Source of the DNA: Pseudomonas xionganensis
GTDB taxonomy: Bacteria; Pseudomonadota; Gammaproteobacteria; Pseudomonadales; Pseudomonadaceae
Direction of reading: 5' to 3'
NCBI RefSeq assembly: GCF_009763245.1
Contig: NZ_WKJZ01000001.1
Coordinates: 372,001 to 436,000, forward strand
Length of the DNA: 64,000 nt
Part shown: piece by piece, positions 1-64,000 of the stretch
Layout: the number at the start of each line of letters is the position of its first letter
Position numbering within the stretch: position 1 is the stretch's first letter
Position numbers and translations under genes: made by a program
The notes under the pieces: generated by a model
What the model was told of the DNA's origin: nothing
The model's database searches: none
Seen by the model: only the letters and a program-made list of their open reading frames with translations

Positions 1-240
1 CACCGCATCCAGCTGCGCCGCCACCCGCCGGGCATAGGACAGCCCGGCCTCGGTCAGCTTGACCCCGCGTCGTGAGCGGCGGAACAGCTCGACATTGAGG
101 AACTCCTCCAGCCCGGCGATCTGCCTGCAGATGGCACTCTGGGTCAGGCTCAGCTCCTCGGCGGCCTTGGTAAAGCTCTGGTGCCGGGCCGCCGACTCGA
201 AGGCGACCAGGGCCGCGGTGCTGGGGATCTTGCGACGCAT
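1..240 (-). CDS. LysR-family regulator, N-terminal part (GcdR-like)
   Basis: The reverse strand from 240 to the window edge encodes about 80 residues beginning MRRKIPSTAALVAFESAARH. This is the typical LysR winged helix-turn-helix: a helix with SFTKAAEELSLTQSAICRQI, then LEEFLNVELFRRSRRGVKLT. The effector-binding part lies outside the window. The gene diverges from gcdH across about 196 bp. In Pseudomonas the regulator beside gcdH (GcdR) responds to glutarate and controls glutarate use, so the same role is inferred here. A near-palindrome CACTATAGAGTG at 257-268 just upstream could be an operator or promoter piece. The family call is sure; the GcdR identity is inferred from the neighbour. Confidence 0.9.
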   Translation of the reverse strand, partial: MRRKIPSTAALVAFESAARHQSFTKAAEELSLTQSAICRQIAGLEEFLNVELFRRSRRGVKLTEAGLSYARRVAAQLDAV

Positions 241-436
241 CTATGCAGGTGCCTCACTATAGAGTGCAGAAAAAGGGCAAATGACCGGTTTCGGAGTGAT
301 CAAAACGCACAATAGCATGCAAAATCCTCGTTTGCCTGGGCGCCATCCAGGGCCTAGGCTCAATCTCACTGCACCGTGCCCGCGGCCCTTTGCCGCCCCG
401 CACAGCCCCTAACTGACTGCATTCGAGGTTTTCACC

Positions 437-1615
437 ATGGCCAAGGCAAGCTTCAACTGGATCGACCCGCTGCTGCTCGACCAGCAACTGACCGAAGAAG
501 AGCGCATGGTGCGCGACAGCGCCGCCCAGTTCGCCGCCGACAAGCTGGCCCCGCGCGTGCTGGAAGCCTTCCGCCATGAACAGACCGACCCGGCGATCTT
601 CCGTGAAATGGGCGAAACCGGCCTGCTCGGCGCCACCATCCCCGAAGCCTACGGCGGCAGCGGCCTGAACAACGTGTGCTACGGCCTGATCGCCCGTGAG
701 GTGGAGCGTGTCGACTCCGGCTACCGCTCGATGATGAGCGTGCAGTCGTCGCTGGTGATGGTGCCGATCTTCGAATTCGGCAATGAAGCCACCAAGCAGA
801 AGTACCTGCCCAAGCTTGCCAGCGGCGAATATATCGGCTGCTTCGGCCTGACCGAGCCGAACCACGGCTCCGACCCGGGCAGCATGATCACCCGGGCCAA
901 GAAGGTCGACGGCGGCTACCGCCTGACCGGCGCCAAGATGTGGATCACCAACAGCCCGATCGCCGATGTGTTCGTGGTCTGGGCCAAGGATGATGCCGGC
1001 GAGATCCGCGGCTTCGTCCTGGAGAAGGGCTGGGAAGGTCTGAGCGCCCCGGCCATCCACGGCAAGGTCGGCCTGCGCGCCTCGATCACCGGGGAAATCG
1101 TCATGGACAACGTGTTCTGCCCCGAAGAGAACGCCTTCCCCGAGGTGCGCGGCCTGCGCGGCCCCTTCACCTGCCTGAACTCCGCCCGCTACGGCATCAG
1201 CTGGGGCGCCATCGGCGCCGCCGAGTTCTGCTGGCACACCGCCCGCCAGTACACCCTGGACCGCAAGCAGTTCGGTCGCCCCCTGGCGCAGACCCAGCTG
1301 GTACAGAAGAAACTGGCCGACATGCAGACCGAAATCACCCTGGCCCTGCAGGGCTGCCTGCGCCTGGGTCGGATGAAGGACGAAGGCACCGCCGCGGTGG
1401 AAATCACCTCGATCATGAAGCGCAACAGCTGTGGCAAGGCCCTGGACATCGCCCGCCTGGCCCGCGACATGCTCGGCGGCAATGGCATCAGCGACGAATT
1501 CGGCGTGGCCCGTCACCTGGTCAACCTGGAAGTGGTCAACACCTATGAAGGCACCCACGACGTCCACGCGCTGATCCTCGGCCGCGCGCAGACCGGCCTG
1601 CAGGCGTTCTTCTAA
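437..1615 (+). CDS. gcdH: Glutaryl-CoA dehydrogenase
   Basis: A 392-residue acyl-CoA dehydrogenase-fold flavoprotein that oxidises and decarboxylates glutaryl-CoA to crotonyl-CoA in lysine, tryptophan and glutarate breakdown. The sequence shows the family N-terminal helical domain, the middle strand domain with [14 protein letters not shown] and WITNSP, and the C-terminal helical domain. YEGTHD near the C-terminus carries the catalytic Glu (about residue 371). The motif [14 protein letters not shown] supplies the arginine typical of glutaryl-CoA dehydrogenases rather than short-chain acyl-CoA dehydrogenases. The ATG has a GAGG ribosome site 10-13 bp upstream. The neighbouring LysR gene and CoA-transferase complete a glutarate module. 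Confidence 0.97.
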
Positions 1616-1637
1616 CGCCTGCCCTGCGCCGCACGCT

Positions 1638-1740
1638 TTCTCCCCTCGCCCATTTATGGGAGAGGGGCCGGGGGAGAGGGCTGCGGCTGAATGCGATCAC
1701 GCACCCTCTCCCTAACCCTCTCCCGCAAGCGGAAGAGGGA
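1638..1740. repeat. Inverted CCCTCTCCC/GGGAGAGGG hairpin element
   Basis: The gap after gcdH holds a compact imperfect inverted repeat. CCCCTCGCCC pairs with GGGAGAGGGG across a short loop at the left. Further right, GGGGGAGAGGG can pair with CCCTCTCCCTAACCCTCTCCC, followed by CGCAAGCGGAAGAGGGA. It ends about 20 bp before the CoA-transferase start. Elements of this appearance are common between genes in Pseudomonas. It could weaken transcription from gcdH or stabilise mRNA; neither is shown here. Confidence 0.7.
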
Positions 1741-1759
1741 ACCTGTTCGTGAGGTTCTT

Positions 1760-2983
1760 ATGCCCGGCGCCCTCTCGCATATCCGCGTACTCGACCTGTC
1801 CCGCGTACTCGCTGGGCCCTGGGCCGGGCAGATTCTTGGCGACCTCGGTGCCGAGGTGATCAAGGTGGAGCGCCCGGGCACGGGCGACGACACCCGTCAC
1901 TGGGGCCCGCCCTATGTGAAGGACGCCGACGGCCAGGATTCGCGCGAAGCGGCCTACTTCCAGAGCGCCAACCGCAACAAGCAGTCCGTGACCCTGGACT
2001 TCACCCAGGCCGAAGGCCAGCGCCTGGTGCGCGAGCTGGTGAAGAACTGCGACGTGCTGCTGGAGAACTTCAAGGTCGGCGGCCTGGCTGCCTACGGCCT
2101 CGACTACGAATCGCTGAAAGCCATCAACCCACGGCTGATCTACTGCTCCATCACCGGCTTCGGGCAGAACGGGCCCTACGCCAAGCGGGCAGGCTATGAC
2201 TTTATGATCCAGGGCCTGGGCGGGCTGATGAGCCTCACCGGGCGCCCGGAAGGCGAGGAGGGCGCCGGCCCCATGAAGGTCGGCGTCGCCCTCACCGATA
2301 TCCTCACCGGCCTGTATGCCACGGTCGGCGTGCTGGCCGCGCTGAACCAGCGCGAGCAGTCCGGTATTGGCCAATATATCGACGTGGCCCTGCTCGACGT
2401 GCAGATCGCCTGCCTGGCCAACCAGGCCATGAACTACCTGACCACAGGAGTCGCGCCCAAGCGCCTGGGCAATGCCCACCCCAATATCGTACCCTACCAG
2501 GATTTCCCCTCGGCCGATGGCGACTTCATCATCGCCGTGGGCAACGACGGACAGTTCCGCAAGCTGTGCGAGGTTGCAGGCTGTGCGGCCTTGGCCGATG
2601 ACCCGCGTTTTACCAGCAACAAGGCGCGGGTCGAACACCGCGCCGAGCTGATCCCCCTGCTGCGCCAGGCCACGGTGTTCAAGACCACCGCCGAATGGAT
2701 CGCCCAGCTGGAGGCGGCCGGCGTACCCTGCGGACCGATCAACGACCTGGCCCAGGTGTTCAATGACCCCCAGGTCCAGGCCCGCGGCCTGCGCATCGAC
2801 CTGCCCAACGGCCTGGGCAGCAGCACCCCCCAGGTGGCCAGCCCGCTGCGCCTGTCAGAAACCCCGGTGGAGTACCGTAACGCCCCGCCGCTGCTGGGTG
2901 AACATACCGAGCAGGTGCTGAGCCGGCATCTCGGGCTGGACGCGGAGCAGATCGCGGCACTGCGCGCAGCCGGAGTGCTATAG
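1760..2983 (+). CDS. Class III (CaiB/BaiF) CoA-transferase, probably glutarate-specific
   Basis: A 407-residue family III CoA-transferase. Visible marks are RVLAGPWAGQILGDLGAEVIK at the N-terminus, VLLENFKVGGL, the catalytic-Asp segment AGYDFMIQGLGGLMSLTG (Asp about residue 147), and VGVALTDILTGLYA. I chose the ATG at 1760 because GAGG lies 5 bp upstream and the product then begins MPGALSHIRVLDLSRVLAGP, the family start; an ORF extension to 1691 would run through the repeat element. It follows gcdH by 144 bp. The inferred role is activating glutarate to glutaryl-CoA, as for the equivalent gene beside gcdH in P. aeruginosa and for human SUGCT. The substrate is not proven by sequence. Confidence 0.9.
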   Translation: MPGALSHIRVLDLSRVLAGPWAGQILGDLGAEVIKVERPGTGDDTRHWGPPYVKDADGQDSREAAYFQSANRNKQSVTLDFTQAEGQRLVRELVKNCDVLLENFKVGGLAAYGLDYESLKAINPRLIYCSITGFGQNGPYAKRAGYDFMIQGLGGLMSLTGRPEGEEGAGPMKVGVALTDILTGLYATVGVLAALNQREQSGIGQYIDVALLDVQIACLANQAMNYLTTGVAPKRLGNAHPNIVPYQDFPSADGDFIIAVGNDGQFRKLCEVAGCAALADDPRFTSNKARVEHRAELIPLLRQATVFKTTAEWIAQLEAAGVPCGPINDLAQVFNDPQVQARGLRIDLPNGLGSSTPQVASPLRLSETPVEYRNAPPLLGEHTEQVLSRHLGLDAEQIAALRAAGVL

Positions 2984-3043
2984 CCAGGGCGCAGGAAAAC
3001 AGCAGGGTCGAACCTCGGCAGAAACATAAGCCGAGCAGAACAA

Positions 3044-3078
3044 TGTACAAATCATATACAAAGCGACAATCTTGTATA
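3044..3078 (+). promoter_or_regulatory. LitR/PplR-type direct-repeat operator upstream of DUF3833 gene
   Basis: TGTACA at 3044-3049, TATACA at 3055-3060 and TGTATA at 3073-3078 are spaced so that TATACA-N12-TGTATA results. This fits T(G/A)TACA-N12-TGTA(C/T)A, the consensus I recall for the light-responsive MerR-type PplR/LitR regulators of P. putida. The same 35-bp layout recurs upstream of the BLUF gene at 12014-12048, with 23 of 35 identical bases, 15 of the first 17. The ATG of the lipoprotein gene is 80 bp downstream. Confidence 0.6.
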
Positions 3079-3157
3079 GGATTACCGAAGGGTCTGCTCT
3101 TGCAGTGCACGTGCAGCAGCGGACTGTCTTTCAACCCGGTATATCCGAAGGTGCGCA

Positions 3158-3691
3158 ATGAAAAACTGGCTTCTGATTCTCTGCTGCGTATTGCTCAGCA
3201 GCTGCAGCAGTGTGTCGATCGAAGATTACGCCCGAGAGCAGCCAACCCTTGATCTGTATGAGTTCTTTGCCGTCCCGGTAGAGGCCTGGGGCATGTTCCA
3301 GAACCGCTCCGGCGAGGTGATCAAACGCTTTCACGTCGACATCCGCAGCCATCGCCAGGGCGAGCAGCTGATCCTCGACGAGCGCTTTGCCTACAGTGAT
3401 GGCAGCACCGAACGCCGGGTCTGGACCCTGACCCCCGATGGCGAAAAGCGTTGGACGGGCACGGCAGACGACGTGGTGGGTGAGGCCCGCGGCGAGGTGG
3501 CGGGTAATGCCCTGCACTGGCGCTACCAGCTCAGGCTGCCGGTCGATGGCAGCACCTATGTGGTCAGCTTCGACGACTGGATGTTCCTGATGGATCGCGA
3601 CACCCTGATCAACCGCGCCAGCATGAGCAAACTGGGCGTCGAGCTGGGTCAGGTCACCCTGTTCTTCCGCCGCCAGCCTGACGCCGAATAG
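3158..3691 (+). CDS. DUF3833 family lipoprotein
   Basis: A 177-residue protein with a lipoprotein signal peptide: basic MKN, hydrophobic [12 protein letters not shown], then lipobox LSSC with Cys at residue 16. The mature part ([30 protein letters not shown], then [22 protein letters not shown], then [23 protein letters not shown]) matches DUF3833. That family has no proven activity and is often encoded near cyclopropane fatty-acid synthase and light or singlet-oxygen response genes in proteobacteria. AAGGTG sits just before the ATG. The gene stands alone here, so the operator at 3044-3078 is the main clue to when it is used. Outer- or inner-membrane anchoring was not determined. Confidence 0.85.
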
Positions 3692-3702
3692 CCCCAATAC
3701 GC

Positions 3703-3734
3703 AAAAGCCCCGGGCATCACTGCCCAGGGCTTTT
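3703..3734. terminator. Hairpin terminator after the DUF3833 gene
   Basis: AAAAGCCC-C-GGGC and GCCC-A-GGGCTTTT form a strong stem with T residues at the right end and A residues at the left. It can therefore stop transcription from the lipoprotein gene, and in the other direction from the tRNA gene on the minus strand. Confidence 0.85.
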
Positions 3735-3744
3735 GTCTTGAAAC

Positions 3745-3821
3745 TGGCGCACTCGGCGGGATTCGAACCCACGACCCCTGCCTTCGGAGGGCAGTACTCT
3801 ATCCAGCTGAGCTACGAGTGC
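3745..3821 (-). tRNA. tRNA-Arg (anticodon CCG)
   Basis: The reverse strand folds as a full 77-nt tRNA with encoded CCA. The acceptor GCACTCG pairs with CGAGTGC, discriminator G. The D arm is GCTC...GAGT. The anticodon stem CTGCC/GGCAG encloses loop CTCCGAA, giving anticodon CCG (Arg, codon CGG). The T arm is GTGGG-TTCGAAT-CCCGC. It is a single gene with no neighbouring tRNA, and its 3' end faces the hairpin at 3703-3734. Confidence 0.97.
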
Positions 3822-3996
3822 GTTGCGGTGCGCATCATACCCATGTCACCGGCAGGCGTCCATGGCGGCGCCTTGTTCGCAATTCTGCACGAAGGTTAAA
3901 AGCCGCTGAAATGGGCCGGGAAGCGATACATGGCAGGCAAATGCGTTAATTTTTTCGAACAGGCTATTGCCCTTTGCCCGGGTTGACCCTAGGATT

Positions 3997-4014
3997 CGTT
4001 TGAGATTTCAAACG
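3997..4014. promoter_or_regulatory. Perfect inverted repeat upstream of gabD
   Basis: CGTTTGA-GATT-TCAAACG is a perfect 7+7 inverted repeat centred about 152 bp before the gabD start. It looks like an operator for a dimeric regulator. The 3822-4157 leader is otherwise free of genes, and I did not find a clear sigma-70 or sigma-54 promoter in it. Confidence 0.45.
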
Positions 4015-4157
4015 CTCTTGCGCCACTCCCAGGATCTGCCACTGACCGACCCGAGAGTATGCGCAGGACTGCATTAATAGCAGAGTCAGGCCACTGCTTG
4101 CCAGCGCCGTGACTGTTAACCCCCCGACGCCTGGGTGTCGGATTCGAGGAGACCATC

Positions 4158-5606
4158 ATGCAACTGAAAGACACCCAGCTGCTGCGTCAGCAGGCCTATA
4201 TCGACGGCGTCTGGCTCGATGCCGACAACGGCCAGACCATCAAGGTCAACAACCCGGCCACCGGCGAGATCATCGGTACCGTGCCCAAGATGGGCAGCGC
4301 GGAAACCCGCCGTGCCATCGAGGCCGCCGAGCGCGCCCTGCCGGCCTGGCGTGCGCTGACTGCCAAGGAGCGCGCGGCCAAGCTGCGTCGCTGGTATGAG
4401 CTGATGATGGAGCACCAGGACGATCTGGGTCGCCTGATGACCATGGAGCAGGGCAAGCCGCTGGCCGAAGCCAAGGGCGAGATCGCCTACGCCGCCTCCT
4501 TTATCGAGTGGTTCGCCGAAGAAGCCAAGCGTGTCTATGGCGATGTGATCCCCGGCCACCAGCCGGACAAGCGCCTGATCGTGATCAAGCAGCCCATTGG
4601 CGTGACCGCGGCCATCACCCCGTGGAACTTCCCCAGCGCCATGATCACCCGCAAGGCCGGCCCGGCCCTGGCCGCCGGTTGCACCATGGTGATCAAGCCC
4701 GCCTCGCAGACCCCCTTCTCCGCCCTGGCCCTGATGGTCCTGGCCGAGCGTGCCGGCATCCCCAATGGCGTGCTCAGCGTGGTCACCGGTAGCGCCGGCG
4801 AAGTCGGCGGCGAGCTGACCAGCAACCCCATCGTGCGCAAGCTCTCCTTCACCGGCTCCACCGAAATCGGTCGCCAGCTGATGGCCGAGTGCGCCAAGGA
4901 CATCAAGAAGGTGTCCCTGGAGCTGGGCGGCAACGCGCCCTTTATCGTCTTCGACGACGCCGACCTGGACAAGGCAGTGGAAGGCGCGCTGATCTCCAAG
5001 TACCGCAACAACGGCCAGACCTGCGTCTGCGCCAACCGCCTGTATGTGCAGGACGGCATCTATGACGCCTTCGCCGAGAAGCTCGCTGCTGCCGTGGCCA
5101 AGCTGAAGATCGGCAACGGTCTGGACGAAGGCACCACCACCGGCCCGCTGATCGACGAGAAGGCCATGGCCAAGGTCCAGGAGCATATCGAGGACGCCGT
5201 GAGCAAGGGCGCCCGCGTCATGGCCGGCGGCAAGCCGCACGCCCTGGGCGGCAGCTTCTTCGAGCCGACCATTCTGGTGGACGTGCCGAACAGCGCCGCC
5301 GTGGCCAAGGAAGAAACCTTCGGCCCGCTGGCGCCGCTGTTCCGCTTCAAGGACGAGGCCGACGTGATCGCCATGTCCAACGACACCGAGTTCGGCCTGG
5401 CCTCCTACTTCTACGCCCGCGACCTGGGCCGTGTATTCCGCGTGGCCGAGGCCCTGGAATACGGCATGGTCGGGGTCAACACCGGGCTGATCTCCAATGA
5501 AGTCGCGCCGTTTGGCGGTGTGAAGGCCTCGGGCCTGGGCCGCGAAGGCTCCAAGTACGGCATCGAGGATTACCTGGAAATTAAGTACCTGTGCCTCGGA
5601 ATCTAA
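4158..5606 (+). CDS. gabD: NADP-dependent succinate/glutarate semialdehyde dehydrogenase
   Basis: A 482-residue aldehyde dehydrogenase that oxidises succinate semialdehyde to succinate; in Pseudomonas the same enzyme (DavD) oxidises glutarate semialdehyde to glutarate. Visible motifs are the Rossmann segment ITPWNFPSAMITRK, FTGSTEIGRQLM, the general base Glu in LELGGNAPF (E255), and the catalytic Cys in GQTCVCANR (C289, followed by C291 as in GabD enzymes). EETFGPLAPLFRF marks the C-terminal half. GAGGAGACC precedes the ATG. It is followed by gabT after an 80-bp gap containing a small hairpin repeat. Nearby gcdH and the CoA-transferase point to glutarate as well as GABA use. Confidence 0.96.
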   Translation: MQLKDTQLLRQQAYIDGVWLDADNGQTIKVNNPATGEIIGTVPKMGSAETRRAIEAAERALPAWRALTAKERAAKLRRWYELMMEHQDDLGRLMTMEQGKPLAEAKGEIAYAASFIEWFAEEAKRVYGDVIPGHQPDKRLIVIKQPIGVTAAITPWNFPSAMITRKAGPALAAGCTMVIKPASQTPFSALALMVLAERAGIPNGVLSVVTGSAGEVGGELTSNPIVRKLSFTGSTEIGRQLMAECAKDIKKVSLELGGNAPFIVFDDADLDKAVEGALISKYRNNGQTCVCANRLYVQDGIYDAFAEKLAAAVAKLKIGNGLDEGTTTGPLIDEKAMAKVQEHIEDAVSKGARVMAGGKPHALGGSFFEPTILVDVPNSAAVAKEETFGPLAPLFRFKDEADVIAMSNDTEFGLASYFYARDLGRVFRVAEALEYGMVGVNTGLISNEVAPFGGVKASGLGREGSKYGIEDYLEIKYLCLGI

Positions 5607-5621
5607 GCCTGGCCTAAATCC

Positions 5622-5653
5622 GTAGGGTGGAAGAACGCGCAGCGTCTTCCACC
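5622..5653. repeat. GTAGGGTGG-family hairpin (GGTGGAAGA arm)
   Basis: GTAGGGTGGAAGA is followed by ACGCGCAGCG and then TCTTCCACC, so GGTGGAAGA pairs perfectly with TCTTCCACC. It lies in the gabD-gabT gap. It shares the GTAGGGTG head with several other elements in this window whose arms differ. Confidence 0.7.
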
Positions 5654-5686
5654 ACCTGAACAACCTGCACTCCCGACGAGGACAGC

Positions 5687-6967
5687 ATGAGCAAGACCAA
5701 CGAATCCCTGATGCAACGCCGCAACGCCGCCGTACCCCGCGGCGTCGGCCAGATCCACCCGATCTTTGCCGACAAGGCTGAGAATGCCACCGTCACCGAC
5801 GTCGAAGGCCGCGAATTTATCGACTTTGCCGGCGGCATCGCCGTGCTCAACACAGGCCACCTGCACCCGAAGATCATCGCTGCCGTGCAGGAGCAGCTGG
5901 GCAAGCTGACCCACACCTGCTTCCAGGTGCTGGCCTACGAGCCCTATGTGGAACTGGCCGAGAAGGTGGCGGCACGCGTACCGGGTGACTTTGCCAAGAA
6001 GACCCTGCTGGTTACCACCGGCTCGGAAGCGGTGGAAAACGCGGTGAAGATCGCCCGCGCCGCCACCGGCCGCGCCGGGGTGATCGCCTTCACCGGCGGC
6101 TACCACGGCCGCACCATGATGACCCTGAGCCTGACCGGCAAGGTCAATCCCTATTCCGCCGGTATGGGCCTGATGCCCGGCGGCGTGTACCGCGCCCAGT
6201 ACCCCTGTGAACTGCACGGCGTCAGCGTCGATGACGCCATGGCCAGCATCGAGCGCGTGTTCAAGAACGACGCCGAGCCCCGCGATATCGCCGCGATCAT
6301 CATCGAGCCGGTACAGGGCGAGGGTGGCTTCTATGTCGCGCCTAAAGCCTTCATGCAGCGCCTGCGCGCCCTGTGCGACCAGCACGGCATCCTGCTGATC
6401 GCCGACGAAGTACAGACCGGCGCCGGCCGTACCGGCACCTTCTTCGCCATGGAGCAGATGGGTGTGGCCGCCGACCTGACCACCTTCGCCAAGTCCATCG
6501 CCGGCGGCTTCCCGGTGGCTGGCGTATGCGGCAAGGCCGAGTATATGGACGCCATCGCCCCGGGTGGCCTGGGCGGCACCTATGCCGGCAGCCCGATCGC
6601 CTGCGCCGCGGCTCTGGCGGTGATGGAAGTGTTCGAGGAAGAGAAACTGCTGGACCGCTGCAAGGCGGTCGGCGAGCGCTTGGTCACTGGCCTGAAAGCC
6701 ATCCAGGCCAAGCACAAGGCCATCGGTGATGTGCGCGCCCTGGGCGCCATGATCGCGGTGGAGCTGTTCGAGAACGGCGACCTGCACAAGCCCAACGCCG
6801 CCCTGACCGGCCAGATCGTCGCCAAGGCCCGCGACAAGGGCCTGATCCTGCTGTCCTGCGGTACCTACGGCAACGTGCTGCGCATCCTGGTGCCGCTGAC
6901 CGCGCCGGACGCCCAGTTGGACCAGGGCCTGGCCATCATTGCCGAGTGTTTCGACGAACTGGCCTAA
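5687..6967 (+). CDS. gabT: 4-aminobutyrate / 5-aminovalerate aminotransferase
   Basis: A 426-residue class III PLP aminotransferase moving the amino group of GABA (or 5-aminovalerate, DavT role) to 2-oxoglutarate. Motifs include the FAGGIAVLNTGHLHPK active-site segment, TTGSEAVENAVKIARAATGR, FTGGYHGRTMMT, the PLP-contact IADEVQTGAGRTGTFFAMEQ, and the Schiff-base lysine in TTFAKSIAGGFPVAG (K269). Length is normal for GabT. Start MSKTNESLMQRRNAAVPRGVG has GACGAGGACAGC upstream. Its product, the semialdehyde, is the substrate of the upstream gabD, so the two act in sequence. Confidence 0.96.
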   Translation: MSKTNESLMQRRNAAVPRGVGQIHPIFADKAENATVTDVEGREFIDFAGGIAVLNTGHLHPKIIAAVQEQLGKLTHTCFQVLAYEPYVELAEKVAARVPGDFAKKTLLVTTGSEAVENAVKIARAATGRAGVIAFTGGYHGRTMMTLSLTGKVNPYSAGMGLMPGGVYRAQYPCELHGVSVDDAMASIERVFKNDAEPRDIAAIIIEPVQGEGGFYVAPKAFMQRLRALCDQHGILLIADEVQTGAGRTGTFFAMEQMGVAADLTTFAKSIAGGFPVAGVCGKAEYMDAIAPGGLGGTYAGSPIACAAALAVMEVFEEEKLLDRCKAVGERLVTGLKAIQAKHKAIGDVRALGAMIAVELFENGDLHKPNAALTGQIVAKARDKGLILLSCGTYGNVLRILVPLTAPDAQLDQGLAIIAECFDELA

Positions 6968-6977
6968 GCCCCGACCC

Positions 6978-7047
6978 GTAGGGTGGATGACGCTCTTTTC
7001 ATCCACCAGATGGCTGTAACGGTGGATGGATAAAGCGCCATCCACTC
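6978..7047. repeat. GTAGGGTGG-family hairpins (GGTGGATG arm), two in tandem
   Basis: GTAGGGTGGATGA...TCATCCACC forms one stem. A second, GGTGGATGG...CCATCCACT, follows directly. They begin just after the gabT stop. The arms differ from those of the copy before gabT although the head is the same. Confidence 0.65.
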
Positions 7048-7113
7048 TGCATATGATTGGCGCCTATGCGCCGAACGAAATGCCCGCGGCTCACCAGGCG
7101 GGGCGTTTTGCTT

Positions 7114-7140
7114 GAGACCCGCGTTGGCGGGTCTTTTTTT
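7114..7140 (+). terminator. Intrinsic terminator after gabT
   Basis: AGACCCGC-GTT-GGCGGGTCT followed by a run of T is a classic rho-independent terminator. A weaker stem (TGCCCGC with GCGGGGCG) lies just upstream at about 7081-7106. Together they end the gabDT unit before the next gene. Confidence 0.85.
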
Positions 7141-7169
7141 GCCTGGCGAAACCCATTTACTGCGCTTTT

Positions 7170-7233
7170 CTGTCCGACAATTGCAGTGCTCTTGTGCCCT
7201 TGCTCCACGTCAAGGACGGGGATTGTCGGACAG
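7170..7233. promoter_or_regulatory. Paired TGTC-S-GACA operator-like sites
   Basis: CTGTCCGACAAT at 7170-7181 and its exact reverse complement ATTGTCGGACAG at 7222-7233 are each small palindromes with core TGTC-C/G-GACA. Their centres are 53 bp apart, close to five helical turns. They sit in the 234-bp stretch between the gabT terminator and the receiver-HDOD gene. I see no other recognisable signal in this stretch. Confidence 0.5.
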
Positions 7234-7373
7234 TTCAAACTGCGTGGCGAGAAAGCTGACAAAGTGTTCAGCATTTCGTCGGGCAGCGCTGGTTTAACCC
7301 ATATCGATGGGTAGACTGCGCAGCGTCAACATGGCGTCGCCATTATTTCGCCATCACCTACCCCGAGGTTTAC

Positions 7374-8582
7374 ATGGTTTCCCTGGTCAAGGCACCGGAT
7401 GTGCTGATTGCAGAAGCAGAGGCCTGGACGGTCGATCTCCTGATTCAACTGGTGCGCGATATACGCCCCGACGCCCAGATCACCCGAGTCGAGGATGGCC
7501 AGGCGGCCCTGAGCCATTACCGCAAGCGCCGGCCCCAGCTGGTGATCGCCGATGGCGAGCTACCCGGGCTGGACGGCCTGCAGCTACTGCGCCAGTTGCG
7601 CCAGCTGGATGGGACGACGCAGCTGCCGTTTATTCTGATCAGCGGGCGCCTGGATGCTGCCAGCGTACGCGCCGCGCGGCCGCTGGCGCCCAGCGCCTAT
7701 CTGGCCAAACCCTTCAATGCGGAAAAGCTGCGCCAGCGCCTGCATGCCCTGCTCGGCTCGCACGACCCTGCGGCCCAGCCCGTGACCCAGGCGCCTCTGG
7801 CCGCCAACCTGGAGCAGTATCTCGATGCCGTGCGCGAAGAGGGTCAGGGCGCGCCGCTGCTGGGCGAGGTGCGCGAGGCGGTCAGCCGCTGTTTGAACGG
7901 CGAGGACTATGACCTGCGCCAGCTGGAGCAGATGTTCAGCCGCGAGCCACAGATCACCGCCCGCCTGATCGCCGCCGCCAACAGTGCCGCCCTGCAGCAG
8001 GGCGCGCCCTGCCAGACCCTGCGCCAGGCCCTGCCGCGCCTGGGTGTGGCCCATACCCTGAATCTGGTACTGGGCATGGCCATTCAGCGCAACGCCCAGC
8101 TGCGCGACCCGCACCTGGCCGAGCGCGCCGCCAGCACCTATGCCCGGGCTCAGCAGTGTGCCGACCTGGCCCACTGGCTGGCCAGCGAGCTGCAACTGGA
8201 TGCCGAGCTGTGCTTTACCGCCGGCCTGCTGCACAACATCGGCGAGCTGGCCCTGCTGCGCAGCCTGCAGGACTGGCTGGATGCGGGTGAGCCATTGGGC
8301 GAGGACGAGATCGAGCAGCAGCTGCAGCGCCGCGCCGCCGGCTTCGGCTCGGCCCTGCGCATCCGCTGGCGCCTGCCCATCGGCCTGCGTGAACTGATCG
8401 CGGCGTTCTACAACCTGGGCAGCGGGGTATTCAGCCGTGAAGCCCTGGTGCTTAACCTGGTCAGCCAGGCCCTGACCTTGGGCAGCCATCAGCTGCCCGG
8501 CGAATTGCTGGAAGCCCGCTGCGCGCGCCTGCTCAGGCTGGATCCGAAGCTGCTGGCGCGCCTGCCCCTGGCAGCGGCCTGA
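7374..8582 (+). CDS. Response regulator with HDOD output domain
   Basis: A 402-residue cytoplasmic protein. Residues 1-130 form a receiver domain with the likely phospho-acceptor D60 in IADGELPGLDG and conserved K112 in YLAKPFN; the acidic pocket is EAEAW near the N-terminus. Residues about 160-380 form an HDOD domain, a degenerate HD fold: LNGEDYDLRQLEQMFSREPQ, AANSAALQ, LPRLGVAHTLNLVLGMA, CFTAGLLHNIGELALL. HDOD proteins act as non-catalytic scaffolds in signalling. No histidine kinase is adjacent. The gene is convergent with the GGDEF/EAL gene, which ends 13 bp beyond its stop, so a link to c-di-GMP signalling is possible but only inferred. Confidence 0.9.
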   Translation: MVSLVKAPDVLIAEAEAWTVDLLIQLVRDIRPDAQITRVEDGQAALSHYRKRRPQLVIADGELPGLDGLQLLRQLRQLDGTTQLPFILISGRLDAASVRAARPLAPSAYLAKPFNAEKLRQRLHALLGSHDPAAQPVTQAPLAANLEQYLDAVREEGQGAPLLGEVREAVSRCLNGEDYDLRQLEQMFSREPQITARLIAAANSAALQQGAPCQTLRQALPRLGVAHTLNLVLGMAIQRNAQLRDPHLAERAASTYARAQQCADLAHWLASELQLDAELCFTAGLLHNIGELALLRSLQDWLDAGEPLGEDEIEQQLQRRAAGFGSALRIRWRLPIGLRELIAAFYNLGSGVFSREALVLNLVSQALTLGSHQLPGELLEARCARLLRLDPKLLARLPLAAA

Positions 8583-8594
8583 GCGCCTTCAGGT

Positions 8595-11483
8595 TCAGCG
8601 CCCCGCCGTGGGGTCCAGAGCCAGGCTTAATTGCTCCGCCGTCAGTACCGGATCCGCCAGCTGGCTGAGCGGTTGCGGCCGCTCGATGCAATAGCCCTGG
8701 GCATAGTCGATGCCCAGGCGACGCACACAGGCCAGATCCGCCTCACTCTCGACAAACTCGGCCACGGTGCGCAGGCCCAACTGCCGGGCAATCTGCTGCA
8801 TGGAGCCGACCATGGCCTGATTGATCGGGTCATGCTCAATACCCTGGATAAAGCTGCCGTCGATCTTGAGGATATCCAGGGGCAGATGGCGCAGGTAGGC
8901 GTAGGAGGCGAAACCGCTGCCAAAGTCGTCCAGGGCCACCTTCAAACCCTGGCTGCGCAGCTGCTCGATCCACTGTGCCGACACCCCCAGCTCGCCCAGC
9001 GCCACCATCTCGGTGACCTCGATGCACAGCTTGTGCGCCGGGATGCCCAGGCGCTGCAGCTCGCTGCTCAGCAACTGATGGAAGTCGCCACTGAGCAGGG
9101 CACTGGCGGTCAGGTTGATATTGACCTGGGCCAGTTGTGACAGGTGCCGCGGGTTGTCCGCCAGCCACTGCAGCAGGTGCAGCAACACCCAGCGGTCGAT
9201 GGCCCCTAGCAGGCCATAGCGCTCGGCGGCACCGAGGAACTGCGCGGGGCTGATCCACTCGCCGCTGCGCGGATCGCGATAGCGCAGCAGCACCTCATAG
9301 CGCAATCCAGCAGCGGCTTCCTGCAGGGCCACCACCGGCTGGTAGAACAGCTCGAAATGGCCCTGGTCGATCGCCTCGCGCAGACGGGTCAGCCACTGCA
9401 GCTGGCGCTGATGCTCCAGCAGTGCGCCATCGGCCGGATTGAACTGCTGCACTCGGTTGCGCCCCTGGTGCTTGGCCTGCTGGCTGGCGCTATCGGCCCA
9501 GCTCAGGGCGGTCTGCCAGTCGCTGATGTCCGCATTCAGCTGCAGCAGGCCGATGCTCACCTGCAGGCGGAAGGGCCGCCCGGCCCAGGTAAAGACAAAC
9601 TGCTCGACGCACTGGCGCAACTGCTCGGCCTGGGCCTGCGCCGCCATATCATCGGCGTCACGCAACAGTACGGCGAACTCGTCACCGCCCAGCCGCGCCA
9701 GCGCGGCATCGGCCGGCAGCTGATGCTGCAGGTGGCTGGACAGCTGGCGCAGCAACTGGTCGCCGGCGGCATGCCCGCAGAGGTCGTTGACCTGCTTGAA
9801 CTGATCCAGATCCAGGCACAGCAGATGGCTGAAGCGCGCCTCGGCGGACGGCTCCAAGCTGGCCTGCAGCAAGCGCTCCAGCTCGCGACGGCTCAGCAGG
9901 CCGGTCAGCGAATCGTGGGCGGCCAGGTAGTGCAGACGTTCCTCCAGGGCATGGCGCTCGCTGAGGTCCACCACAATCCCCTCGATGCAATCACCCTGGG
10001 GATGCAATGACAGATACACCCAGCGCAAGCGCCCATCACAGCCGCGCAACTGGCATTCCTGGCTGATGGCCGACTGCTCACGCTGTAATGCGCTGCGCTG
10101 CCGCGTCCACTGCGCGTCACCCAGCAAATGCTCGATAAACAGCCCCTCGGGCAGCGCCGAAACGCCCAGCAGGCGGCAGAAACTGGGGTTGGCTTCCAAG
10201 AGCCGGCCGCTCGGGTCGCAGCGGAAAATCCCCTCGCTGCTGCTATTGAACAGCGCCTGATACTGCTGCAGGTTGCCGATCGCCTCGGCCTGGCTATCCA
10301 GCAGGGCCTGGCGAATGCGCTCCAGCTGTTTGTCGAGCATGCCGCTGAACAGCAGCAGGGTGATCACCGGCAGGTAGACATGCACATAGTTGATGGCCGG
10401 CAAGGGCGGGATCAGCCCAATCCGCCCCAGGGGCACCCAGAGCAACAGCAGCAGCGCCGCGCTCCAGGCCAGCAGATAGCCCGGGGCATAGGGCCGGCGC
10501 TGCTTGACCGCCAACAACAGCATGGCCAGCTGCAGGGCACCGGTCAGCAGGATCAGCAGATTGAGGCTCTGGTAGGAACGGTAGTGGCCCTGGCTGAGCA
10601 TGGTCCAGGCGCTGACCAGCAGCACCAGGACAAACAGCAGGTTGCGCACAGGCGCCAGCCAGCCCAGCTGCAGCTTGAGGGCATGACCGATATACAGGGT
10701 GCTGCCCAGCAGCATCAGCGGGTTGGCCAGATTGGCCAGCTGCATCGGCAGCCAGGGCCACTGCGGCGCCAGCAAGGTCACCAGACCGTGCACCGCGGCG
10801 TTGTACAGGGCCACGCCAAACAGGGTCAGGCAGAACCACACCAGCTGCCGCTCGCGCAGGGTGCTGAAACGAATCAGATAGAGCAGCACCAGGCTGAACA
10901 GCGCGCCCACCAGCAACCCGCTCTGCAGCCAGTCATGGGCCAACAGCAGGCTGCTACTCTCGGCACTCACCAGCTGCAGCGGCAGGCTGATGGCCGAGCC
11001 GCTCTGCACCCGCAACAGCAGGGTATGGGGCCCGCCGCCCAGGCGCGGCAGGCTCAGCATAAAGTGCGGATAGGGTTCGCCACGCTGCAGAAAAGGGCGG
11101 TGATCGCCACTGAAGAAAGGCGCCACCAACTGGTCGCGCTCATACAGCCAGACTTCCAGATCATCGAGAAAGGGGTGGGCAATAATCAGGTTGAGCTTGC
11201 TGGCAGCCGGCGCCTGCAGCTCAAAGGCCAGCCACCAGGCGCTGGCCGAGTAGCCCAGGCGCGGGGTGCCCTCGACCCGCAGGCCCTGCTCGCCGATCCG
11301 CTCCAGCACTTCACTGGCGGTGAGCTGGGCGCCGGGATCTTCCAGCAGCAGGCTGGCGGGCACCTCGACAGGCGAGGCCAACTGCTCGGCGCTCAGGGTC
11401 ATCAGCGGCCAGGCAGCCAGCGCCTGGCCGCTAAACAGGCCGGTAAACAGAATCAGCAGTACATACCTGAACAGCGGGATCAT
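8595..11483 (-). CDS. 7TMR-DISM / PAS / GGDEF / EAL c-di-GMP signalling protein
   Basis: A 962-residue membrane protein. A signal peptide (MIPLFRYVLLILFTGLFSGQALA) is followed by a periplasmic jelly-roll-like 7TMR-DISMED2 region (about 30-170), seven hydrophobic helices (about 180-390), a PAS domain (about 410-510), a GGDEF domain with intact LARLGGDEFAVLL (about residue 600), and an EAL domain. The EAL motif is EVLLR (about 730), with downstream NINLTA, EVTEM and DDFGSGFASYAYL, so both synthesis and hydrolysis of c-di-GMP look possible. GAGG precedes the ATG. The BLUF gene lies 79 bp upstream on the same strand, suggesting co-transcription. The periplasmic ligand is unknown. Confidence 0.93.
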   Translation of the reverse strand: MIPLFRYVLLILFTGLFSGQALAAWPLMTLSAEQLASPVEVPASLLLEDPGAQLTASEVLERIGEQGLRVEGTPRLGYSASAWWLAFELQAPAASKLNLIIAHPFLDDLEVWLYERDQLVAPFFSGDHRPFLQRGEPYPHFMLSLPRLGGGPHTLLLRVQSGSAISLPLQLVSAESSSLLLAHDWLQSGLLVGALFSLVLLYLIRFSTLRERQLVWFCLTLFGVALYNAAVHGLVTLLAPQWPWLPMQLANLANPLMLLGSTLYIGHALKLQLGWLAPVRNLLFVLVLLVSAWTMLSQGHYRSYQSLNLLILLTGALQLAMLLLAVKQRRPYAPGYLLAWSAALLLLLWVPLGRIGLIPPLPAINYVHVYLPVITLLLFSGMLDKQLERIRQALLDSQAEAIGNLQQYQALFNSSSEGIFRCDPSGRLLEANPSFCRLLGVSALPEGLFIEHLLGDAQWTRQRSALQREQSAISQECQLRGCDGRLRWVYLSLHPQGDCIEGIVVDLSERHALEERLHYLAAHDSLTGLLSRRELERLLQASLEPSAEARFSHLLCLDLDQFKQVNDLCGHAAGDQLLRQLSSHLQHQLPADAALARLGGDEFAVLLRDADDMAAQAQAEQLRQCVEQFVFTWAGRPFRLQVSIGLLQLNADISDWQTALSWADSASQQAKHQGRNRVQQFNPADGALLEHQRQLQWLTRLREAIDQGHFELFYQPVVALQEAAAGLRYEVLLRYRDPRSGEWISPAQFLGAAERYGLLGAIDRWVLLHLLQWLADNPRHLSQLAQVNINLTASALLSGDFHQLLSSELQRLGIPAHKLCIEVTEMVALGELGVSAQWIEQLRSQGLKVALDDFGSGFASYAYLRHLPLDILKIDGSFIQGIEHDPINQAMVGSMQQIARQLGLRTVAEFVESEADLACVRRLGIDYAQGYCIERPQPLSQLADPVLTAEQLSLALDPTAGR

Positions 11484-11562
11484 CCTGAAGCCTCAATCCA
11501 CCACGAGGCGCCAAGGCTTCCCGTCTTGCTGGTGCGGGCTGGCGAATTGACGCCCAGCAATT

Positions 11563-11997
11563 CTAGTCGAGAACAGGTGCCTTGATGGTGCCTAACGTGT
11601 CGCGCAATTCGCCGAGCAGGCCGGCGATCTGCGCCGCACTCATGGCAAAGGGGTCGAAGCGATCGCTGCCCGAGTACTTGAGGAACAGCTCGCGATTGGC
11701 CTGCTTGGCGCTGGCCCAGCCCATGCTCCAGTTACTGTAGAGGCGCTGGTCGATCTCGGCGTAATCAAGGATGGTCAGATCCTTGTGTCGGGTGTCTTCG
11801 GCCAGGCGGTTGTACAGGGCATTGACGGCGACGCGGGGGCCTTCCAGGGCCTGCAGAAAGCAGTCGGCGTTGCAGCAGAGAATCCCGGTCAGGCCCTGAG
11901 GCGGGTTGTTACGCTGGGAACTCTCGAGGATCGAACGAATCAGTTCGGCGGAGACCGAGTGACTGGCGCGGCTGGCATAGGTCAGGCGTACGAGCAT
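11563..11997 (-). CDS. Stand-alone BLUF blue-light sensor
   Basis: A 144-residue protein starting MLVRLTYASRA. This is a complete BLUF flavin-binding domain: the conserved Tyr in LTYAS, Asn in RNNPPQGLTGILCC, Gln in FLQALEG, and the Trp/Met region in YSNWSMGWA. A short C-terminal helical tail follows. There is no fused output domain, so signalling must pass to a partner. I chose the ATG at 11997 because AAAGG lies about 8 bp upstream and BLUF proteins begin at this point; an in-frame start 30 bp earlier would cut into the operator. The GGDEF/EAL gene follows on the same strand, and known BLUF partners include EAL proteins. Confidence 0.93.
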   Translation of the reverse strand: MLVRLTYASRASHSVSAELIRSILESSQRNNPPQGLTGILCCNADCFLQALEGPRVAVNALYNRLAEDTRHKDLTILDYAEIDQRLYSNWSMGWASAKQANRELFLKYSGSDRFDPFAMSAAQIAGLLGELRDTLGTIKAPVLD

Positions 11998-12013
11998 GGA
12001 AGCACCTTTGATT

Positions 12014-12048
12014 GTTACAAGATCCATTAAATGTATAGGATCTGTACA
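12014..12048 (-). promoter_or_regulatory. LitR/PplR-type operator upstream of the BLUF gene
   Basis: Read on the minus strand, TGTACA (12048-12043), TATACA (12037-12032) and TGTAAC (12019-12014) have exactly the spacing seen at 3044-3078. TATACA-N12-TGTA fits the recalled light-regulator consensus, with the last two bases of the second half differing. It ends 17 bp before the BLUF start codon, so it may overlap the promoter. Confidence 0.5.
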
Positions 12049-12163
12049 GCATTGTATTCATGATTCCTTTCAATGACTGCGTAACAAAAATCCCCGACCA
12101 GTCTCTATAGTCACTACCCAGAGCCGGACGTTGCCACCGGCCGCCCTTGTCCAGGAGTCCACC

Positions 12164-13138
12164 GTGCACGCCATGCTGCCCTTGCTCGACCAACTGGCCT
12201 TCCCGGCGATCCGCCGCGGCCAACTGGAAGCGCTGCAGATCAACCTGACCTACCGCTGCAACCAGCGCTGTCTGCATTGCCATGTCAATGCCGGGCCGAC
12301 CCGCACCGAGGCGATGACCGACGAGAGCCTGGCGCTGCTGCACCAGGTGATCGACGCCCACCCGGTGCATACCCTCGACCTCACCGGCGGCGCGCCGGAG
12401 ATGCACCCGCGCTTTCGCGAGATCGTCAGCCACGCACGGCGCGAGGGCCTGCGGGTGATCGATCGCTGCAACCTGACCATCCTCAGCGAGCCGGGTTATG
12501 AGGACCTGGCGCAGTTTCTTGCCGAGCAGGGCGTGGAAATCACCGCCTCCCTGCCCTGCTACTCGCGCGACAACGTCGACAAGCAGCGTGGCGACGGCGT
12601 ATTCGATGCCAGCATCAAGGGCCTGCAACAGCTCAATGCCCTGGGTTACGGCCAACCGGGCAGCGGCCTGATCCTCAACCTGGTGTACAACCCGCAAGGG
12701 CCTAGCCTGCCGCCGCCGCAAGCGGCGCTGGAGGCCGACTACAAACGCCACCTGGCCGAGGACTTCGGTATCGTCTTCAACCACCTGCTGTGCATCACCA
12801 ACCAGCCGATCGCGCGCTTTGGCAGCACCCTGGTCAGCAAGGGCCAGTTCAACGGCTATATGCAGCTGCTACGCGACAGCTACCGGCCGGAAAACCTCGA
12901 ACCGCTGATGTGCCGCAGCCTGGTCAGCGTCGACTGGCAGGGCTATCTGTACGACTGCGACTTCAACCAGATGCTCGACTTGCCACTGCAACTGCCCGAG
13001 GTGATCGGCCGCGACCGACCGCACCTGCGCGACCTGCTGAACGCCAGCCTTGCCGGCAACCCCATTGTCACCCGTGACCATTGCTATGCCTGCACCGCCG
13101 GCCAGGGCTCCAGCTGTGGCGGCGCGCTGAATGAGTAG
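12164..13138 (+). CDS. arsS: ArsS-type radical SAM protein (arsenosugar biosynthesis family)
   Basis: A 324-residue radical SAM enzyme. The 4Fe-4S/SAM motif is CNQRCLHC in INLTYRCNQRCLHCHVNAGP (C-x3-C-x2-C), followed by the SAM-contact LDLTGGAPEMHP. The C-terminal DUF3641 part has FNHLLCITNQPIARFGS, CRSLVSVDWQGYLYDCDFN and the cysteine-rich tail DHCYACTAGQGSSCGGAL. In ArsS this chemistry joins 5'-deoxyadenosyl to methylated arsenic; some homologues are selenoproteins, whereas this one uses Cys. I chose the GTG at 12164 because AGGAG lies 6 bp before it; the ATG at 12173 is the alternative. Its TAG stop lies in the first bases of a GTAGGGTGCGC repeat. No arsM is visible in the window. Confidence 0.88.
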   Translation: MHAMLPLLDQLAFPAIRRGQLEALQINLTYRCNQRCLHCHVNAGPTRTEAMTDESLALLHQVIDAHPVHTLDLTGGAPEMHPRFREIVSHARREGLRVIDRCNLTILSEPGYEDLAQFLAEQGVEITASLPCYSRDNVDKQRGDGVFDASIKGLQQLNALGYGQPGSGLILNLVYNPQGPSLPPPQAALEADYKRHLAEDFGIVFNHLLCITNQPIARFGSTLVSKGQFNGYMQLLRDSYRPENLEPLMCRSLVSVDWQGYLYDCDFNQMLDLPLQLPEVIGRDRPHLRDLLNASLAGNPIVTRDHCYACTAGQGSSCGGALNE

Positions 13139-13196
13139 GGTGCGCCATGCGCACCAATACACCGCAGTTTGCGCTGGTGCGCACAGCGCACCCTAC
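13135..13196. repeat. GTAGGGTGCGC-family hairpin
   Basis: GTAGGGTGCGC at the left and GCGCACCCTAC at the right are exact reverse complements, with inner GCGCACC/GGTGCGC pairs adding to the stem. The left end overlaps the arsS stop codon. A near-identical copy lies at 14638-14699. Confidence 0.85.
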
Positions 13197-13243
13197 GGCT
13201 GAATCACACCCAAGTGCCCTGAACATTAACTAAGGATCGATCC

Positions 13244-14623
13244 ATGCAACCCACCAGTCTCACCGGGCTGTTCTTCTGGGGCTTTCTCGTGGTCTACGGC
13301 GCCCTGATGCTGGCCCTGGCACCGCGCGCCGTGACCCTCGGCGGTTTCTTCAATGGCGAGGACAGCCGCGGCCGCAGCGCCAGCCCCTGGCTGATCACCT
13401 CCAGCATCTTTATCAGCTGGATCTTCGCCAAATCGGTGACCAACGCCGCCAATCTGGGGGCGACCTACGGCCTGGTCGGTGGCCTGGCCTATGCCATGTA
13501 CTGGCTGTCGATTCCGCTCACCGGCTTCGTCATCTACCGCCTGCGCCGGCGCTTTGCGGCCACCGGCCTGGTGAGCTTTCTCAGCAGCCATTACGGCCGG
13601 GGCGCGGCGCTGGCGTTTTCCGCCGCAATTCTGATTCGCCTGTTCAACGAGGTATGGAGCAACACCGCGGTGGTCGGCGGCTATTACGGCGACTCGGGCA
13701 GCGTCGAGTTTATCGCCGCCGCCCTGCTGTTTACCGCCGTGACCCTGGCCTACAGCCTGCGCGGCGGCCTGCGCAGCTCGATCCTCACCGACGCGGCGCA
13801 GGCGGCGATCTTCGTGATTGCCCTGGTCTGGGTGCTCGGCCTGGTGCTGCCGCAGCACTCACCCCGTGAGCTGGCCAGCACCAGCAATTGGGCGCTGAAT
13901 GCCGGCGTCGATCTGCTCCTGGTCGCCGGCCTGCAGGCCTTCAGCTATGGCTTCCATGACCCGGTGCTGACCGACCGCGGCTTTATCAGCGAGGAGAAGG
14001 CCATGCGCCGCTCCTTTCTGATCGCCGGGGTGCTGGGCTTTATCGCCATCCTGGCCTTTAGCCTGATCGGCGTGCATGCCCAGCTGGTGGGCGTCGCCGC
14101 CTCGGACAACGTGCCGGCGGCCCTGGCCAAGAGCCTGGGCATCGGCGCACTGCTGGTGATGACCGTGGTGATGGTTTCCGCTGCCGGCTCGACCCTGGAC
14201 TCGACCTTCTCCAGCCTGGCCAAGCTGGCCGGGCGCGAATTGCCGAAACTGGCCGGCCGCGACCTCGGGCAGAAGGCCATTGGCGTGGGCATGGCGGTGA
14301 TGGTGCTGTTCGCCCTGCTCGGCAACCTGCCGATGATCGCCGGCACCGATATCCTCAAGGCCACCACCATCAGCGGCACCATGGTGATCGGCCTGGCCCC
14401 GGTGTTTGTCCTGCACGGCCTGACCACGCCAACCCGGCTGGGCTTTCACCTGAGTTTCTGGACTGGCCTGGGCCTGGGCGTGGCCCTGACCCTGGGCTGG
14501 ATTCCGCAAAGCTGGGCCATTGGCGATGGCAAGTATGCCCTGCTGCTCGGCACCAACCTGTATGGCCTGGGGCTCTGCGTGCTCGGCTATCTGCTGCCCG
14601 GCTGGTTGCGGAGGACTGCCTGA
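13244..14623 (+). CDS. Sodium:solute symporter family transporter
   Basis: A 459-residue inner-membrane protein with about 12-13 hydrophobic segments. The first is TGLFFWGFLVVYGALMLALA. SSS-family features include SPWLITSSIFISWIFAKSVTNAANLG, the stretch ATYGLVGGLAYAMYW, and VMVSAAGSTLDSTFSSLAKLAGRE, which corresponds to the family's Na+-site region in a core helix. The substrate cannot be read from the sequence. AAGGATCGATCC precedes the ATG. It lies between arsS and the phosphoesterase-like gene in the same direction, flanked on both sides by the same hairpin repeat. Uptake or export of the arsS pathway's substrate or product is inferred. Confidence 0.85.
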   Translation: MQPTSLTGLFFWGFLVVYGALMLALAPRAVTLGGFFNGEDSRGRSASPWLITSSIFISWIFAKSVTNAANLGATYGLVGGLAYAMYWLSIPLTGFVIYRLRRRFAATGLVSFLSSHYGRGAALAFSAAILIRLFNEVWSNTAVVGGYYGDSGSVEFIAAALLFTAVTLAYSLRGGLRSSILTDAAQAAIFVIALVWVLGLVLPQHSPRELASTSNWALNAGVDLLLVAGLQAFSYGFHDPVLTDRGFISEEKAMRRSFLIAGVLGFIAILAFSLIGVHAQLVGVAASDNVPAALAKSLGIGALLVMTVVMVSAAGSTLDSTFSSLAKLAGRELPKLAGRDLGQKAIGVGMAVMVLFALLGNLPMIAGTDILKATTISGTMVIGLAPVFVLHGLTTPTRLGFHLSFWTGLGLGVALTLGWIPQSWAIGDGKYALLLGTNLYGLGLCVLGYLLPGWLRRTA

Positions 14624-14637
14624 TGCGACTTGGCCTC

Positions 14638-14699
14638 GTAGGGTGCGCTGTGCGCACCAGGCATCTGCCTGCGGAATTGGTGCGCACGGCGCACCCTAC
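14638..14699. repeat. GTAGGGTGCGC-family hairpin, second copy
   Basis: GTAGGGTGCGCTGTGCGCACC at the left folds on GGTGCGCACGGCGCACCCTAC at the right. It is nearly identical to the copy at 13135-13196, so the symporter gene is bracketed by two copies about 1.5 kb apart. Confidence 0.85.
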
Positions 14700-14726
14700 C
14701 TCTGTTTGGCTGGGGGCTGGAGCCTG

Positions 14727-15695
14727 ATGCGCGCCGGCCGCGATTGCCCGCTGGATTACCGCCTGGCCAAGGATGCCTTTAGCGGTAAGCCCGCGTTTGA
14801 GTGTGAAACCCTGTATGTGGTCGGCGGCCTCTATGGCAATCGCCAGGCCCTGGCCGCGCTGCAACGACGCCTGGCCGCCGAGCCCAATGCGCGGCTGGTA
14901 TTTAACGGCGACGCGCACTGGTTTGACCGCAACCCCGAGATTTTCCAGCAGATCGAACAGGGCCTCAGTGCCCATCTGGCCCTGCGCGGCAATGTCGAAA
15001 CCGAGCTGGGCCGTGCCGACGACAGCGGCGCCGGCTGCGGCTGCGCCTACCCGATGAGCGTGGATGAGGCGGTGGTCGAGCGCTCCAATGCCATCCAGCA
15101 GGAATTGAATAAAACCGTGCAGGGTTTGCCCGGTACGGCCGAACGCCTGGCGGCGCGACCGAGTACCGCGCAGGTCAGCGTGGCCGGGCAGCGCGTGGCG
15201 ATCAGCCATGGCGACGAGCAGTCCCTGGCTGGCTGGAGCTGTTCGCGGGAATCCCTCAGCGAGCCGACACGCCAGCAGCACCTGGATAACTGGTTTGCCG
15301 CACACAACGTCCAGGTTTTGGCCACCAGCCATACCTGCTCGGCGGTGGCCTTGAACCTTGAGCACGGCGCGCTGATCAATAACGGCGCGGCCGGGCTGCC
15401 CAACTTTGCCGGAGGCCGCTACGGCCTGCTTAGCCGCATCGCCACCACGCCACATCCAGCGGCGTTGTACCGCTGTGAGCGTAATGGCCTGTTTATCGAA
15501 GCCCTGCCGCTCAACTACCACCACGATGCCTTTCTCGCCGACTTCGACCGCCAGTGGCCCGCCCATAGCCCGGCGGCGTTGTCCTACCGTGCACGGGTGC
15601 TCGGCCAACTGAGCGATCGCCCCGAACACGCCCTGCTGGCTGGTTTCAGCCTGTGCCAAAGCCTGTGCGCCCTGGAGGCGCTGACTGATGAATAG
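14727..15695 (+). CDS. Metallophosphoesterase-fold protein with altered metal ligands
   Basis: A 322-residue protein whose block order matches calcineurin-like phosphoesterases: LYVVGGLYGNRQAL (family usually D-x-H-G-N), VFNGDAHWFD (GD retained), LRGNVETEL (family GNHD/E), VAISHGDEQ (HG retained), VQVLATSHTCSAV (family GHTH) and LINNGAAGLPNF (family NPGS). Several metal-binding Asp/His positions are therefore replaced. I chose the ATG at 14727 with GGAG 4 bp upstream, because earlier in-frame sequence runs through the hairpin repeat and the symporter gene. It overlaps the next gene by 8 bp, so translational coupling is likely. It may be a non-hydrolytic or redirected enzyme; its activity is unknown. 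Confidence 0.75.
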   Translation: MRAGRDCPLDYRLAKDAFSGKPAFECETLYVVGGLYGNRQALAALQRRLAAEPNARLVFNGDAHWFDRNPEIFQQIEQGLSAHLALRGNVETELGRADDSGAGCGCAYPMSVDEAVVERSNAIQQELNKTVQGLPGTAERLAARPSTAQVSVAGQRVAISHGDEQSLAGWSCSRESLSEPTRQQHLDNWFAAHNVQVLATSHTCSAVALNLEHGALINNGAAGLPNFAGGRYGLLSRIATTPHPAALYRCERNGLFIEALPLNYHHDAFLADFDRQWPAHSPAALSYRARVLGQLSDRPEHALLAGFSLCQSLCALEALTDE

Positions 15696-17829
15696 CCGCA
15701 AACTGGCCCTGATGGGCCTGATTCTCGCCCTGCTCGGCAGCTTCTTTGTCTTCGACCTCGGCCAGTACCTCAATCTGGAAACACTCAAGGCGCAGCAAAC
15801 GGCGCTGAATGCCCAGGTGGCCGCGCAGCCCTGGCAATCGGCGGGGCTGTTCTTTCTCGCCTATGTGGCGGTTACCGCCCTGTCGCTGCCCGGCGCGGCC
15901 CTGATGACCCTGCTGGCCGGCGCGCTATTTGGCCTGTTGCAGGGTTTCATCCTGGTGTCCTTCGCCTCCACCCTGGGCGCGACCCTGGCCATGCTCAGCA
16001 GCCGCTTTCTGCTGCGCGACTGGGTGCAAGCGCGCTTTGGTCAGCGCCTGGCTGGCATCGACAAGGGCGTGGAGCGCGAAGGGGCCTTCTACCTGTTCGC
16101 CCTGCGCCTGGTGCCGGTGTTCCCGTTCTTTCTGATCAACCTGGCCATGGGCCTGACCCGCCTGCCGGCACGCACCTACTGGTGGGTCAGCCAGCTGGGC
16201 ATGCTGCCGGGCACCCTGGTGTATGTGAACGCCGGGCGTGAGCTGGGCCAGCTGGAGTCCCTGGCCGGTATCCTCTCGCCGGGGCTGCTCGGTGCCTTCG
16301 TGCTGCTGGGGGTGTTTCCGCTGATCGCGCGCAAGCTGCTGGGCTTGATCCAGGCGCGGCGGGTGTATGCCGGCTGGCACAAACCCAGGACATTCGACCG
16401 TAACCTGCTGGTGATCGGCGCCGGTGCCGGCGGCCTGGTCAGCGCCTATATCGCGGCGGCGGTAAAGGCCAAGGTCAGCCTGATCGAAAAGCACCAGATG
16501 GGCGGCGACTGCCTGAATACCGGCTGCGTACCATCCAAGGCGCTGCTGCGTTCGGCCAAGCTGGCCCATGAGCTGAAAAAGGCACCGGCCCTGGGCTTTA
16601 GTGGCGTGCAGGGTACGGTGGATTTTCCTGCGGTGATGCAGCGCATCCAGCGGGTGATCGCCGACATCGAACCCCATGATTCGGTGGAGCGCTACACCGG
16701 CCTGGGCGTCGAGGTGATCCAGGGCGAAGCCAAGATCCTCTCGCCCTGGAGCGTGGAAGTGAATGGCCAGACCCTGACCAGCCGCAACCTGATCATCGCC
16801 GCCGGGGCGCGGCCGCTGGTGCCGAAGATTCCCGGCCTGGAGCAGGTGCAGGCGTACACCTCGGACAGCATCTGGAGCCTACGCCAGCAGCCGCGCTGGC
16901 TGCTGGTGCTCGGTGGCGGGCCGATTGGCTGCGAGCTGGCCCAGGCCTTCCAGCGCCTCGGCAGCCAGGTGATCCAGGTGGAACTGGCCGAGCGCCTGCT
17001 GCCCCGCGAAGACGCCGATGCCAGCGAACTGGTGCTCAGCAGCCTGCGCGCCGACGGCGTCGATGTGCGCCTGCAACACCGCGCCGAACGCTTCGAAGTG
17101 GTGGACGGCGAACAACGCATGATCGCCCGCCGTCTGGATACCGGCGAAGAGGTGTGCATCGCCTTCGACGGCCTGCTGCTGGCCCTGGGCCGGGTAGCCA
17201 ATGTCAGCGGCTATGGCGCCGAGGAACTGGGCCTGGCGCTGCGGCCCAACGGCACCCTGGAAGTCGACGAATACCTGGCCACGCGCTTCCCCAATATCTA
17301 CGCGGTGGGCGATGTCACCGGGCCCTACCAGTTCACCCATGTGGCCGCGCACCAGGCCTGGTATGCGGCGGTCAATGCCCTGTTCAGCGGCTTCAAGCGC
17401 TTCAAGGTGGATTACCGGGTGATTCCCGCCTGCACCTTTACCGACCCGGAGGTGGCCCGCGTGGGGCTGAATGAAAGCGAGGCGCAGGCCCAGGGCATCG
17501 CCTATGAAGTGACCCGCTACGGCATCGACGATCTGGACCGGGCGATTGCCGACGAAGCCGCCCATGGCTTTGTCAAAGTGCTCACTGTGCCGGGCAAGGA
17601 CCAGATTCTCGGCGTGAGCATCGTCGGCGAACACGCCGGCGAGTTGCTCGCCGAATATGTGCTGGCGATGAAACATAACCTCGGCCTGAACAAGATTCTC
17701 GGCACCATCCACAGCTACCCGACCATGGCCGAGGCCAACAAGTATGCGGCCGGTGAGTGGAAGCGGGCCCATGCCCCCCAAGGCCTGCTGCGCCTGGTTG
17801 AGCGCTTTCACACCTGGCGCCGCAGCTGA
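15688..17829 (+). CDS. TVP38/TMEM64 membrane domain fused to FAD disulfide reductase (MerA-like)
   Basis: A 713-residue fusion. Residues 1-230 form a DedA/TVP38 (SNARE-associated) membrane domain with GALFGLLQGFILVSFASTLGATLA and FALRLVPVFPFFLINLAMGL. Residues 235-713 are a pyridine nucleotide-disulfide oxidoreductase: FAD site LLVIGAGAGGLVSAYIAAA, redox pair CLNTGC (C275, C280), NAD(P) site LVLGGGPIGCELAQAF, and AVGDVTGPYQFTHVAA. The C-terminal motif reads IHSYPTMAEANKYA, so the usual HPT catalytic His is Tyr. The N-terminal metal domain and C-terminal Cys pair of mercuric reductase are missing, so Hg(II) is unlikely to be the substrate. It overlaps both neighbours in an operon. Confidence 0.9.
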   Translation: MNSRKLALMGLILALLGSFFVFDLGQYLNLETLKAQQTALNAQVAAQPWQSAGLFFLAYVAVTALSLPGAALMTLLAGALFGLLQGFILVSFASTLGATLAMLSSRFLLRDWVQARFGQRLAGIDKGVEREGAFYLFALRLVPVFPFFLINLAMGLTRLPARTYWWVSQLGMLPGTLVYVNAGRELGQLESLAGILSPGLLGAFVLLGVFPLIARKLLGLIQARRVYAGWHKPRTFDRNLLVIGAGAGGLVSAYIAAAVKAKVSLIEKHQMGGDCLNTGCVPSKALLRSAKLAHELKKAPALGFSGVQGTVDFPAVMQRIQRVIADIEPHDSVERYTGLGVEVIQGEAKILSPWSVEVNGQTLTSRNLIIAAGARPLVPKIPGLEQVQAYTSDSIWSLRQQPRWLLVLGGGPIGCELAQAFQRLGSQVIQVELAERLLPREDADASELVLSSLRADGVDVRLQHRAERFEVVDGEQRMIARRLDTGEEVCIAFDGLLLALGRVANVSGYGAEELGLALRPNGTLEVDEYLATRFPNIYAVGDVTGPYQFTHVAAHQAWYAAVNALFSGFKRFKVDYRVIPACTFTDPEVARVGLNESEAQAQGIAYEVTRYGIDDLDRAIADEAAHGFVKVLTVPGKDQILGVSIVGEHAGELLAEYVLAMKHNLGLNKILGTIHSYPTMAEANKYAAGEWKRAHAPQGLLRLVERFHTWRRS

Positions 17830-18542
17830 TGCGCAGGTTATTGCTCGCGCTGCTGGTACTGGCGCCACTGGCTCAGGCCGATAACCCGTTAACGCCCTGG
17901 ACAGCCGGCCCGCCCACTGGCGAATGGTCGGCACCCTGGAAGCTGGCGGATATCCCCAAGCTCAAGCCATCCGTCCGCACGCTGGTCGAGCAGGACGGTC
18001 GGCCGGTACTGCGTATCCAGGCCGATGCCGCCGCTGGCGGTCTGCTGCATCCCCTGGATCTGGATGGTGCAGAAGCTTGGCAACTAAGCTGGCAGTGGCG
18101 CACCGAGCAGAAACTGGACAAGGCGCGCTTTGCCACCCGCGAGGGCGATGACTACGCGGCAAGGGTCTATGTGCTGCTGGATTACCCGCTGGATTCACTC
18201 TCGTTTGTCACCCGGCAGAAGCTGCGCCTGGCGCGCACCTTCTTCGACCCCGATCTGCCGGCGGCGACCCTGAGCTACGTCTGGGACAACCGCGCCGCCC
18301 CCGGCACCCATGCGCGCAGCGCCTATACCGAGACGGTGGAGATGCGCGTGCTGCGCGGCCCGGAGGCGCCACTGGGGCAATGGCTAAGCGAGCGCCGCGA
18401 TCTGCGCGCGGACGCCATCGCCGCCTTTGGCAGCGCCCCACGCCGAATCCTTGGCGTGGTATTCGCCGCAGACAGCGACAATACCGGGGAGTCCGTAGAA
18501 AGCTATTTCGCCGCGCCGCAATTGCAGCGCGCGGCACCCTAA
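17829..18542 (+). CDS. DUF3047 exported protein
   Basis: A 237-residue protein with signal peptide MRRLLLALLVLAPLAQAD and a mature DUF3047 domain: PSVRTLVEQDGRPVLRIQAD, LSWQWRTEQKLDKA, DYAARVYVLLDYPLD, LSYVWDN and VFAADSDNTGESVESYFAAP. The family is a predicted beta-sandwich of unknown function. Its start codon shares one base with the stop of the upstream fusion gene (ATGA-type junction), so the two are co-translated. Its 3' end overlaps by 4 bp the end of the convergent methyltransferase-like gene. Periplasmic location and the operon suggest that it binds a product or partner of the membrane reductase; this is inference. Confidence 0.85.
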   Translation: MRRLLLALLVLAPLAQADNPLTPWTAGPPTGEWSAPWKLADIPKLKPSVRTLVEQDGRPVLRIQADAAAGGLLHPLDLDGAEAWQLSWQWRTEQKLDKARFATREGDDYAARVYVLLDYPLDSLSFVTRQKLRLARTFFDPDLPAATLSYVWDNRAAPGTHARSAYTETVEMRVLRGPEAPLGQWLSERRDLRADAIAAFGSAPRRILGVVFAADSDNTGESVESYFAAPQLQRAAP

Positions 18543-19003
18543 ATCCAGCGCCGCACCTGGGCGCAGTAGCGGGCAAAGTCCTCACCGAACAGCCGGTCCA
18601 GGGCTCGTTCCTCCGGGCCGATCTGGAAGCGGTTGAGATACAGCACAAACGCCACCACCCCGAGCCCTGCCGCAGGCAAGGCGAGAAACAGCGCCCAGGC
18701 CAGCAGCATCATGGCGAAACCCAGGTACATGGGGTTGCGTGTGTACCGGTAGATCCCGGAATTGACCAGGGCCGACGCGCTTTCGGGTTTTAACGGATTG
18801 ACCGTGGTGCGGGCCCGGCGAAACGACAGCACCCCGGCCAGACACACGACAAGGCCCAGCAGCAGTACCGGCAGGGCCAGCGCCAGACGCCAGGCCAGGG
18901 GCAGTTGCAGGCCGCTGGGCCATTGCCAGGCGCCGAGCCACATCAACAGACCGCACAGGGCGGCAACCAGCGGTGGGGGAATCCGATTGTGCAGCCAGTT
19001 CAT
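18539..19003 (-). CDS. Isoprenylcysteine carboxyl methyltransferase-like membrane protein
   Basis: A 154-residue protein with four hydrophobic segments (PPPLVAALCGLLMWLGAW, LALALPVLLLGLVVCLAGVL, GFAMMLLAWALFLAL, LGVVAFVLYLNRFQI) and the family's SAM-binding core LVNSGIYRYTRNPMYLGF followed by EERALDRLFGEDFARYCAQVRRWI. These mark the ICMT/PEMT-type membrane methyltransferases. GGAG lies 7 bp before the ATG. Bacterial members methylate unknown small molecules or lipids. It is convergent with the DUF3047 gene and divergent from the FAD gene; a methylation step in the same pathway is possible but unproven. Confidence 0.85.
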   Translation of the reverse strand: MNWLHNRIPPPLVAALCGLLMWLGAWQWPSGLQLPLAWRLALALPVLLLGLVVCLAGVLSFRRARTTVNPLKPESASALVNSGIYRYTRNPMYLGFAMMLLAWALFLALPAAGLGVVAFVLYLNRFQIGPEERALDRLFGEDFARYCAQVRRWI

Positions 19004-19217
19004 TACGGCACTCCGTCAGGGTGTGGGCCACTGATCATCGCCGCAATCGGCCAGGACTGCATCATGCAATGCCGATCCTGGCGCGCTCGGGCATGGTCAA
19101 GCCGGGCTATTTTTGCGATCTTTGCAGGGCGGCCGGCGCGACAGGCTCCTGCGCCGTACCGCCTGGGTTATGCACCCGCGGATCACTCGCCTAATCGATA
19201 ACCCAGGACCTGCCCAA

Positions 19218-20291
19218 GTGATTTCCGACTACGACCTGCTGTTGCTCGGCGCCGGCCACGCCCACCTGGGGGTACTGCGCCGCTGGGCCCTGGTCGAGCG
19301 CCCGCCGGGGCGCATCGCCCTGCTCAGCCCCGGGCCGCAGGCCTGGTATTCCGGCATGCTGCCCGGGCTGCTGGCCGGGCGCCACGCAGCAGCGGACTGC
19401 CAGGTCGAGCTACTGGCGCTGTGCCGCGCGGCCAAGGTCGAGCTGATCATCAGCCCGGTGCAGAGCCTGTCTGCCGCCCAGCAGCAGGTGCAACTGGCCG
19501 ATGGCCGCAGCCTCAAGGCGCGCTGGCTGTCGCTGAATGTCGGCGCGCAGATCGCCACACCACCGCAACAGGGCGACGCCATGCAGCTGCTGGCGGTCAA
19601 ACCCTTTGCCGACTTCCTTGCAGGCTGGCAACAGTGGCAGGCCGTCCCCCAGCCCCTGGCCATTCTCGGCGGCGGCGCGGCGGGGGTCGAACTGGCCCTC
19701 GCCCTGGCCGGCCAGGTGCCGCAGCTGGCGCTGTTCTGCGCCGGCCACCTGCTCGATGGCTTGTCCTCCGGCCTGCGCCTGCGCGCACTCGGGCACCTGC
19801 GCCAGCGCGGGGTCTGGGTGCGTGAGGACTGCCCGATCAGCCGCATCGAAAACGACTGCCTGCTCAGCGGCGACGAACCGGTCTGGCGCGGCCGGCGCCT
19901 GTTGCTGGCCAGCGGCGCCAAGGCCTTTGCCTGGCCGGCGCACAGTGGCCTGGGCTGCGACGAGCAGGGTTTCGTGCTGGTTGCGCCGACGTTGCAGAGC
20001 TACACCCATCCGACGATTTTCGCCGCAGGCGACTGCGCCAGCCTGGCCGGCGCGCGCAAGAGCGGGGTGTATGCGGTGCGCCAGGGCCCGGTGCTGGCCG
20101 CCAACCTGGGCGCGGCCCTGCGCGGCCTGCCCCTCAAACGCTACCGGCCACAGCGCCACAGCCTGGCCCTGCTGGCCACCGGTGATGGCGGCGCACTGCT
20201 GGACTGGTATGGCCATAGCGCCGGCGGCCAGCTCTATGGACGCTGGAAGGATTGGCTGGACAAGGGCTTTATCCGCCGCCACAGCCTGTAG
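19218..20291 (+). CDS. FAD oxidoreductase resembling the SelD N-terminal extension
   Basis: A 357-residue protein from GTG 19218: FAD site YDLLLLGAGHAHLGVLRRWAL, then GPQAWYSGMLPGLLAGRHA, an NAD(P) site PLAILGGGAAGVELALALAG, and the second FAD contact TIFAAGDCASLAG. It belongs to the NDH-2-like family known as the N-terminal domain fused to selenophosphate synthetase in some organisms (GGGHAHL, YSGMLPG). Here it stands alone, and no SelD domain follows. The GTG is preferred because AGGA sits 9 bp upstream and family proteins begin right before this motif; ATG 19170 is the alternative. No redox-active Cys pair is visible. A selenium or thiol electron-transfer role is inferred only. Confidence 0.82.
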   Translation: MISDYDLLLLGAGHAHLGVLRRWALVERPPGRIALLSPGPQAWYSGMLPGLLAGRHAAADCQVELLALCRAAKVELIISPVQSLSAAQQQVQLADGRSLKARWLSLNVGAQIATPPQQGDAMQLLAVKPFADFLAGWQQWQAVPQPLAILGGGAAGVELALALAGQVPQLALFCAGHLLDGLSSGLRLRALGHLRQRGVWVREDCPISRIENDCLLSGDEPVWRGRRLLLASGAKAFAWPAHSGLGCDEQGFVLVAPTLQSYTHPTIFAAGDCASLAGARKSGVYAVRQGPVLAANLGAALRGLPLKRYRPQRHSLALLATGDGGALLDWYGHSAGGQLYGRWKDWLDKGFIRRHSL

Positions 20292-20438
20292 GCTGAACCC
20301 CCATGGCCTTTCCCAACTATTGACCAGCGCCCTTGCGCGCAGTGGCTTGCGACCAAAGTGTCATGGCCTGATGGCTGCTTGAGTGCTCGAATCGGGGCTG
20401 ACTCAAGCTGGTCGCCAGGAGTACCAAGCGCTATGGTC

Positions 20439-20464
20439 TATAGAATCGACGCCACCGGCCGATT
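20439..20464 (+). promoter_or_regulatory. Possible FliA (sigma-28) promoter
   Basis: TATAG at 20439-20443, 14 bp, then GCCGATT at 20458-20464 resembles the Pseudomonas flagellar pattern TCAAG-N14-GCCGATA (6 of 7 in the -10, 3 of 5 in the -35). It lies 106 bp upstream of a chemoreceptor gene, the usual target of this sigma factor. The rest of 20292-20570 shows no gene. Confidence 0.45.
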
Positions 20465-20570
20465 GCCTACACACGCACAGCGGTTATCCCGCCATGCCTT
20501 GGGCCAGCCCCACGGGCTAGCCGCTGCCCCCGGCAACAGCGCACTGAGTATAAAAATAACGAGGTTGCTT

Positions 20571-22145
20571 ATGCGCTCCGCGTTTATCAATTACCCCAAG
20601 GCCTGCCTGCTGCATGCCCTGGGCCTGGCCGGCCTGATGCTGGCGTACCAGCAGAGCGAGATGCCCTGGTTTGTCAGCATCCCGTCCTTTCTGCTGCTGG
20701 CTCTGTGGCCCTGGCTGGGCCCCTGGCAGCGCCAGCATGATGGCCACCCGGTACAGGGTGCCGAGCAGCCGGCGGATGCCTTCAGCGAACTGACGCGCGA
20801 GCTGTCGCGCCACACCTGCCACAACGCCCTGTCCGCCGCCCAGGTGGCCCATACCGTGCAGCAACTGGGACTGCGCCTGCAGTCGCAACTGGATGCGGTG
20901 GAGCAGATCAACCAGGCCGCCGAAGCCATTACCCACACCGAGCAGGACAACGCCGCCCGCGCCGAACAGACCCTGAGCGCAGCCCGGAACGTGCGCCAGA
21001 GCAGCGCCAGCGGCCAGCAGGAGCTGCAGCAGGCGATTGCCGCCATGCAGCAGCTCAGCGCCCAGACCGCCGCCAGCCGCGAGCTGATCGACGGCCTCGG
21101 CAGCCGCACCGAACAGATCGAATCGGTGACCCAGGTGATCCAGTCCATCGCCAGCCAGACCAACCTGCTGGCCCTGAACGCCGCCATCGAAGCCGCCCGA
21201 GCCGGCGATCTGGGGCGCGGTTTTGCGGTGGTCGCCGACGAGGTGCGCAACCTGGCCGCGCGCACCAGCAGCGCCACCGAAGAGGTCGGCCAGATGGTCG
21301 CCGATATCCGCCAGCAGAGCCTGGCCGTGGTCGCCCATATCCAGCAGCAGGCCAGCCAGCTGGATCAGGCTGCCGAGCAGGTGGCGCATACCGGCGAGCA
21401 GCTGCAGGGCATCGCCGGCCTGGCGGAAGAGGTGGCCGAGCAGGTCGAGCAGATCAACAGCGGCACCGCCCATAACCACCAGCGCCTGGCCGAGCTGTCG
21501 GTGGCGGTGGGCCAGCTGCGCGGCGATGTGCGTGACAGCGAGGGCCAGACCCGTCAGCTCGGCGGCGCCGCCGAACAGCTGGTGGGGCAGGCCGAGACGG
21601 TCAGCGAGCAACTGGCCGGCGTCGGCCTGGATGACTATCACCAGCGTATCTACGACCTGGCCCGCCAGGGGGCCGCGCAGATCGCCGCGCAGTTCGAGGC
21701 GGATATCCAGGCCGGGCGCATCAGCCTCAGCGACCTGTTCGACCGCCACTACCAGCCCATCGCCGGCAGCCAGCCGATCCGCTACAGCACCCGCTTCGAC
21801 CGTTACGCCGACCAGGTGCTACCGGCCATCCAGGAGCCGCTGTTGAGCCAGCACGAAGGCCTGGTATTCGCCATTGCCTGCACGCCCGAGGGCTATGTGC
21901 CAACCCACAACAACGCCTTCAACCACCCCCCCAGCGGCAACCCCGAGGTGGACCGCCTGAAGAGCCGCAGCAAGCGCCTGTTCAATGACCGCACCGGCAT
22001 CCGCTGCGGCAGCCACCAGCAGCCACTGTTGCTGCAGACCTATATGCGCGACACCGGTGAGCTGATGCACGACCTGTCGGTGCCGATCATGCTCCAGGGT
22101 CGCCACTGGGGCGGGCTGCGCCTGGGCTACAAGCCCGAGCCCTGA
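20571..22145 (+). CDS. Methyl-accepting chemotaxis protein with C-terminal sensor
   Basis: A 524-residue chemoreceptor. Two close hydrophobic segments near the N-terminus ([16 protein letters not shown] and [18 protein letters not shown]) leave no room for a periplasmic domain. The coiled signalling domain follows, with tip [21 protein letters not shown] (about residues 190-212) and [23 protein letters not shown]. Residues about 350-524 form a C-terminal cytoplasmic sensor-like domain ([67 protein letters not shown]) similar to a Cache-type fold. This is the reverse of the usual sensor-first layout. I chose the ATG at 20571 with GAGG 6 bp upstream. The ligand is unknown; a cytoplasmic signal is inferred. 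Confidence 0.9.
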
Positions 22146-22192
22146 GGGCGCAGAGCCGCGATCAGCCGATCAGTGCGCCGACGAAAAGATCG

Positions 22193-22223
22193 ATACCGGC
22201 AGGCCGGAATGGCCTGCCGGTAT
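22193..22223. terminator. Bidirectional hairpin between convergent genes
   Basis: ATACCGGCAGGCC-GGAAT-GGCCTGCCGGTAT is a perfect 13-bp stem with a 5-base loop placed between the chemoreceptor and the convergent methyltransferase. It lacks a long T run, so it may act as a terminator or as an mRNA 3'-end stabiliser. Confidence 0.7.
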
Positions 22224-22234
22224 ATGCACCGCTG

Positions 22235-22855
22235 TCACCTGGCCTTGCGCGCCACGAGAAAGAGCTGCGCCTTGGCCGGCTGCCATTCGTAGTCAATGTC
22301 AAAGCCGGCCCGGGTCAGCATGGCCAGCAGCGCCTGCCTGTCGAAACGGCTCACCGCAGGAGCCAGCCCCAGGGCTTGCATGGCTGGAATCAGCAGCCGC
22401 CAATAACGCGCCAGTTCCGCGATCAGGGCTGTGCTGCTGACAAAGATGCCGCCGGGCTTGAGCAGGTGAGCGACACGCACAACAGCTGCCTCGGTGTCTT
22501 CCACTAGGTGCAGCACATTGAGACCCAGCACCGCGTCGAAGCTGGCCGCCGTCAATGCCGGGCTATCCAGGGTGCCCTGCTCGAAACGGACATTGCTGAT
22601 GCCGGCCTGGCGCGCCTTGTCCCGGGCGATCGCCACCATCTGGGCGGACAGATCGGTCGCAAGAATCTGTCTGACATAGGCGGCGTGCACCAGGGCCGTA
22701 CTCCCGGTACCGCAGCCAAATTCGAGCACGGACCAGTCGGGGCGCAAGTAGCCCTGGGTGATCGCCAGCTTCTTCTGATAGCTCTGCTCGTCCCTGATCG
22801 GGCTTCTGGCGTAGCGCGCTGCCGCCTTATCCCAGAAGGCTTGTGAATGCTTCAT
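22235..22855 (-). CDS. Class I SAM-dependent methyltransferase
   Basis: A 206-residue soluble methyltransferase. SAM-binding motif I is VLEFGCGTGSTAL, motif II LATDLSAQMVAIARDKA, and motif III AVLGLNVLHLVED followed by HLLKPGGIFVSS. The N-terminus FWDKAAARYARSPIRDEQSY resembles small-molecule methyltransferases of the UbiE/COQ5 type. I chose ATG 22855 because AAGGAG lies 6 bp upstream; a start 30 bp earlier lacks this. The only cysteine near the catalytic core is in the SAM motif, so it is not an arsenite methyltransferase, which needs several conserved cysteines. The substrate is unknown. The gene stands alone. Confidence 0.85.
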   Translation of the reverse strand: MKHSQAFWDKAAARYARSPIRDEQSYQKKLAITQGYLRPDWSVLEFGCGTGSTALVHAAYVRQILATDLSAQMVAIARDKARQAGISNVRFEQGTLDSPALTAASFDAVLGLNVLHLVEDTEAAVVRVAHLLKPGGIFVSSTALIAELARYWRLLIPAMQALGLAPAVSRFDRQALLAMLTRAGFDIDYEWQPAKAQLFLVARKAR

Positions 22856-23033
22856 GTGCTTCTCCTTGTCGATAGCCCGCAGCACGTGCAGGCCACCCGG
22901 GCGCAGCCTGCAAACGGCCCGGCAAGCCTAGTCGAGCCCAGGCCATACGCCAGCTAATGTTTAGTTAGAACAAAACCAAGCATGATAAAAATCAGATTTA
23001 AAGCACGCTTGAGCCTGTGCGAGCCTGCTGGTC

Positions 23034-23195
23034 ATGACTACCCCCTATCTGTGCGCCCATCGTCGTTATGCCTCCCTGCAGCGGATGCGTGGCCTCGGCA
23101 TGGCTCGGGTCAACCCACTGTTCCCGCTGATCCTCGCCTTCTGGGCCCTGTGGCACTGCCGCCATGCCCGCCCCCCGGATGCCCCGGCCTGCTAG
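23034..23195 (+). CDS. Possible small protein (53 aa), doubtful
   Basis: Within the 413-bp gap before the oxidase gene, an ATG at 23034 opens a 53-codon frame ending at TAG 23193-23195. The product is basic at the N-terminus (AHRRYASLQRMRGLG) and has one hydrophobic stretch (NPLFPLILAFWALWHC) that could span the membrane. No ribosome site precedes the ATG and I recognise no family. The rest of the gap holds no other recognisable feature apart from the AAGGA site of the next gene. Confidence 0.2.
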   Translation: MTTPYLCAHRRYASLQRMRGLGMARVNPLFPLILAFWALWHCRHARPPDAPAC

Positions 23196-23268
23196 CAAAC
23201 CCAGGCTCAGCCGACCATTTCTCGCCGTGTCGCCCCTGGCGATACGCCGCCGCACAAGGAATACCCCT

Positions 23269-24582
23269 ATGAATGCCCCTGTCAGCCCCGTTGTCCCCGC
23301 CGCCGAGCGCGCGCCGTCCTACTATGCCGCCAGCCTCAACCAGGAAACCGACTACCCGACCCTGCAGGGTGAGGTCAGTGTCGATGTGGTGATCATCGGC
23401 GGCGGTTTTACCGGCGTGGCCACGGCGGTGGAGCTGGCCGAGCGCGGCCTCAAGGTGGCCATAGTCGAGACCCACAAGATCGGCTGGGGCGCCACCGGGC
23501 GCAACGGCGGCCAGGTCACCGGCAGCCTGTCGGGGGACGCCGCCATGGCCAAGCAGATGCGCAAGACCCTGGGCGAGGAGGTGGACGACTTTATCTGGCA
23601 CCTGCGCTGGCGCGGCCACCAGATCATCAAGAGCCGGGTGGAAAAGTACGGCATCCAGTGCGACCTCAAGCACGGTCATCTGCATGCGGCCATGAAGCCG
23701 GTGCATATGGATGAACTCAAGGCGTCCTATGAGGAAGCCGTGCGCCGCGGCATGGGCGATGAAGTCAGCCTGCTGGATGGCGCCGGGGTACGCGCGCACC
23801 TGGCCAGCGACCTGTACTGCGGGGCAATCAAGAACACCCGCAATATGCACCTGCACCCGCTCAACCTGTGCATCGGCGAGGCCAAGGCTGCGGAAAGCCT
23901 GGGCGCACTGATCTTCGAACATTCCGAGGTGCTGGATATCATCCACGGCGCCAACCCGGCGGTGGTCACCGCGGGCGGGCGGATCAAGGCCAAGCAGGTG
24001 CTGCTGGCCGGCGACGTATACCACAAGCTGGAGCGCAAGAAGCTCAAGGGCATGATCTTCCCGGCCATGGGCGGCATCGTCACCAGCGCGCCCCTGGGCG
24101 ATCTGGCCAAGGAACTCAACCCCCAGGACCTGGCCGTCTACGACTGCCGCTTCGTCCTCGACTACTACCGCCTGACCGCCGACGGCCGCCTGCTGTTTGG
24201 CGGCGGCTGCAACTACTCAGGGCGCGACTCGCGGGATATCGCCGCCGAGCTGCGCCCCTGCATCGAAAGCACCTTCCCCCAGCTCAGGGGCGTACAGATC
24301 GACTTCCAGTGGAGCTGCGCCATGGGCATCGTGATGAACCGCATCCCGCAGCTGGGCAAGCTCTCGGACAACGTCTGGTACTGCCAGGGCTACTCCGGCC
24401 ACGGCATCGCCACCACCCATATCATGGGCGAGATCATGGCCAACGCCCTGACCGGCAGCCTCGGCCAGTTCGACACCTTCGCCGCCTGCAAACACATCAA
24501 GGTGCCGTTGGGCGACCAGCTGGGCAACCCGATGCTGGCGGCCGGCATGTGGTACTACCAGATGCTGGAAAAGCTGCGCTAA
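23269..24582 (+). CDS. PuuB-like FAD oxidase (gamma-glutamylputrescine oxidase family)
   Basis: A 437-residue DAO-type flavoprotein: FAD motif VVIIGGGFTGVATAVELAERG, then GATGRNGGQVTGSLSG, and C-terminal WSCAMGIVMNRIPQLGKL and YSGHGIATTHIMGE. The family oxidises N-gamma-glutamyl-polyamines or related secondary amines; the N-terminal YYAASLNQETDYPTLQGE is typical of PuuB/PauB members. I chose ATG 23269 with AAGGA 9 bp upstream. No glutamylpolyamine synthetase or hydrolase is adjacent, so the exact amine is uncertain. Polyamine breakdown yields GABA, which would feed the gabT-gabD genes at 4.2-7.0 kb. Confidence 0.85.
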   Translation: MNAPVSPVVPAAERAPSYYAASLNQETDYPTLQGEVSVDVVIIGGGFTGVATAVELAERGLKVAIVETHKIGWGATGRNGGQVTGSLSGDAAMAKQMRKTLGEEVDDFIWHLRWRGHQIIKSRVEKYGIQCDLKHGHLHAAMKPVHMDELKASYEEAVRRGMGDEVSLLDGAGVRAHLASDLYCGAIKNTRNMHLHPLNLCIGEAKAAESLGALIFEHSEVLDIIHGANPAVVTAGGRIKAKQVLLAGDVYHKLERKKLKGMIFPAMGGIVTSAPLGDLAKELNPQDLAVYDCRFVLDYYRLTADGRLLFGGGCNYSGRDSRDIAAELRPCIESTFPQLRGVQIDFQWSCAMGIVMNRIPQLGKLSDNVWYCQGYSGHGIATTHIMGEIMANALTGSLGQFDTFAACKHIKVPLGDQLGNPMLAAGMWYYQMLEKLR

Positions 24583-24642
24583 GCGACTCTGCAGAGACGC
24601 TGGAAAACGCTGCGGGATTTCACCGACTATCTGCCGGGCGGG

Positions 24643-24678
24643 CCTAGGGTGGCTGCCGCTTTATGCATCCACCGCTCA
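24643..24678. repeat. Degenerate GTAGGGTGG-family element
   Basis: CTAGGGTGG...GCATCCACC follows the oxidase gene and looks like a decayed member of the hairpin family seen elsewhere in the window. The stem is short and interrupted. Confidence 0.35.
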
Positions 24679-24691
24679 CCGATACCGCGGC

Positions 24692-26653
24692 CTAACCCGG
24701 GCTGGGGTCTTGCACCTCGCGCGGCTGACGCGGCTCGCGTTCACCGACAAAGGCCACCGCCGGCGAGCCATCGGCGTTGAGCTGGAGGATGCGCTGCGGC
24801 TGGCCGTCAGCGTTGAAGACCACCTGACCCAGGCCTGCACCATTCCATAGCCGCTCACCGGCCCGGCTGCGCTGCGGGATCAGCGGAGTGACGCGCATAC
24901 GGCGGCGCTTGGTCAGCCAGTTGAGCGGCGACCAGGGCGCATAGAGCCAGCGGTTTAGGCGGTCGAACCAGTCCAGCAGGCGCGGCGGAAACTCGTTCTT
25001 GATGCCGCTGCTGGTGATCTGCCAGATGGTCGGGCTGGCCCGGCGCTGGCGGATGCTCACCTGATAGACAAAGGAATAGTGCACGTCACCGGACAGGATC
25101 ACGAAGTCCCCCGGGGTGCGCGAGTGACGGAAGATATTCAGCATCACGCTGGCGGCGCCACGGTGGGCCATCCAGTTCTCCGCATCGACCAGCAGCGGGT
25201 GCCCGGCCAGGGTGAACAGCTTCTGGATACCCTCGATCAGCTTGACCCCGAACATCGGTGCCGGTGAAACGATGATGCAGGCAGGGTGATCAATCAGGGC
25301 CTGCTGGAATTCGCACAGCGCCTCCCAGTCCATCAGCCCCGAAGGCCGCGACAGGCGCCGCTCACTGCGCCAGCGGCGGGTACGGGTATCCAGCACCAGC
25401 AAGGCCGGGGTGGTGGGCAGCACGTAGTGCCAGTGCCGCCAGTGCAGCAGGCTGTCGATCAGTTCATCCTGGCCCAGCGGCTGCAGTTCACCGCTTGCCT
25501 GCGCGGGCTGCAGCCAGGCGGCGAACTGCTCCAGCACCTGGCTGAATGCGTCTGGCTGGTTCCCCCAGCCCTGGCACAACAGGTAGGCGAGCAGGGCGTT
25601 GCCGATGATGCGCCTGGAGAAAGGGTGACTGTAAGCCGTCTGCTCCCAGCGGGCGGACAGGTTCCAGTCGTCGGTGACGTCGTGGTCATCGAAGATCATC
25701 AGGGTCGGCAGATGGGCCATGACCCGCGCGGCCTGGCCCAGACTCTGGCGAAAGCCCTCAAGCTGCTCGCGCTCGGCCAGATAACGCGGCCGCAGCTCGG
25801 GCGCCAATGCCGGCTCGCTCTCGTCGAGCAGTGTCCAGGGCACGGGCGACCAGACCAGCAGGTACAGGGCAATCATCTCGGCGAAGGTAACCAGATGGTT
25901 GTCGGCATTGCTGCTGGTGAAGATCGGCTTCTTCACCCCGCCAAAGAACTTGTCACGCAGGGTCTGGTTGCTCTTCAGCTCCGGCAGCAATTCGGCACGC
26001 CGGTAGTAGCCCAGGGGTTCGCGATACAGCGCGCGGCTGTCGGCGACCAGGCTACCCTCCAGGACTTCGTCGAACAGTTGCAGGCGTTTGATCAGCTGGT
26101 GGATGGCACAGAGCATGGGCCCGGCCACATCATCGACATACACCTGATCACCGCTCATCAGCAGCAAGGCCGGACGCTGGCTGGCATCGCCGGACTCGGC
26201 CAGCAGGCGATCGGCGCAGAGCAGGCCGTCGGGCGCCGGGTGATGGGGTTTGCGGCAGGAGCCGTGGAGCAGCTGGTCGATCCGCGACTTGAGCACAAAG
26301 TCGGCACGGGGCCGCCCAGGATACAGCAGATGCGGCGCCCAGTCGGCCATCCCGCGCGGCGCCTGCTGCTGATCGAGGATCTGCAGGTCGTAGGCAATCC
26401 GCACATCCTGCGGCAGCGCCGAAGGCATAGGCAGGTCGATCAGGTGCAGCACCGCATATCGGCCCAGCGGCAGCTGCCGGCAGTGCTTATCCAGCGCCAG
26501 GACGCGCTCTGGCTCACCCTCGGCCTGCAGGCACAGTTGCAGTGGCAACGGCCGGCTGGCCACCAGCCACAGCACCAGGCGGGTCGGCTCCAGGCGGCGC
26601 AGCAGCGGCCCGGCCAGGACGTCGGGCAAGTGATCGATACGCGTGGACGCCAT
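24692..26653 (-). CDS. PhoD-like metallophosphatase without signal peptide
   Basis: A 653-residue protein with PhoD-type metal motifs: LLMSGDQVYVDDVAGP (about residue 160), LPTLMIFDDHDVTDDWN (about residue 315), CIIVSPAPMFG and DFVILSGDVHYSF. These fit the alkaline phosphatase D family, which hydrolyses phosphodiesters or monoesters with Fe/Ca or similar ions. The N-terminus MASTRIDHLPDVLAGPLLRRL has no Tat or Sec signal, so the protein is probably cytoplasmic, unlike classical PhoD. ACGGA lies 8 bp before the chosen ATG at 26653; ATG 26659 is also possible. The Crp/Fnr gene starts upstream on the same strand with a 58-bp gap. Confidence 0.85.
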   Translation of the reverse strand: MASTRIDHLPDVLAGPLLRRLEPTRLVLWLVASRPLPLQLCLQAEGEPERVLALDKHCRQLPLGRYAVLHLIDLPMPSALPQDVRIAYDLQILDQQQAPRGMADWAPHLLYPGRPRADFVLKSRIDQLLHGSCRKPHHPAPDGLLCADRLLAESGDASQRPALLLMSGDQVYVDDVAGPMLCAIHQLIKRLQLFDEVLEGSLVADSRALYREPLGYYRRAELLPELKSNQTLRDKFFGGVKKPIFTSSNADNHLVTFAEMIALYLLVWSPVPWTLLDESEPALAPELRPRYLAEREQLEGFRQSLGQAARVMAHLPTLMIFDDHDVTDDWNLSARWEQTAYSHPFSRRIIGNALLAYLLCQGWGNQPDAFSQVLEQFAAWLQPAQASGELQPLGQDELIDSLLHWRHWHYVLPTTPALLVLDTRTRRWRSERRLSRPSGLMDWEALCEFQQALIDHPACIIVSPAPMFGVKLIEGIQKLFTLAGHPLLVDAENWMAHRGAASVMLNIFRHSRTPGDFVILSGDVHYSFVYQVSIRQRRASPTIWQITSSGIKNEFPPRLLDWFDRLNRWLYAPWSPLNWLTKRRRMRVTPLIPQRSRAGERLWNGAGLGQVVFNADGQPQRILQLNADGSPAVAFVGEREPRQPREVQDPSPG

Positions 26654-26711
26654 CAGCATGATCCGTTCGACAGGCAAGACTGCTTATGGACAGTAGCCGA
26701 CCCGCGCCAGT

Positions 26712-27395
26712 TCATCCGGCAGCCTGGCGCAGGCGCCCGAGGTCGAGGATCTCGATCTCGCCATAGGTCAGACGCAGAATACCCTGGGCCTCCAGTTCCT
26801 TGAGGATCTGGTTGGTGGTCTGCCGTGAAAGCGCCAGCATCAGGGCCAGCTGTTCCTGGGCCAGATGCAGCACGCGGCGCGGTTCGCCCTCGCCGTAGTT
26901 CTCGGCCATCAGCAGCAGGCGCCGGGCCAGGCGCGGGGCGGCGGGCAGCAGGCTCATTTCCTCCAGGGCGATAAAGGCCAGGCGCAGCTTCTGGCTCATC
27001 AACAGGGCAATATCGCGCCAGTAGCGGGGCTGAGCATCGAGCAGGGCCAGCAGGCTGACCTGGGGCACCAGCAGCAGGGTACAGGGGCCTTCGGCGAAGG
27101 CGTCGTGGGTACGCGGCTGACCATCGAACAGGGAAATTTCGCCAAACCAGTAGGGCGGCTCCACCAGGGTCAGCAGCGCCTCCTTGCCGCTGCTGCTGAC
27201 CGCGCCGATGCGCATGGCGCCGTCCACCACCGCGTACAGCCCACTGGGCTTGTCGCCCCGGCTGAACAGGCGCTGACCGGCACTCAGGCGCTGCACCCGG
27301 GCCATGCCCAGCAGGGCCTGCTGCAATTCGGCGGGCAGGCTGGCATACCAGTGGCCGGCCAGCAGCAGGGGGTGATGAATCAAGGCATCGGACAT
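26712..27395 (-). CDS. Crp/Fnr family transcription regulator
   Basis: A 227-residue regulator with a cyclic-nucleotide-like beta-barrel (LSAGQRLFSRGDKPSGLYAVVDGAMRIG, then YWFGEISLFDGQPRTHDA), a dimerisation helix, and a C-terminal winged helix (LAQEQLALMLALSRQTTNQILKELEAQGILRLTYGEIEILD). The FGE and R-T-H segments sit where CRP holds cAMP (FGELGL, RTA), but the RTHDA variant makes cAMP binding uncertain. There is no N-terminal Cys cluster, so it is not an FNR-type Fe-S sensor. AGGAA precedes the ATG. The PhoD-like gene follows on the same strand and is a plausible target or operon partner. Confidence 0.9.
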   Translation of the reverse strand: MSDALIHHPLLLAGHWYASLPAELQQALLGMARVQRLSAGQRLFSRGDKPSGLYAVVDGAMRIGAVSSSGKEALLTLVEPPYWFGEISLFDGQPRTHDAFAEGPCTLLLVPQVSLLALLDAQPRYWRDIALLMSQKLRLAFIALEEMSLLPAAPRLARRLLLMAENYGEGEPRRVLHLAQEQLALMLALSRQTTNQILKELEAQGILRLTYGEIEILDLGRLRQAAG

Positions 27396-27500
27396 GCAGT
27401 TTCCTAAATGGCTGCGACGCTTTGTCGCCTAGCTGACAGAGTATGGCCGTGCCGCAGCCGATCATGCCTGCACCTTGTGTGCAACGAGAGCAGCATAACC

Positions 27501-28025
27501 ATGAAAACCCTGATTGATCACCTGGCCCAATATGCGGCCTATCACCGTGACCGGCGCAATATCGCCAGCCACTTTATCGGCATTCCCATGATCGTGCTGG
27601 CGGTCACCGTGCTGCTGGCGCGGCCGGCCGTGGAGGTGGCCGGGTTGTGGCTGTCACCGGCAACCCTGGTGGCCCTGGCGGCGGCGCTGTTCTACCTGCG
27701 CCTGGACCTGCGCTTCGGCCTGCTGATGAGCGCCCTGCTGGGCCTCTGCCTGTGGGCGGCGGCCAACCTGGCAAGCCAGCCAACCGGCCTGTGGCTGGGC
27801 AGCGGCATCGGCCTGTTTGTGCTCGGCTGGGTCATCCAGTTTGTCGGCCACTACTACGAGGGGCGTAAACCGGCATTTGTCGACGATGTCATGGGCCTGG
27901 TGATCGGCCCACTGTTTGTCGTCGCCGAGGCCGCCTTTCTACTGGGTATGCGCCGGGAAGTGGAGCAGGCGGTGGTGCAGCGCGCCGGCCCCACCTGTAT
28001 TCGCGAGAAGAAAGCCACTGCTTGA
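27501..28025 (+). CDS. Mpo1/DUF962-family membrane protein
   Basis: A 174-residue integral membrane protein: LIDHLAQYAAYHRDRRNIASHFIGIPMIV at the N-terminus (family His residues H-x-D/N pattern), four to five hydrophobic helices, and FVLGWVIQFVGHYYEGRKPAFVDDVMGLVIGPLFVVAE. This is the DUF962/Mpo1-like family; yeast Mpo1 is an Fe(II) dioxygenase in fatty-acid alpha-oxidation of phytosphingosine. The conserved histidines (H-F-I-G, V-G-H-Y-Y-E) are present. The bacterial role is unknown. I chose ATG 27501. It is divergent from the Crp/Fnr gene with 105 bp between them. Confidence 0.88.
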   Translation: MKTLIDHLAQYAAYHRDRRNIASHFIGIPMIVLAVTVLLARPAVEVAGLWLSPATLVALAAALFYLRLDLRFGLLMSALLGLCLWAAANLASQPTGLWLGSGIGLFVLGWVIQFVGHYYEGRKPAFVDDVMGLVIGPLFVVAEAAFLLGMRREVEQAVVQRAGPTCIREKKATA

Positions 28026-28036
28026 TCGATTCACGC

Positions 28037-28218
28037 CTAGAGCGTAATCAAGATCTCGCAAGCTAGAGTACTGCAAGGCAAAAACAGGCGAGGAAGCGGA
28101 GTGTACTGTTGTACATGAGCATTCCGAGCCTGTTTTACTCGCGTTGCTCGCCCTTCGGGCCAGCCTGCGGCTGTTACTCCCGTTGGTCGTTGTAACGCAG
28201 CAGGGCCGACGCGCAGCA
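28037..28218. mobile_element. MITE-like element (related to 39537-39796)
   Basis: Between two convergent genes lies a sequence sharing several blocks with the MITE after trkA: GCAAGGCAAAAACAGGCG, GAAGCGGAGT, ATGAGCATT, GAGCCTGTTTT and CCTTCGGGCC. The block CCTGCGGCTGTTACTCC is the reverse complement of a block in that element. AAAACAGGC and GCCTGTTTT pair across it. Clear terminal inverted repeats are missing, so this looks like a decayed or divergent copy. Confidence 0.6.
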
Positions 28219-28232
28219 GATCGAAGACGGAC

Positions 28233-28970
28233 TTAATACATCGCCATCCACTGACTGGTCAGCGAACGGGTGTGGCGATACACGGTGATCGGGGCGAAAG
28301 GCCGGCCCGAGGCGCTGGCCAGGGCGCTGCTCTGGCTGTTGAGGTCGCTCAGCGCGGCCTTGAGGTATTCCCAGCGCACTTTCAGCTTGGCCAGCTCGCC
28401 ATTGCCCTGCTGGGCGGCCAGTTCCTCGTCAACCTGGGGGATCAGCTTGCGCTCGTCCTGTCCCAGGTAGATATCGGTCTGCTCGCGGGCAATCTCGAAA
28501 TTGCCCATATAGGAGCGGCTCAGGTATTGCACCGAGAGGTATTCCAGTTTGGCCGCCAGTTCGCTGCTGCCGGCCGGCGCCAGCTTGCGTGACTCATCCA
28601 GGACACCCAGCAGGGCCTTGCTCAGCTCCTCCGGGTAGCGCCAGGGCATGTCGTCCTCGTTGGGGCCAAAGGACACACCACGACGGATCTGGATCACCAG
28701 TTCCTGATGGGCACTACGCAGAGTGTCCGAACTTTGCGGCAAGCTCTGAACTGCGGCAGCCAGCGCCTGCAGATCGGCTTCCAGCGCCTCCTGATGTTTC
28801 TTTTGGAAACCCTCACCCCGTAACAACATCAGGCTACTGGTTACTCGGCTGGCCTGGATCTGCACCTGCTCCTGGGGACTGACCGCCTCGGCGAAGGCTG
28901 CGGGAGAGAGCCCGGCGAGCAGTCCGAAAGACCAGAAAAACAGCTTGCGCAACAATGGCTTACAACTCAT
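28233..28970 (-). CDS. Exported protein of unknown function
   Basis: A 245-residue protein I do not recognise. It starts with a signal peptide (MSCKPLLRKLFFWSFGLLAGLSPAAFAEA, cleavage after AFA likely). The mature part is mostly helical and charged: QASRVTSSLMLLRGEGFQKKHQEALEADLQALAAAVQSL, then YPEELSKALLGVLDESRKLA, then EQTDIYLGQDERKLIPQVDEELA. No cysteines are seen after the leader. AGGAG sits 10 bp before the chosen ATG at 28970. It is divergent from nothing nearby and convergent with the Mpo1-like gene; the 150 bp upstream to aroE holds no other gene. Periplasmic location is likely. Confidence 0.7.
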   Translation of the reverse strand: MSCKPLLRKLFFWSFGLLAGLSPAAFAEAVSPQEQVQIQASRVTSSLMLLRGEGFQKKHQEALEADLQALAAAVQSLPQSSDTLRSAHQELVIQIRRGVSFGPNEDDMPWRYPEELSKALLGVLDESRKLAPAGSSELAAKLEYLSVQYLSRSYMGNFEIAREQTDIYLGQDERKLIPQVDEELAAQQGNGELAKLKVRWEYLKAALSDLNSQSSALASASGRPFAPITVYRHTRSLTSQWMAMY

Positions 28971-29122
28971 TGCGGGGATGCTCCTAATTATTTTTGTGAG
29001 CAATATGAAGCGCCGCCAGGGCCCTTCTTTTCGCGCATTAGCCTACTACGCCGCACCTCGCCTGAAAGTAGCCTAAAGAGTGATTTGCAGGGTCATTGCA
29101 CGCCAAATGCCAAGTGCGGCCC

Positions 29123-29947
29123 TCAAGCTTCGGCCAGCAGGCGGCGCAACTCGGCCAGCACCGGGCCGGTATCCGGGCGCACCCCACGCCACAGGCAAAA
29201 AGCCTCAGCGGCCTGCTCCACCAGCATGCCCAGTCCGTCCAGTGTCAGCGCTGCACCCTGTTCGGCCGCCCAGCGGTTGAAGGCGGTGGGCTCCTTGCCA
29301 TACATCATGTCGTAGCAGAGGGTATGACCGGCCTGGATCAGGCTGGGGGCAAGCGGCGGCAGCTCGCCGGCCAGGCTGGCTGAGGTGCCATTGATGATCA
29401 GGTCCACCGGCGCGTCGATCCAGTCAAAACCGCTGGCCACCACCGGGCCCAGATCGGCGAACTCGCGGGCCAGCTGCTCGGCCTTCTGCACCGTGCGGTT
29501 GGCGATCACCAGGGCCGCCGGCTGCTCGGCCAGCAGCGGTTCCAGCACCCCGCGCACCGCGCCGCCAGCGCCCAGCAGGAGGATGCGTTGACCCTTGAGG
29601 CCTATACCGGCATTGACTGTGAGGTCCCTCACCAGGCCCGCACCATCGGTGTTGTCGCCCAGCAGGCGACCATCTGCCAGCTTCTTCAGGGTATTGACCG
29701 CGCCGGCACGCTGGGCGCGGGCCGTCAGTTCATCAGCCAGTTGAAAGGCTTGTTCCTTGAACGGCACGGTGACATTGGCGCCCAACCCCTCGTTAAAGAA
29801 GGCACGGGCAAAACCGGGAAAATCCTCCAGCGGCGCCAACAGAGCCTCGTAACTCAGTGGCTCGCCGGTCTGCTGAGCAAACAGGCCGTGGATCAGCGGC
29901 GACTTGCTGTGGCCGATGGGGTTGCCGAATACGCCGTAGCGGTCCAT
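29123..29947 (-). CDS. aroE: Shikimate dehydrogenase (NADP+)
   Basis: A 274-residue enzyme reducing 3-dehydroshikimate to shikimate in aromatic amino-acid synthesis. Motifs: substrate site [17 protein letters not shown], catalytic Lys/Asn region [27 protein letters not shown] site [18 protein letters not shown] followed by IANRT, and [18 protein letters not shown] plus [18 protein letters not shown] sits 5 bp before ATG 29947; an upstream in-frame start lies within a repeat and is rejected. hemF lies just upstream on the same strand, as in P. aeruginosa. Confidence 0.97.
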
Positions 29948-29956
29948 GGGATTCCT

Positions 29957-30022
29957 CAGTTGTAAGCTGCAAGCCTCAAGCGACAAGCGTGATTGCTCGA
30001 CTTGTGGCTTACCGCTTAGGGC
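29957..30022. repeat. Short inverted GTAAGC...GCTTAC repeat
   Basis: The hemF-aroE gap holds GTAAGCTGCAAGC, CAAGCGACAAGCG, CGACTTGTGGCTTACC and GCTTAGGGCTTAC, which can fold into an imperfect hairpin. Elements built on AAGCTGCAAGC/GCTTGTAGCTT are commonly found between Pseudomonas genes. Confidence 0.5.
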
Positions 30023-31042
<1,020 letters not shown>

Positions 31043-31122
31043 TCAATGGAGACGATTGGATAACGGCACCTTTACGCCCGTGCGGGCATCATCCAGGCAT
31101 TCAATCGCGGAAGACCCTGAAA

Positions 31123-32100
31123 ATGGCCAAGCGTATCCAGTTCAACCGCCACGGCGGTCCGGACGTTCTCGAATACACCGACTACAACCCCGCCATCCCA
31201 GGCCCTAATGAAGTACGAGTGCAGAATCAGGCCATTGGCCTGAACTTTATCGACACCTATTTTCGCAGCGGCCTCTATCCGCCGCCGGCCCTGCCGTCCG
31301 GCCTTGGCAGCGAAGGTGCCGGCATTGTCGAGGCGGTGGGTTCGGCCGTCAGCGGCTTCCAGGTCGGCGACCGTGTGGCCTATGCCACCGGGCCGCTGGG
31401 CGCCTACAGCGAGCTGCATGTGCTGCCAGCGGAGCGACTGGTGAAACTGCCGGACGCCATCAGCTTCGAGCAGGCCGCAGCGGTCATGCTCAAGGGCCTG
31501 ACCGTGCAGTACCTGCTGCGCCAGACCTATCCGCTCAAGGGTGGCGAAACCATCCTGTTCCACGCCGCGGCGGGCGGGGTCGGCTCCTTGGCCTGCCAGT
31601 GGGCCAGGGCGCTCGGGGTCAAGCTGATCGGCACCGTCAGCTCCGCTGAAAAAGCCGCACGGGCCAAGGAGCAGGGCGCCTGGGCGACCATCGACTACAG
31701 CCATGAGAATGTCGCCCAGCGGGTACTGGAGCTGACCGACGGGGCCAAGTGCCCGGTGGTCTATGACGGCGTCGGCAAGGACACCTGGGAAACCTCGCTG
31801 GATTGCGTAGCGCCCCGGGGCTTGCTGGTCAGCTTCGGCAATGCCTCCGGTGCGGTGACCGGGGTCAACCTCGGCATCCTGGCGCAGAAGGGCTCGCTGT
31901 TCGTCACCCGACCGACCCTGGCCGGCTACGCCGATACCCCGCAGCGCCTGCAGATGATGGCCGACGAACTGTTCGCCATGATCGAAAGCGGCCAGCTCAA
32001 GGTCGAGATCAGCAATCGCCATGCGCTCAAGGACGCCGCAGCCGCGCAAGCCGCCCTGAGTGCCCGGCAGACCACCGGCTCGACCATTTTGCTGCCGTAA
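31123..32100 (+). CDS. qor: NADPH:quinone oxidoreductase (zeta-crystallin type)
   Basis: A 325-residue zinc-free medium-chain reductase: MAKRIQFNRHGGPDVLEYTDY, GLNFIDTYFRSGLYPPP, GSEGAGIVEAVGS, NADPH-binding HAAAGGVGSLACQWARALG, and the C-terminal ALSARQTTGSTILLP. It reduces quinones, probably to semiquinones, in the cytoplasm. Zinc ligands of alcohol dehydrogenases are absent. I chose ATG 31123. The gene diverges from hemF and is followed by a dense hairpin-repeat region before the convergent tsaC. Confidence 0.94.
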   Translation: MAKRIQFNRHGGPDVLEYTDYNPAIPGPNEVRVQNQAIGLNFIDTYFRSGLYPPPALPSGLGSEGAGIVEAVGSAVSGFQVGDRVAYATGPLGAYSELHVLPAERLVKLPDAISFEQAAAVMLKGLTVQYLLRQTYPLKGGETILFHAAAGGVGSLACQWARALGVKLIGTVSSAEKAARAKEQGAWATIDYSHENVAQRVLELTDGAKCPVVYDGVGKDTWETSLDCVAPRGLLVSFGNASGAVTGVNLGILAQKGSLFVTRPTLAGYADTPQRLQMMADELFAMIESGQLKVEISNRHALKDAAAAQAALSARQTTGSTILLP

Positions 32101-32105
32101 AACCC

Positions 32106-32267
32106 GTAGGGTGGGTTAGGCGCGCCAACCGGTTTCACAGGCACAGTTCAATGCCTGTCGCGCCGTAACCCACCATGGCCATCTGCGGCACCTGATGGTG
32201 GGTTACGCAGCGCTCACACACCGCACAACTTTCAATTGAGTGGCAATGCGCCGCTAACCCACCCTAC
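32106..32267. repeat. Nested GTAGGGTGGGTTA-family hairpins
   Basis: GTAGGGTGGGTTA at the left end and TAACCCACCCTAC at the right end are exact reverse complements. Inside, GTAACCCACCAT is followed by ATGGTGGGTTACGC, a second hairpin. The 162-bp block fills the gap between convergent qor and tsaC and can fold as one long or two short stems. Confidence 0.85.
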
Positions 32268-32281
32268 GCAAGCGGAAGCCT

Positions 32282-32839
32282 TCAGGACGGGCGGATCACA
32301 TCACCCGTGCGCAGGTCGCGGATCAGGCTGGGATTCTTGCGCCCGCCCAGGGCGCCACCCAGGACATGATCCAGCTGACGCGGGAAGTACTGCTCCACCC
32401 GCAGCCGTGAACGCGCCGCTGGCCGCCCGGCCGGATTAGCCGAGGTGGACACCAGCGGCCCGGTCAGGCGACACAGCGCCTGCACACCGGGATGATCGCT
32501 GACCCGCAGGGCCACCGAGTCATGCACTCCGGTAATCCACTCGGGCAAGCGCTGCTGATGGGGCACCAGCCAGGTATTGGGCCCCGGCCAGCTGCCGGCC
32601 AGGCGCTGCTGCCAGATCTCCGGCAGGTCTTCGAGGAGAAAGTCGAACTGCTCGATGCAGTCGGCCACCAGGATCAGACCCTTGTGCACCGGCCGCTCCT
32701 TGAGGGCCAGCAGGCGCTGTACTGCCTCCTCATCCCAGGGATCGCAGCCCAGTCCCCAGACCGCCTCGGTGGGATAGGCAATCACCCCACCCTGACGCAC
32801 CACGCGCGCCGCCTGCTGCACCTGCCAATTGCTGACCAT
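32282..32839 (-). CDS. tsaC: Threonylcarbamoyl-AMP synthase
   Basis: A 185-residue YrdC/Sua5-type enzyme making threonylcarbamoyl-AMP from Thr, bicarbonate and ATP for t6A37 tRNA modification. Motifs: [60 protein letters not shown] and [14 protein letters not shown]. Length matches TsaC rather than longer Sua5. GGGAG lies 6 bp before ATG 32839, which decides the start over one 21 bp earlier. dprA is upstream on the same strand, a conserved pairing in Pseudomonas. Confidence 0.96.
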
Positions 32840-32952
32840 TGAATACTCCCGATAAACCATGGCGGCAGTTTATCCAAGCGGCTCGGTTTGCGGCAGGCAA
32901 AACCCGCGGATCTGTTGACCCGGTATGACGGGCACAGGGGAATGGCACTGAC

Positions 32953-34074
32953 CTAGGGGGCGCCACGCCCCAACCAGATCCCGCCCTCGCAACCTACCAG
33001 TCCCTGTAGCTCCAGCTCAGTCAAGGTTGCCAGCACCTCGGGCAAGGACAGGCCGCTGACCAGCGCCAGCTCTTCGCTACTGTGGGGCGCGGCATGCAGC
33101 AGCTGCAGCAGTGGATGTGCAACGGGAGCGGGCGCCTGCTCGCAGGGTGCGCGGGCTGCATGCTGCCAGCCACGCAGGGCTTCGAGGATATCATCGATGC
33201 TTTCCACCAGGGCGGCGCCCTCACGGATCAGCTGGTGGCAACCACGCGCCCCGGGGTGATGGATGGAGCCGGGAATGGCATAGACCTCACGCCCCTGTTC
33301 GGCGGCCAGGCGCGCAGTGATCAGCGAGCCACTGGAGGGGCTGGCCTCGACCACCAACACGCCCAACGCTAAGCCACTGATAATTCTATTGCGCCGGGGA
33401 AAGTTGCTGGCCTGGGGTGGGCAATCCAGTGGCAGTTCGGACACCATTGCACCGCCGCCTTCAACAATATCGGCTGCCAACTTCTTGTGCCGCGACGGAT
33501 ACAGGCACTGCAAGCCCGTTCCGAGCACGGCAATGGTCTTGCCGCCGCCCTCCAGAGCGCCCTGATGGGCGGCCCCGTCAATCCCCAGGGCCAGACCACT
33601 GGTGATGACGAAGCCACCGGCGGCCAGGCTCCGGGCAAAGTGCCGGGCATTGTCCAGTCCGGGCCGAGATGCTCGCCGACTACCGACCATGGCCAGTTGC
33701 GGCTGCTCCAGCAGGCCTGGATCACCGGCAACGAACAGCAGCGGCGGGGCATCGCTCAGTTCCGCCAGCAGGGCCGGGTAGGCCGGATCATCCCACATCA
33801 GCAGGTGCTGCTGCGGCGCCTCCAGCCAGGCCAGGGCCGCCGCTGCCCGCTGACCAATCTCGGCACTGCGCCGTGGCTCGGCACAGGCCGCAGGCAGCCC
33901 CAGGGCACGCCAGGCACTGGCCGGCGCGCTAAGGGCGGCCGAAGCACTGTCAAAGGCGCTGAGCAGTTTGCGAAAGCGCCGCGGCCCCAACTCCGGCAAC
34001 AGGTGCAGGCGCAGACGGGCTTCGAGTTCGGCTGGAGAGACGGCAGACGAGAGAGCGGCACATGGCGGCGGCAT
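32953..34074 (-). CDS. dprA: DNA processing protein DprA
   Basis: A 373-residue protein that loads RecA on incoming single-stranded DNA during transformation. An N-terminal SAM-like helical domain (LRLHLLPELGPRRFRKLLSAF) is followed by the Rossmann-type core: QLAMVGSRRASRPGLDNARHFARSLA, ITSGLALGIDGAAHQGAL, TIAVLGTGLQCLYP, NFPRRNRIISGLALGVLVVEA and GSLITARLAAEQGREVYAIPG. The C-terminal winged helix includes LALVSGLSLPEVLATLTELELQGLV. AAGGA is well placed for ATG 34074; ATG 34083 has it too close. It lies upstream of tsaC and downstream of the LysM gene, separated from the latter by a terminator. Confidence 0.96.
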   Translation of the reverse strand: MPPPCAALSSAVSPAELEARLRLHLLPELGPRRFRKLLSAFDSASAALSAPASAWRALGLPAACAEPRRSAEIGQRAAAALAWLEAPQQHLLMWDDPAYPALLAELSDAPPLLFVAGDPGLLEQPQLAMVGSRRASRPGLDNARHFARSLAAGGFVITSGLALGIDGAAHQGALEGGGKTIAVLGTGLQCLYPSRHKKLAADIVEGGGAMVSELPLDCPPQASNFPRRNRIISGLALGVLVVEASPSSGSLITARLAAEQGREVYAIPGSIHHPGARGCHQLIREGAALVESIDDILEALRGWQHAARAPCEQAPAPVAHPLLQLLHAAPHSSEELALVSGLSLPEVLATLTELELQGLVGCEGGIWLGRGAP

Positions 34075-34124
34075 GATGATCATCCTTGATCAAATACGCC
34101 GCCGAAACGGCGCAGGCAGAAAGA

Positions 34125-34150
34125 ACAAACCCCGCGAAAGCGGGGCTTGT
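34125..34150 (-). terminator. Terminator between the LysM gene and dprA
   Basis: ACAA-CCCCGC-GAAA-GCGGGG-TTGT forms a GC-rich stem with a tetraloop. On the minus strand it is followed by TTTGTTCTTTC, so it ends transcription of the LysM gene before dprA. Confidence 0.8.
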
Positions 34151-34155
34151 GGGTG

Positions 34156-35181
34156 TTACGGGTTACGCACCTTGTCGAGAATCGCCAGCTGACGCGAGGC
34201 GTTCAGCACCAGGGCGTAGCTGAGCTTGTCGTAGGTACGGAACACCATCAGCAGGCCCGAGCGCTCGTCCGGGATCTTCACCGCTTCGCCAGTGACCCGG
34301 TCACGCACGGTTTCACCGGTCTTGTAGATGGCCAGCACATTGCCTTCTACCAGACCATCACGGGCGCCCTTGTTCAGGGTGACCACATCGAACTGACCAA
34401 TCTGAGTCACGCCACGGGGCACATCGAGGATCACCCCATTGATTTCATTGGCCGGCTCGCTGGGCATAAATGACGAGTTGATCGAACGCTCCTCGGTGGG
34501 GAACAAACGGTCAGCCAGACGCACTTCCTGAGTCGAGCGGGTCAGCAGCATGGTGCCGATATCGCCTTCCTCGGCGACGATCTGCCCACTGCCGATATCG
34601 TCGGCGTTGATCCCTAGAAATTCCTGGGTATCCGGATCCAGATAGGTCTTGCCCTGGCGGAAGATGCCATACACCGGCGCACGCTCGTCGAACTGGCCAC
34701 GGGCGTAGACCCGGTCACCGGCACCGCTGACCACGCGCTCGGCATTGCCGGCGACGATATAGGGCGCGGCATCGAACTGCTCAGGCGTATCGACGATACG
34801 GTTGCTCAGCAGGAAGCTGTTGATCGCCTCCAGCGGAATGGCCGGGATGGCTTCGGCCATGGGCGTGCTGCGCACCTGCGGCGACAGTTTGATGGTGCCG
34901 CGGGATTCACCACGGTTGAGCATCAGACGCGGCTGACCGTCGACATATACCAGGCTGAGCTGATCGCCGGGGTAGATCAGATGGGGGTTTTCCACCTGGG
35001 GGTTGGCATGCCAGATTTCCGGCCATTTCCAGGGCTGGGTCAGAAATCGACCGGAGATATCCCACAGGGTATCGCCTTTGACCACGGTATAACGGTCTGG
35101 GTGACCGTCCTTGAGTTGCACTTCTGCCTGGGCCAAGCCGCTTGCGGCAAGCAGCAGCAGGGCGAGTAGTGATTTCCTCAT
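34156..35181 (-). CDS. LysM-domain exported protein
   Basis: A 341-residue protein with signal peptide MRKSLLALLLLAASGLAQA and one LysM peptidoglycan-binding module: RYTVVKGDTLWDISGRFLTQPWKWPEIWHAN, ending HLIYPGDQLSLVYVDG. The long remainder (AIPLEAINSFLLSNRIVDT, AERVVSGAGDRVYARGQF, LFPTEERSINSSFMPSEPA, QFDVVTLNKGARDGLVEG) lacks a known hydrolase motif. It is conserved at this place, divergent from def, in Pseudomonas. A cell-wall-associated periplasmic role is inferred. Confidence 0.88.
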   Translation of the reverse strand: MRKSLLALLLLAASGLAQAEVQLKDGHPDRYTVVKGDTLWDISGRFLTQPWKWPEIWHANPQVENPHLIYPGDQLSLVYVDGQPRLMLNRGESRGTIKLSPQVRSTPMAEAIPAIPLEAINSFLLSNRIVDTPEQFDAAPYIVAGNAERVVSGAGDRVYARGQFDERAPVYGIFRQGKTYLDPDTQEFLGINADDIGSGQIVAEEGDIGTMLLTRSTQEVRLADRLFPTEERSINSSFMPSEPANEINGVILDVPRGVTQIGQFDVVTLNKGARDGLVEGNVLAIYKTGETVRDRVTGEAVKIPDERSGLLMVFRTYDKLSYALVLNASRQLAILDKVRNP

Positions 35182-35334
35182 GCGGTGAATCCCTTTATTA
35201 TGTGTCTACACGTGGAGCGCCCTAGCGCCGCGACTGAACCCAGTGGGAACGCGGCGTGAAGCCGTTTTTCCAATGCTGCTCATCATCTTAGCAGCGGATT
35301 TTGACTTTATTCCACAAGTGCATCACAAACGCAT

Positions 35335-35841
35335 ATGGCGATCCTGAATATCCTCGAATTTCCCGATCCACGCCTGCGTACCATCGCCAAACCGGTGGAC
35401 GTGGTCGACGACTCCATTCGTCAGCTGGTCGACGACATGTTCGAGACCATGTACGACGCCCCCGGTATCGGTCTGGCCGCCACCCAGGTCAACGTGCACA
35501 AGCGCGTAGTGGTGATGGACCTGTCCGAAGACAAGTCCGAGCCGCGGGTGTTTATCAACCCCGAGTTCGAACCGCTCACCGAGGAGATGGATCAGTACCA
35601 GGAAGGCTGCCTGTCGGTGCCCGGCTTCTATGAGAACGTCGACCGCCCGCAGAAGGTCAGGATCAAGGCCCTGGACCGCGATGGCCAGCCCTATGAGCTG
35701 ATCGCCGAAGGCCTGCTCGCCGTGTGCATTCAGCATGAGTGTGATCACCTCAATGGCAAGCTGTTTGTCGACTACCTGTCCAACCTCAAGCGCGACCGGA
35801 TCAAGAAAAAGCTGGAAAAACAGCATCGTCAGCGCGCCTGA
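35335..35841 (+). CDS. def: Peptide deformylase
   Basis: A 168-residue metalloenzyme that removes the formyl group from nascent N-terminal fMet. All three family motifs are intact: GIGLAATQV (motif I), EGCLSVPG with the metal Cys (motif II) and QHECDHLNG with two metal His and the catalytic Glu (motif III). It is followed by fmt, which formylates initiator tRNA, so the two opposing steps are encoded side by side. A hairpin terminator at 35854-35880 lies between them. Confidence 0.98.
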
Positions 35842-35853
35842 CTTCGATATTGC

Positions 35854-35880
35854 AAAGGCTTGCTGCGGCAAGCCTTTTTC
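35854..35880 (+). terminator. Hairpin terminator between def and fmt
   Basis: AAAGGCTTGC-TGC-GGCAAGCCTTTTT is a stem of about ten pairs followed by TTTTTCTTTCT, typical of intrinsic termination. Because fmt begins only 20 bp later it probably attenuates rather than fully isolates fmt. Confidence 0.8.
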
Positions 35881-35899
35881 TTTCTAGCAGTGAGAACCC

Positions 35900-36844
35900 A
35901 TGTCTGATTCTTTGCGCATTGTCTTTGCCGGCACCCCCGAATTCGCCGCCGAGCACCTTAAGGCGCTATTAAACAGCCCCCATCAGATCGTCGCGGTGTA
36001 CAGCCAGCCGGATCGCCCTGCCGGCCGTGGACAGAAGCTCACACCCAGCCCGGTCAAGCAGTTGGCCTTGGAGCATGGCATCCCGGTGTACCAACCGCAG
36101 ACCCTGCGTGACCCCGCCGCCCAGGCCGAACTGGCTGCGCTCAAGCCCGACCTGATGGTGGTGGTGGCCTACGGCCTGATCCTGCCGCAGGTGGTGCTGG
36201 ATACCCCGCGCCTGGGCTGCATCAACAGCCATGCCTCGCTGCTGCCACGTTGGCGCGGCGCGGCGCCGATCCAGCGTGCCGTCGAAGCTGGCGATGCCGA
36301 GTCAGGCGTGACCGTGATGCAGATGGAAGCCGGCCTGGATACCGGGCCGATGCTGCTGAAAGTCAGCACCCCCATTGCCGCAGACGATACCGGTGGCAGC
36401 CTGCATGACCGCCTGGCCCAGCTCGGCCCCCGGGCGGTGATCGAGGCGATCAGCGGTCTGGCTGCCGGCACCCTCAAGGGCGAGGTGCAGGACGACAGCC
36501 TGGCCACCTACGCGCACAAGCTGAACAAGGATGAAGCGCGCCTGGACTGGAGCCGCCCGGCCATCGAACTGGAGCGTCTGGTGCGTGCCTTCCATCCCTG
36601 GCCGATCTGCCATAGCACGCTTAATGGCGAAGCCCTGAAAGTACATGCGGCAACACTGGGCGAGGGCAGTGGTGCCCCAGGCACTATTCTCGCTGCCGAT
36701 AAATCCGGCCTGACCGTGGCCTGTGGCCAAGGCGCACTGCGCCTGACCCGCCTGCAGCTGCCCGGCGGCAAGGCGCTGAACTTCAGCGACCTGTACAACA
36801 GCCGCCGCGAGCAGTTTGCCGTTGGCCTGGTGTTGGGCGCATGA
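35900..36844 (+). CDS. fmt: Methionyl-tRNA formyltransferase
   Basis: A 314-residue enzyme formylating Met-tRNA(fMet) from 10-formyl-THF. Visible are [29 protein letters not shown] (tRNA-contact loop), the catalytic [20 protein letters not shown] (Asn/His), [17 protein letters not shown] with the catalytic Asp, and the C-terminal OB domain. The stop overlaps the start of rsmB by 4 bp (ATGA), so the pair is translationally coupled. Confidence 0.98.
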
Positions 36845-38154
36845 ATCCGCGTCTCGCCGCCGCCCGCGCCCTGGCCAGCGTGCTGGCCGGCAAGGCCTCG
36901 CTGGGCAGCAGCCTGCCGCCACTGCTGGACAGGGTCGAAGCCCGCGATCGCGGTCTGGCCCAGGATCTGGCCTTTGGCGCCGCGCGCTGGCAGCCACGGT
37001 TGGCCCTGATCGCCGAACAGCTGCTGCAAAAGCCGTTCAAGGCCACCGACCGCGACGTCGAGGCGCTGCTGCTGATCGGTCTGTATCAGCTGTTCTACAC
37101 CCGCATTCCGGCCCATGCCGCCATCGGCGAGACGGTGGCCTGCGTCGACAAACTGAAGAAGTCCTCGCTCAAGGGCCTGCTCAATGCCGTGCTGCGCAAT
37201 GCCCAGCGTGACGGCGAGACCATTATCGCCGGCCTCGACCGCGACCCGGTTCTGCATACGGCCCACCCGCGCTGGCTGCAGAAGCGCCTGAAGGCCGACT
37301 GGCCCGAGCAGTGGCAGGCCATCTGCGCCGCCAACAACGCCCACCCGCCGCTGATCCTGCGGGTCAATCGCCGCCATGGCAGCCGTGACGACTACCTGGC
37401 CGAACTGCGCCGTGTCGGCTTTGAGGCCGAATCCTGCACCTATAGCCAAGACGGCATTCGTTTGCTGCAGGCCTGCGATGTCACCACCCTGCCGGGCTTT
37501 GCCGACGGCCGCGTCAGCGTGCAGGACGAAGCGGCGCAGCTGGCCGCCGACCTGCTCGATCTGGCCCCCGGCCAACGGGTGCTGGATGCCTGCGCCGCGC
37601 CCGGCGGCAAGACCTGCCACCTGCTGGAAGCCGAGCCACAGCTGGCCGGCGTGCTGGCGGTGGATCTGGAAGAAAAGCGCCTGGCGCGGGTGCGCGAGAA
37701 TCTGCAACGCCTGGGCCTGGATGCCCAGCTGATTGCCGCCGATGGCCGCGATACCCAGGCCTGGTGGGATGGCCAGGCCTTTCAGCGCATCCTGCTGGAT
37801 GCGCCCTGTTCGGCCACCGGGGTGATTCGTCGCCACCCGGATATCAAACTGACCCGTCAACCAGAAGACATCACTGCCCTGGCCCAGCTGCAGGGCGAAC
37901 TGCTGGATGCCCTGTGGCCGACCCTGGAAGTTGGCGGCATCCTGCTCTACGCCACCTGCTCGGTGCTGCCGGCGGAGAACAGCGACACCATCGCCGCCTT
38001 TCTGGCCCGTACCCCTAGCGCCCGCGAGCTGGATATCCCCGGTCCGTTCGGCCTCAAGGCCACCCATGGTCGCCAGTTGTTGCCGCAAATCGACGGCCAT
38101 GACGGCTTCTACTATGCCAAGCTGATCAAGATCGCCGCCTCACCCCGCGGCTAA
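36841..38154 (+). CDS. rsmB: 16S rRNA m5C967 methyltransferase
   Basis: A 437-residue protein methylating C967 of 16S rRNA. Residues 1-140 form the NusB-like RNA-binding domain ([30 protein letters not shown]). The SAM domain holds [34 protein letters not shown], the motif IV Cys in [18 protein letters not shown] and the catalytic Cys in [13 protein letters not shown]. Length is normal. It overlaps fmt by 4 bp and lies 11 bp before trkA, a conserved operon. Confidence 0.97.
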
Positions 38155-38165
38155 CGGAGCACGCT

Positions 38166-39539
38166 GTGAAGATCATCATTCTCGGAGCAGGTCAGGTTGG
38201 TGGCACCCTGGCTGAACACCTGGCCAGCGAGGCCAACGACATCACCGTGGTCGACACCGACGGCGACCGCCTGCGCGACCTCGGCGACCGCCTGGATATT
38301 CGTACCGTACAGGGTCGCGGCTCCTTCCCCACGGTGCTGCGCCAGGCCGGCGCGGACGACGCCGACATGCTGGTGGCGGTGACCAACAGCGATGAAATCA
38401 ACATGATCGCCTGCCAGGTGGCCTACAGCCTGTTCCACACCCCGACCAAGATCGCCCGGGTGCGCGAGGCGGCCTACCTGACCCGCAGCGGCCTGTTCAG
38501 CAACGAGTCGATCCCGGTCGACGTGCTGATCAGCCCCGAGCAGGTGGTGACCAACTACATCAAGCGCCTGATCGAATACCCCGGCGCCCTGCAGGTGATC
38601 GACTTCGCCGAAGGCAAGGCCCAGCTGGTGGCGGTCAAGGCTTACTACGGCGGGCCGCTGGTCGGTCAGCAGCTGCGTCAGCTGCGCGAGCATATGCCCA
38701 ATGTCGACACCCGCGTGGCCGCCATCTTCCGCCGCAACCGGGCGATCATGCCCCAGGGCGACACGGTGATCGAAGCGGACGACGAGGTGTTCTTTATCGC
38801 CGCCAAGGCCCATATCCGTGCGGTGATGAGCGAAATGCGCCGTATGGAAGACAGCTACAAGAAGGTGGTGATCGCTGGCGGCGGGCATATCGGCGAGCGC
38901 CTGGCCGAGGCCATCGAGAGCCGCTATCAGGTGAAGATCATCGAGATGAACCCGGCGCGCTGCCGCTACCTCTCGGAAACCCTGGACAGCACCATCGTGC
39001 TGCAGGGCAGCGCCTCGGACCGCGATCTGCTAGTGGAGGAGAACATCAACGATGCCGATATCTTCCTCGCGCTGACCAACGACGACGAGGCCAATATCAT
39101 GTCCTCGCTGCTGGCCAAACGCCTGGGTGCGCGCAAGGTGATGACCATCATCAACAACCCGGCCTATGTCGACCTGGTCCAGGGCGGCGAAATCGACATC
39201 GCCATCAGCCCGCAGCTGGCCACCATCGGCACCCTGCTGACCCACGTGCGCCGTGGCGATATCGAAAGCGTGCACAGCCTGCGCCGTGGCGCTGCCGAGG
39301 CCATCGAGGCGATTGCCCATGGTGATGCCAAGTCGAGCAAGGTGGTCGGCCGCGCCATTCAGGAAATCGCCCTGCCGCCGGGCACCACCATCGGCGCCAT
39401 TATCCGCGACGACGAGGTGCTGATCGCCCACGACAAGACGGTGATCGAGTCCGGCGACCATGTGATCCTGTTCCTGGTCGACAAGAAATATATCCGCGAC
39501 GCCGAACGCCTGTTCCAGGTCGGGCTAACCTTCTTCTAG
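38166..39539 (+). CDS. trkA: Trk potassium uptake regulatory protein TrkA
   Basis: A 457-residue peripheral membrane protein that gates the TrkH/TrkG K+ channel by binding NAD(H) and nucleotides. It has two repeats, each with an RCK_N Rossmann domain ([18 protein letters not shown] at the start, [18 protein letters not shown] near residue 235) and an RCK_C domain. The C-terminus [14 protein letters not shown] is the normal Pseudomonas end. The TAG stop is the first three bases of the adjacent MITE; the original stop was probably TAA. No trkH is in the window. Confidence 0.97.
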
Positions 39540-39796
39540 CAGGCTGTTGAAAAGCGTTGACGAGGCCGCCAGCGCAAGGCAAAAACAGGCGCTACGCAGC
39601 GAAGCGGAGTAACAGCCGCAGGCTGGCCCGCAGGGCGAACGCAGTGAGTCAAAAGCGCAGTTTACAAGTGGTAAATGAGCATTTGATTCGCTTCGCTCAC
39701 CCCTTCGGGGCCGTGCTAAAGCACGTTCAGCCGTTGGCTGTGAGCCTGTTTTTAACGCCGCGATGGCAACGCAGGTAGCTTTTCAACAACCTGCTA
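39537..39796. mobile_element. 260-bp MITE inserted at the trkA stop codon
   Basis: The ends TAGCAGGCTGTTGAAAAGC and GCTTTTCAACAACCTGCTA are inverted repeats with one mismatch over 19 bases. A second internal pair, GGCAAAAACAGGC with GCCTGTTTTTAACGCC, and GGAGTAACAGCCGCAGGCTGGCC add hairpin potential. There is no long ORF. TA at both ends is consistent with a TA target duplication as made by IS630/Tc1-type transposases. Removing one TA and the element leaves TTCTTCTAAGGCC, in which trkA would end with TAA. Confidence 0.85.
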
Positions 39797-39879
39797 AGGC
39801 CATCACTCGTCCGAAGCCAATCCGGGCAAGCCGGCACGCTGACCCCGGATTGCATCCGGGCTATCAAGCAGGATCTGCC

Positions 39880-40200
39880 ATGAGTATCCAATCCCTGGAA
39901 AATATGCTGGCCAAGGGCCTGGATAACGCGCTGCTGCGTTTCGGCCTGGGCAAGGGCTATCTGGATACCGGCGAATTCGCCCGCGCCGCCGAACACCTGC
40001 AACGCTGCGTGAAACTGGACCCCGGCTATTCGGCGGCGTGGAAACTGCTCGGCCAGGCCCTGCAAAAGCAGAGTCTGCTGGATGACGCGCGAGGGGCCTG
40101 GCAACAGGGCCTGGCAGTGGCCCGTGAGAAGGGCGACAAGCAGGCGGAAAAGGAAATGACGGTCTTTCTCAAGCGCCTGGACAAGCACTCGCAGGGCTGA
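39880..40200 (+). CDS. Small TPR-repeat protein
   Basis: A 106-residue protein made of about two to three tetratricopeptide repeats: NALLRFGLGKGYLDTGEFARAAEHLQRCVKLDPGY, then SAAWKLLGQALQKQSLLDDARGAWQQGLAVAREKGD. TPR proteins scaffold protein contacts; the partner is unknown. AGGA is 6 bp before ATG 39880. A short CCGGATTGCATCCGGG inverted repeat lies just upstream, between the MITE and the start codon. A gene of this type occupies this place in other Pseudomonas. Confidence 0.9.
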   Translation: MSIQSLENMLAKGLDNALLRFGLGKGYLDTGEFARAAEHLQRCVKLDPGYSAAWKLLGQALQKQSLLDDARGAWQQGLAVAREKGDKQAEKEMTVFLKRLDKHSQG

Positions 40201-40207
40201 GCACGGC

Positions 40208-40474
40208 TCAATCCTTGATAAAGCGCAAACCAACGCCCAGCAGCTCGACCCGCACCACCTCCAGCTGCAGGATCGGCGCCTCCATCGGCAAGCCCTGCAC
40301 CTGGCCACTGACCCGCTCACCAATCGTGAGCAGGTCATGGGCCTGATCCAGCAGGATATAGACCCCTGTATCGGAGATGTCCCGGGTGCTCACCAGCATT
40401 TCGCCATGCAGCGGGTGCTCGATGCGCAGACGAACCTTGAGGGGGGTGCGGACATTATGACGCTGGTCGCTCAT
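40208..40474 (-). CDS. PilZ-domain protein (c-di-GMP receptor)
   Basis: An 88-residue single-domain PilZ protein. The c-di-GMP-binding residues are visible as QRHNVRTPLKVRLR (basic R-x3-R motif) and TRDISDTGVYI (D/N-x-S-x-x-G motif). GGAT precedes the ATG. It is convergent with the TPR gene (7 bp apart) and downstream of the acyltransferase on the same strand side. It could read the c-di-GMP made or broken by the GGDEF/EAL protein at 8.6-11.5 kb, but nothing in the sequence ties them together. Confidence 0.92.
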   Translation of the reverse strand: MSDQRHNVRTPLKVRLRIEHPLHGEMLVSTRDISDTGVYILLDQAHDLLTIGERVSGQVQGLPMEAPILQLEVVRVELLGVGLRFIKD

Positions 40475-40542
40475 GCTGGATCCATCCGGGTCGATTTCAG
40501 CAGACTAGCCGACAGCGCCCCCCACGGGCAAATCGACGCTGT

Positions 40543-41430
40543 TCAATACCACTTGGCTTCGCCTGCCGGGCGCTTCTTGAAGCGTTTCATGTTCCACATA
40601 TATTGGCTGGGCGCCTGGCGTACCTGCTTTTCGATGCCCTGGTTGAGGGCGCTGACCGCCGCCTCGATATCCTCGCCATAGAGCGCCTCGGGCGCAGCCT
40701 CGATCACCACCCGATAGCCGCTGCCATCGTCCAGACGCAGGGCATGGATAAAAACCGCTTCGGCCTTGTGCCCCTGCACCAGGGACGGCACGAACTTGCT
40801 GGTCAGCGCCGGGACGCCGAAAAAGGGCACGAATACACCGCTGCTCAGGCTCGGTTCGGGATCGGCGGCGATACCGGCCACGCCGCCTTTGCGCACGGCC
40901 TTGATCAGGCTAAGGATGCCCTCCTTGGTCGAAGGGGCCATGGTGCTGCCCAGCTGGGCTCGTTTCTCCTGCAGCAACTCATCGACCGCCTGCATCTTGA
41001 TCGGCCGGTACAACAGCACAGGCTGGCAGATGGAAGAGGCATATTGCAGCAGCACTTCCCAGTTACCCAGGTGGCTGCTGATCAGCACCACACCCTTGCC
41101 CCGGTCCAGGGCCGCCTGCAGCACCGGCAGCCCCTCCACCTGCTTGATCAGGCCCAGCGTCTTGTGGGCTGGCCAGATCCAGGAACAGGCGCTTTCGGTC
41201 AGGGTCCTGCCGGTATCACGCAGGCACTGACCCACCATGGCTTCGCGCTGCGGTTCCGTCAGCTCGGGAAAACAGCCCGCCAGGTTGATCCTCACCACTT
41301 CACGGGAGCGGTTCGGCAGCTTCCACATCAGCCAGCCAATGGCCGCGCCCACCACCTGCACGGCGCCCCAGGGCAGCAAGGCGAACACACGCAGAAGGCC
41401 CACCACCAGGGCACCTTTGAGCTTTTCCAC
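40543..41430 (-). CDS. Lipid A biosynthesis acyltransferase (HtrB/LpxL family)
   Basis: A 295-residue inner-membrane acyltransferase adding a secondary acyl chain, usually laurate, to lipid A. An N-terminal hydrophobic helix ([30 protein letters not shown]) anchors it. The catalytic H-x4-E motif is SSHLGNWE, with further family blocks [23 protein letters not shown] and [11 protein letters not shown] chose GTG 41430 because GGAG lies 6 bp upstream. It is divergent from nothing; tag is transcribed toward the same side, starting 613 bp further right. Which acyl position is used is not decidable from sequence. Confidence 0.93.
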
Positions 41431-41485
41431 ACAGGACTCCAAGGGTCAAAAGGCGCTCATTGTAACCGCCAGAGCAAACGTCTGG

Positions 41486-42043
41486 TCAGCCCTGGCAAAG
41501 GGCGGCGTAGCGATCGCAATCGATGGTGTGATCCATCACCATACCGGCGGCCTGCATGTAGGCGTAGCAGATGGTCGGGCCGACAAAGGTAAAGCCGGCC
41601 TTCTTCAGCGCGCGACTCATGGCCTCGGCCTCGGCGGTCACCGCCGGCACCTGGCTGCGTTCACTGAAGTGATTGATTTTTGGCACGCCACCGACAAAGG
41701 ACCAGAGCAGCGCCACGGGATCATCCAGGCGCAACCAGGCCTGGGCATTCTGCCGTGCGGCCCTGAGCTTCAGGCGGTTGCGGATAATCCCGGCATCCTG
41801 CATCAGGGTCTGTTCGATGTACTCATCCGTCAGCGCGGCCAGGCGCTGCACGTCGAAGCCAAACAGCACCTCACGGTAGCGTTCGCGCTTTTTCAGCACG
41901 GTGATCCACGACAGGCCGGCCTGGAAACCCTCCAGCAGCAGCAATTCGAACAGCGCCTGCGGGTCGCGCAGCGGCACGCCCCATTCGTGGTCGTGGTAGG
42001 CGACGTACAGCGGGTCATCGGTGCACCAAAAGCAGCGTGGCAT
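41486..42043 (-). CDS. tag: DNA-3-methyladenine glycosylase I
   Basis: A 185-residue base-excision enzyme removing 3-methyladenine. The zinc ligands typical of Tag are visible: Cys4 in [22 protein letters not shown], His17, and the C-terminal HTIDC. The helix-hairpin-helix region and [20 protein letters not shown], with the catalytic Glu/Trp, are present, as is [25 protein letters not shown] sits just before ATG 42043. A much longer in-frame extension upstream overlaps glyQ on the other strand and is an artefact of high GC. It is divergent from glyQ. Confidence 0.97.
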
Positions 42044-42124
42044 AGGGCCTTCCAGGGCAGTGGAGGCGGCGCGGATTGGGGTATACTCCCGCCCTTTCTG
42101 TCGCAGCCAACAGGTGAATTTTTC

Positions 42125-43105
42125 GTGAGCCAGACTACGCCTGCCGTGCGCACCTTCCAAGACTTGATCCTCGCCCTGCAGCAGTACTGGGCCGAGCAGG
42201 GCTGCGTGGTACTGCAGCCCTACGATATGGAAATGGGTGCGGGCACCTTCCACACCGCCACCTTCCTGCGTGCCATCGGCCCCGAGACCTGGAACGCCGC
42301 CTATGTGCAGCCGTCCCGCCGTCCCGCCGACGGCCGCTATGGCGAGAACCCCAACCGCCTGCAGCACTACTACCAGTTCCAGGTGGTGCTCAAACCCAAC
42401 CCGGAAAATATCCAGGACCTGTACCTGGAGTCCCTGCGCCGGATTGGCGTGGACACCAGCGTGCACGATATCCGCTTTGTCGAAGACAATTGGGAGTCGC
42501 CGACCCTGGGCGCCTGGGGCCTGGGCTGGGAAGTCTGGCTCAACGGCATGGAAGTCACCCAGTTCACCTACTTCCAGCAGGTCGGCGGGGTGGAGTGCTA
42601 CCCGGTCACCGGCGAGATCACCTACGGCCTGGAGCGCCTGGCCATGTACCTGCAGGGTGTGGACTCGGTCTACGACCTGATCTGGACCGACGGCCCCTTC
42701 GGCACCGTGACCTATGGGGACGTGTTCCACCAGAACGAGGTGGAGCAGTCCACCTACAACTTCGAACACGCCAATGTCGACAAGCTGTTCGAACTGTTCG
42801 ACTTCTACGAAGGCGAAGCCAACCGCCTGATGGACGTCCAGCTGCCGCTGCCGGCCTATGAGATGGTGATCAAGGCCTCGCACACCTTCAACCTGCTGGA
42901 TGCGCGCCGCGCCATCTCGGTCACCGCTCGTCAGCAGTACATCCTGCGCGTGCGTACCCTGGCCCGTAATATCGCCCAGAGCTACCTGCTGGCCCGCGCC
43001 CGCCTGGGCTTCCCCATGGCCACCGCCGAACTGCGCGACGAGGTGCTGGGCAAGCTGAATGAGGCCGGCCTGCTGGCGGACGACAACCTGAAGGAGGCCA
43101 ACTGA
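42125..43105 (+). CDS. glyQ: Glycyl-tRNA synthetase alpha subunit
   Basis: A 326-residue class II catalytic subunit of the alpha2-beta2 glycyl-tRNA synthetase. Motif 2 ([32 protein letters not shown]) and motif 3 ([17 protein letters not shown]) are intact. The start is GTG 42125 with AGGTGA 7 bp upstream. TATACT at 42082-42087 is a likely -10. The stop overlaps the glyS start by one base (TGATG), so the subunits are co-translated. Confidence 0.98.
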
Positions 43106-45159
43106 TGAGCGCCCATGATTTTCTTGTAGAGCTGGGCACCGAAGAGCTGCCACCCAAGGCCCTGAAGACCCTGGGCGAAGCCTTCCTCGCAGGCATCGAG
43201 AAGGGCCTGAAAGGCGCCGGCCTGAGCTACAGCGGCGCCCGCTACTACGCCGCACCCCGGCGTCTGGCGGTGCTGGTCGAGCAGCTGGCCAACCAGCAGC
43301 CGGATCGCACCCAGAACCTCGACGGCCCGCCCGTGCAGGCTGCCTTCGACAAGGACGGCAACCCCACCCAGGCCGCCCTGGGTTTCGCCAAGAAATGTGG
43401 CGTCGACCTGGCCGATATAGACCGCAGTGGGCCCAAGCTCAAGTTCAGCCAGCATATCCCGGGCCAGGCCGCCGCCGGCCTGCTGCCCGGCATCGTCGAG
43501 ACCTCGCTGAACGAGCTGCCGATCCCCAAGCGCATGCGCTGGGGTGCGCGCAAGACCGAATTCGTTCGCCCCAGCCAGTGGCTGGTGATGCTGTTCGGTG
43601 ATGAGGTGATCGACTGCGAGATCCTCGCCCAGAAGGCCGGACGCATTTCCCGTGGCCATCGCTTCCACGCCAACCATGAGGTGCGCATCAGCAGCCCGGC
43701 CAGCTACGCCGAAGACCTGCGCAGCGCCTATGTGATTGCCGATTTTGCCGAGCGCCGCGCGCAGATCGCCGCCCGCATCGAACAGCTGGCCACCGCCGAG
43801 CAGGGCAGCGCCATCGTTCCGCCAGCGCTGCTGGATGAAGTCAGCGCCCTGGTGGAGTGGCCGGTGCCGCTGGTCTGCGCCTTCGAGGAGCGTTTCCTTG
43901 AGGTACCCCAGGAAGCCCTGATCACCACCATGCAGGACAACCAGAAGTACTTCTGCCTGCTGGATGCGGGTGGCAAGCTGCTGCCGCGCTTTATCACCGT
44001 GGCCAATATCGAGTCCAAGGACCCGGCGCAGATCGTGGCCGGCAACGAGAAGGTGGTGCGCCCACGCCTGACCGACGCCGAGTTCTTCTTCAAGCAAGAC
44101 AAGAAGCAGAAGCTGGAAAGCTTCAACCTGCGCCTGGCCAATGTGGTGTTCCAGGCTCAGCTCGGTAGCGTGTTCGACAAGGCCCAGCGGGTTTCCGCCC
44201 TGGCCGGTTTTATCGCCCAGCGCATCAAGGGTGACGCCCAGCGCGCCGCCCGCGCCGGCCTGCTGTGCAAGTGCGACCTGGCCAGCGAGATGGTCGGCGA
44301 GTTCCCCGAGATGCAGGGCATCGCCGGCTACTACTACGCCCTCAATGATGGCGAGCCGCAAGACGTGGCCCTGGCCCTCAACGAGCAATATATGCCCCGC
44401 GGTGCCGGCGCCGAGCTGCCCAGCACCCTGACCGGCGCCGCCGTGGCCCTGGCCGACAAGCTGGACACCCTGGTGGGCATCTTCGGCATCGGCATGCTGC
44501 CCACAGGCTCCAAGGACCCCTACGCCCTGCGCCGCGCCGCCTTGGGCGTGCTGCGCATCCTGATTGAGAAGGAACTGGATCTGGATCTGGCCGAGGCCGT
44601 CACCTTCGCCATCGAGCAGTTCGCCGGCAAGGTCAAGGCCGAAGGCCTGGCGCCCCAGGTGTTGGACTTTATCTTCGACCGCCTGCGCGCCCGTTACGAG
44701 GACGAAGGCGTGGACGTGGCCGTGTACCAGGCTGTGCGCGCCGTCAGCCCGACCTCGCCGCTGGACTTCGACCAGCGCGTACAGGCCGTGCAGGCCTTCC
44801 GCAGCCTGCCCCAGGCCGAAGCCCTGGCCGCCGCCAACAAGCGTGTATCGAATATCCTGGCCAAGGCCGAAGGGCAGGTGGCTGCCAGTGTCGAAGCCCA
44901 CTACTTCGACAACCCCAGCGAGTTTGCCCTGAACGCCGCCATCCAGCAGGCCGAGCATGGGGTGCAGCCCCTGGCGGCAGCGCGCCAGTACAACCTGGCC
45001 CTGAGCCAGCTGGCCAACCTGCGCGAGCCGGTGGATGCCTTCTTCGAGGCCGTGCTGGTCAACGCCGAAGACGCCAAGGTCCGCGCCAACCGTTACGCCC
45101 TGTTGGCCAAGCTACGCGGCCTGTTCCTTGGCGTCGCCGATATCTCGGTTTTGGGATAA
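43105..45159 (+). CDS. glyS: Glycyl-tRNA synthetase beta subunit
   Basis: A 684-residue tRNA-binding beta subunit. Family segments are [75 protein letters not shown], and the HD-like region [27 protein letters not shown]. The C-terminal anticodon-binding domain ends [23 protein letters not shown]. Length is standard. It lies between glyQ and a repeat-rich gap before gmhB. Confidence 0.98.
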
Positions 45160-45162
45160 GCG

Positions 45163-45286
45163 ATGGACAAGCCTTCGGCCTGTCCACCCTACGTCCTGAA
45201 TTGATCGTAGGATGGGTGGAGCGCAGCGATACCCATCACCCTGCATATACGATGGGTTACGCCGCATGGCGGCTAACCCATCCTAC
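45163..45286. repeat. GTAGGATGGGT-family hairpins
   Basis: GATGGACAAGCC...GGCCTGTCCACCCTACG is followed by GTAGGATGGGTGG...GATACCCATC, then GATGGGTTACGCCGC...GGCTAACCCATCCTAC. Outer GTAGGATGGGT pairs with the final ACCCATCCTAC region. The block fills the glyS-gmhB gap. Confidence 0.75.
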
Positions 45287-45300
45287 GAAGCTGTGCCGTT

Positions 45301-45834
45301 ATGAAACTGCTGATTCTCGACCGCGACGGCGTGATCAATCACGACTCCGACGCCTATATCAAATCCCTCGACGAGTGGATTCCCATTCCCGGGGCCATCG
45401 AGGCCATCGCTCGCTTGTCCAAGGCCGGATGGACCGTGGCCGTGGCCACCAACCAGTCCGGCCTCGCTCGCGGCTACTACGACGAAGCCACCCTGCAGGC
45501 CATGCACACACGCCTGCGCGAACTGGTGGCGGAGCAGGGTGGTGAACTCGGCCTGATCGTCCACTGCCCCCATGGCCCGGATGACGACTGCAGCTGCCGC
45601 AAACCCAAACCTGGCATGCTGGAGCAGATAGCGGCGTACTATGGCGTCATGCTCAAGGGCATCTGGTTTGTCGGCGACAGCAGCGGTGACCTGAGCGCCG
45701 CCCGGGCCGTCGATTGTCAGCCGGTTCTGGTAAAGACCGGCAAAGGCGAACGTACCCTGGCCAAGCCATTGCCAGCGGGCACCCTGGTATTCGATGATCT
45801 GGCGGCAGTCGCCGACCAGCTCCTCCACTTATAA
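45301..45834 (+). CDS. gmhB: D-glycero-beta-D-manno-heptose-1,7-bisphosphate 7-phosphatase
   Basis: A 177-residue HAD-family phosphatase in ADP-heptose synthesis for the LPS core. HAD motif I is LLILDRDGVINHDSD, motif II VATNQSGLARGYYDE, and motif III/IV KGIWFVGDSSGDLSAARAVDCQPVLVKTGKG. The zinc-binding insert CPHGPDDDCSCRKPKPGML is present, as in GmhB. The ribosome site is weak because the upstream repeat ends close to the ATG. plsC follows after 33 bp. Confidence 0.97.
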   Translation: MKLLILDRDGVINHDSDAYIKSLDEWIPIPGAIEAIARLSKAGWTVAVATNQSGLARGYYDEATLQAMHTRLRELVAEQGGELGLIVHCPHGPDDDCSCRKPKPGMLEQIAAYYGVMLKGIWFVGDSSGDLSAARAVDCQPVLVKTGKGERTLAKPLPAGTLVFDDLAAVADQLLHL

Positions 45835-45867
45835 AGCAGGCCCAGGCCTGCGACGGTAACGCTACCC

Positions 45868-46641
45868 ATGTCGACAGTGCAGGCCTTCAGAACGGTTCTT
45901 TTCTACTTTCTTCTCGCATCCAGCGCCTTTGTCTGGTGCATCATCAGCGTCTTCGTTGCGCCCTTCCTGTCTTTCCGCGCCCGCTACCGCTTCGTGATCC
46001 AGAACTGGTGCCGCTGCGCTGTATGGCTGGCCAAGGTTCTGGTTGGCATCAACTATGAAGTCAAAGGCCTGGAGAACATCCCCGAACAGCCCTGCGTGAT
46101 CCTGGCCAAGCACCAGAGCACCTGGGAAACCTTCTTCCTCTCCGCCCTGTTCGAGCCCCTGAGCCAGGTGCTCAAGCGTGAGCTGCTGTACGTGCCGTTC
46201 TTCGGCTGGGCCATGGCCATGCTCAAGCCCATTGCCATCGACCGCAGCAACCCCAAGGCCGCCCTCAAGCAGCTGGCCAAGCAGGGCCATGAACGCCTGG
46301 GGCAGGGCGCCTGGGTCCTGATCTTCCCGGAAGGCACACGCATTCCCCCAGGCCAGATCGGCAAGTTCAGCCGCGGCGGCGCTGCCCTGGCAGTCAACGC
46401 CAACCTGCCGGTACTGCCGATTGCCCACAATGCCGGGCACTTCTGGCCCAAGCACGGCTGGAGCAAGACCCCCGGCACCATCCAGGTGGTGATCGGCCCG
46501 CTGATGCACGCCCAGGGCGAAGGCCCCCGTGCCATCGCCGAGCTCAACGACCGAGCCTTTGAATGGGTCAGCCAGGCACAACGGGAAATCGGTTCCCTGA
46601 GCGCCAACAGCGTGCCCTGCGAAGCCACTGAAGTGGTCTGA
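45868..46641 (+). CDS. plsC: 1-acyl-sn-glycerol-3-phosphate acyltransferase
   Basis: A 257-residue membrane acyltransferase turning lysophosphatidate into phosphatidate. An N-terminal hydrophobic segment (VLFYFLLASSAFVWCIISVFVAPFL) precedes the PlsC domain: LAKHQSTWETFFLS (H-x4-E variant of H-x4-D), KRELLYVPFFGWAMAMLKPIAIDRSN, and LIFPEGTRIPPGQIGKFSRGGAALA (FPEGTR motif). It is followed by a strong bidirectional terminator shared with gyrB. Confidence 0.96.
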   Translation: MSTVQAFRTVLFYFLLASSAFVWCIISVFVAPFLSFRARYRFVIQNWCRCAVWLAKVLVGINYEVKGLENIPEQPCVILAKHQSTWETFFLSALFEPLSQVLKRELLYVPFFGWAMAMLKPIAIDRSNPKAALKQLAKQGHERLGQGAWVLIFPEGTRIPPGQIGKFSRGGAALAVNANLPVLPIAHNAGHFWPKHGWSKTPGTIQVVIGPLMHAQGEGPRAIAELNDRAFEWVSQAQREIGSLSANSVPCEATEVV

Positions 46642-46648
46642 TCCATTC

Positions 46649-46657
46649 TGTGGATAA
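46649..46657 (-). other. Perfect DnaA box outside the origin
   Basis: TGTGGATAA (minus-strand TTATCCACA) lies just after plsC, about 6.3 kb left of the dnaA start. It is one of seven perfect 9-mers I found, all within 46.6-60.7 kb. Confidence 0.6.
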
Positions 46658-46765
46658 GCTGTGCGTCAAATACCAGCAGAGTGCCATTACAGCTTGCAGT
46701 CTGCTGATTTATATAGCTTTTACCTAATCAGAAAATTTACGCTCTTGGTGCATAAGTATTTGTCA

Positions 46766-46804
46766 GCACATAAAAAACCGGCTTTAAGCCGGTTTTTTAT
46801 GTGC
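46766..46804. terminator. Bidirectional terminator between plsC and gyrB
   Basis: GCACATAAAAAACCGGC-TTTAA-GCCGGTTTTTTATGTGC is a perfect 17-bp inverted repeat with A/T runs on both sides. It ends both the plsC transcript (plus) and the gyrB transcript (minus). Confidence 0.93.
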
Positions 46805-46812
46805 GCATTGGA

Positions 46813-50338
<3,526 letters not shown>

Positions 50339-50345
50339 GCAACTA

Positions 50346-51449
50346 TTACAGACGCATCGGCATAACGACGTAAGAGGAATCGTCGTTGTCGGCTTCCTGC
50401 ACCAGGGCACTGCTGTTGGCATCAGAGAGAATCAGACGCACCTGTTCGGTGGTCATCACGCTCAGCACATCGAGCAGGTAGCTGACGTTGAAACCGATTT
50501 CCAGAGAGCTGCCATTGTAGTCCACCAGGATTTCTTCTTCGGCTTCTTCCTGCTCCGGGTTGTTGGCCTGAATTTTCAGCAGACCAGATTCCAGTTGCAG
50601 ACGGATGCCACGGTACTTCTCGTTGGAGAGAATCGCCGTGCGGCTAAAGGCTTCACGCAGGCCCTGACGATCAGCCACCACCAGCTTGTCGCCGCCACGG
50701 GGCAACACGCGCTCGTAGTCGGGGAACTTGCCGTCGACCAGCTTGGAGGTGAAGGTAAACTCACCAGTGGTGGCGCGAATGTGGTGCTGACCGAGCACGA
50801 TGCTGACGTTTCCATCCTGCTCAGTGAGCAGACGTGCCAGCTCCAGGATACCTTTTCGCGGCACGATAACCTGATGCTTGCCGTCCTGTTCGATGGCCGC
50901 TTCCATGGAACACATGGCCAGACGGTGACCATCGGTGGCTACCGCGCGCAACAGACCGCTTTGCACTTCCAGCAGCATGCCGTTGAGGTAGTAGCGCACA
51001 TCCTGCTGGGCCATGGCGAAGCTGGTGCGCTCGATCAGGCGACGTACCTTGCTCTGCACCAGGTTGAAGGTCAAAGAGCCGGGACCTTCTTCGACCGTGG
51101 GGAAATCGTTGGCCGGCAGGGTGGAAAGGGTAAAGCGGCTACGCCCGGCCTTGACCAGCAGCTTCTGCTCGTCGATGCGGATATCGATCAGGGCATCACT
51201 GGGCAGGCTTTTGCAGATGTCCATCAGCTTGCGCGCCGGTACGGTGATCTCGCCTGGCTCGGCCGGCTCCTCCAGGGTGACACGGCCCACCAGCTCGACC
51301 TCAAGGTCGGTACCGGTCAGGGACAATTGCTGGCCTTCGACCACCAGCAGCACATTGGAGAGCACTGGCAAGGTCTGGCGTCGTTCCACGACACCAGCGA
51401 CCAGTTGCAGGGGTTTCAACAGGGCTTCGCGTTGAATGGTGAAATGCAT
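50346..51449 (-). CDS. dnaN: DNA polymerase III beta sliding clamp
   Basis: A 367-residue processivity clamp made of three similar domains. Recognisable segments are [56 protein letters not shown] followed by VATDGHRLA, and the C-terminal [26 protein letters not shown] lies 7 bp before the ATG. It follows dnaA after 31 bp and precedes recF by 7 bp in the same transcript. Confidence 0.99.
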
Positions 51450-51480
51450 GGTCTAGTCCCTTGCCTAGTGGAGTCGCGGA

Positions 51481-52965
51481 TTAAGTAGTCAGCGTGCGCA
51501 GCAAATTCTTGTAGTCCTCGCGGATGTCCGCGTCGGATTCCCTAAGTTCAGCAATCTTACGGCAAGCATGCAATACCGTCGTGTGATCGCGCCCACCAAA
51601 GGCATCGCCAATTTCCGGCAGACTGTGATTGGTCAGCTCCTTGGACAACGCCATGGCCACCTGACGCGGTCGCGCCACCGAACGAGAACGGCGCTTGGAA
51701 AGCAGGTCGGAAATCTTGATCTTGTAGTACTCGGCCGTGGTGCGCTGGATATTGTCGATGCTGACCAGTTTGTCCTGCAGGGCGAGCAGATCCTTGAGCG
51801 ATTCGCGAATCAGTTCGATGGTGATATCACGGCCCATGAAGTGCGAGTGGGCAATCACCCGTTTCAGCGCGCCTTCCAGCTCGCGCACGTTGGAGCGAAT
51901 GCGCTGTGCAATAAAGAAGGCGGCGTCGTGGGGCAGATCGACTTTGGCCTGGTCGGCCTTCTTCATCAGGATCGCCACCCGGGTTTCCAGCTCCGGCGGC
52001 TCCACTGCCACGGTCAGGCCCCAGCCGAAGCGTGATTTCAGGCGCTCTTCCAGGCCTTCGATCTCCTTCGGGTAGCGGTCACTGGTGAGAATCACCTGCT
52101 GACCGCCTTCGAGCAGGGCGTTGAAGGTGTGGAAAAACTCTTCCTGAGAACGCTCTTTCTTGGCGAAGAACTGGATGTCGTCGATCAGCAGCGCATCCAC
52201 CGAACGGTAGAAGCGCTTGAATTCGTTGATCGCATTGAGCTGCAACGCCTTGACCATGTCGGCGACAAAGCGCTCGGAATGCAGGTAGACCACCTTGGCG
52301 TTGGGGTTCTTGGCCAGCAGATGGTTGCCCACCGCATGCATCAGGTGAGTCTTGCCCAGGCCCACACCCCCATAGAGGAACAGCGGGTTGTAACCGTGCT
52401 TGGGGTTATCCGCCACCTGCCAAGCTGCGGCGCGGGCCAACTGGTTGGACTTGCCCTCGACGAAGTTGTCGAAGGTAAAGGTCCGATTCAGATAACTGGT
52501 GTGCTTGAGCGCGCCTTCGACCTGCACGGTCCGTTCTGTGCGTGCCGGCTGCTGGGAGGGACTGCTGGCCGGCGACACATGCACGTGCGCGGTGTTGGCG
52601 TTAAAGGCGTCCTGAGTGTTCGACTGCCGGGACGTCTGTGCCAGCGGCTCGTTGAGCGGCGCCGCGCTGGCAGCTGCTGGAGCTGCCGTGCTGGGCGCCA
52701 CAGAACGTGCTGCAGCGCCACGCTTGCTACCTATCAATAAGGAAAGGGCGGGGACCAGGCCATTGGTACGTTCGCCGAGCAACTCCAGCAGACGGGTCAG
52801 GTATTTCTCGTTGACCCAGTCGAGCACAAAGCGGTTTGGCGCGTAGACACGCAGCTCATCGCCTTCCGCTTCGACCTGCAACGGTCGGATCCAGGTGTTG
52901 AATTGCTGGGCAGGCAGTTCGTCGCGCAGAAGTTCCACGCACTGCTGCCAAAGTTCCACAGACAC
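51481..52965 (-). CDS. dnaA: Chromosomal replication initiator DnaA
   Basis: A 494-residue initiator. Domain I is [25 protein letters not shown]; domain II is an Ala/Pro/Ser-rich linker (about 90-160). The AAA+ domain III holds [22 protein letters not shown] (Walker A) and [14 protein letters not shown] (Walker B). Domain IV has the DnaA-box-binding helix [15 protein letters not shown]. The start is GTG 52965. TACAAT on the minus strand (53015-53010) is a likely -10, and a perfect DnaA box at 53032-53040 sits just upstream of it, which would allow self-repression. Confidence 0.99.
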
Positions 52966-53489
52966 AGGCGTCCCCTAATGGAAAGGCGGTGAGGCAAAAA
53001 CAAGCCGCCATTGTAGTCCCGGGCAGACAAGTTATCCACATGAAAACGCCGATGCAGCCAAGGAAAATCAATGCCTTATTGACTCACGGGGTAATCCTGT
53101 ACGGACTCATAAAACCTGTGGATAAACGTTCTTGAGCCCTGCATATAAGCCTGTGGGCAGACCCGTTGAAAACCTGCCTGTGGGTAAATCAGCCTTTCAT
53201 ACCCAGCTTGTACGCCCTGATCACACAGTTGCCCCAAAGCTTTTCGACAGGCTTCAGGTTCCGGAAAGCGCCCATCAGCAAAGGGCTGCAGGCACTTATG
53301 CACAGCTCATGTGCCGACTAATAGCTTTAAACGCTACTAAACATCTTTAAAGATTTTCTTCACTATATTCTTTTATTCAGGAAAAGCGCTGGTTGGAAAT
53401 TGACCTGACCCGCTGGTTTCTCTAGAATTGCCGGTCTCTTAAAAACGGGGGCCATTCCGGCCCGTAGTCGACCACCCAGGTACCGCACC
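52966..53489. other. Replication origin region oriC (dnaA-rpmH)
   Basis: This 524-bp gene-free region has perfect DnaA boxes at 53032-53040 (plus) and 53117-53125 (minus), and variant boxes TGTGGGTAA at 53179-53187 and TTATGCACA at 53296-53304. An AT-rich stretch at about 53315-53400 (TTTAAACGCTACTAAACATC, then ATTTTCTTCACTATATTC) is a candidate unwinding element. The position between dnaA and rpmH is where Pseudomonas origins have been mapped. The rpmH promoter lies at the right end. Confidence 0.9.
53400..53428 (+). promoter_or_regulatory. Sigma-70 promoter of rpmH-rnpA
   Basis: TTGACC at 53400-53405 and TAGAAT at 53423-53428 are separated by exactly 17 bp, close to consensus. It lies 62 bp upstream of the rpmH start and follows the AT-rich part of the origin. 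Confidence 0.85.
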
Positions 53490-53624
53490 ATGAAACGTAC
53501 TTTCCAACCCAGCACTATCAAACGCGCCCGCACCCACGGTTTCCGTGCCCGTATGGCCACCAAGAACGGCCGTGCTGTCCTGTCGCGTCGCCGCGCCAAG
53601 GGCCGTAAGCGTCTGACCGTCTAA
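53490..53624 (+). CDS. rpmH: 50S ribosomal protein L34
   Basis: A 44-residue, very basic protein starting [20 protein letters not shown] and ending [10 protein letters not shown], the normal L34 sequence. The ATG at 53490 follows a CAGG site (53477-53480). It is the first gene to the right of the origin and heads rpmH-rnpA-yidD-yidC. It is too short to stand out without knowing the family, but the identity is unmistakable. Confidence 0.99.
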
Positions 53625-53635
53625 ATCCCGTTCTT

Positions 53636-54040
53636 GTGGTGAGTCGAGACTTCAGTCGGGCAAAGCGTCTGCTAACCCCCCGACAGTTCAAGGCAGTCTT
53701 CGACTCCCCTAGCGGTAAAGCTCCGGGCAAAAATGTCCTGCTGCTCGCGCGCAACAACGAGCTCGATCACCCCCGTTTGGGCCTGGTGATTGGCAAGAAG
53801 AGCGTCAAGCTCGCTGTTGAGCGCAATCGCCTGAAACGCCAGATCCGTGAATCCTTTCGCCTCAACCAGGACAAACTGGTGGGCTGGGATATCGTGGTGG
53901 TAGCGCGCAAGGGCTTGGGCGATCTGGAAAACACCGAACTGGCTGAACAGTTTGGCAAACTCTGGAAACGCCTGGCACGCAGCAAGGTCACGCCCGCAGT
54001 TACTGCCCCAGCCGGGATAAGCGACTGTCCCGATGCGTAA
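53636..54040 (+). CDS. rnpA: Ribonuclease P protein component
   Basis: A 134-residue basic protein that binds RNase P RNA and helps process tRNA 5' ends. The conserved RNR motif is in [18 protein letters not shown], and [17 protein letters not shown] and [12 protein letters not shown] are typical. The start is GTG-GTG (53636 or 53639). It follows rpmH by 11 bp and overlaps yidD by 8 bp. Confidence 0.97.
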
Positions 54041-54278
54041 ACTGGCCCTGCTTCCCATCCAGTTCTACCGCTACGCCATCAGCCCTTTGATGGCCAGTCA
54101 CTGTCGCTTCTATCCAAGCTGTTCCTGCTACGCGCAAGAGGCCATTGAGCAATATGGTGTCCTGCGCGGTGGCTGGCTGGCTGCTCGTCGGCTTGGTCGC
54201 TGTCATCCGTGGAATCCCGGCGGCTACGATCCGGTTCCACCCGTGCAATCCTCCCGTTCCTCTTCGATGGCCGAATAA
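54033..54278 (+). CDS. yidD: Membrane protein insertion efficiency factor
   Basis: An 81-residue protein of the YidD family: [39 protein letters not shown], then [21 protein letters not shown]. The conserved cysteines and amphipathic N-terminus are present. It assists YidC-dependent membrane insertion. It overlaps rnpA by 8 bp and ends 2 bp before yidC, so all are co-expressed. Confidence 0.96.
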
Positions 54279-54280
54279 TC

Positions 54281-56020
54281 ATGGATATTCAACGTTCGAT
54301 CCTGATCGTCGCCCTGGCAGTCGTGTCCTACCTGATGGTCCTGCAATGGAATCAGGATTATGGGCAGGCAGAACTGCCGCAGCAGGCGCAGTCAGCCAAT
54401 GTGACCATTCCCGCCTTGCCGGACAGCATTCCAGGTGCTGAAAGCAGCGCCGACGATATCCCCAGCGCCGTGGTTGAACCCAGTGCCGCCAGCGTGATGC
54501 CGGCCGCCGTCAGCGATCAGCTGATCCGGGTCAAGACCGACGTACTGGATCTGGCCATTGATCCGCGCGGCGGTGACGTGGTGCAACTGCGTCTGCCGCA
54601 GTACCCACGTCGTCAGGATCGTCCGGACGTGCCCTTCCAGCTGTTCGATAACGGTGGCGAGCGTACCTACCTGGCGCAAAGCGGCCTGATCGGTGTCAAT
54701 GCTCCGGACAAGTCCAGTGGTCGAGCGCTGTGGGCCAGTGAGAAACAGAGCTACGAACTGGCCGAAGGCCAGGACAGCCTGATTGTCGATCTGACCCTGA
54801 GCGAAGAGGGCGTCAATTACATCAAGCGCTTTACCTTCAAGCGTGGGCTCAATCCGGAGTGCTCACCGCGCGAGCAGGAGCAGAAGAAGACCGGCTGTGT
54901 GGATCCTGCGGCCTACCAGCTGACGATCACTTACCTGATCGACAACCAGAGCGGGCAGACCTGGAGCGGCAATATGTTCGCCCAGCTCAAGCGCGATAGC
55001 AGTGGCGATCCGTCCTCCACCACTGCCACCGGCACGGCCACCTACCTGGGCGGCGCGCTGTGGACGGCGGAAGAGCCGTACAAGAAAGTGTCGATGAGCG
55101 ATATCGACAAGCAACCCTTTAAAGAAAGCGTTCAAGGAGGCTGGGTTGCCTGGCTGCAGCACTACTTCGTTACCGCCTGGGTTCCCAGCAAAGACAGCAC
55201 CAACCAGGTACAGACCCGCAAGGATAGCCAGGGCAACTACATCGTCGGTTTTACCGGCCCGTCCATTCAGGTTGCAGCCGGCGCTCAAGCCGAAACCAGC
55301 GCCATTCTCTATGCGGGACCGAAACTTCAAGGTCACCTGGAAGAGCTGTCGCCAGGACTTGAGCTGACCGTCGACTACGGTTTCCTGTGGTTCCTCGCCC
55401 AGCCGATCTTCTGGCTGCTGGAAGCGATCCACGGCCTGCTCGGCAACTGGGGCTGGTCGATCATCTTTCTGACCATCATCATCAAGCTGATCTTCTTCCC
55501 GCTTTCGGCCGCCAGCTACAAGTCCATGGCGCGCATGCGTGCGGTGGCGCCTAAGCTGGCCCAGCTGAAGGAGCAGCATGGCGACGACCGGCAGAAGATG
55601 TCCCAGGCCATGATGGAGCTGTACAAGAAGGAGAAGATCAATCCCCTGGGCGGCTGCCTGCCGATCCTGGTGCAGATGCCGGTCTTCCTCGCCCTCTACT
55701 GGGTACTGCTGGAATCCGTGGAAATGCGCCAGGCGCCCTGGCTGCTGTGGATTACCGACCTGGCGATCAAGGATCCCTACTTCATCCTGCCGATCATCAT
55801 GGGCGCCACCATGTTTATTCAGCAGCAGCTCAACCCGACTCCGCCGGACCCGATGCAGGCCAAGGTGTTGAAGATGATGCCAATTATCTTCACCTTCTTC
55901 TTCCTCTGGTTCCCGGCCGGTCTGGTGCTGTACTGGGTGGTCAACAACGTCCTGTCCATTGCCCAGCAGTGGTACATTACGCGCAAGATCGAAGCGGCAA
56001 CCAAGGCGGCCAGTGCCTGA
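54281..56020 (+). CDS. yidC: Membrane protein insertase YidC
   Basis: A 579-residue inner-membrane insertase. The N-terminal helix is DIQRSILIVALAVVSYLMVLQW; a large periplasmic domain covers about 25-355; then five core helices begin at YGFLWFLAQPIFWLLEAIHG. The core includes SAASYKSMARMRAVAPKLAQLKE and GGCLPILVQMPVFLALYWVL. No clear ribosome site precedes the ATG, which lies 2 bp after yidD, suggesting coupling. A strong terminator follows. Confidence 0.98.
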   Translation: MDIQRSILIVALAVVSYLMVLQWNQDYGQAELPQQAQSANVTIPALPDSIPGAESSADDIPSAVVEPSAASVMPAAVSDQLIRVKTDVLDLAIDPRGGDVVQLRLPQYPRRQDRPDVPFQLFDNGGERTYLAQSGLIGVNAPDKSSGRALWASEKQSYELAEGQDSLIVDLTLSEEGVNYIKRFTFKRGLNPECSPREQEQKKTGCVDPAAYQLTITYLIDNQSGQTWSGNMFAQLKRDSSGDPSSTTATGTATYLGGALWTAEEPYKKVSMSDIDKQPFKESVQGGWVAWLQHYFVTAWVPSKDSTNQVQTRKDSQGNYIVGFTGPSIQVAAGAQAETSAILYAGPKLQGHLEELSPGLELTVDYGFLWFLAQPIFWLLEAIHGLLGNWGWSIIFLTIIIKLIFFPLSAASYKSMARMRAVAPKLAQLKEQHGDDRQKMSQAMMELYKKEKINPLGGCLPILVQMPVFLALYWVLLESVEMRQAPWLLWITDLAIKDPYFILPIIMGATMFIQQQLNPTPPDPMQAKVLKMMPIIFTFFFLWFPAGLVLYWVVNNVLSIAQQWYITRKIEAATKAASA

Positions 56021-56042
56021 GTTGCAATGACTTCTAAGCTGT

Positions 56043-56073
56043 AACAAACGCCCCTTTTCAGGGGCGTTTTGTT
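56043..56073 (+). terminator. Terminator after yidC
   Basis: AACAAACGCCCC-TTTTCA-GGGGCGTTTTGTT is a stem of about 12 bp ending in T residues, placed between yidC and mnmE. Confidence 0.88.
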
Positions 56074-56095
56074 ATGTCGTTTGCAGGAGAGCCCT

Positions 56096-57463
56096 ATGCC
56101 CAGCGTCACCGAAACCATCGCCGCCGTCGCCACCGCCCAGGGCCGTGGTGGGGTGGGCATCGTGCGGGTCTCTGGGCCTCTGGTCGGCGCACTGGCCAGG
56201 GCCATTTGCCAGCGAGAGCTAAAACCCCGCTATGCCCATTACGGCCCCTTCTTCGCCGAGGCCGGGCAGGTGCTGGATGAGGGCCTGGCCCTGTACTTTC
56301 CGGGACCGAACTCCTTTACCGGCGAAGACGTGCTGGAGTTGCAGGGCCATGGTGGGCCGGTGGTGCTGGATCTGCTGCTGCGTCGTTGCCTGCAACTCGG
56401 TGCACGCCTGGCGCGCCCCGGGGAGTTCAGCGAGCGCGCCTTTCTTAACGACAAGCTCGACCTGGCCCAGGCCGAGGCGATTGCCGATCTGATCGAAGCC
56501 AGCTCCGAACAGGCCGCGCGCAATGCCCTGCGCTCGCTGCAGGGCGAATTCTCCCGCCGCGTACATGGCCTGACCGAACGCCTGATCAGTCTGCGTATCT
56601 ATGTGGAAGCGGCCATCGACTTCCCCGAGGAAGAAATCGATTTTCTTGCCGATGGCCATGTGCTGAATCTGCTCGATGGCGTACGTAGCGACCTGGTGGG
56701 CGTGCTACGTGAGGCCGGGCAAGGCGCCCTGCTGCGCGACGGCATGACCGTGGTGATCGCCGGCCGGCCGAATGCCGGCAAGTCCAGCCTGCTTAATGCC
56801 CTGGCCGGGCGTGAAGCGGCCATCGTCACCGAGATCGCCGGTACCACCCGCGATGTGCTGCGTGAACATATCCATATCGACGGTATGCCCCTGCATGTAG
56901 TCGATACCGCCGGCCTGCGCGATACCGAGGATCAGGTGGAGCGCATCGGCGTGGAACGTGCACTAAAGGCCATTGCCGAAGCCGACCGCATCCTGCTGGT
57001 GGTGGATGCCACCGCCCCCGAAGCGGCCGATCCCTTTGCCCTGTGGCCGGAGTTTCTCGACCAGCGTCCCGACCCGGCCAAGGTCACCCTGATCCGCAAC
57101 AAGGCCGACCTCTCAGGAGAAAGCGTCGGACTGGAGAGCTGCGCTGATGGCCATATCACCATCAGCTTGTCGGCCAAATCCACCGAGGGGCTGGATCTGC
57201 TCAGGGAACATCTAAAGGCTTGCATGGGCTACGAACAGACAGCGGAAAGCAGTTTTAGCGCCCGTCGTCGCCATCTGGAAGCGCTGCGTCAGGCGGCCAG
57301 CCACCTTGAACATGGTCACGCCCAACTGACCCTGGCCGGGGCCGGCGAACTGCTGGCCGAAGACCTGCGCATGGCGCAACAGGCACTGGGTGAGATCACC
57401 GGCGCGTTCAGTTCCGATGACCTGCTGGGGCGGATCTTCTCCAGTTTCTGCATCGGTAAATGA
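56096..57463 (+). CDS. mnmE: tRNA U34 modification GTPase MnmE
   Basis: A 455-residue GTPase that, with MnmG, adds the (carboxymethyl)aminomethyl group to U34 of certain tRNAs. The N-terminal folate-binding domain shows [21 protein letters not shown]; the helical domain encloses the G domain with [18 protein letters not shown] (G1), [10 protein letters not shown] (G2), [12 protein letters not shown] (G3) and IRNKADL (G4); the C-terminus is FCIGK with the catalytic-domain Cys. AGGAGAG precedes ATG 56096. The partner mnmG lies downstream across a DnaA-box-rich gap. Confidence 0.98.
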
Positions 57464-58019
57464 CCCTAGGATGGGTTAGCGGCGCAGGTCATCTCAGATA
57501 CAGTCAGCGCAGAGACCCGTACGCCGCGTAACCCATCACCAGCCCCACATTCCCGATGGGTTACGGCGCATCGAATCCTGCGCCACATCCGCAACTTCTC
57601 CCCACGCCCAAGCACTTATTTATTCCCCTGAGCCCTGTGGAAAACCAGCCCTGAGCTATGCCCATAAGCCTGTGATAAACCAGCGCATAACTGCGTCTGT
57701 GGATAAGGTGCCTATTCATCCACAGCTTGCGTACGGCAACTGAACAGGCAGACGCCAGGATTATCACAGCCTTTTGAAAGGCTACAGCACCTGCTGTTAA
57801 AGGGCTGCAGCCATCTATCCACAGAAAAGCGCTGCATACTTAATAAACATATAAACAAGGCTTTATAAAAATTCTTTCTTTTATTCTTTATTTACCTGAT
57901 CCCTAGTACACCGCCCGGAGCAGCTGGCTATTTTTTGTGCAAAAGGCTTCTTTCACATCGGTTAAGTCCCTATACTTGCCGCCTTTCGAAAACCCCCTTT
58001 CTCAACAGGCACGAGGTGC
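57464..58019. other. Second origin-like, DnaA-box-rich region (mnmE-mnmG)
   Basis: This 556-bp gap begins with a hairpin repeat (57466-57583). A perfect DnaA box TGTGGATAA follows at 57698-57706, with one-mismatch boxes TGTGGAAAA (57636-57644), TCATCCACA (57716-57724) and CTATCCACA (57815-57823), and then a strongly AT-rich stretch at 57838-57897 (TTAATAAACATATAAAC, TTTATAAAAATTC). TATACT at 57971-57976 is a likely mnmG -10. No gene is visible. The layout mirrors the dnaA-rpmH region. Confidence 0.7.
57466..57583. repeat. CTAGGATGGGTTA-family hairpins
   Basis: CTAGGATGGGTTAGCGGCGC at the left pairs with GCGCCGC-like and TAACCCATC segments (GCGTAACCCATC, then GATGGGTTACGGCGC). It begins 2 bp after the mnmE stop and belongs to the dispersed hairpin family. 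Confidence 0.7.
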
Positions 58020-59915
58020 GTGGTGGATTTCCCTTCCCGTTTTCAGGTGATCGTCATCGGCGGTGGCCATGCCGGCACTGAAGCCGCATTGGCAGCTGCC
58101 CGTATGGGGGTGAAAACCCTGCTGCTGACCCACAATGTGGAAACCCTCGGGCAGATGAGCTGCAACCCGGCCATTGGGGGTATCGGCAAGAGCCATCTGG
58201 TCAAGGAAATCGATGCCCTGGGCGGCGCCATGGCCCTGGCTACCGACCGTGGCGGCATCCAGTTCCGTGTACTGAACAGCCGCAAGGGCCCGGCGGTGCG
58301 GGCCACTCGCGCCCAGGCGGACCGGGTGCTGTACAAAGCCGCGATTCGCGAAACGCTGGAAAACCAGGCCAACCTGTGGATATTTCAGCAGGCCGCCGAT
58401 GATCTGATCGTCGAAAATGACGAAGTCAAAGGCGTAGTGACCCAGATGGGCCTGCGTTTCCACGCGGATTCTGTGGTATTGACCACCGGCACCTTCCTCG
58501 GTGGACTTATCCACATAGGCCTGCAGAACTACTCCGGTGGTCGCGCCGGTGATCCACCCTCCATCGCCCTGGCGCAGCGTCTGCGCGAACTGCCGCTGCG
58601 TGTTGGCCGCCTGAAAACCGGTACACCGCCGCGTATCGATGGCAGGACGGTCGACTTTTCGGTGATGACCGAGCAGCCCGGTGATACGCCCACGCCGCTG
58701 ATGTCCTTCCTTGGCAAGCCCGAGCAGCAGCCACGGCAGATCAGCTGCTGGATCACCCATACCAATGCGCGCACCCACGAGATCATCGCGGCCAACCTCG
58801 ATCGCTCGCCCATGTATTCCGGGGTGATCGAAGGCGTCGGCCCGCGTTATTGCCCGTCCATCGAAGACAAGATCCACCGCTTCGCCGACAAGGACAGCCA
58901 TCAGGTGTTTATCGAGCCGGAAGGCCTGACCACCCATGAGCTGTACCCCAACGGCATCTCTACCTCGCTGCCCTTCGATGTGCAGTTGGAGATCGTGCGC
59001 AGCATCCGCGGCATGGAAAACGCCCATATCGTGCGCCCGGGCTACGCCATCGAGTACGACTACTTCGACCCACGCGACCTCAAGTACAGCCTGGAAACCA
59101 AGGTGATCGGCGGGCTGTTCTTTGCCGGGCAGATCAACGGCACCACCGGCTATGAAGAAGCCGGTGCCCAGGGGTTGCTGGCCGGCTGCAACGCCGCATT
59201 GCGCGCCCAGGGCAAGGACAGCTGGTGCCCACGCCGTGATGAAGCCTATATCGGCGTGCTGGTCGACGACCTGATCACCCTGGGTACTCAGGAGCCCTAC
59301 CGCATGTTTACCTCGCGGGCCGAATACCGGCTGATCCTGCGTGAAGACAACGCCGACCTGCGTCTGACCGAGAAGGGCCGCGAGCTGGGCCTGGTGGATG
59401 ACGAACGCTGGGCCGCCTTCGAGGCCAAGCGCGAAGGCATTGCCCAGGAAGAACAGCGCCTGAAAAGCACCTGGGTACGGCCCGGCACGCCGCTGGGCGA
59501 TGCCATTGCCAGTCGTTTCGGCACCCCACTGACCCACGAATACAACCTGCTCAACCTGCTGGCGCGTCCGGAAATCGACTATGCGACCCTGGCTGAACTG
59601 AGCCAGGCGCCCAGCGTGGACCCGCAAGTGGCTGAACAGCTGGAAATCAAGACCAAGTACGCCGGCTATATCGACCGCCAGCAGGATGAGATCGCTCGCC
59701 TGCGCGCCAGCGAAGACACCCTGCTGCCGACCGATATCGACTATGCCGGGATTTCCGGGCTGTCCAAGGAAATCCAGCACAAGCTTGGCAATGCCCGGCC
59801 CCAGACCCTGGGCCAGGCCTCGCGTATCCCAGGTGTCACCCCGGCGGCGATTTCCCTGCTGCTGATCCATCTGAAAAAGCGCACTGCCGGTCAGCAGTTG
59901 GAGCACAGCGCCTGA
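58020..59915 (+). CDS. mnmG: tRNA U34 modification enzyme MnmG (GidA)
   Basis: A 631-residue FAD protein acting with MnmE. FAD site [23 protein letters not shown], the MnmG signatures [22 protein letters not shown] and [29 protein letters not shown], and the C-terminal [12 protein letters not shown] are present. The start is GTG 58020 (GTG 58023 also possible) with GAGG upstream. It overlaps rsmG by one base. A perfect DnaA box (58507-58515) lies within the coding sequence. Confidence 0.98.
58507..58515 (+). other. DnaA box inside mnmG
   Basis: TTATCCACA, a perfect consensus 9-mer, within the mnmG coding sequence about 0.5 kb downstream of the mnmE-mnmG gap. Confidence 0.6.
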
Positions 59916-60559
59916 TGTCAGTTACCCAGCGCCATGCCGAAGAGCTCAGCCAGGGGGCTCGCGAACTGGGCGTCGAACTCAGCCCGCAGCAGCACGAACA
60001 GCTGCTCGCCTACCTGGCCCTGCTGATCAAGTGGAACAAGGCCTACAACCTCACCGCGGTGCGCGACCCGGACGAAATGGTCTCGCGTCATCTGCTCGAC
60101 AGCCTGTCGGTCGCGCCCTTCGTGGCCGAGGCTGGGGATAACTGGCTGGACGTCGGCAGCGGTGGTGGCATGCCGGGTATTCCCTTGGCCATCCTGTTTC
60201 CCCAGCGGCAATTCACCCTGCTCGACTCCAACGGCAAGAAGACGCGCTTTCTGACCCAGGTGAAGCTGGAGCTGAAACTGGACAACCTGCAGGTTATCCA
60301 CAGCCGGGTTGAAGCGTTTACTCCGGCTGTGCCGTTCAGTGGCATCTGCTCCCGGGCCTTTAGCTCGCTGGAAGATTTCAGCAACTGGACCCGCCATCTC
60401 GGTGACGGGCAAACCCAGTGGCTGGCGATGAAGGGCGTGCATCCGGACGACGAACTGCAGGCCCTGCCGGCGGACTTTCGTCTCAGCGCCACCCATGTAC
60501 TCAAGGTTCCCGGTTGCCAAGGTCAGCGCCATCTGCTGATACTGCGTCGCTCGGTCTAG
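59915..60559 (+). CDS. rsmG: 16S rRNA m7G527 methyltransferase
   Basis: A 214-residue SAM enzyme methylating G527 of 16S rRNA. Motifs: [37 protein letters not shown]-binding [33 protein letters not shown] and [11 protein letters not shown]. It overlaps mnmG by one base and precedes parA by 12 bp. A perfect DnaA box lies at 60294-60302 within it. Confidence 0.97.
60294..60302 (+). other. DnaA box inside rsmG
   Basis: TTATCCACA, a perfect consensus 9-mer, in the rsmG coding sequence. Confidence 0.6.
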
Positions 60560-60571
60560 GGGGAACGCAAC

Positions 60572-61360
60572 ATGGCTAAGGTATTCGCAATCGCTAACCA
60601 GAAAGGCGGCGTGGGCAAGACCACCACCTGCATCAATCTGGCTGCGTCCCTGGTGGCGACCAAGCGTCGCGTGCTGCTGATCGACCTCGACCCCCAGGGC
60701 AACGCGACCATGGGCAGTGGTGTGGATAAGCATGCCCTGGAGCACTCGATCTATGACGTGCTGATCGGCGAATGCAATCTGGTCGAAGCCATGCAGTTCT
60801 CCGAGCACGGCGGCTATCAGCTGCTGCCGGCCAACCGCGACCTCACCGCCGCCGAAGTCTCGCTGCTGGAAATGAAGATGAAGGAAAGTCGCCTGCGGTA
60901 CGCCCTGGCGCCGATCCGCGAGAACTACGACTACATCCTGATCGACTGCCCGCCGGCCCTGTCCATGCTCACGGTCAACGCCCTGGTAGCCGCCGATGGC
61001 GTGATCATCCCCATGCAGTGCGAGTACTACGCCCTGGAAGGCCTGAGTGACCTGGTCAACAGCATCCAGCGCATCGGCGAGATGCTCAACCCGAAATTGA
61101 AGATCGAAGGCCTGCTGCGCACCATGTATGACCCACGCATCAGCCTGACCAACGACGTCAGCGCCCAGCTCAAGCAGCACTTTGGCGACAAGCTGTACGA
61201 CGTGGTCATCCCGCGCAACGTGCGCCTGGCCGAGGCACCCAGCTTCGGCATGCCGGCGCTGGTGTATGACAAGCAATCCCGTGGGGCCATTGCCTATCTG
61301 GCCTTGGCCGGCGAGCTGGTCCGCCGTCAGCGCGCAGGCGCCCACACCGCAACCGCATAA
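60572..61360 (+). CDS. parA: Chromosome partitioning ATPase ParA (Soj)
   Basis: A 262-residue ParA/MinD-type ATPase. The deviant Walker A is IANQKGGVGKTTTCINLA, with DLDPQGNATMGSG, YDYILIDCPPALSML and RNVRLAEAPSFGMPALVYD. It drives segregation of ParB-parS complexes. It is short, with no N-terminal DNA-binding domain, as is usual for chromosomal ParA. GGGGGAACGC precedes the ATG. It is operonic with parB 10 bp downstream. A perfect DnaA box (60721-60729) is in its coding sequence. Confidence 0.98.
   Translation: MAKVFAIANQKGGVGKTTTCINLAASLVATKRRVLLIDLDPQGNATMGSGVDKHALEHSIYDVLIGECNLVEAMQFSEHGGYQLLPANRDLTAAEVSLLEMKMKESRLRYALAPIRENYDYILIDCPPALSMLTVNALVAADGVIIPMQCEYYALEGLSDLVNSIQRIGEMLNPKLKIEGLLRTMYDPRISLTNDVSAQLKQHFGDKLYDVVIPRNVRLAEAPSFGMPALVYDKQSRGAIAYLALAGELVRRQRAGAHTATA
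60721..60729 (-). other. DnaA box inside parA
   Basis: TGTGGATAA (minus-strand TTATCCACA), a perfect consensus 9-mer, in the parA coding sequence. Confidence 0.6.
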
Positions 61361-61370
61361 GGAAATTCCC

Positions 61371-62243
61371 ATGGCTGTCAAAAAACGAGGACTGGGGCGC
61401 GGTCTGGATGCCCTGCTGGGCGGAACCAGCGTCAGTGCCCTGCAGGAAGAAGCCGCCCAGGTCGACAGCCGCGAACTGCAGCACCTGCCCCTGGATCTGC
61501 TGCAGCGCGGCAAATACCAGCCGCGCCGCGACATGGATGCCACTGCCCTGGAAGAGCTGGCCCAGTCGATCAAGTTGCATGGGGTGATGCAGCCCATCGT
61601 CGTGCGCCCCATCGGCGGCGGCCGCTTCGAGATCGTCGCCGGTGAGCGGCGCTGGCGGGCCAGCCAGCAGGCCGGGGTGGACAAGATTCCGGCCATGGTC
61701 CGCGAGCTGCCGGATGAAGCGGCCATCGCCATGGCGCTGATCGAGAATATCCAGCGCGAAGACCTCAACCCCATCGAAGAAGCCATGGCCCTGCAGCGTT
61801 TGCAGCAGGAGTTCCAGCTGACCCAGCAACAGGTCGCCGATGCCGTGGGCAAGTCGCGAGTGACCATCAGCAACCTGCTGCGCCTGATCGCCCTGCCGGA
61901 AGAAGTGAAAACCCTGCTGGCCCATGGCGACCTGGAAATGGGCCATGCCCGTGCCCTGCTGGGTCTGCCCGCCGAACAGCAGACCGAGGGGGCGCGACAT
62001 GTTGTCGCACGGGGTCTGACCGTCCGTCAGACCGAAGCCCTGGTGCGCCAGTGGTTGAACAGCAAGGACAAGCCCGCCGTGGTGGCCAAGGCCGACCCCG
62101 ATATTACCCGTCTCGAACAACGTCTGGCTGAGCGTCTGGGCTCACCGGTGCAGATCAAGCATGGGCAAAAGGGCAAGGGCCAGTTGGTGATCAGTTACAG
62201 CTCCCTGGATGAACTGCAGGGTGTGCTGGCCCACATTCGTTGA
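61371..62243 (+). CDS. parB: Chromosome partitioning protein ParB (Spo0J)
   Basis: A 290-residue CTP-dependent clamp that loads at parS. The N-terminus is KKRGLGRGLDALLGG; the CTP-binding/ParB domain shows YQPRRDMDATALEELAQSIKLHGVMQPI and IVAGERRWRASQQAG; the helix-turn-helix is LTQQQVADAVGKSRVTISNLLRLIAL; a C-terminal dimer domain ends DELQGVLAHIR. AAGGAA precedes ATG 61371. Its targets, two parS sites, are in recF 11-13 kb to the left. Confidence 0.98.
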   Translation: MAVKKRGLGRGLDALLGGTSVSALQEEAAQVDSRELQHLPLDLLQRGKYQPRRDMDATALEELAQSIKLHGVMQPIVVRPIGGGRFEIVAGERRWRASQQAGVDKIPAMVRELPDEAAIAMALIENIQREDLNPIEEAMALQRLQQEFQLTQQQVADAVGKSRVTISNLLRLIALPEEVKTLLAHGDLEMGHARALLGLPAEQQTEGARHVVARGLTVRQTEALVRQWLNSKDKPAVVAKADPDITRLEQRLAERLGSPVQIKHGQKGKGQLVISYSSLDELQGVLAHIR

Positions 62244-62254
62244 AACAATTCCAT

Positions 62255-62282
62255 CTGTAGTAGGGGGGAACTCCGACTACAG
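62255..62282 (+). terminator. Hairpin after parB
   Basis: CTGTAGT-AGGGGGGAACTCCG-ACTACAG forms a 7-bp outer stem. There is no T run, so termination is only possible. It lies between parB and the atp promoter. Confidence 0.5.
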
Positions 62283-62287
62283 GACGG

Positions 62288-62316
62288 TTGATCCCTAACA
62301 GGTAGGACCCTATACT
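62288..62316 (+). promoter_or_regulatory. Sigma-70 promoter of the atp operon
   Basis: TTGATC at 62288-62293 and TATACT at 62311-62316 with a 17-bp spacer match sigma-70 well. It lies 63 bp upstream of the atpI GTG start. Confidence 0.85.
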
Positions 62317-62379
62317 CCCCGCGCAATTTTGTGAGCTTCAGGCTCGTCATTCGCGGCTTGAATCAAGTGTAAGGTTGAC

Positions 62380-62769
62380 GTGGCCATTCGCAATAAAGCC
62401 CCGTTTCACCAGCAGCCCGGGTTTCCTGTTTTGTTTGTCCAGGCCCTGGTGGGTCTGTTGGTCGCTCTGCTGTTTTTTCTCGGCAAGGGCATGACCGCGA
62501 GTTATTCGGCTTTACTGGGTGGTTTGATCGCCCTTCTCCCGAATGCGTTTTTTGCGTACAAAGCCTTTCGTTATTTTGGCGCGCGTTCGGCAAGAGAGAT
62601 TGTCCAGGCCATCTGGTCCGGAGCAATGGGTAAATGGATTCTCACAGCAGTGCTGTTTGCACTGGTGTTTGTGGGCATTAGGCAGCTGGATATCGCGGCG
62701 TTGTTCGTCGGGTACCTGCTGGCTGTGGCGGCAGCCGCCAGCGCTCCACTACTGATAAAAAACTTCTGA
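62380..62769 (+). CDS. atpI: ATP synthase accessory protein I
   Basis: A 129-residue membrane protein with four hydrophobic helices (FVQALVGLLVALLFFLGKG, ALLGGLIALLPNAFFAYKAF, WILTAVLFALVFVGIRQL, ALFVGYLLAVAAAASAPLLI). AtpI helps assemble the c-ring and may bring Mg2+. The start is GTG 62380 with AAGG 5 bp upstream. It is the first gene of the atp operon; atpB follows after 24 bp. Confidence 0.95.
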   Translation: MAIRNKAPFHQQPGFPVLFVQALVGLLVALLFFLGKGMTASYSALLGGLIALLPNAFFAYKAFRYFGARSAREIVQAIWSGAMGKWILTAVLFALVFVGIRQLDIAALFVGYLLAVAAAASAPLLIKNF

Positions 62770-63612
<843 letters not shown>

Positions 63613-63624
63613 TCGGCAACATGA

Positions 63625-63906
<282 letters not shown>

Positions 63907-63922
63907 GAGTTCCTGAATTTCG

Positions 63923-63951
63923 GAGGCAGCCACCCACCCGGGGGCTGCCTC
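63923..63951 (+). terminator. Intercistronic hairpin after atpE
   Basis: GAGGCAGCC-ACCCACCCGGG-GGCTGCCTC is a perfect 9-bp stem between atpE and the next atp gene, which lies beyond the window. It more likely sets mRNA stability or stoichiometry (high c-subunit output) than full termination. The last 49 bases contain no start codon I can assign. Confidence 0.6.
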
Positions 63952-64000
63952 TTCAGGTATTTCCTCCCGGAACACGAGAAAGTACGAGGTAGATCGCTGT

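Follow-up and report, generated by a model that had tools for sequence, protein, structure and literature searches.

The window (the whole stretch of DNA that was analysed, 64 kb) carries a real and conserved operon, in which the gene of the radical SAM enzyme ArsS is followed by genes of an SSS-like symporter homologue, an altered metallophosphoesterase (MPE), a VTT/TVP38-MerA-like fusion protein and a DUF3047 protein. It is tentatively proposed, with a little less than even confidence, that the operon encodes a variant of the arsenosugar-type pathway that depends on ArsS, has no ArsM of its own, possesses a symporter instead and would be fed by an imported methylated precursor.

Gene content and layout

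The features of the locus are as follows:

12164-13138, + strand: ArsS (TIGR04167, PF04055, PF12345; radical SAM with DUF3641 C-terminal domain)
13136-13195, no strand: REP-like palindromic hairpin, copy 1, between the ArsS and SSS genes
13244-14623, + strand: SSS-like sodium/solute symporter homologue (TIGR00813 below cut-off; orthologue L201 matches PF00474)
14639-14698, no strand: REP-like hairpin, copy 2, between the SSS and MPE genes
14727-15695, + strand: altered metallophosphoesterase, MPE (alignment, AlphaFold2 model; likely ATG start, inferred from homologues)
15688-17829, + strand: VTT/TVP38-MerA-like FAD disulphide reductase fusion (PF09335, PF07992, PF02852)
17829-18542, + strand: DUF3047 protein (PF11249)
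18539-19003, - strand: PEMT/ICMT-like methyltransferase (PF04191, PF04140), judged to be outside the system
19113-20291 (start uncertain), + strand: SelD-N-like FAD oxidoreductase (TIGR03169-like)

Profile matches and open reading frames confirmed the gene content, order and strands that the first-pass annotation had given for 12164-20291. The two overlaps by which it had joined the middle genes are also present in the sequence, 8 bp between the MPE and fusion genes (15688-15695) and 1 bp between the fusion and DUF3047 genes (at 17829). The window ArsS scores 455 bits against TIGR04167 (cut-off 300) and also matches PF04055 and PF12345. Its GTG start fits the MHATLPLL N-terminus of homologues, and the stretch CNQRCLHC contains the radical SAM CX3CX2C motif, the cysteines of which are kept, together with the C-terminal CTAGxGSSC, in more than 95% of 159 alignment rows. 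The assignment of the SSS-like protein is more distant: it reaches 30 bits against TIGR00813 (cut-off 184) and has no Pfam match. Its orthologue L201, 68% identical, matches PF00474 with 37 bits (cut-off 22.8), and another orthologue, L151, has no PF00474 match over cut-off. The STLDSTF stretch is conserved in 88 alignment rows, and a PDB sequence search with the SSS-like protein gave a single, chance-like match. The substrate is not readable from the sequence, and the import of methylated arsenicals is what we infer for this protein.

Conservation of the operon across genomes

Co-occurrence was followed in the best 80 of 282 relatives of the SSS gene from a contig scan, and the statements on SSS loci below refer to these. 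In 70 of the 80, ArsS shares the locus (up to about 21 kb) with SSS, and in 66 it is directly upstream of SSS, within 400 bp; for nine of the ten loci without it, ArsS was found elsewhere in the genome. The other partners are MPE (73 loci), TVP (62), the FAD half of the fusion (57), DUF3047 (35) and the SelD-N-like gene (32). The distribution of the operon extends beyond Pseudomonas (P. peli, for example) and Halopseudomonas oceani to Betaproteobacteria, Campylobacter, Brachyspira and Firmicutes, and the succession ArsS-SSS-MPE-fusion is found again in numerous genera, which is more than expected by chance. The neighbourhood comparison that the earlier annotation had called for thus shows that ArsS, SSS, MPE, fusion and DUF3047 co-occur in other genomes, the SelD-N-like gene less so.

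Exceptions are few. SSS-MPE with a reductase and without ArsS was found in G258, linked within about 8 kb, and in G111, on two contigs; a single SSS genome, L227, lacks ArsS as well as a linked MPE. In a sample of class genomes, 183 of 369 of which have ArsS, MPE occurs in 7/183 ArsS-positive and 3/186 ArsS-negative genomes (p = 0.22), which speaks against our reading; in the same sample the reductase accompanies MPE in 9/10 genomes, compared with 117/359 without MPE (p = 0.0004). Among 87 ArsS loci of more than 5 kb, which are not a random sample (78 better-scoring class matches and 9 relatives), SSS-MPE stands beside ArsS solely in the same-genus genome G014. The possibility that SSS-MPE is a pair independent of ArsS was set aside, because the full operon occurs in many genera and ArsS is present elsewhere in nine of the ten genomes mentioned above.

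ArsM and the arsenosugar genes

The absence of arsM, noted earlier for the cluster, holds for the whole window genome (G000). It has no match to NF008823 (ArsM) at 1e-35, and at E ≤ 0.001, a depth to which G000 and G014 were searched, the best match reaches 61 bits (cut-off 263), in an ORF that looks UbiE-like by eye. Eight methyltransferase regions of G000 compared by tblastn with six ArsM queries gave no match at 1e-8; ORFs were read in one of the eight. The class I methyltransferase at 22235-22885 was considered as ArsM and rejected (54 bits, cut-off 263).

Across genomes, a match to NF008823 at E ≤ 1e-35 was found in at least 9 of the 70 that carry the SSS-type operon (6/50 and 3/20, all candidates scored). 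For the ArsS-positive class genomes the figure is at least 94 of 183, with at most six candidates scored per genome (p = 1.1e-8). Two of the nine matches are full and over cut-off; two of the matches from the 50 genomes contain an in-frame TGA. An ArsM relative was found by tblastn with the L040 protein within 5 kb of ArsS in 30 of 86 ArsS loci without SSS, compared with 0 of 70 SSS loci with ArsS (Fisher p = 2e-9). In L169 and L190 such a relative lies about 9 kb away, and there are none further in the SSS loci fetched. Seven of the 30 relatives have at least 45% identity and 23 have 30-38%. Six of the 23 were scanned: five match best with NF040538 (338-359 bits, cut-off 500) and reach 182-199 bits for their best partial match to NF008823, which is split in two stretches, whereas the sixth exceeds the cut-off of NF008823. 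Since this split-match clade can be missed at 1e-35 (20 of the 23 genomes are absent from that list), ArsM relatives occur in at least 114 of the 183 ArsS class genomes, and the 9/70 in SSS genomes is a lower bound. The deficit may also be partly ancestral. In an ArsS tree of 155 rows, built without duplicate loci and loci lacking a known ArsM state, the SSS label changes 4-5 times, giving about four independent pairs. Of these, 2.4 (2.8 after correction of labels) have ArsM going opposite to SSS and 0.1 have the two going together, which is too few for significance. That bacteria with the SSS-ArsS operon are mostly without detected ArsM suggests that they may scavenge a ready-made precursor.

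Arsenic itself can be questioned as the element. It is conceivable, although doubtful, that ArsS belongs to a pathway for another soft element or thiol, in which SSS would import a sulfur or selenium metabolite, to be processed by rhodanese, the C_GCAxxG_C_C protein and MTA-salvage enzymes, arsenic being incidental. Up to 69 of the 183 ArsS class genomes are without detected ArsM (89 with no NF008823 match at 1e-35, minus 20 that have a relative of the split type beside ArsS), which fits this explanation. So do certain neighbours of SSS-MPE in Campylobacter and some anaerobes: a rhodanese, identified by family search in L194 and by eye in L198, L199 and L218, or a C_GCAxxG_C_C protein, identified by family search in L218 and by eye in L192. 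Further points in its favour are MtnA and MtnK after ArsS in Brachyspira (L199) and one in-frame TGA in ArsS of the four Gemella genomes, as expected of a selenoprotein form. However, ArsM is enriched with ArsS (94/183 against 23/186 ArsS-negative class genomes, OR 7.5), and the ArsM relative beside ArsS in 30/86 loci without SSS ties ArsS to arsenic there. In addition, the biochemistry cited is on arsenic only, as far as the available parts of the sources go: ArsS adenosylates arsenic in oxo-arsenosugar biosynthesis (Cheng 2021, cited in PMC12159101), and Synechocystis ArsS carries out the first arsenosugar steps with ArsM (PMC8552651).

The proposal that the arsenosugar route is incomplete was right about ArsM, but other genes of the route occur outside the cluster. 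A second locus of the window genome (G000:C2) encodes proteins matching TIGR04283 with 272 bits (cut-off 182) and TIGR04282 with 192 bits (cut-off 134), which we take to be the arsenosugar glycosyltransferases so named by NCBI, and an MTA phosphorylase (MTAP) over cut-off is also encoded elsewhere. With two glycosyltransferases elsewhere in the genome, the route is less incomplete than claimed. No TIGR04283 match over cut-off was seen in three genomes of the same genus that have no ArsS. The operon itself includes relatives of both TIGR04283 and TIGR04282 in Halopseudomonas, Stutzerimonas and several Betaproteobacteria; in L034, MTAP adjoins ArsS, and one TIGR04169 member was found, in L208. 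When compared with the NCBIfam arsenosugar set (TIGR04167, NF038099/NF008823, TIGR04282, TIGR04283, TIGR04169), the window genome shares ArsS, TIGR04282 and TIGR04283, all over cut-off, but has no ArsM, and the SSS-like protein, cysteine MPE, VTT-MerA-like fusion and DUF3047 are extra. Some related operons join ArsS, the glycosyltransferases and the SSS-MPE-fusion genes.

The altered metallophosphoesterase

The window MPE has no Pfam or NCBIfam match, and two further members that were scanned reached no cut-off of either library. The AlphaFold2 model (mean pLDDT 94.8) has a calcineurin-like fold (best Z 20.5, rmsd 3.1, 230 aligned, 1nnw). The closest folds, at Z about 20, are SapH, an asymmetric Ap4A hydrolase/phosphodiesterase, and PH1004-type proteins. 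A PDB sequence search with the MPE profile gave three weak matches (E 0.05-0.34), two of them VPS29. The canonical calcineurin-like two-metal site consists of DxH, GD, GN, H and GHxH. This full set is not found in an alignment of 82 sequences, taken from ORFs that passed set thresholds of identity and coverage: all 82 are without the DxH ligands and have Cys in place of the last His, with GD, GN, H and H retained, and all share the cysteines of CGC and HTC. MPE is thus like the SapH, PH1004 and Metallophos_2 phosphoesterases in fold, but in the sequence DxH becomes GGLYGN, GHTH becomes SHTC and an invariant CGC is added. D62, N89, H161 and H202 are kept (numbering of the 47-row alignment A1, 47 of the window and 60 MPE rows with near-duplicates removed), and by motif register they would, in our reading, correspond to one of the two metal sites. 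We consider MPE to represent a branch of the metallophosphoesterase fold that is marked by its cysteines and has no name in current family libraries.

These data bear on an explanation in which SSS-MPE transports and acts on a co-substrate of an arsenosugar pathway that contains phosphate, a nucleotide or a sugar, e.g., a sugar acceptor, rather than on the arsenical, with MPE as a hydrolase of SapH/Ap4A-hydrolase type. The fold neighbours and the four kept residues agree with it, but the missing DxH and the His-to-Cys change in 82/82 sequences make ordinary two-metal hydrolysis doubtful, and the ArsM deficit is left without a reason; we regard this explanation as unlikely. The idea that SSS-MPE is a scavenging branch, with a Na+-coupled importer of dimethylarsinate or a related methylated metalloid and a new cysteine-ligated metalloenzyme acting on the arsenic intermediate, is also quite uncertain, its chances being somewhat better than those of the hydrolase but well below those of the proposed pathway as a whole.

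The VTT-MerA-like fusion and DUF3047

The fusion protein matches PF09335 (VTT/TVP38) with 82.9 bits (cut-off 33.9), as well as PF07992 and PF02852. The closest PDB relative of its FAD half is the mercuric reductase 5x1y. Like MerA, the fusion has the CxxxxC motif and Tyr where dihydrolipoyl dehydrogenase has His; CxxxxC and Tyr677, in the MerA position, are present in 72/72 fusion reductase sequences. MerA carries a C-terminal Cys pair. This is absent here, with no Cys after residue 690 in 70 of the 72 sequences, and the fusion differs from MerA also in being joined to a VTT membrane domain and in scoring 381 bits against TIGR02053, under the cut-off of 454. The same domain combination, COG0398 DedA/VTT with PF07992 and PF02852, is the commonest COG0398 fusion (PMC10127716), and a linkage to ArsS is unmentioned in the available part of that paper.

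The MerA-type Tyr could also be taken to indicate detoxification, in which the reductase and ArsS would turn toxic methylated arsenicals or oxidants from the environment into a conjugate that does no harm, without import by a dedicated protein, and SSS would serve Na+ or solute balance. In agreement with this, the operons read show no export or secondary-metabolite gene, save the two glycosyltransferases in some lineages. Against it, the Cys pair of MerA is absent, and ArsS is in the genome for 79 of the 80 closest SSS relatives (best 80 of 282), which is hard to explain by general solute balance. We find this explanation improbable, more so than the two others considered above.

The DUF3047 protein scores 189 bits against PF11249 (cut-off 27) and its N-terminus is signal-peptide-like by eye; the alignment used, A2, comprises 19 of the rows formed by the window protein and 21 DUF3047 sequences. 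The model (pLDDT 91.6) is a beta-sandwich. The fold search returned a ciliary inner-junction protein, C5-epimerase and carbohydrate-binding modules, mostly at TM 0.35-0.5 by query, which is too loose for any function to be read from it.

Proposed mechanism and related systems

In the ArsS-dependent pathway proposed here, the SSS-like protein would bring in, together with Na+, a methylated arsenical (e.g., dimethylarsinate) or a methyl compound of another soft element. The VTT-anchored MerA-like reductase may then reduce the imported compound or a thiol carrier, and the reduced atom would receive a 5'-deoxyadenosyl group from ArsS. Adenine would be removed by an MTA-phosphorylase-type enzyme encoded elsewhere, and the TIGR04282 and TIGR04283 proteins of the second locus would activate and transfer the 5-deoxy-riboside. 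In the cytosol, the cysteine MPE might process or hold an intermediate, and DUF3047 would act outside the inner membrane, where it perhaps binds the glycosylated product. Both the element in the Pseudomonas host and the SSS substrate are presumed in this scheme. Of the earlier suggestion that the cluster makes, reduces, methylates and moves an As- or Se-containing metabolite, reduction and transport remain plausible, but methylation is unsupported and selenium is without direct support.

The arsQML arsinothricin cluster likewise combines a radical SAM enzyme acting on arsenic with a dedicated transporter, but there, according to the available part of PMC8552651, arsQ is a GntP-type putative exporter, ArsL is a 3-amino-3-carboxypropyl transferase and ArsM is present. 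In a literature search that left most subscription journals outside its scope, nothing was found that pairs any two of ArsS, TVP38 and DUF3047 and no title dealt with SSS or MPE as a partner of ArsS; the literature searched also gave no account of the ArsS product in most of the 183 class genomes. The operon places ArsS beside a likely transporter and two proteins that are as yet uncharacterised, and it predicts methylated-arsenic cross-feeding between species. If SSS-MPE is indeed a scavenging branch, ArsM-less bacteria, from Pseudomonas to Gemella- and Peptostreptococcus-type anaerobes, would build arsenosugars from the methylarsenicals of others.

Flanking genes and repeats

The selenium option, by way of the SelD-N-like gene, found no direct support in the window genome and was rejected as the main reading. 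This FAD protein scores 295 bits against TIGR03169, under the cut-off of 310, its gene is stand-alone with no SelD fusion, and a full selD (442 bits) is encoded elsewhere, far from the cluster. The ICMT-like protein (PF04191 51 bits, PF04140 30 bits) had been assigned the methylation step. It has a single 28% match in the best 80 of 282 SSS loci, and a relative at 66% in the same-genus G014. Methylation by this neighbour was rejected for want of conservation of the gene alongside the cluster, and with it outside the conserved set no methylation step is supported at the cluster.

No sigma-70-like site was detected in a promoter scan, which also gave 7 sites resembling terminators (5.0 expected). 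The REP-like hairpin is an inverted pair of TAGGGTGCGCNNTGCGCACC, at 13136 on the + strand and 13176 on the - strand. With up to two mismatches, TAGGGTGCGCNNTGCGCACC has four matches in the 64 kb, against 0.01 expected, and all of them are located at the ArsS operon.

Gene Cluster in the Window

The window (G000:C1:372001-436000 of a 3.96-Mb genome) carries five genes in one direction. The first-pass annotation had described here an ArsS-centred cluster of undefined product without arsM, and the arrangement is confirmed as a whole, including overlaps of 8 bp and 1 bp. On the ArsS tree, Pseudomonas peli and P. anguilliseptica are the closest named rows to the window.

Genes of the ArsS cluster (window positions, strand)
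12164-18542, all +: ArsS, SSS-like symporter (SSS), altered metallophosphoesterase (MPE), VTT/TVP38-FAD reductase fusion, DUF3047
after DUF3047, -: PEMT/ICMT-like gene
thereafter, +: TIGR03169-like FAD gene

At the other end, approximately 46800-64000, lies the origin region, with gyrB, recF, dnaN, dnaA, yidC, trmE, gidA, parA, parB, and an ATP synthase gene recognized by eye.

Linkage of ArsS With SSS and MPE

ArsS was detected in 183 of 369 gammaproteobacterial genomes (E<=1e-30). Within 5 kb of 87 ArsS loci from the class and its relatives, the neighbours were DUF2064 (60), a TIGR04283-like glycosyltransferase, GT2 (55), TVP (31), an ArsM relative (30), and an FAD reductase (25). SSS and MPE adjoin ArsS in only one of these loci, that of the same-genus genome G014, and MPE is scarce in the class sample (10/369 genomes, counting the window's own); an SSS relative is present in the fetched stretch of six of the other nine MPE-bearing genomes. 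The 87 loci at first made SSS-MPE look extraneous to ArsS clusters, an impression overturned by a scan of genome contigs with the SSS protein. Among the best 80 of 282 SSS relatives, the locus contains MPE (73 cases), ArsS (70), TVP (62), the FAD half (57), DUF3047 (35), a SelD-N-like gene (32), GT2 (29), and DUF2064 (28). The genes are closely spaced: measured between the ends of tblastn matches, ArsS and SSS lie a median of 30 bp apart (68 loci; <400 bp in 66), SSS and MPE 18 bp (72 loci), and MPE and TVP 6 bp (54 loci). Ten of the 80 loci lack ArsS, and nine of those genomes carry it elsewhere, above the TIGR04167 cut-off; the sole exception, L227, also lacks MPE in its locus. The 80 loci include Pseudomonadales (40), Rhodocyclales (9), Burkholderiales (5), and Nitrosomonadales (4), as well as Bacillota, Campylobacterota, Spirochaetota, and Actinomycetota. 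Two genomes without ArsS count against a single unit: G258 packs SSS (59%), MPE, the fusion, and a DUF3047 relative into approximately 8 kb, and G111 has SSS (62%) with MPE and the fusion on a different contig. SSS-MPE is a conserved addition to the ArsS set, and this is new content of the analysis.

A REP-like palindromic hairpin occurs twice, once on either side of the SSS gene (13136-13195 and 14639-14698), with no further copies in the 64-kb window; exact copies were also found in L150, L158, L161, L164, L166, and L173, by position near SSS. A BLUF blue-light sensor gene (11563-12027) is divergent from ArsS, with a GGDEF-EAL-like gene (by eye) beyond it, and BLUF relatives occur in 15 of the 80 SSS loci, all with SSS identity >=91%.

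Properties of the Cluster Proteins

The window MPE is not recognized by any Pfam or NCBIfam model, and two distant members match Metallophos models below cut-off. The AlphaFold2 model (mean pLDDT 94.8) has a calcineurin-like fold (1nnw, Z 20.5, rmsd 3.1, 230 aligned; SapH 3qfn, Z 20.4). In 82 sequences, GGLYGN occupies the position of the phosphoesterase DxHGN, and the motifs NGDxxWF, GNVExE, CGCxYP, HGD, HTC, and NNG are kept at 90-100%. The register of these motifs indicates that one metal site would be retained and the other lost. C133, C135, and C233 (alignment-query numbering) are invariant (82/82), and the cysteines may provide a new metal ligand; this cysteine-bearing MPE family is likewise new content.

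The fusion, of a type already known (PMC10127716), combines VTT PF09335 with PF07992 and PF02852, and its best PDB relative is mercuric reductase 5x1y (E 9.8e-76). Its CxxxxC, Tyr, and Glu are present in 72/72 sequences; Tyr677 aligns with the Tyr of MerA, whereas dihydrolipoyl dehydrogenase has His at this position. DUF3047 has, by reading, a hydrophobic, signal-peptide-like N-terminus, and its model is a beta-sandwich that loosely resembles carbohydrate-binding modules and other families.

Occurrence of ArsM

The absence of arsM was borne out genome-wide: the best NF008823 match at E<=0.001 (61 bits) is, by eye, a UbiE-like ORF. In the class, NF008823 (E<=1e-35) accompanies ArsS, being found in 94/183 genomes with ArsS vs 23/186 without (OR 7.5), as does the fusion (97/183 vs 29/186, OR 6.1). 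An ArsM clade with a split match escapes this threshold; it adjoins ArsS in another 20 class genomes, which brings those with ArsM relatives to at least 114 of 183. ArsM was detected in 9/70 genomes with an SSS-type ArsS operon at E<=1e-35 (p 1.1e-8 against the 94/183 above), and an ArsM relative lies within 5 kb in 30/86 ArsS loci without SSS vs 0/70 with it. The SSS state changes only 4-5 times on the ArsS tree, and an independent-pairs test points in the same direction without power, so ancestry may explain the deficit. The bias of SSS-MPE toward genomes without detected ArsM is a lead and not proof. With the split-match clade counted, ArsS is tied more strongly to arsenic in other lineages, whereas it becomes less certain, to about the same degree, that the SSS genomes lack ArsM.

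An ArsM-like clade directly follows ArsS in L115 (10054-11175), L118, L126, L072, and L130; it is closest to NF040538, named for arsinothricin (338-359 bits, cut-off 500), and merits a separate model.

Proposed Pathway

According to Cheng 2021 (cited in PMC12159101), ArsS adenosylates arsenic, and a route is proposed on this basis in which import would be followed by reduction, adenosylation, adenine removal, and glycosyl transfer. An adenosine-type product is supported by MTA phosphorylase (MTAP) adjoining ArsS in L034 and by MtnA (S-methyl-5-thioribose-1-phosphate isomerase) and MtnK (S-methyl-5-thioribose kinase) directly after ArsS in L199 (Brachyspira, 13283-15637), both above NCBIfam cut-offs; the window genome has an MTA phosphorylase (304 bits, cut-off 275). 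TIGR04283 and TIGR04282, named in NCBIfam as arsenosugar biosynthesis glycosyltransferases, are both above cut-off at a second locus (G000:C2), next to genes reading as flgA, flgM, flgN, and a YcgR-like gene. The same arrangement was found in G014 (DNA comparison, tblastn), and in L035-L038 ArsS itself lies at such a flagellar spot (named by eye) with both glycosyltransferases. TIGR04283 was not found above cut-off in three same-genus genomes without ArsS. The earlier interpretation, a route for an As, Se, or thiol metabolite, is supported in part; the cluster stands, and we infer the SSS substrate and the element handled.

In L113 and L114, the glycosyltransferase pair adjoins apparent flgA/flgM/flgN, the kind of site holding ArsS in several other genomes. 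In four Gemella genomes (L233-L236), ArsS contains one in-frame TGA, the pattern expected of a selenoprotein form.
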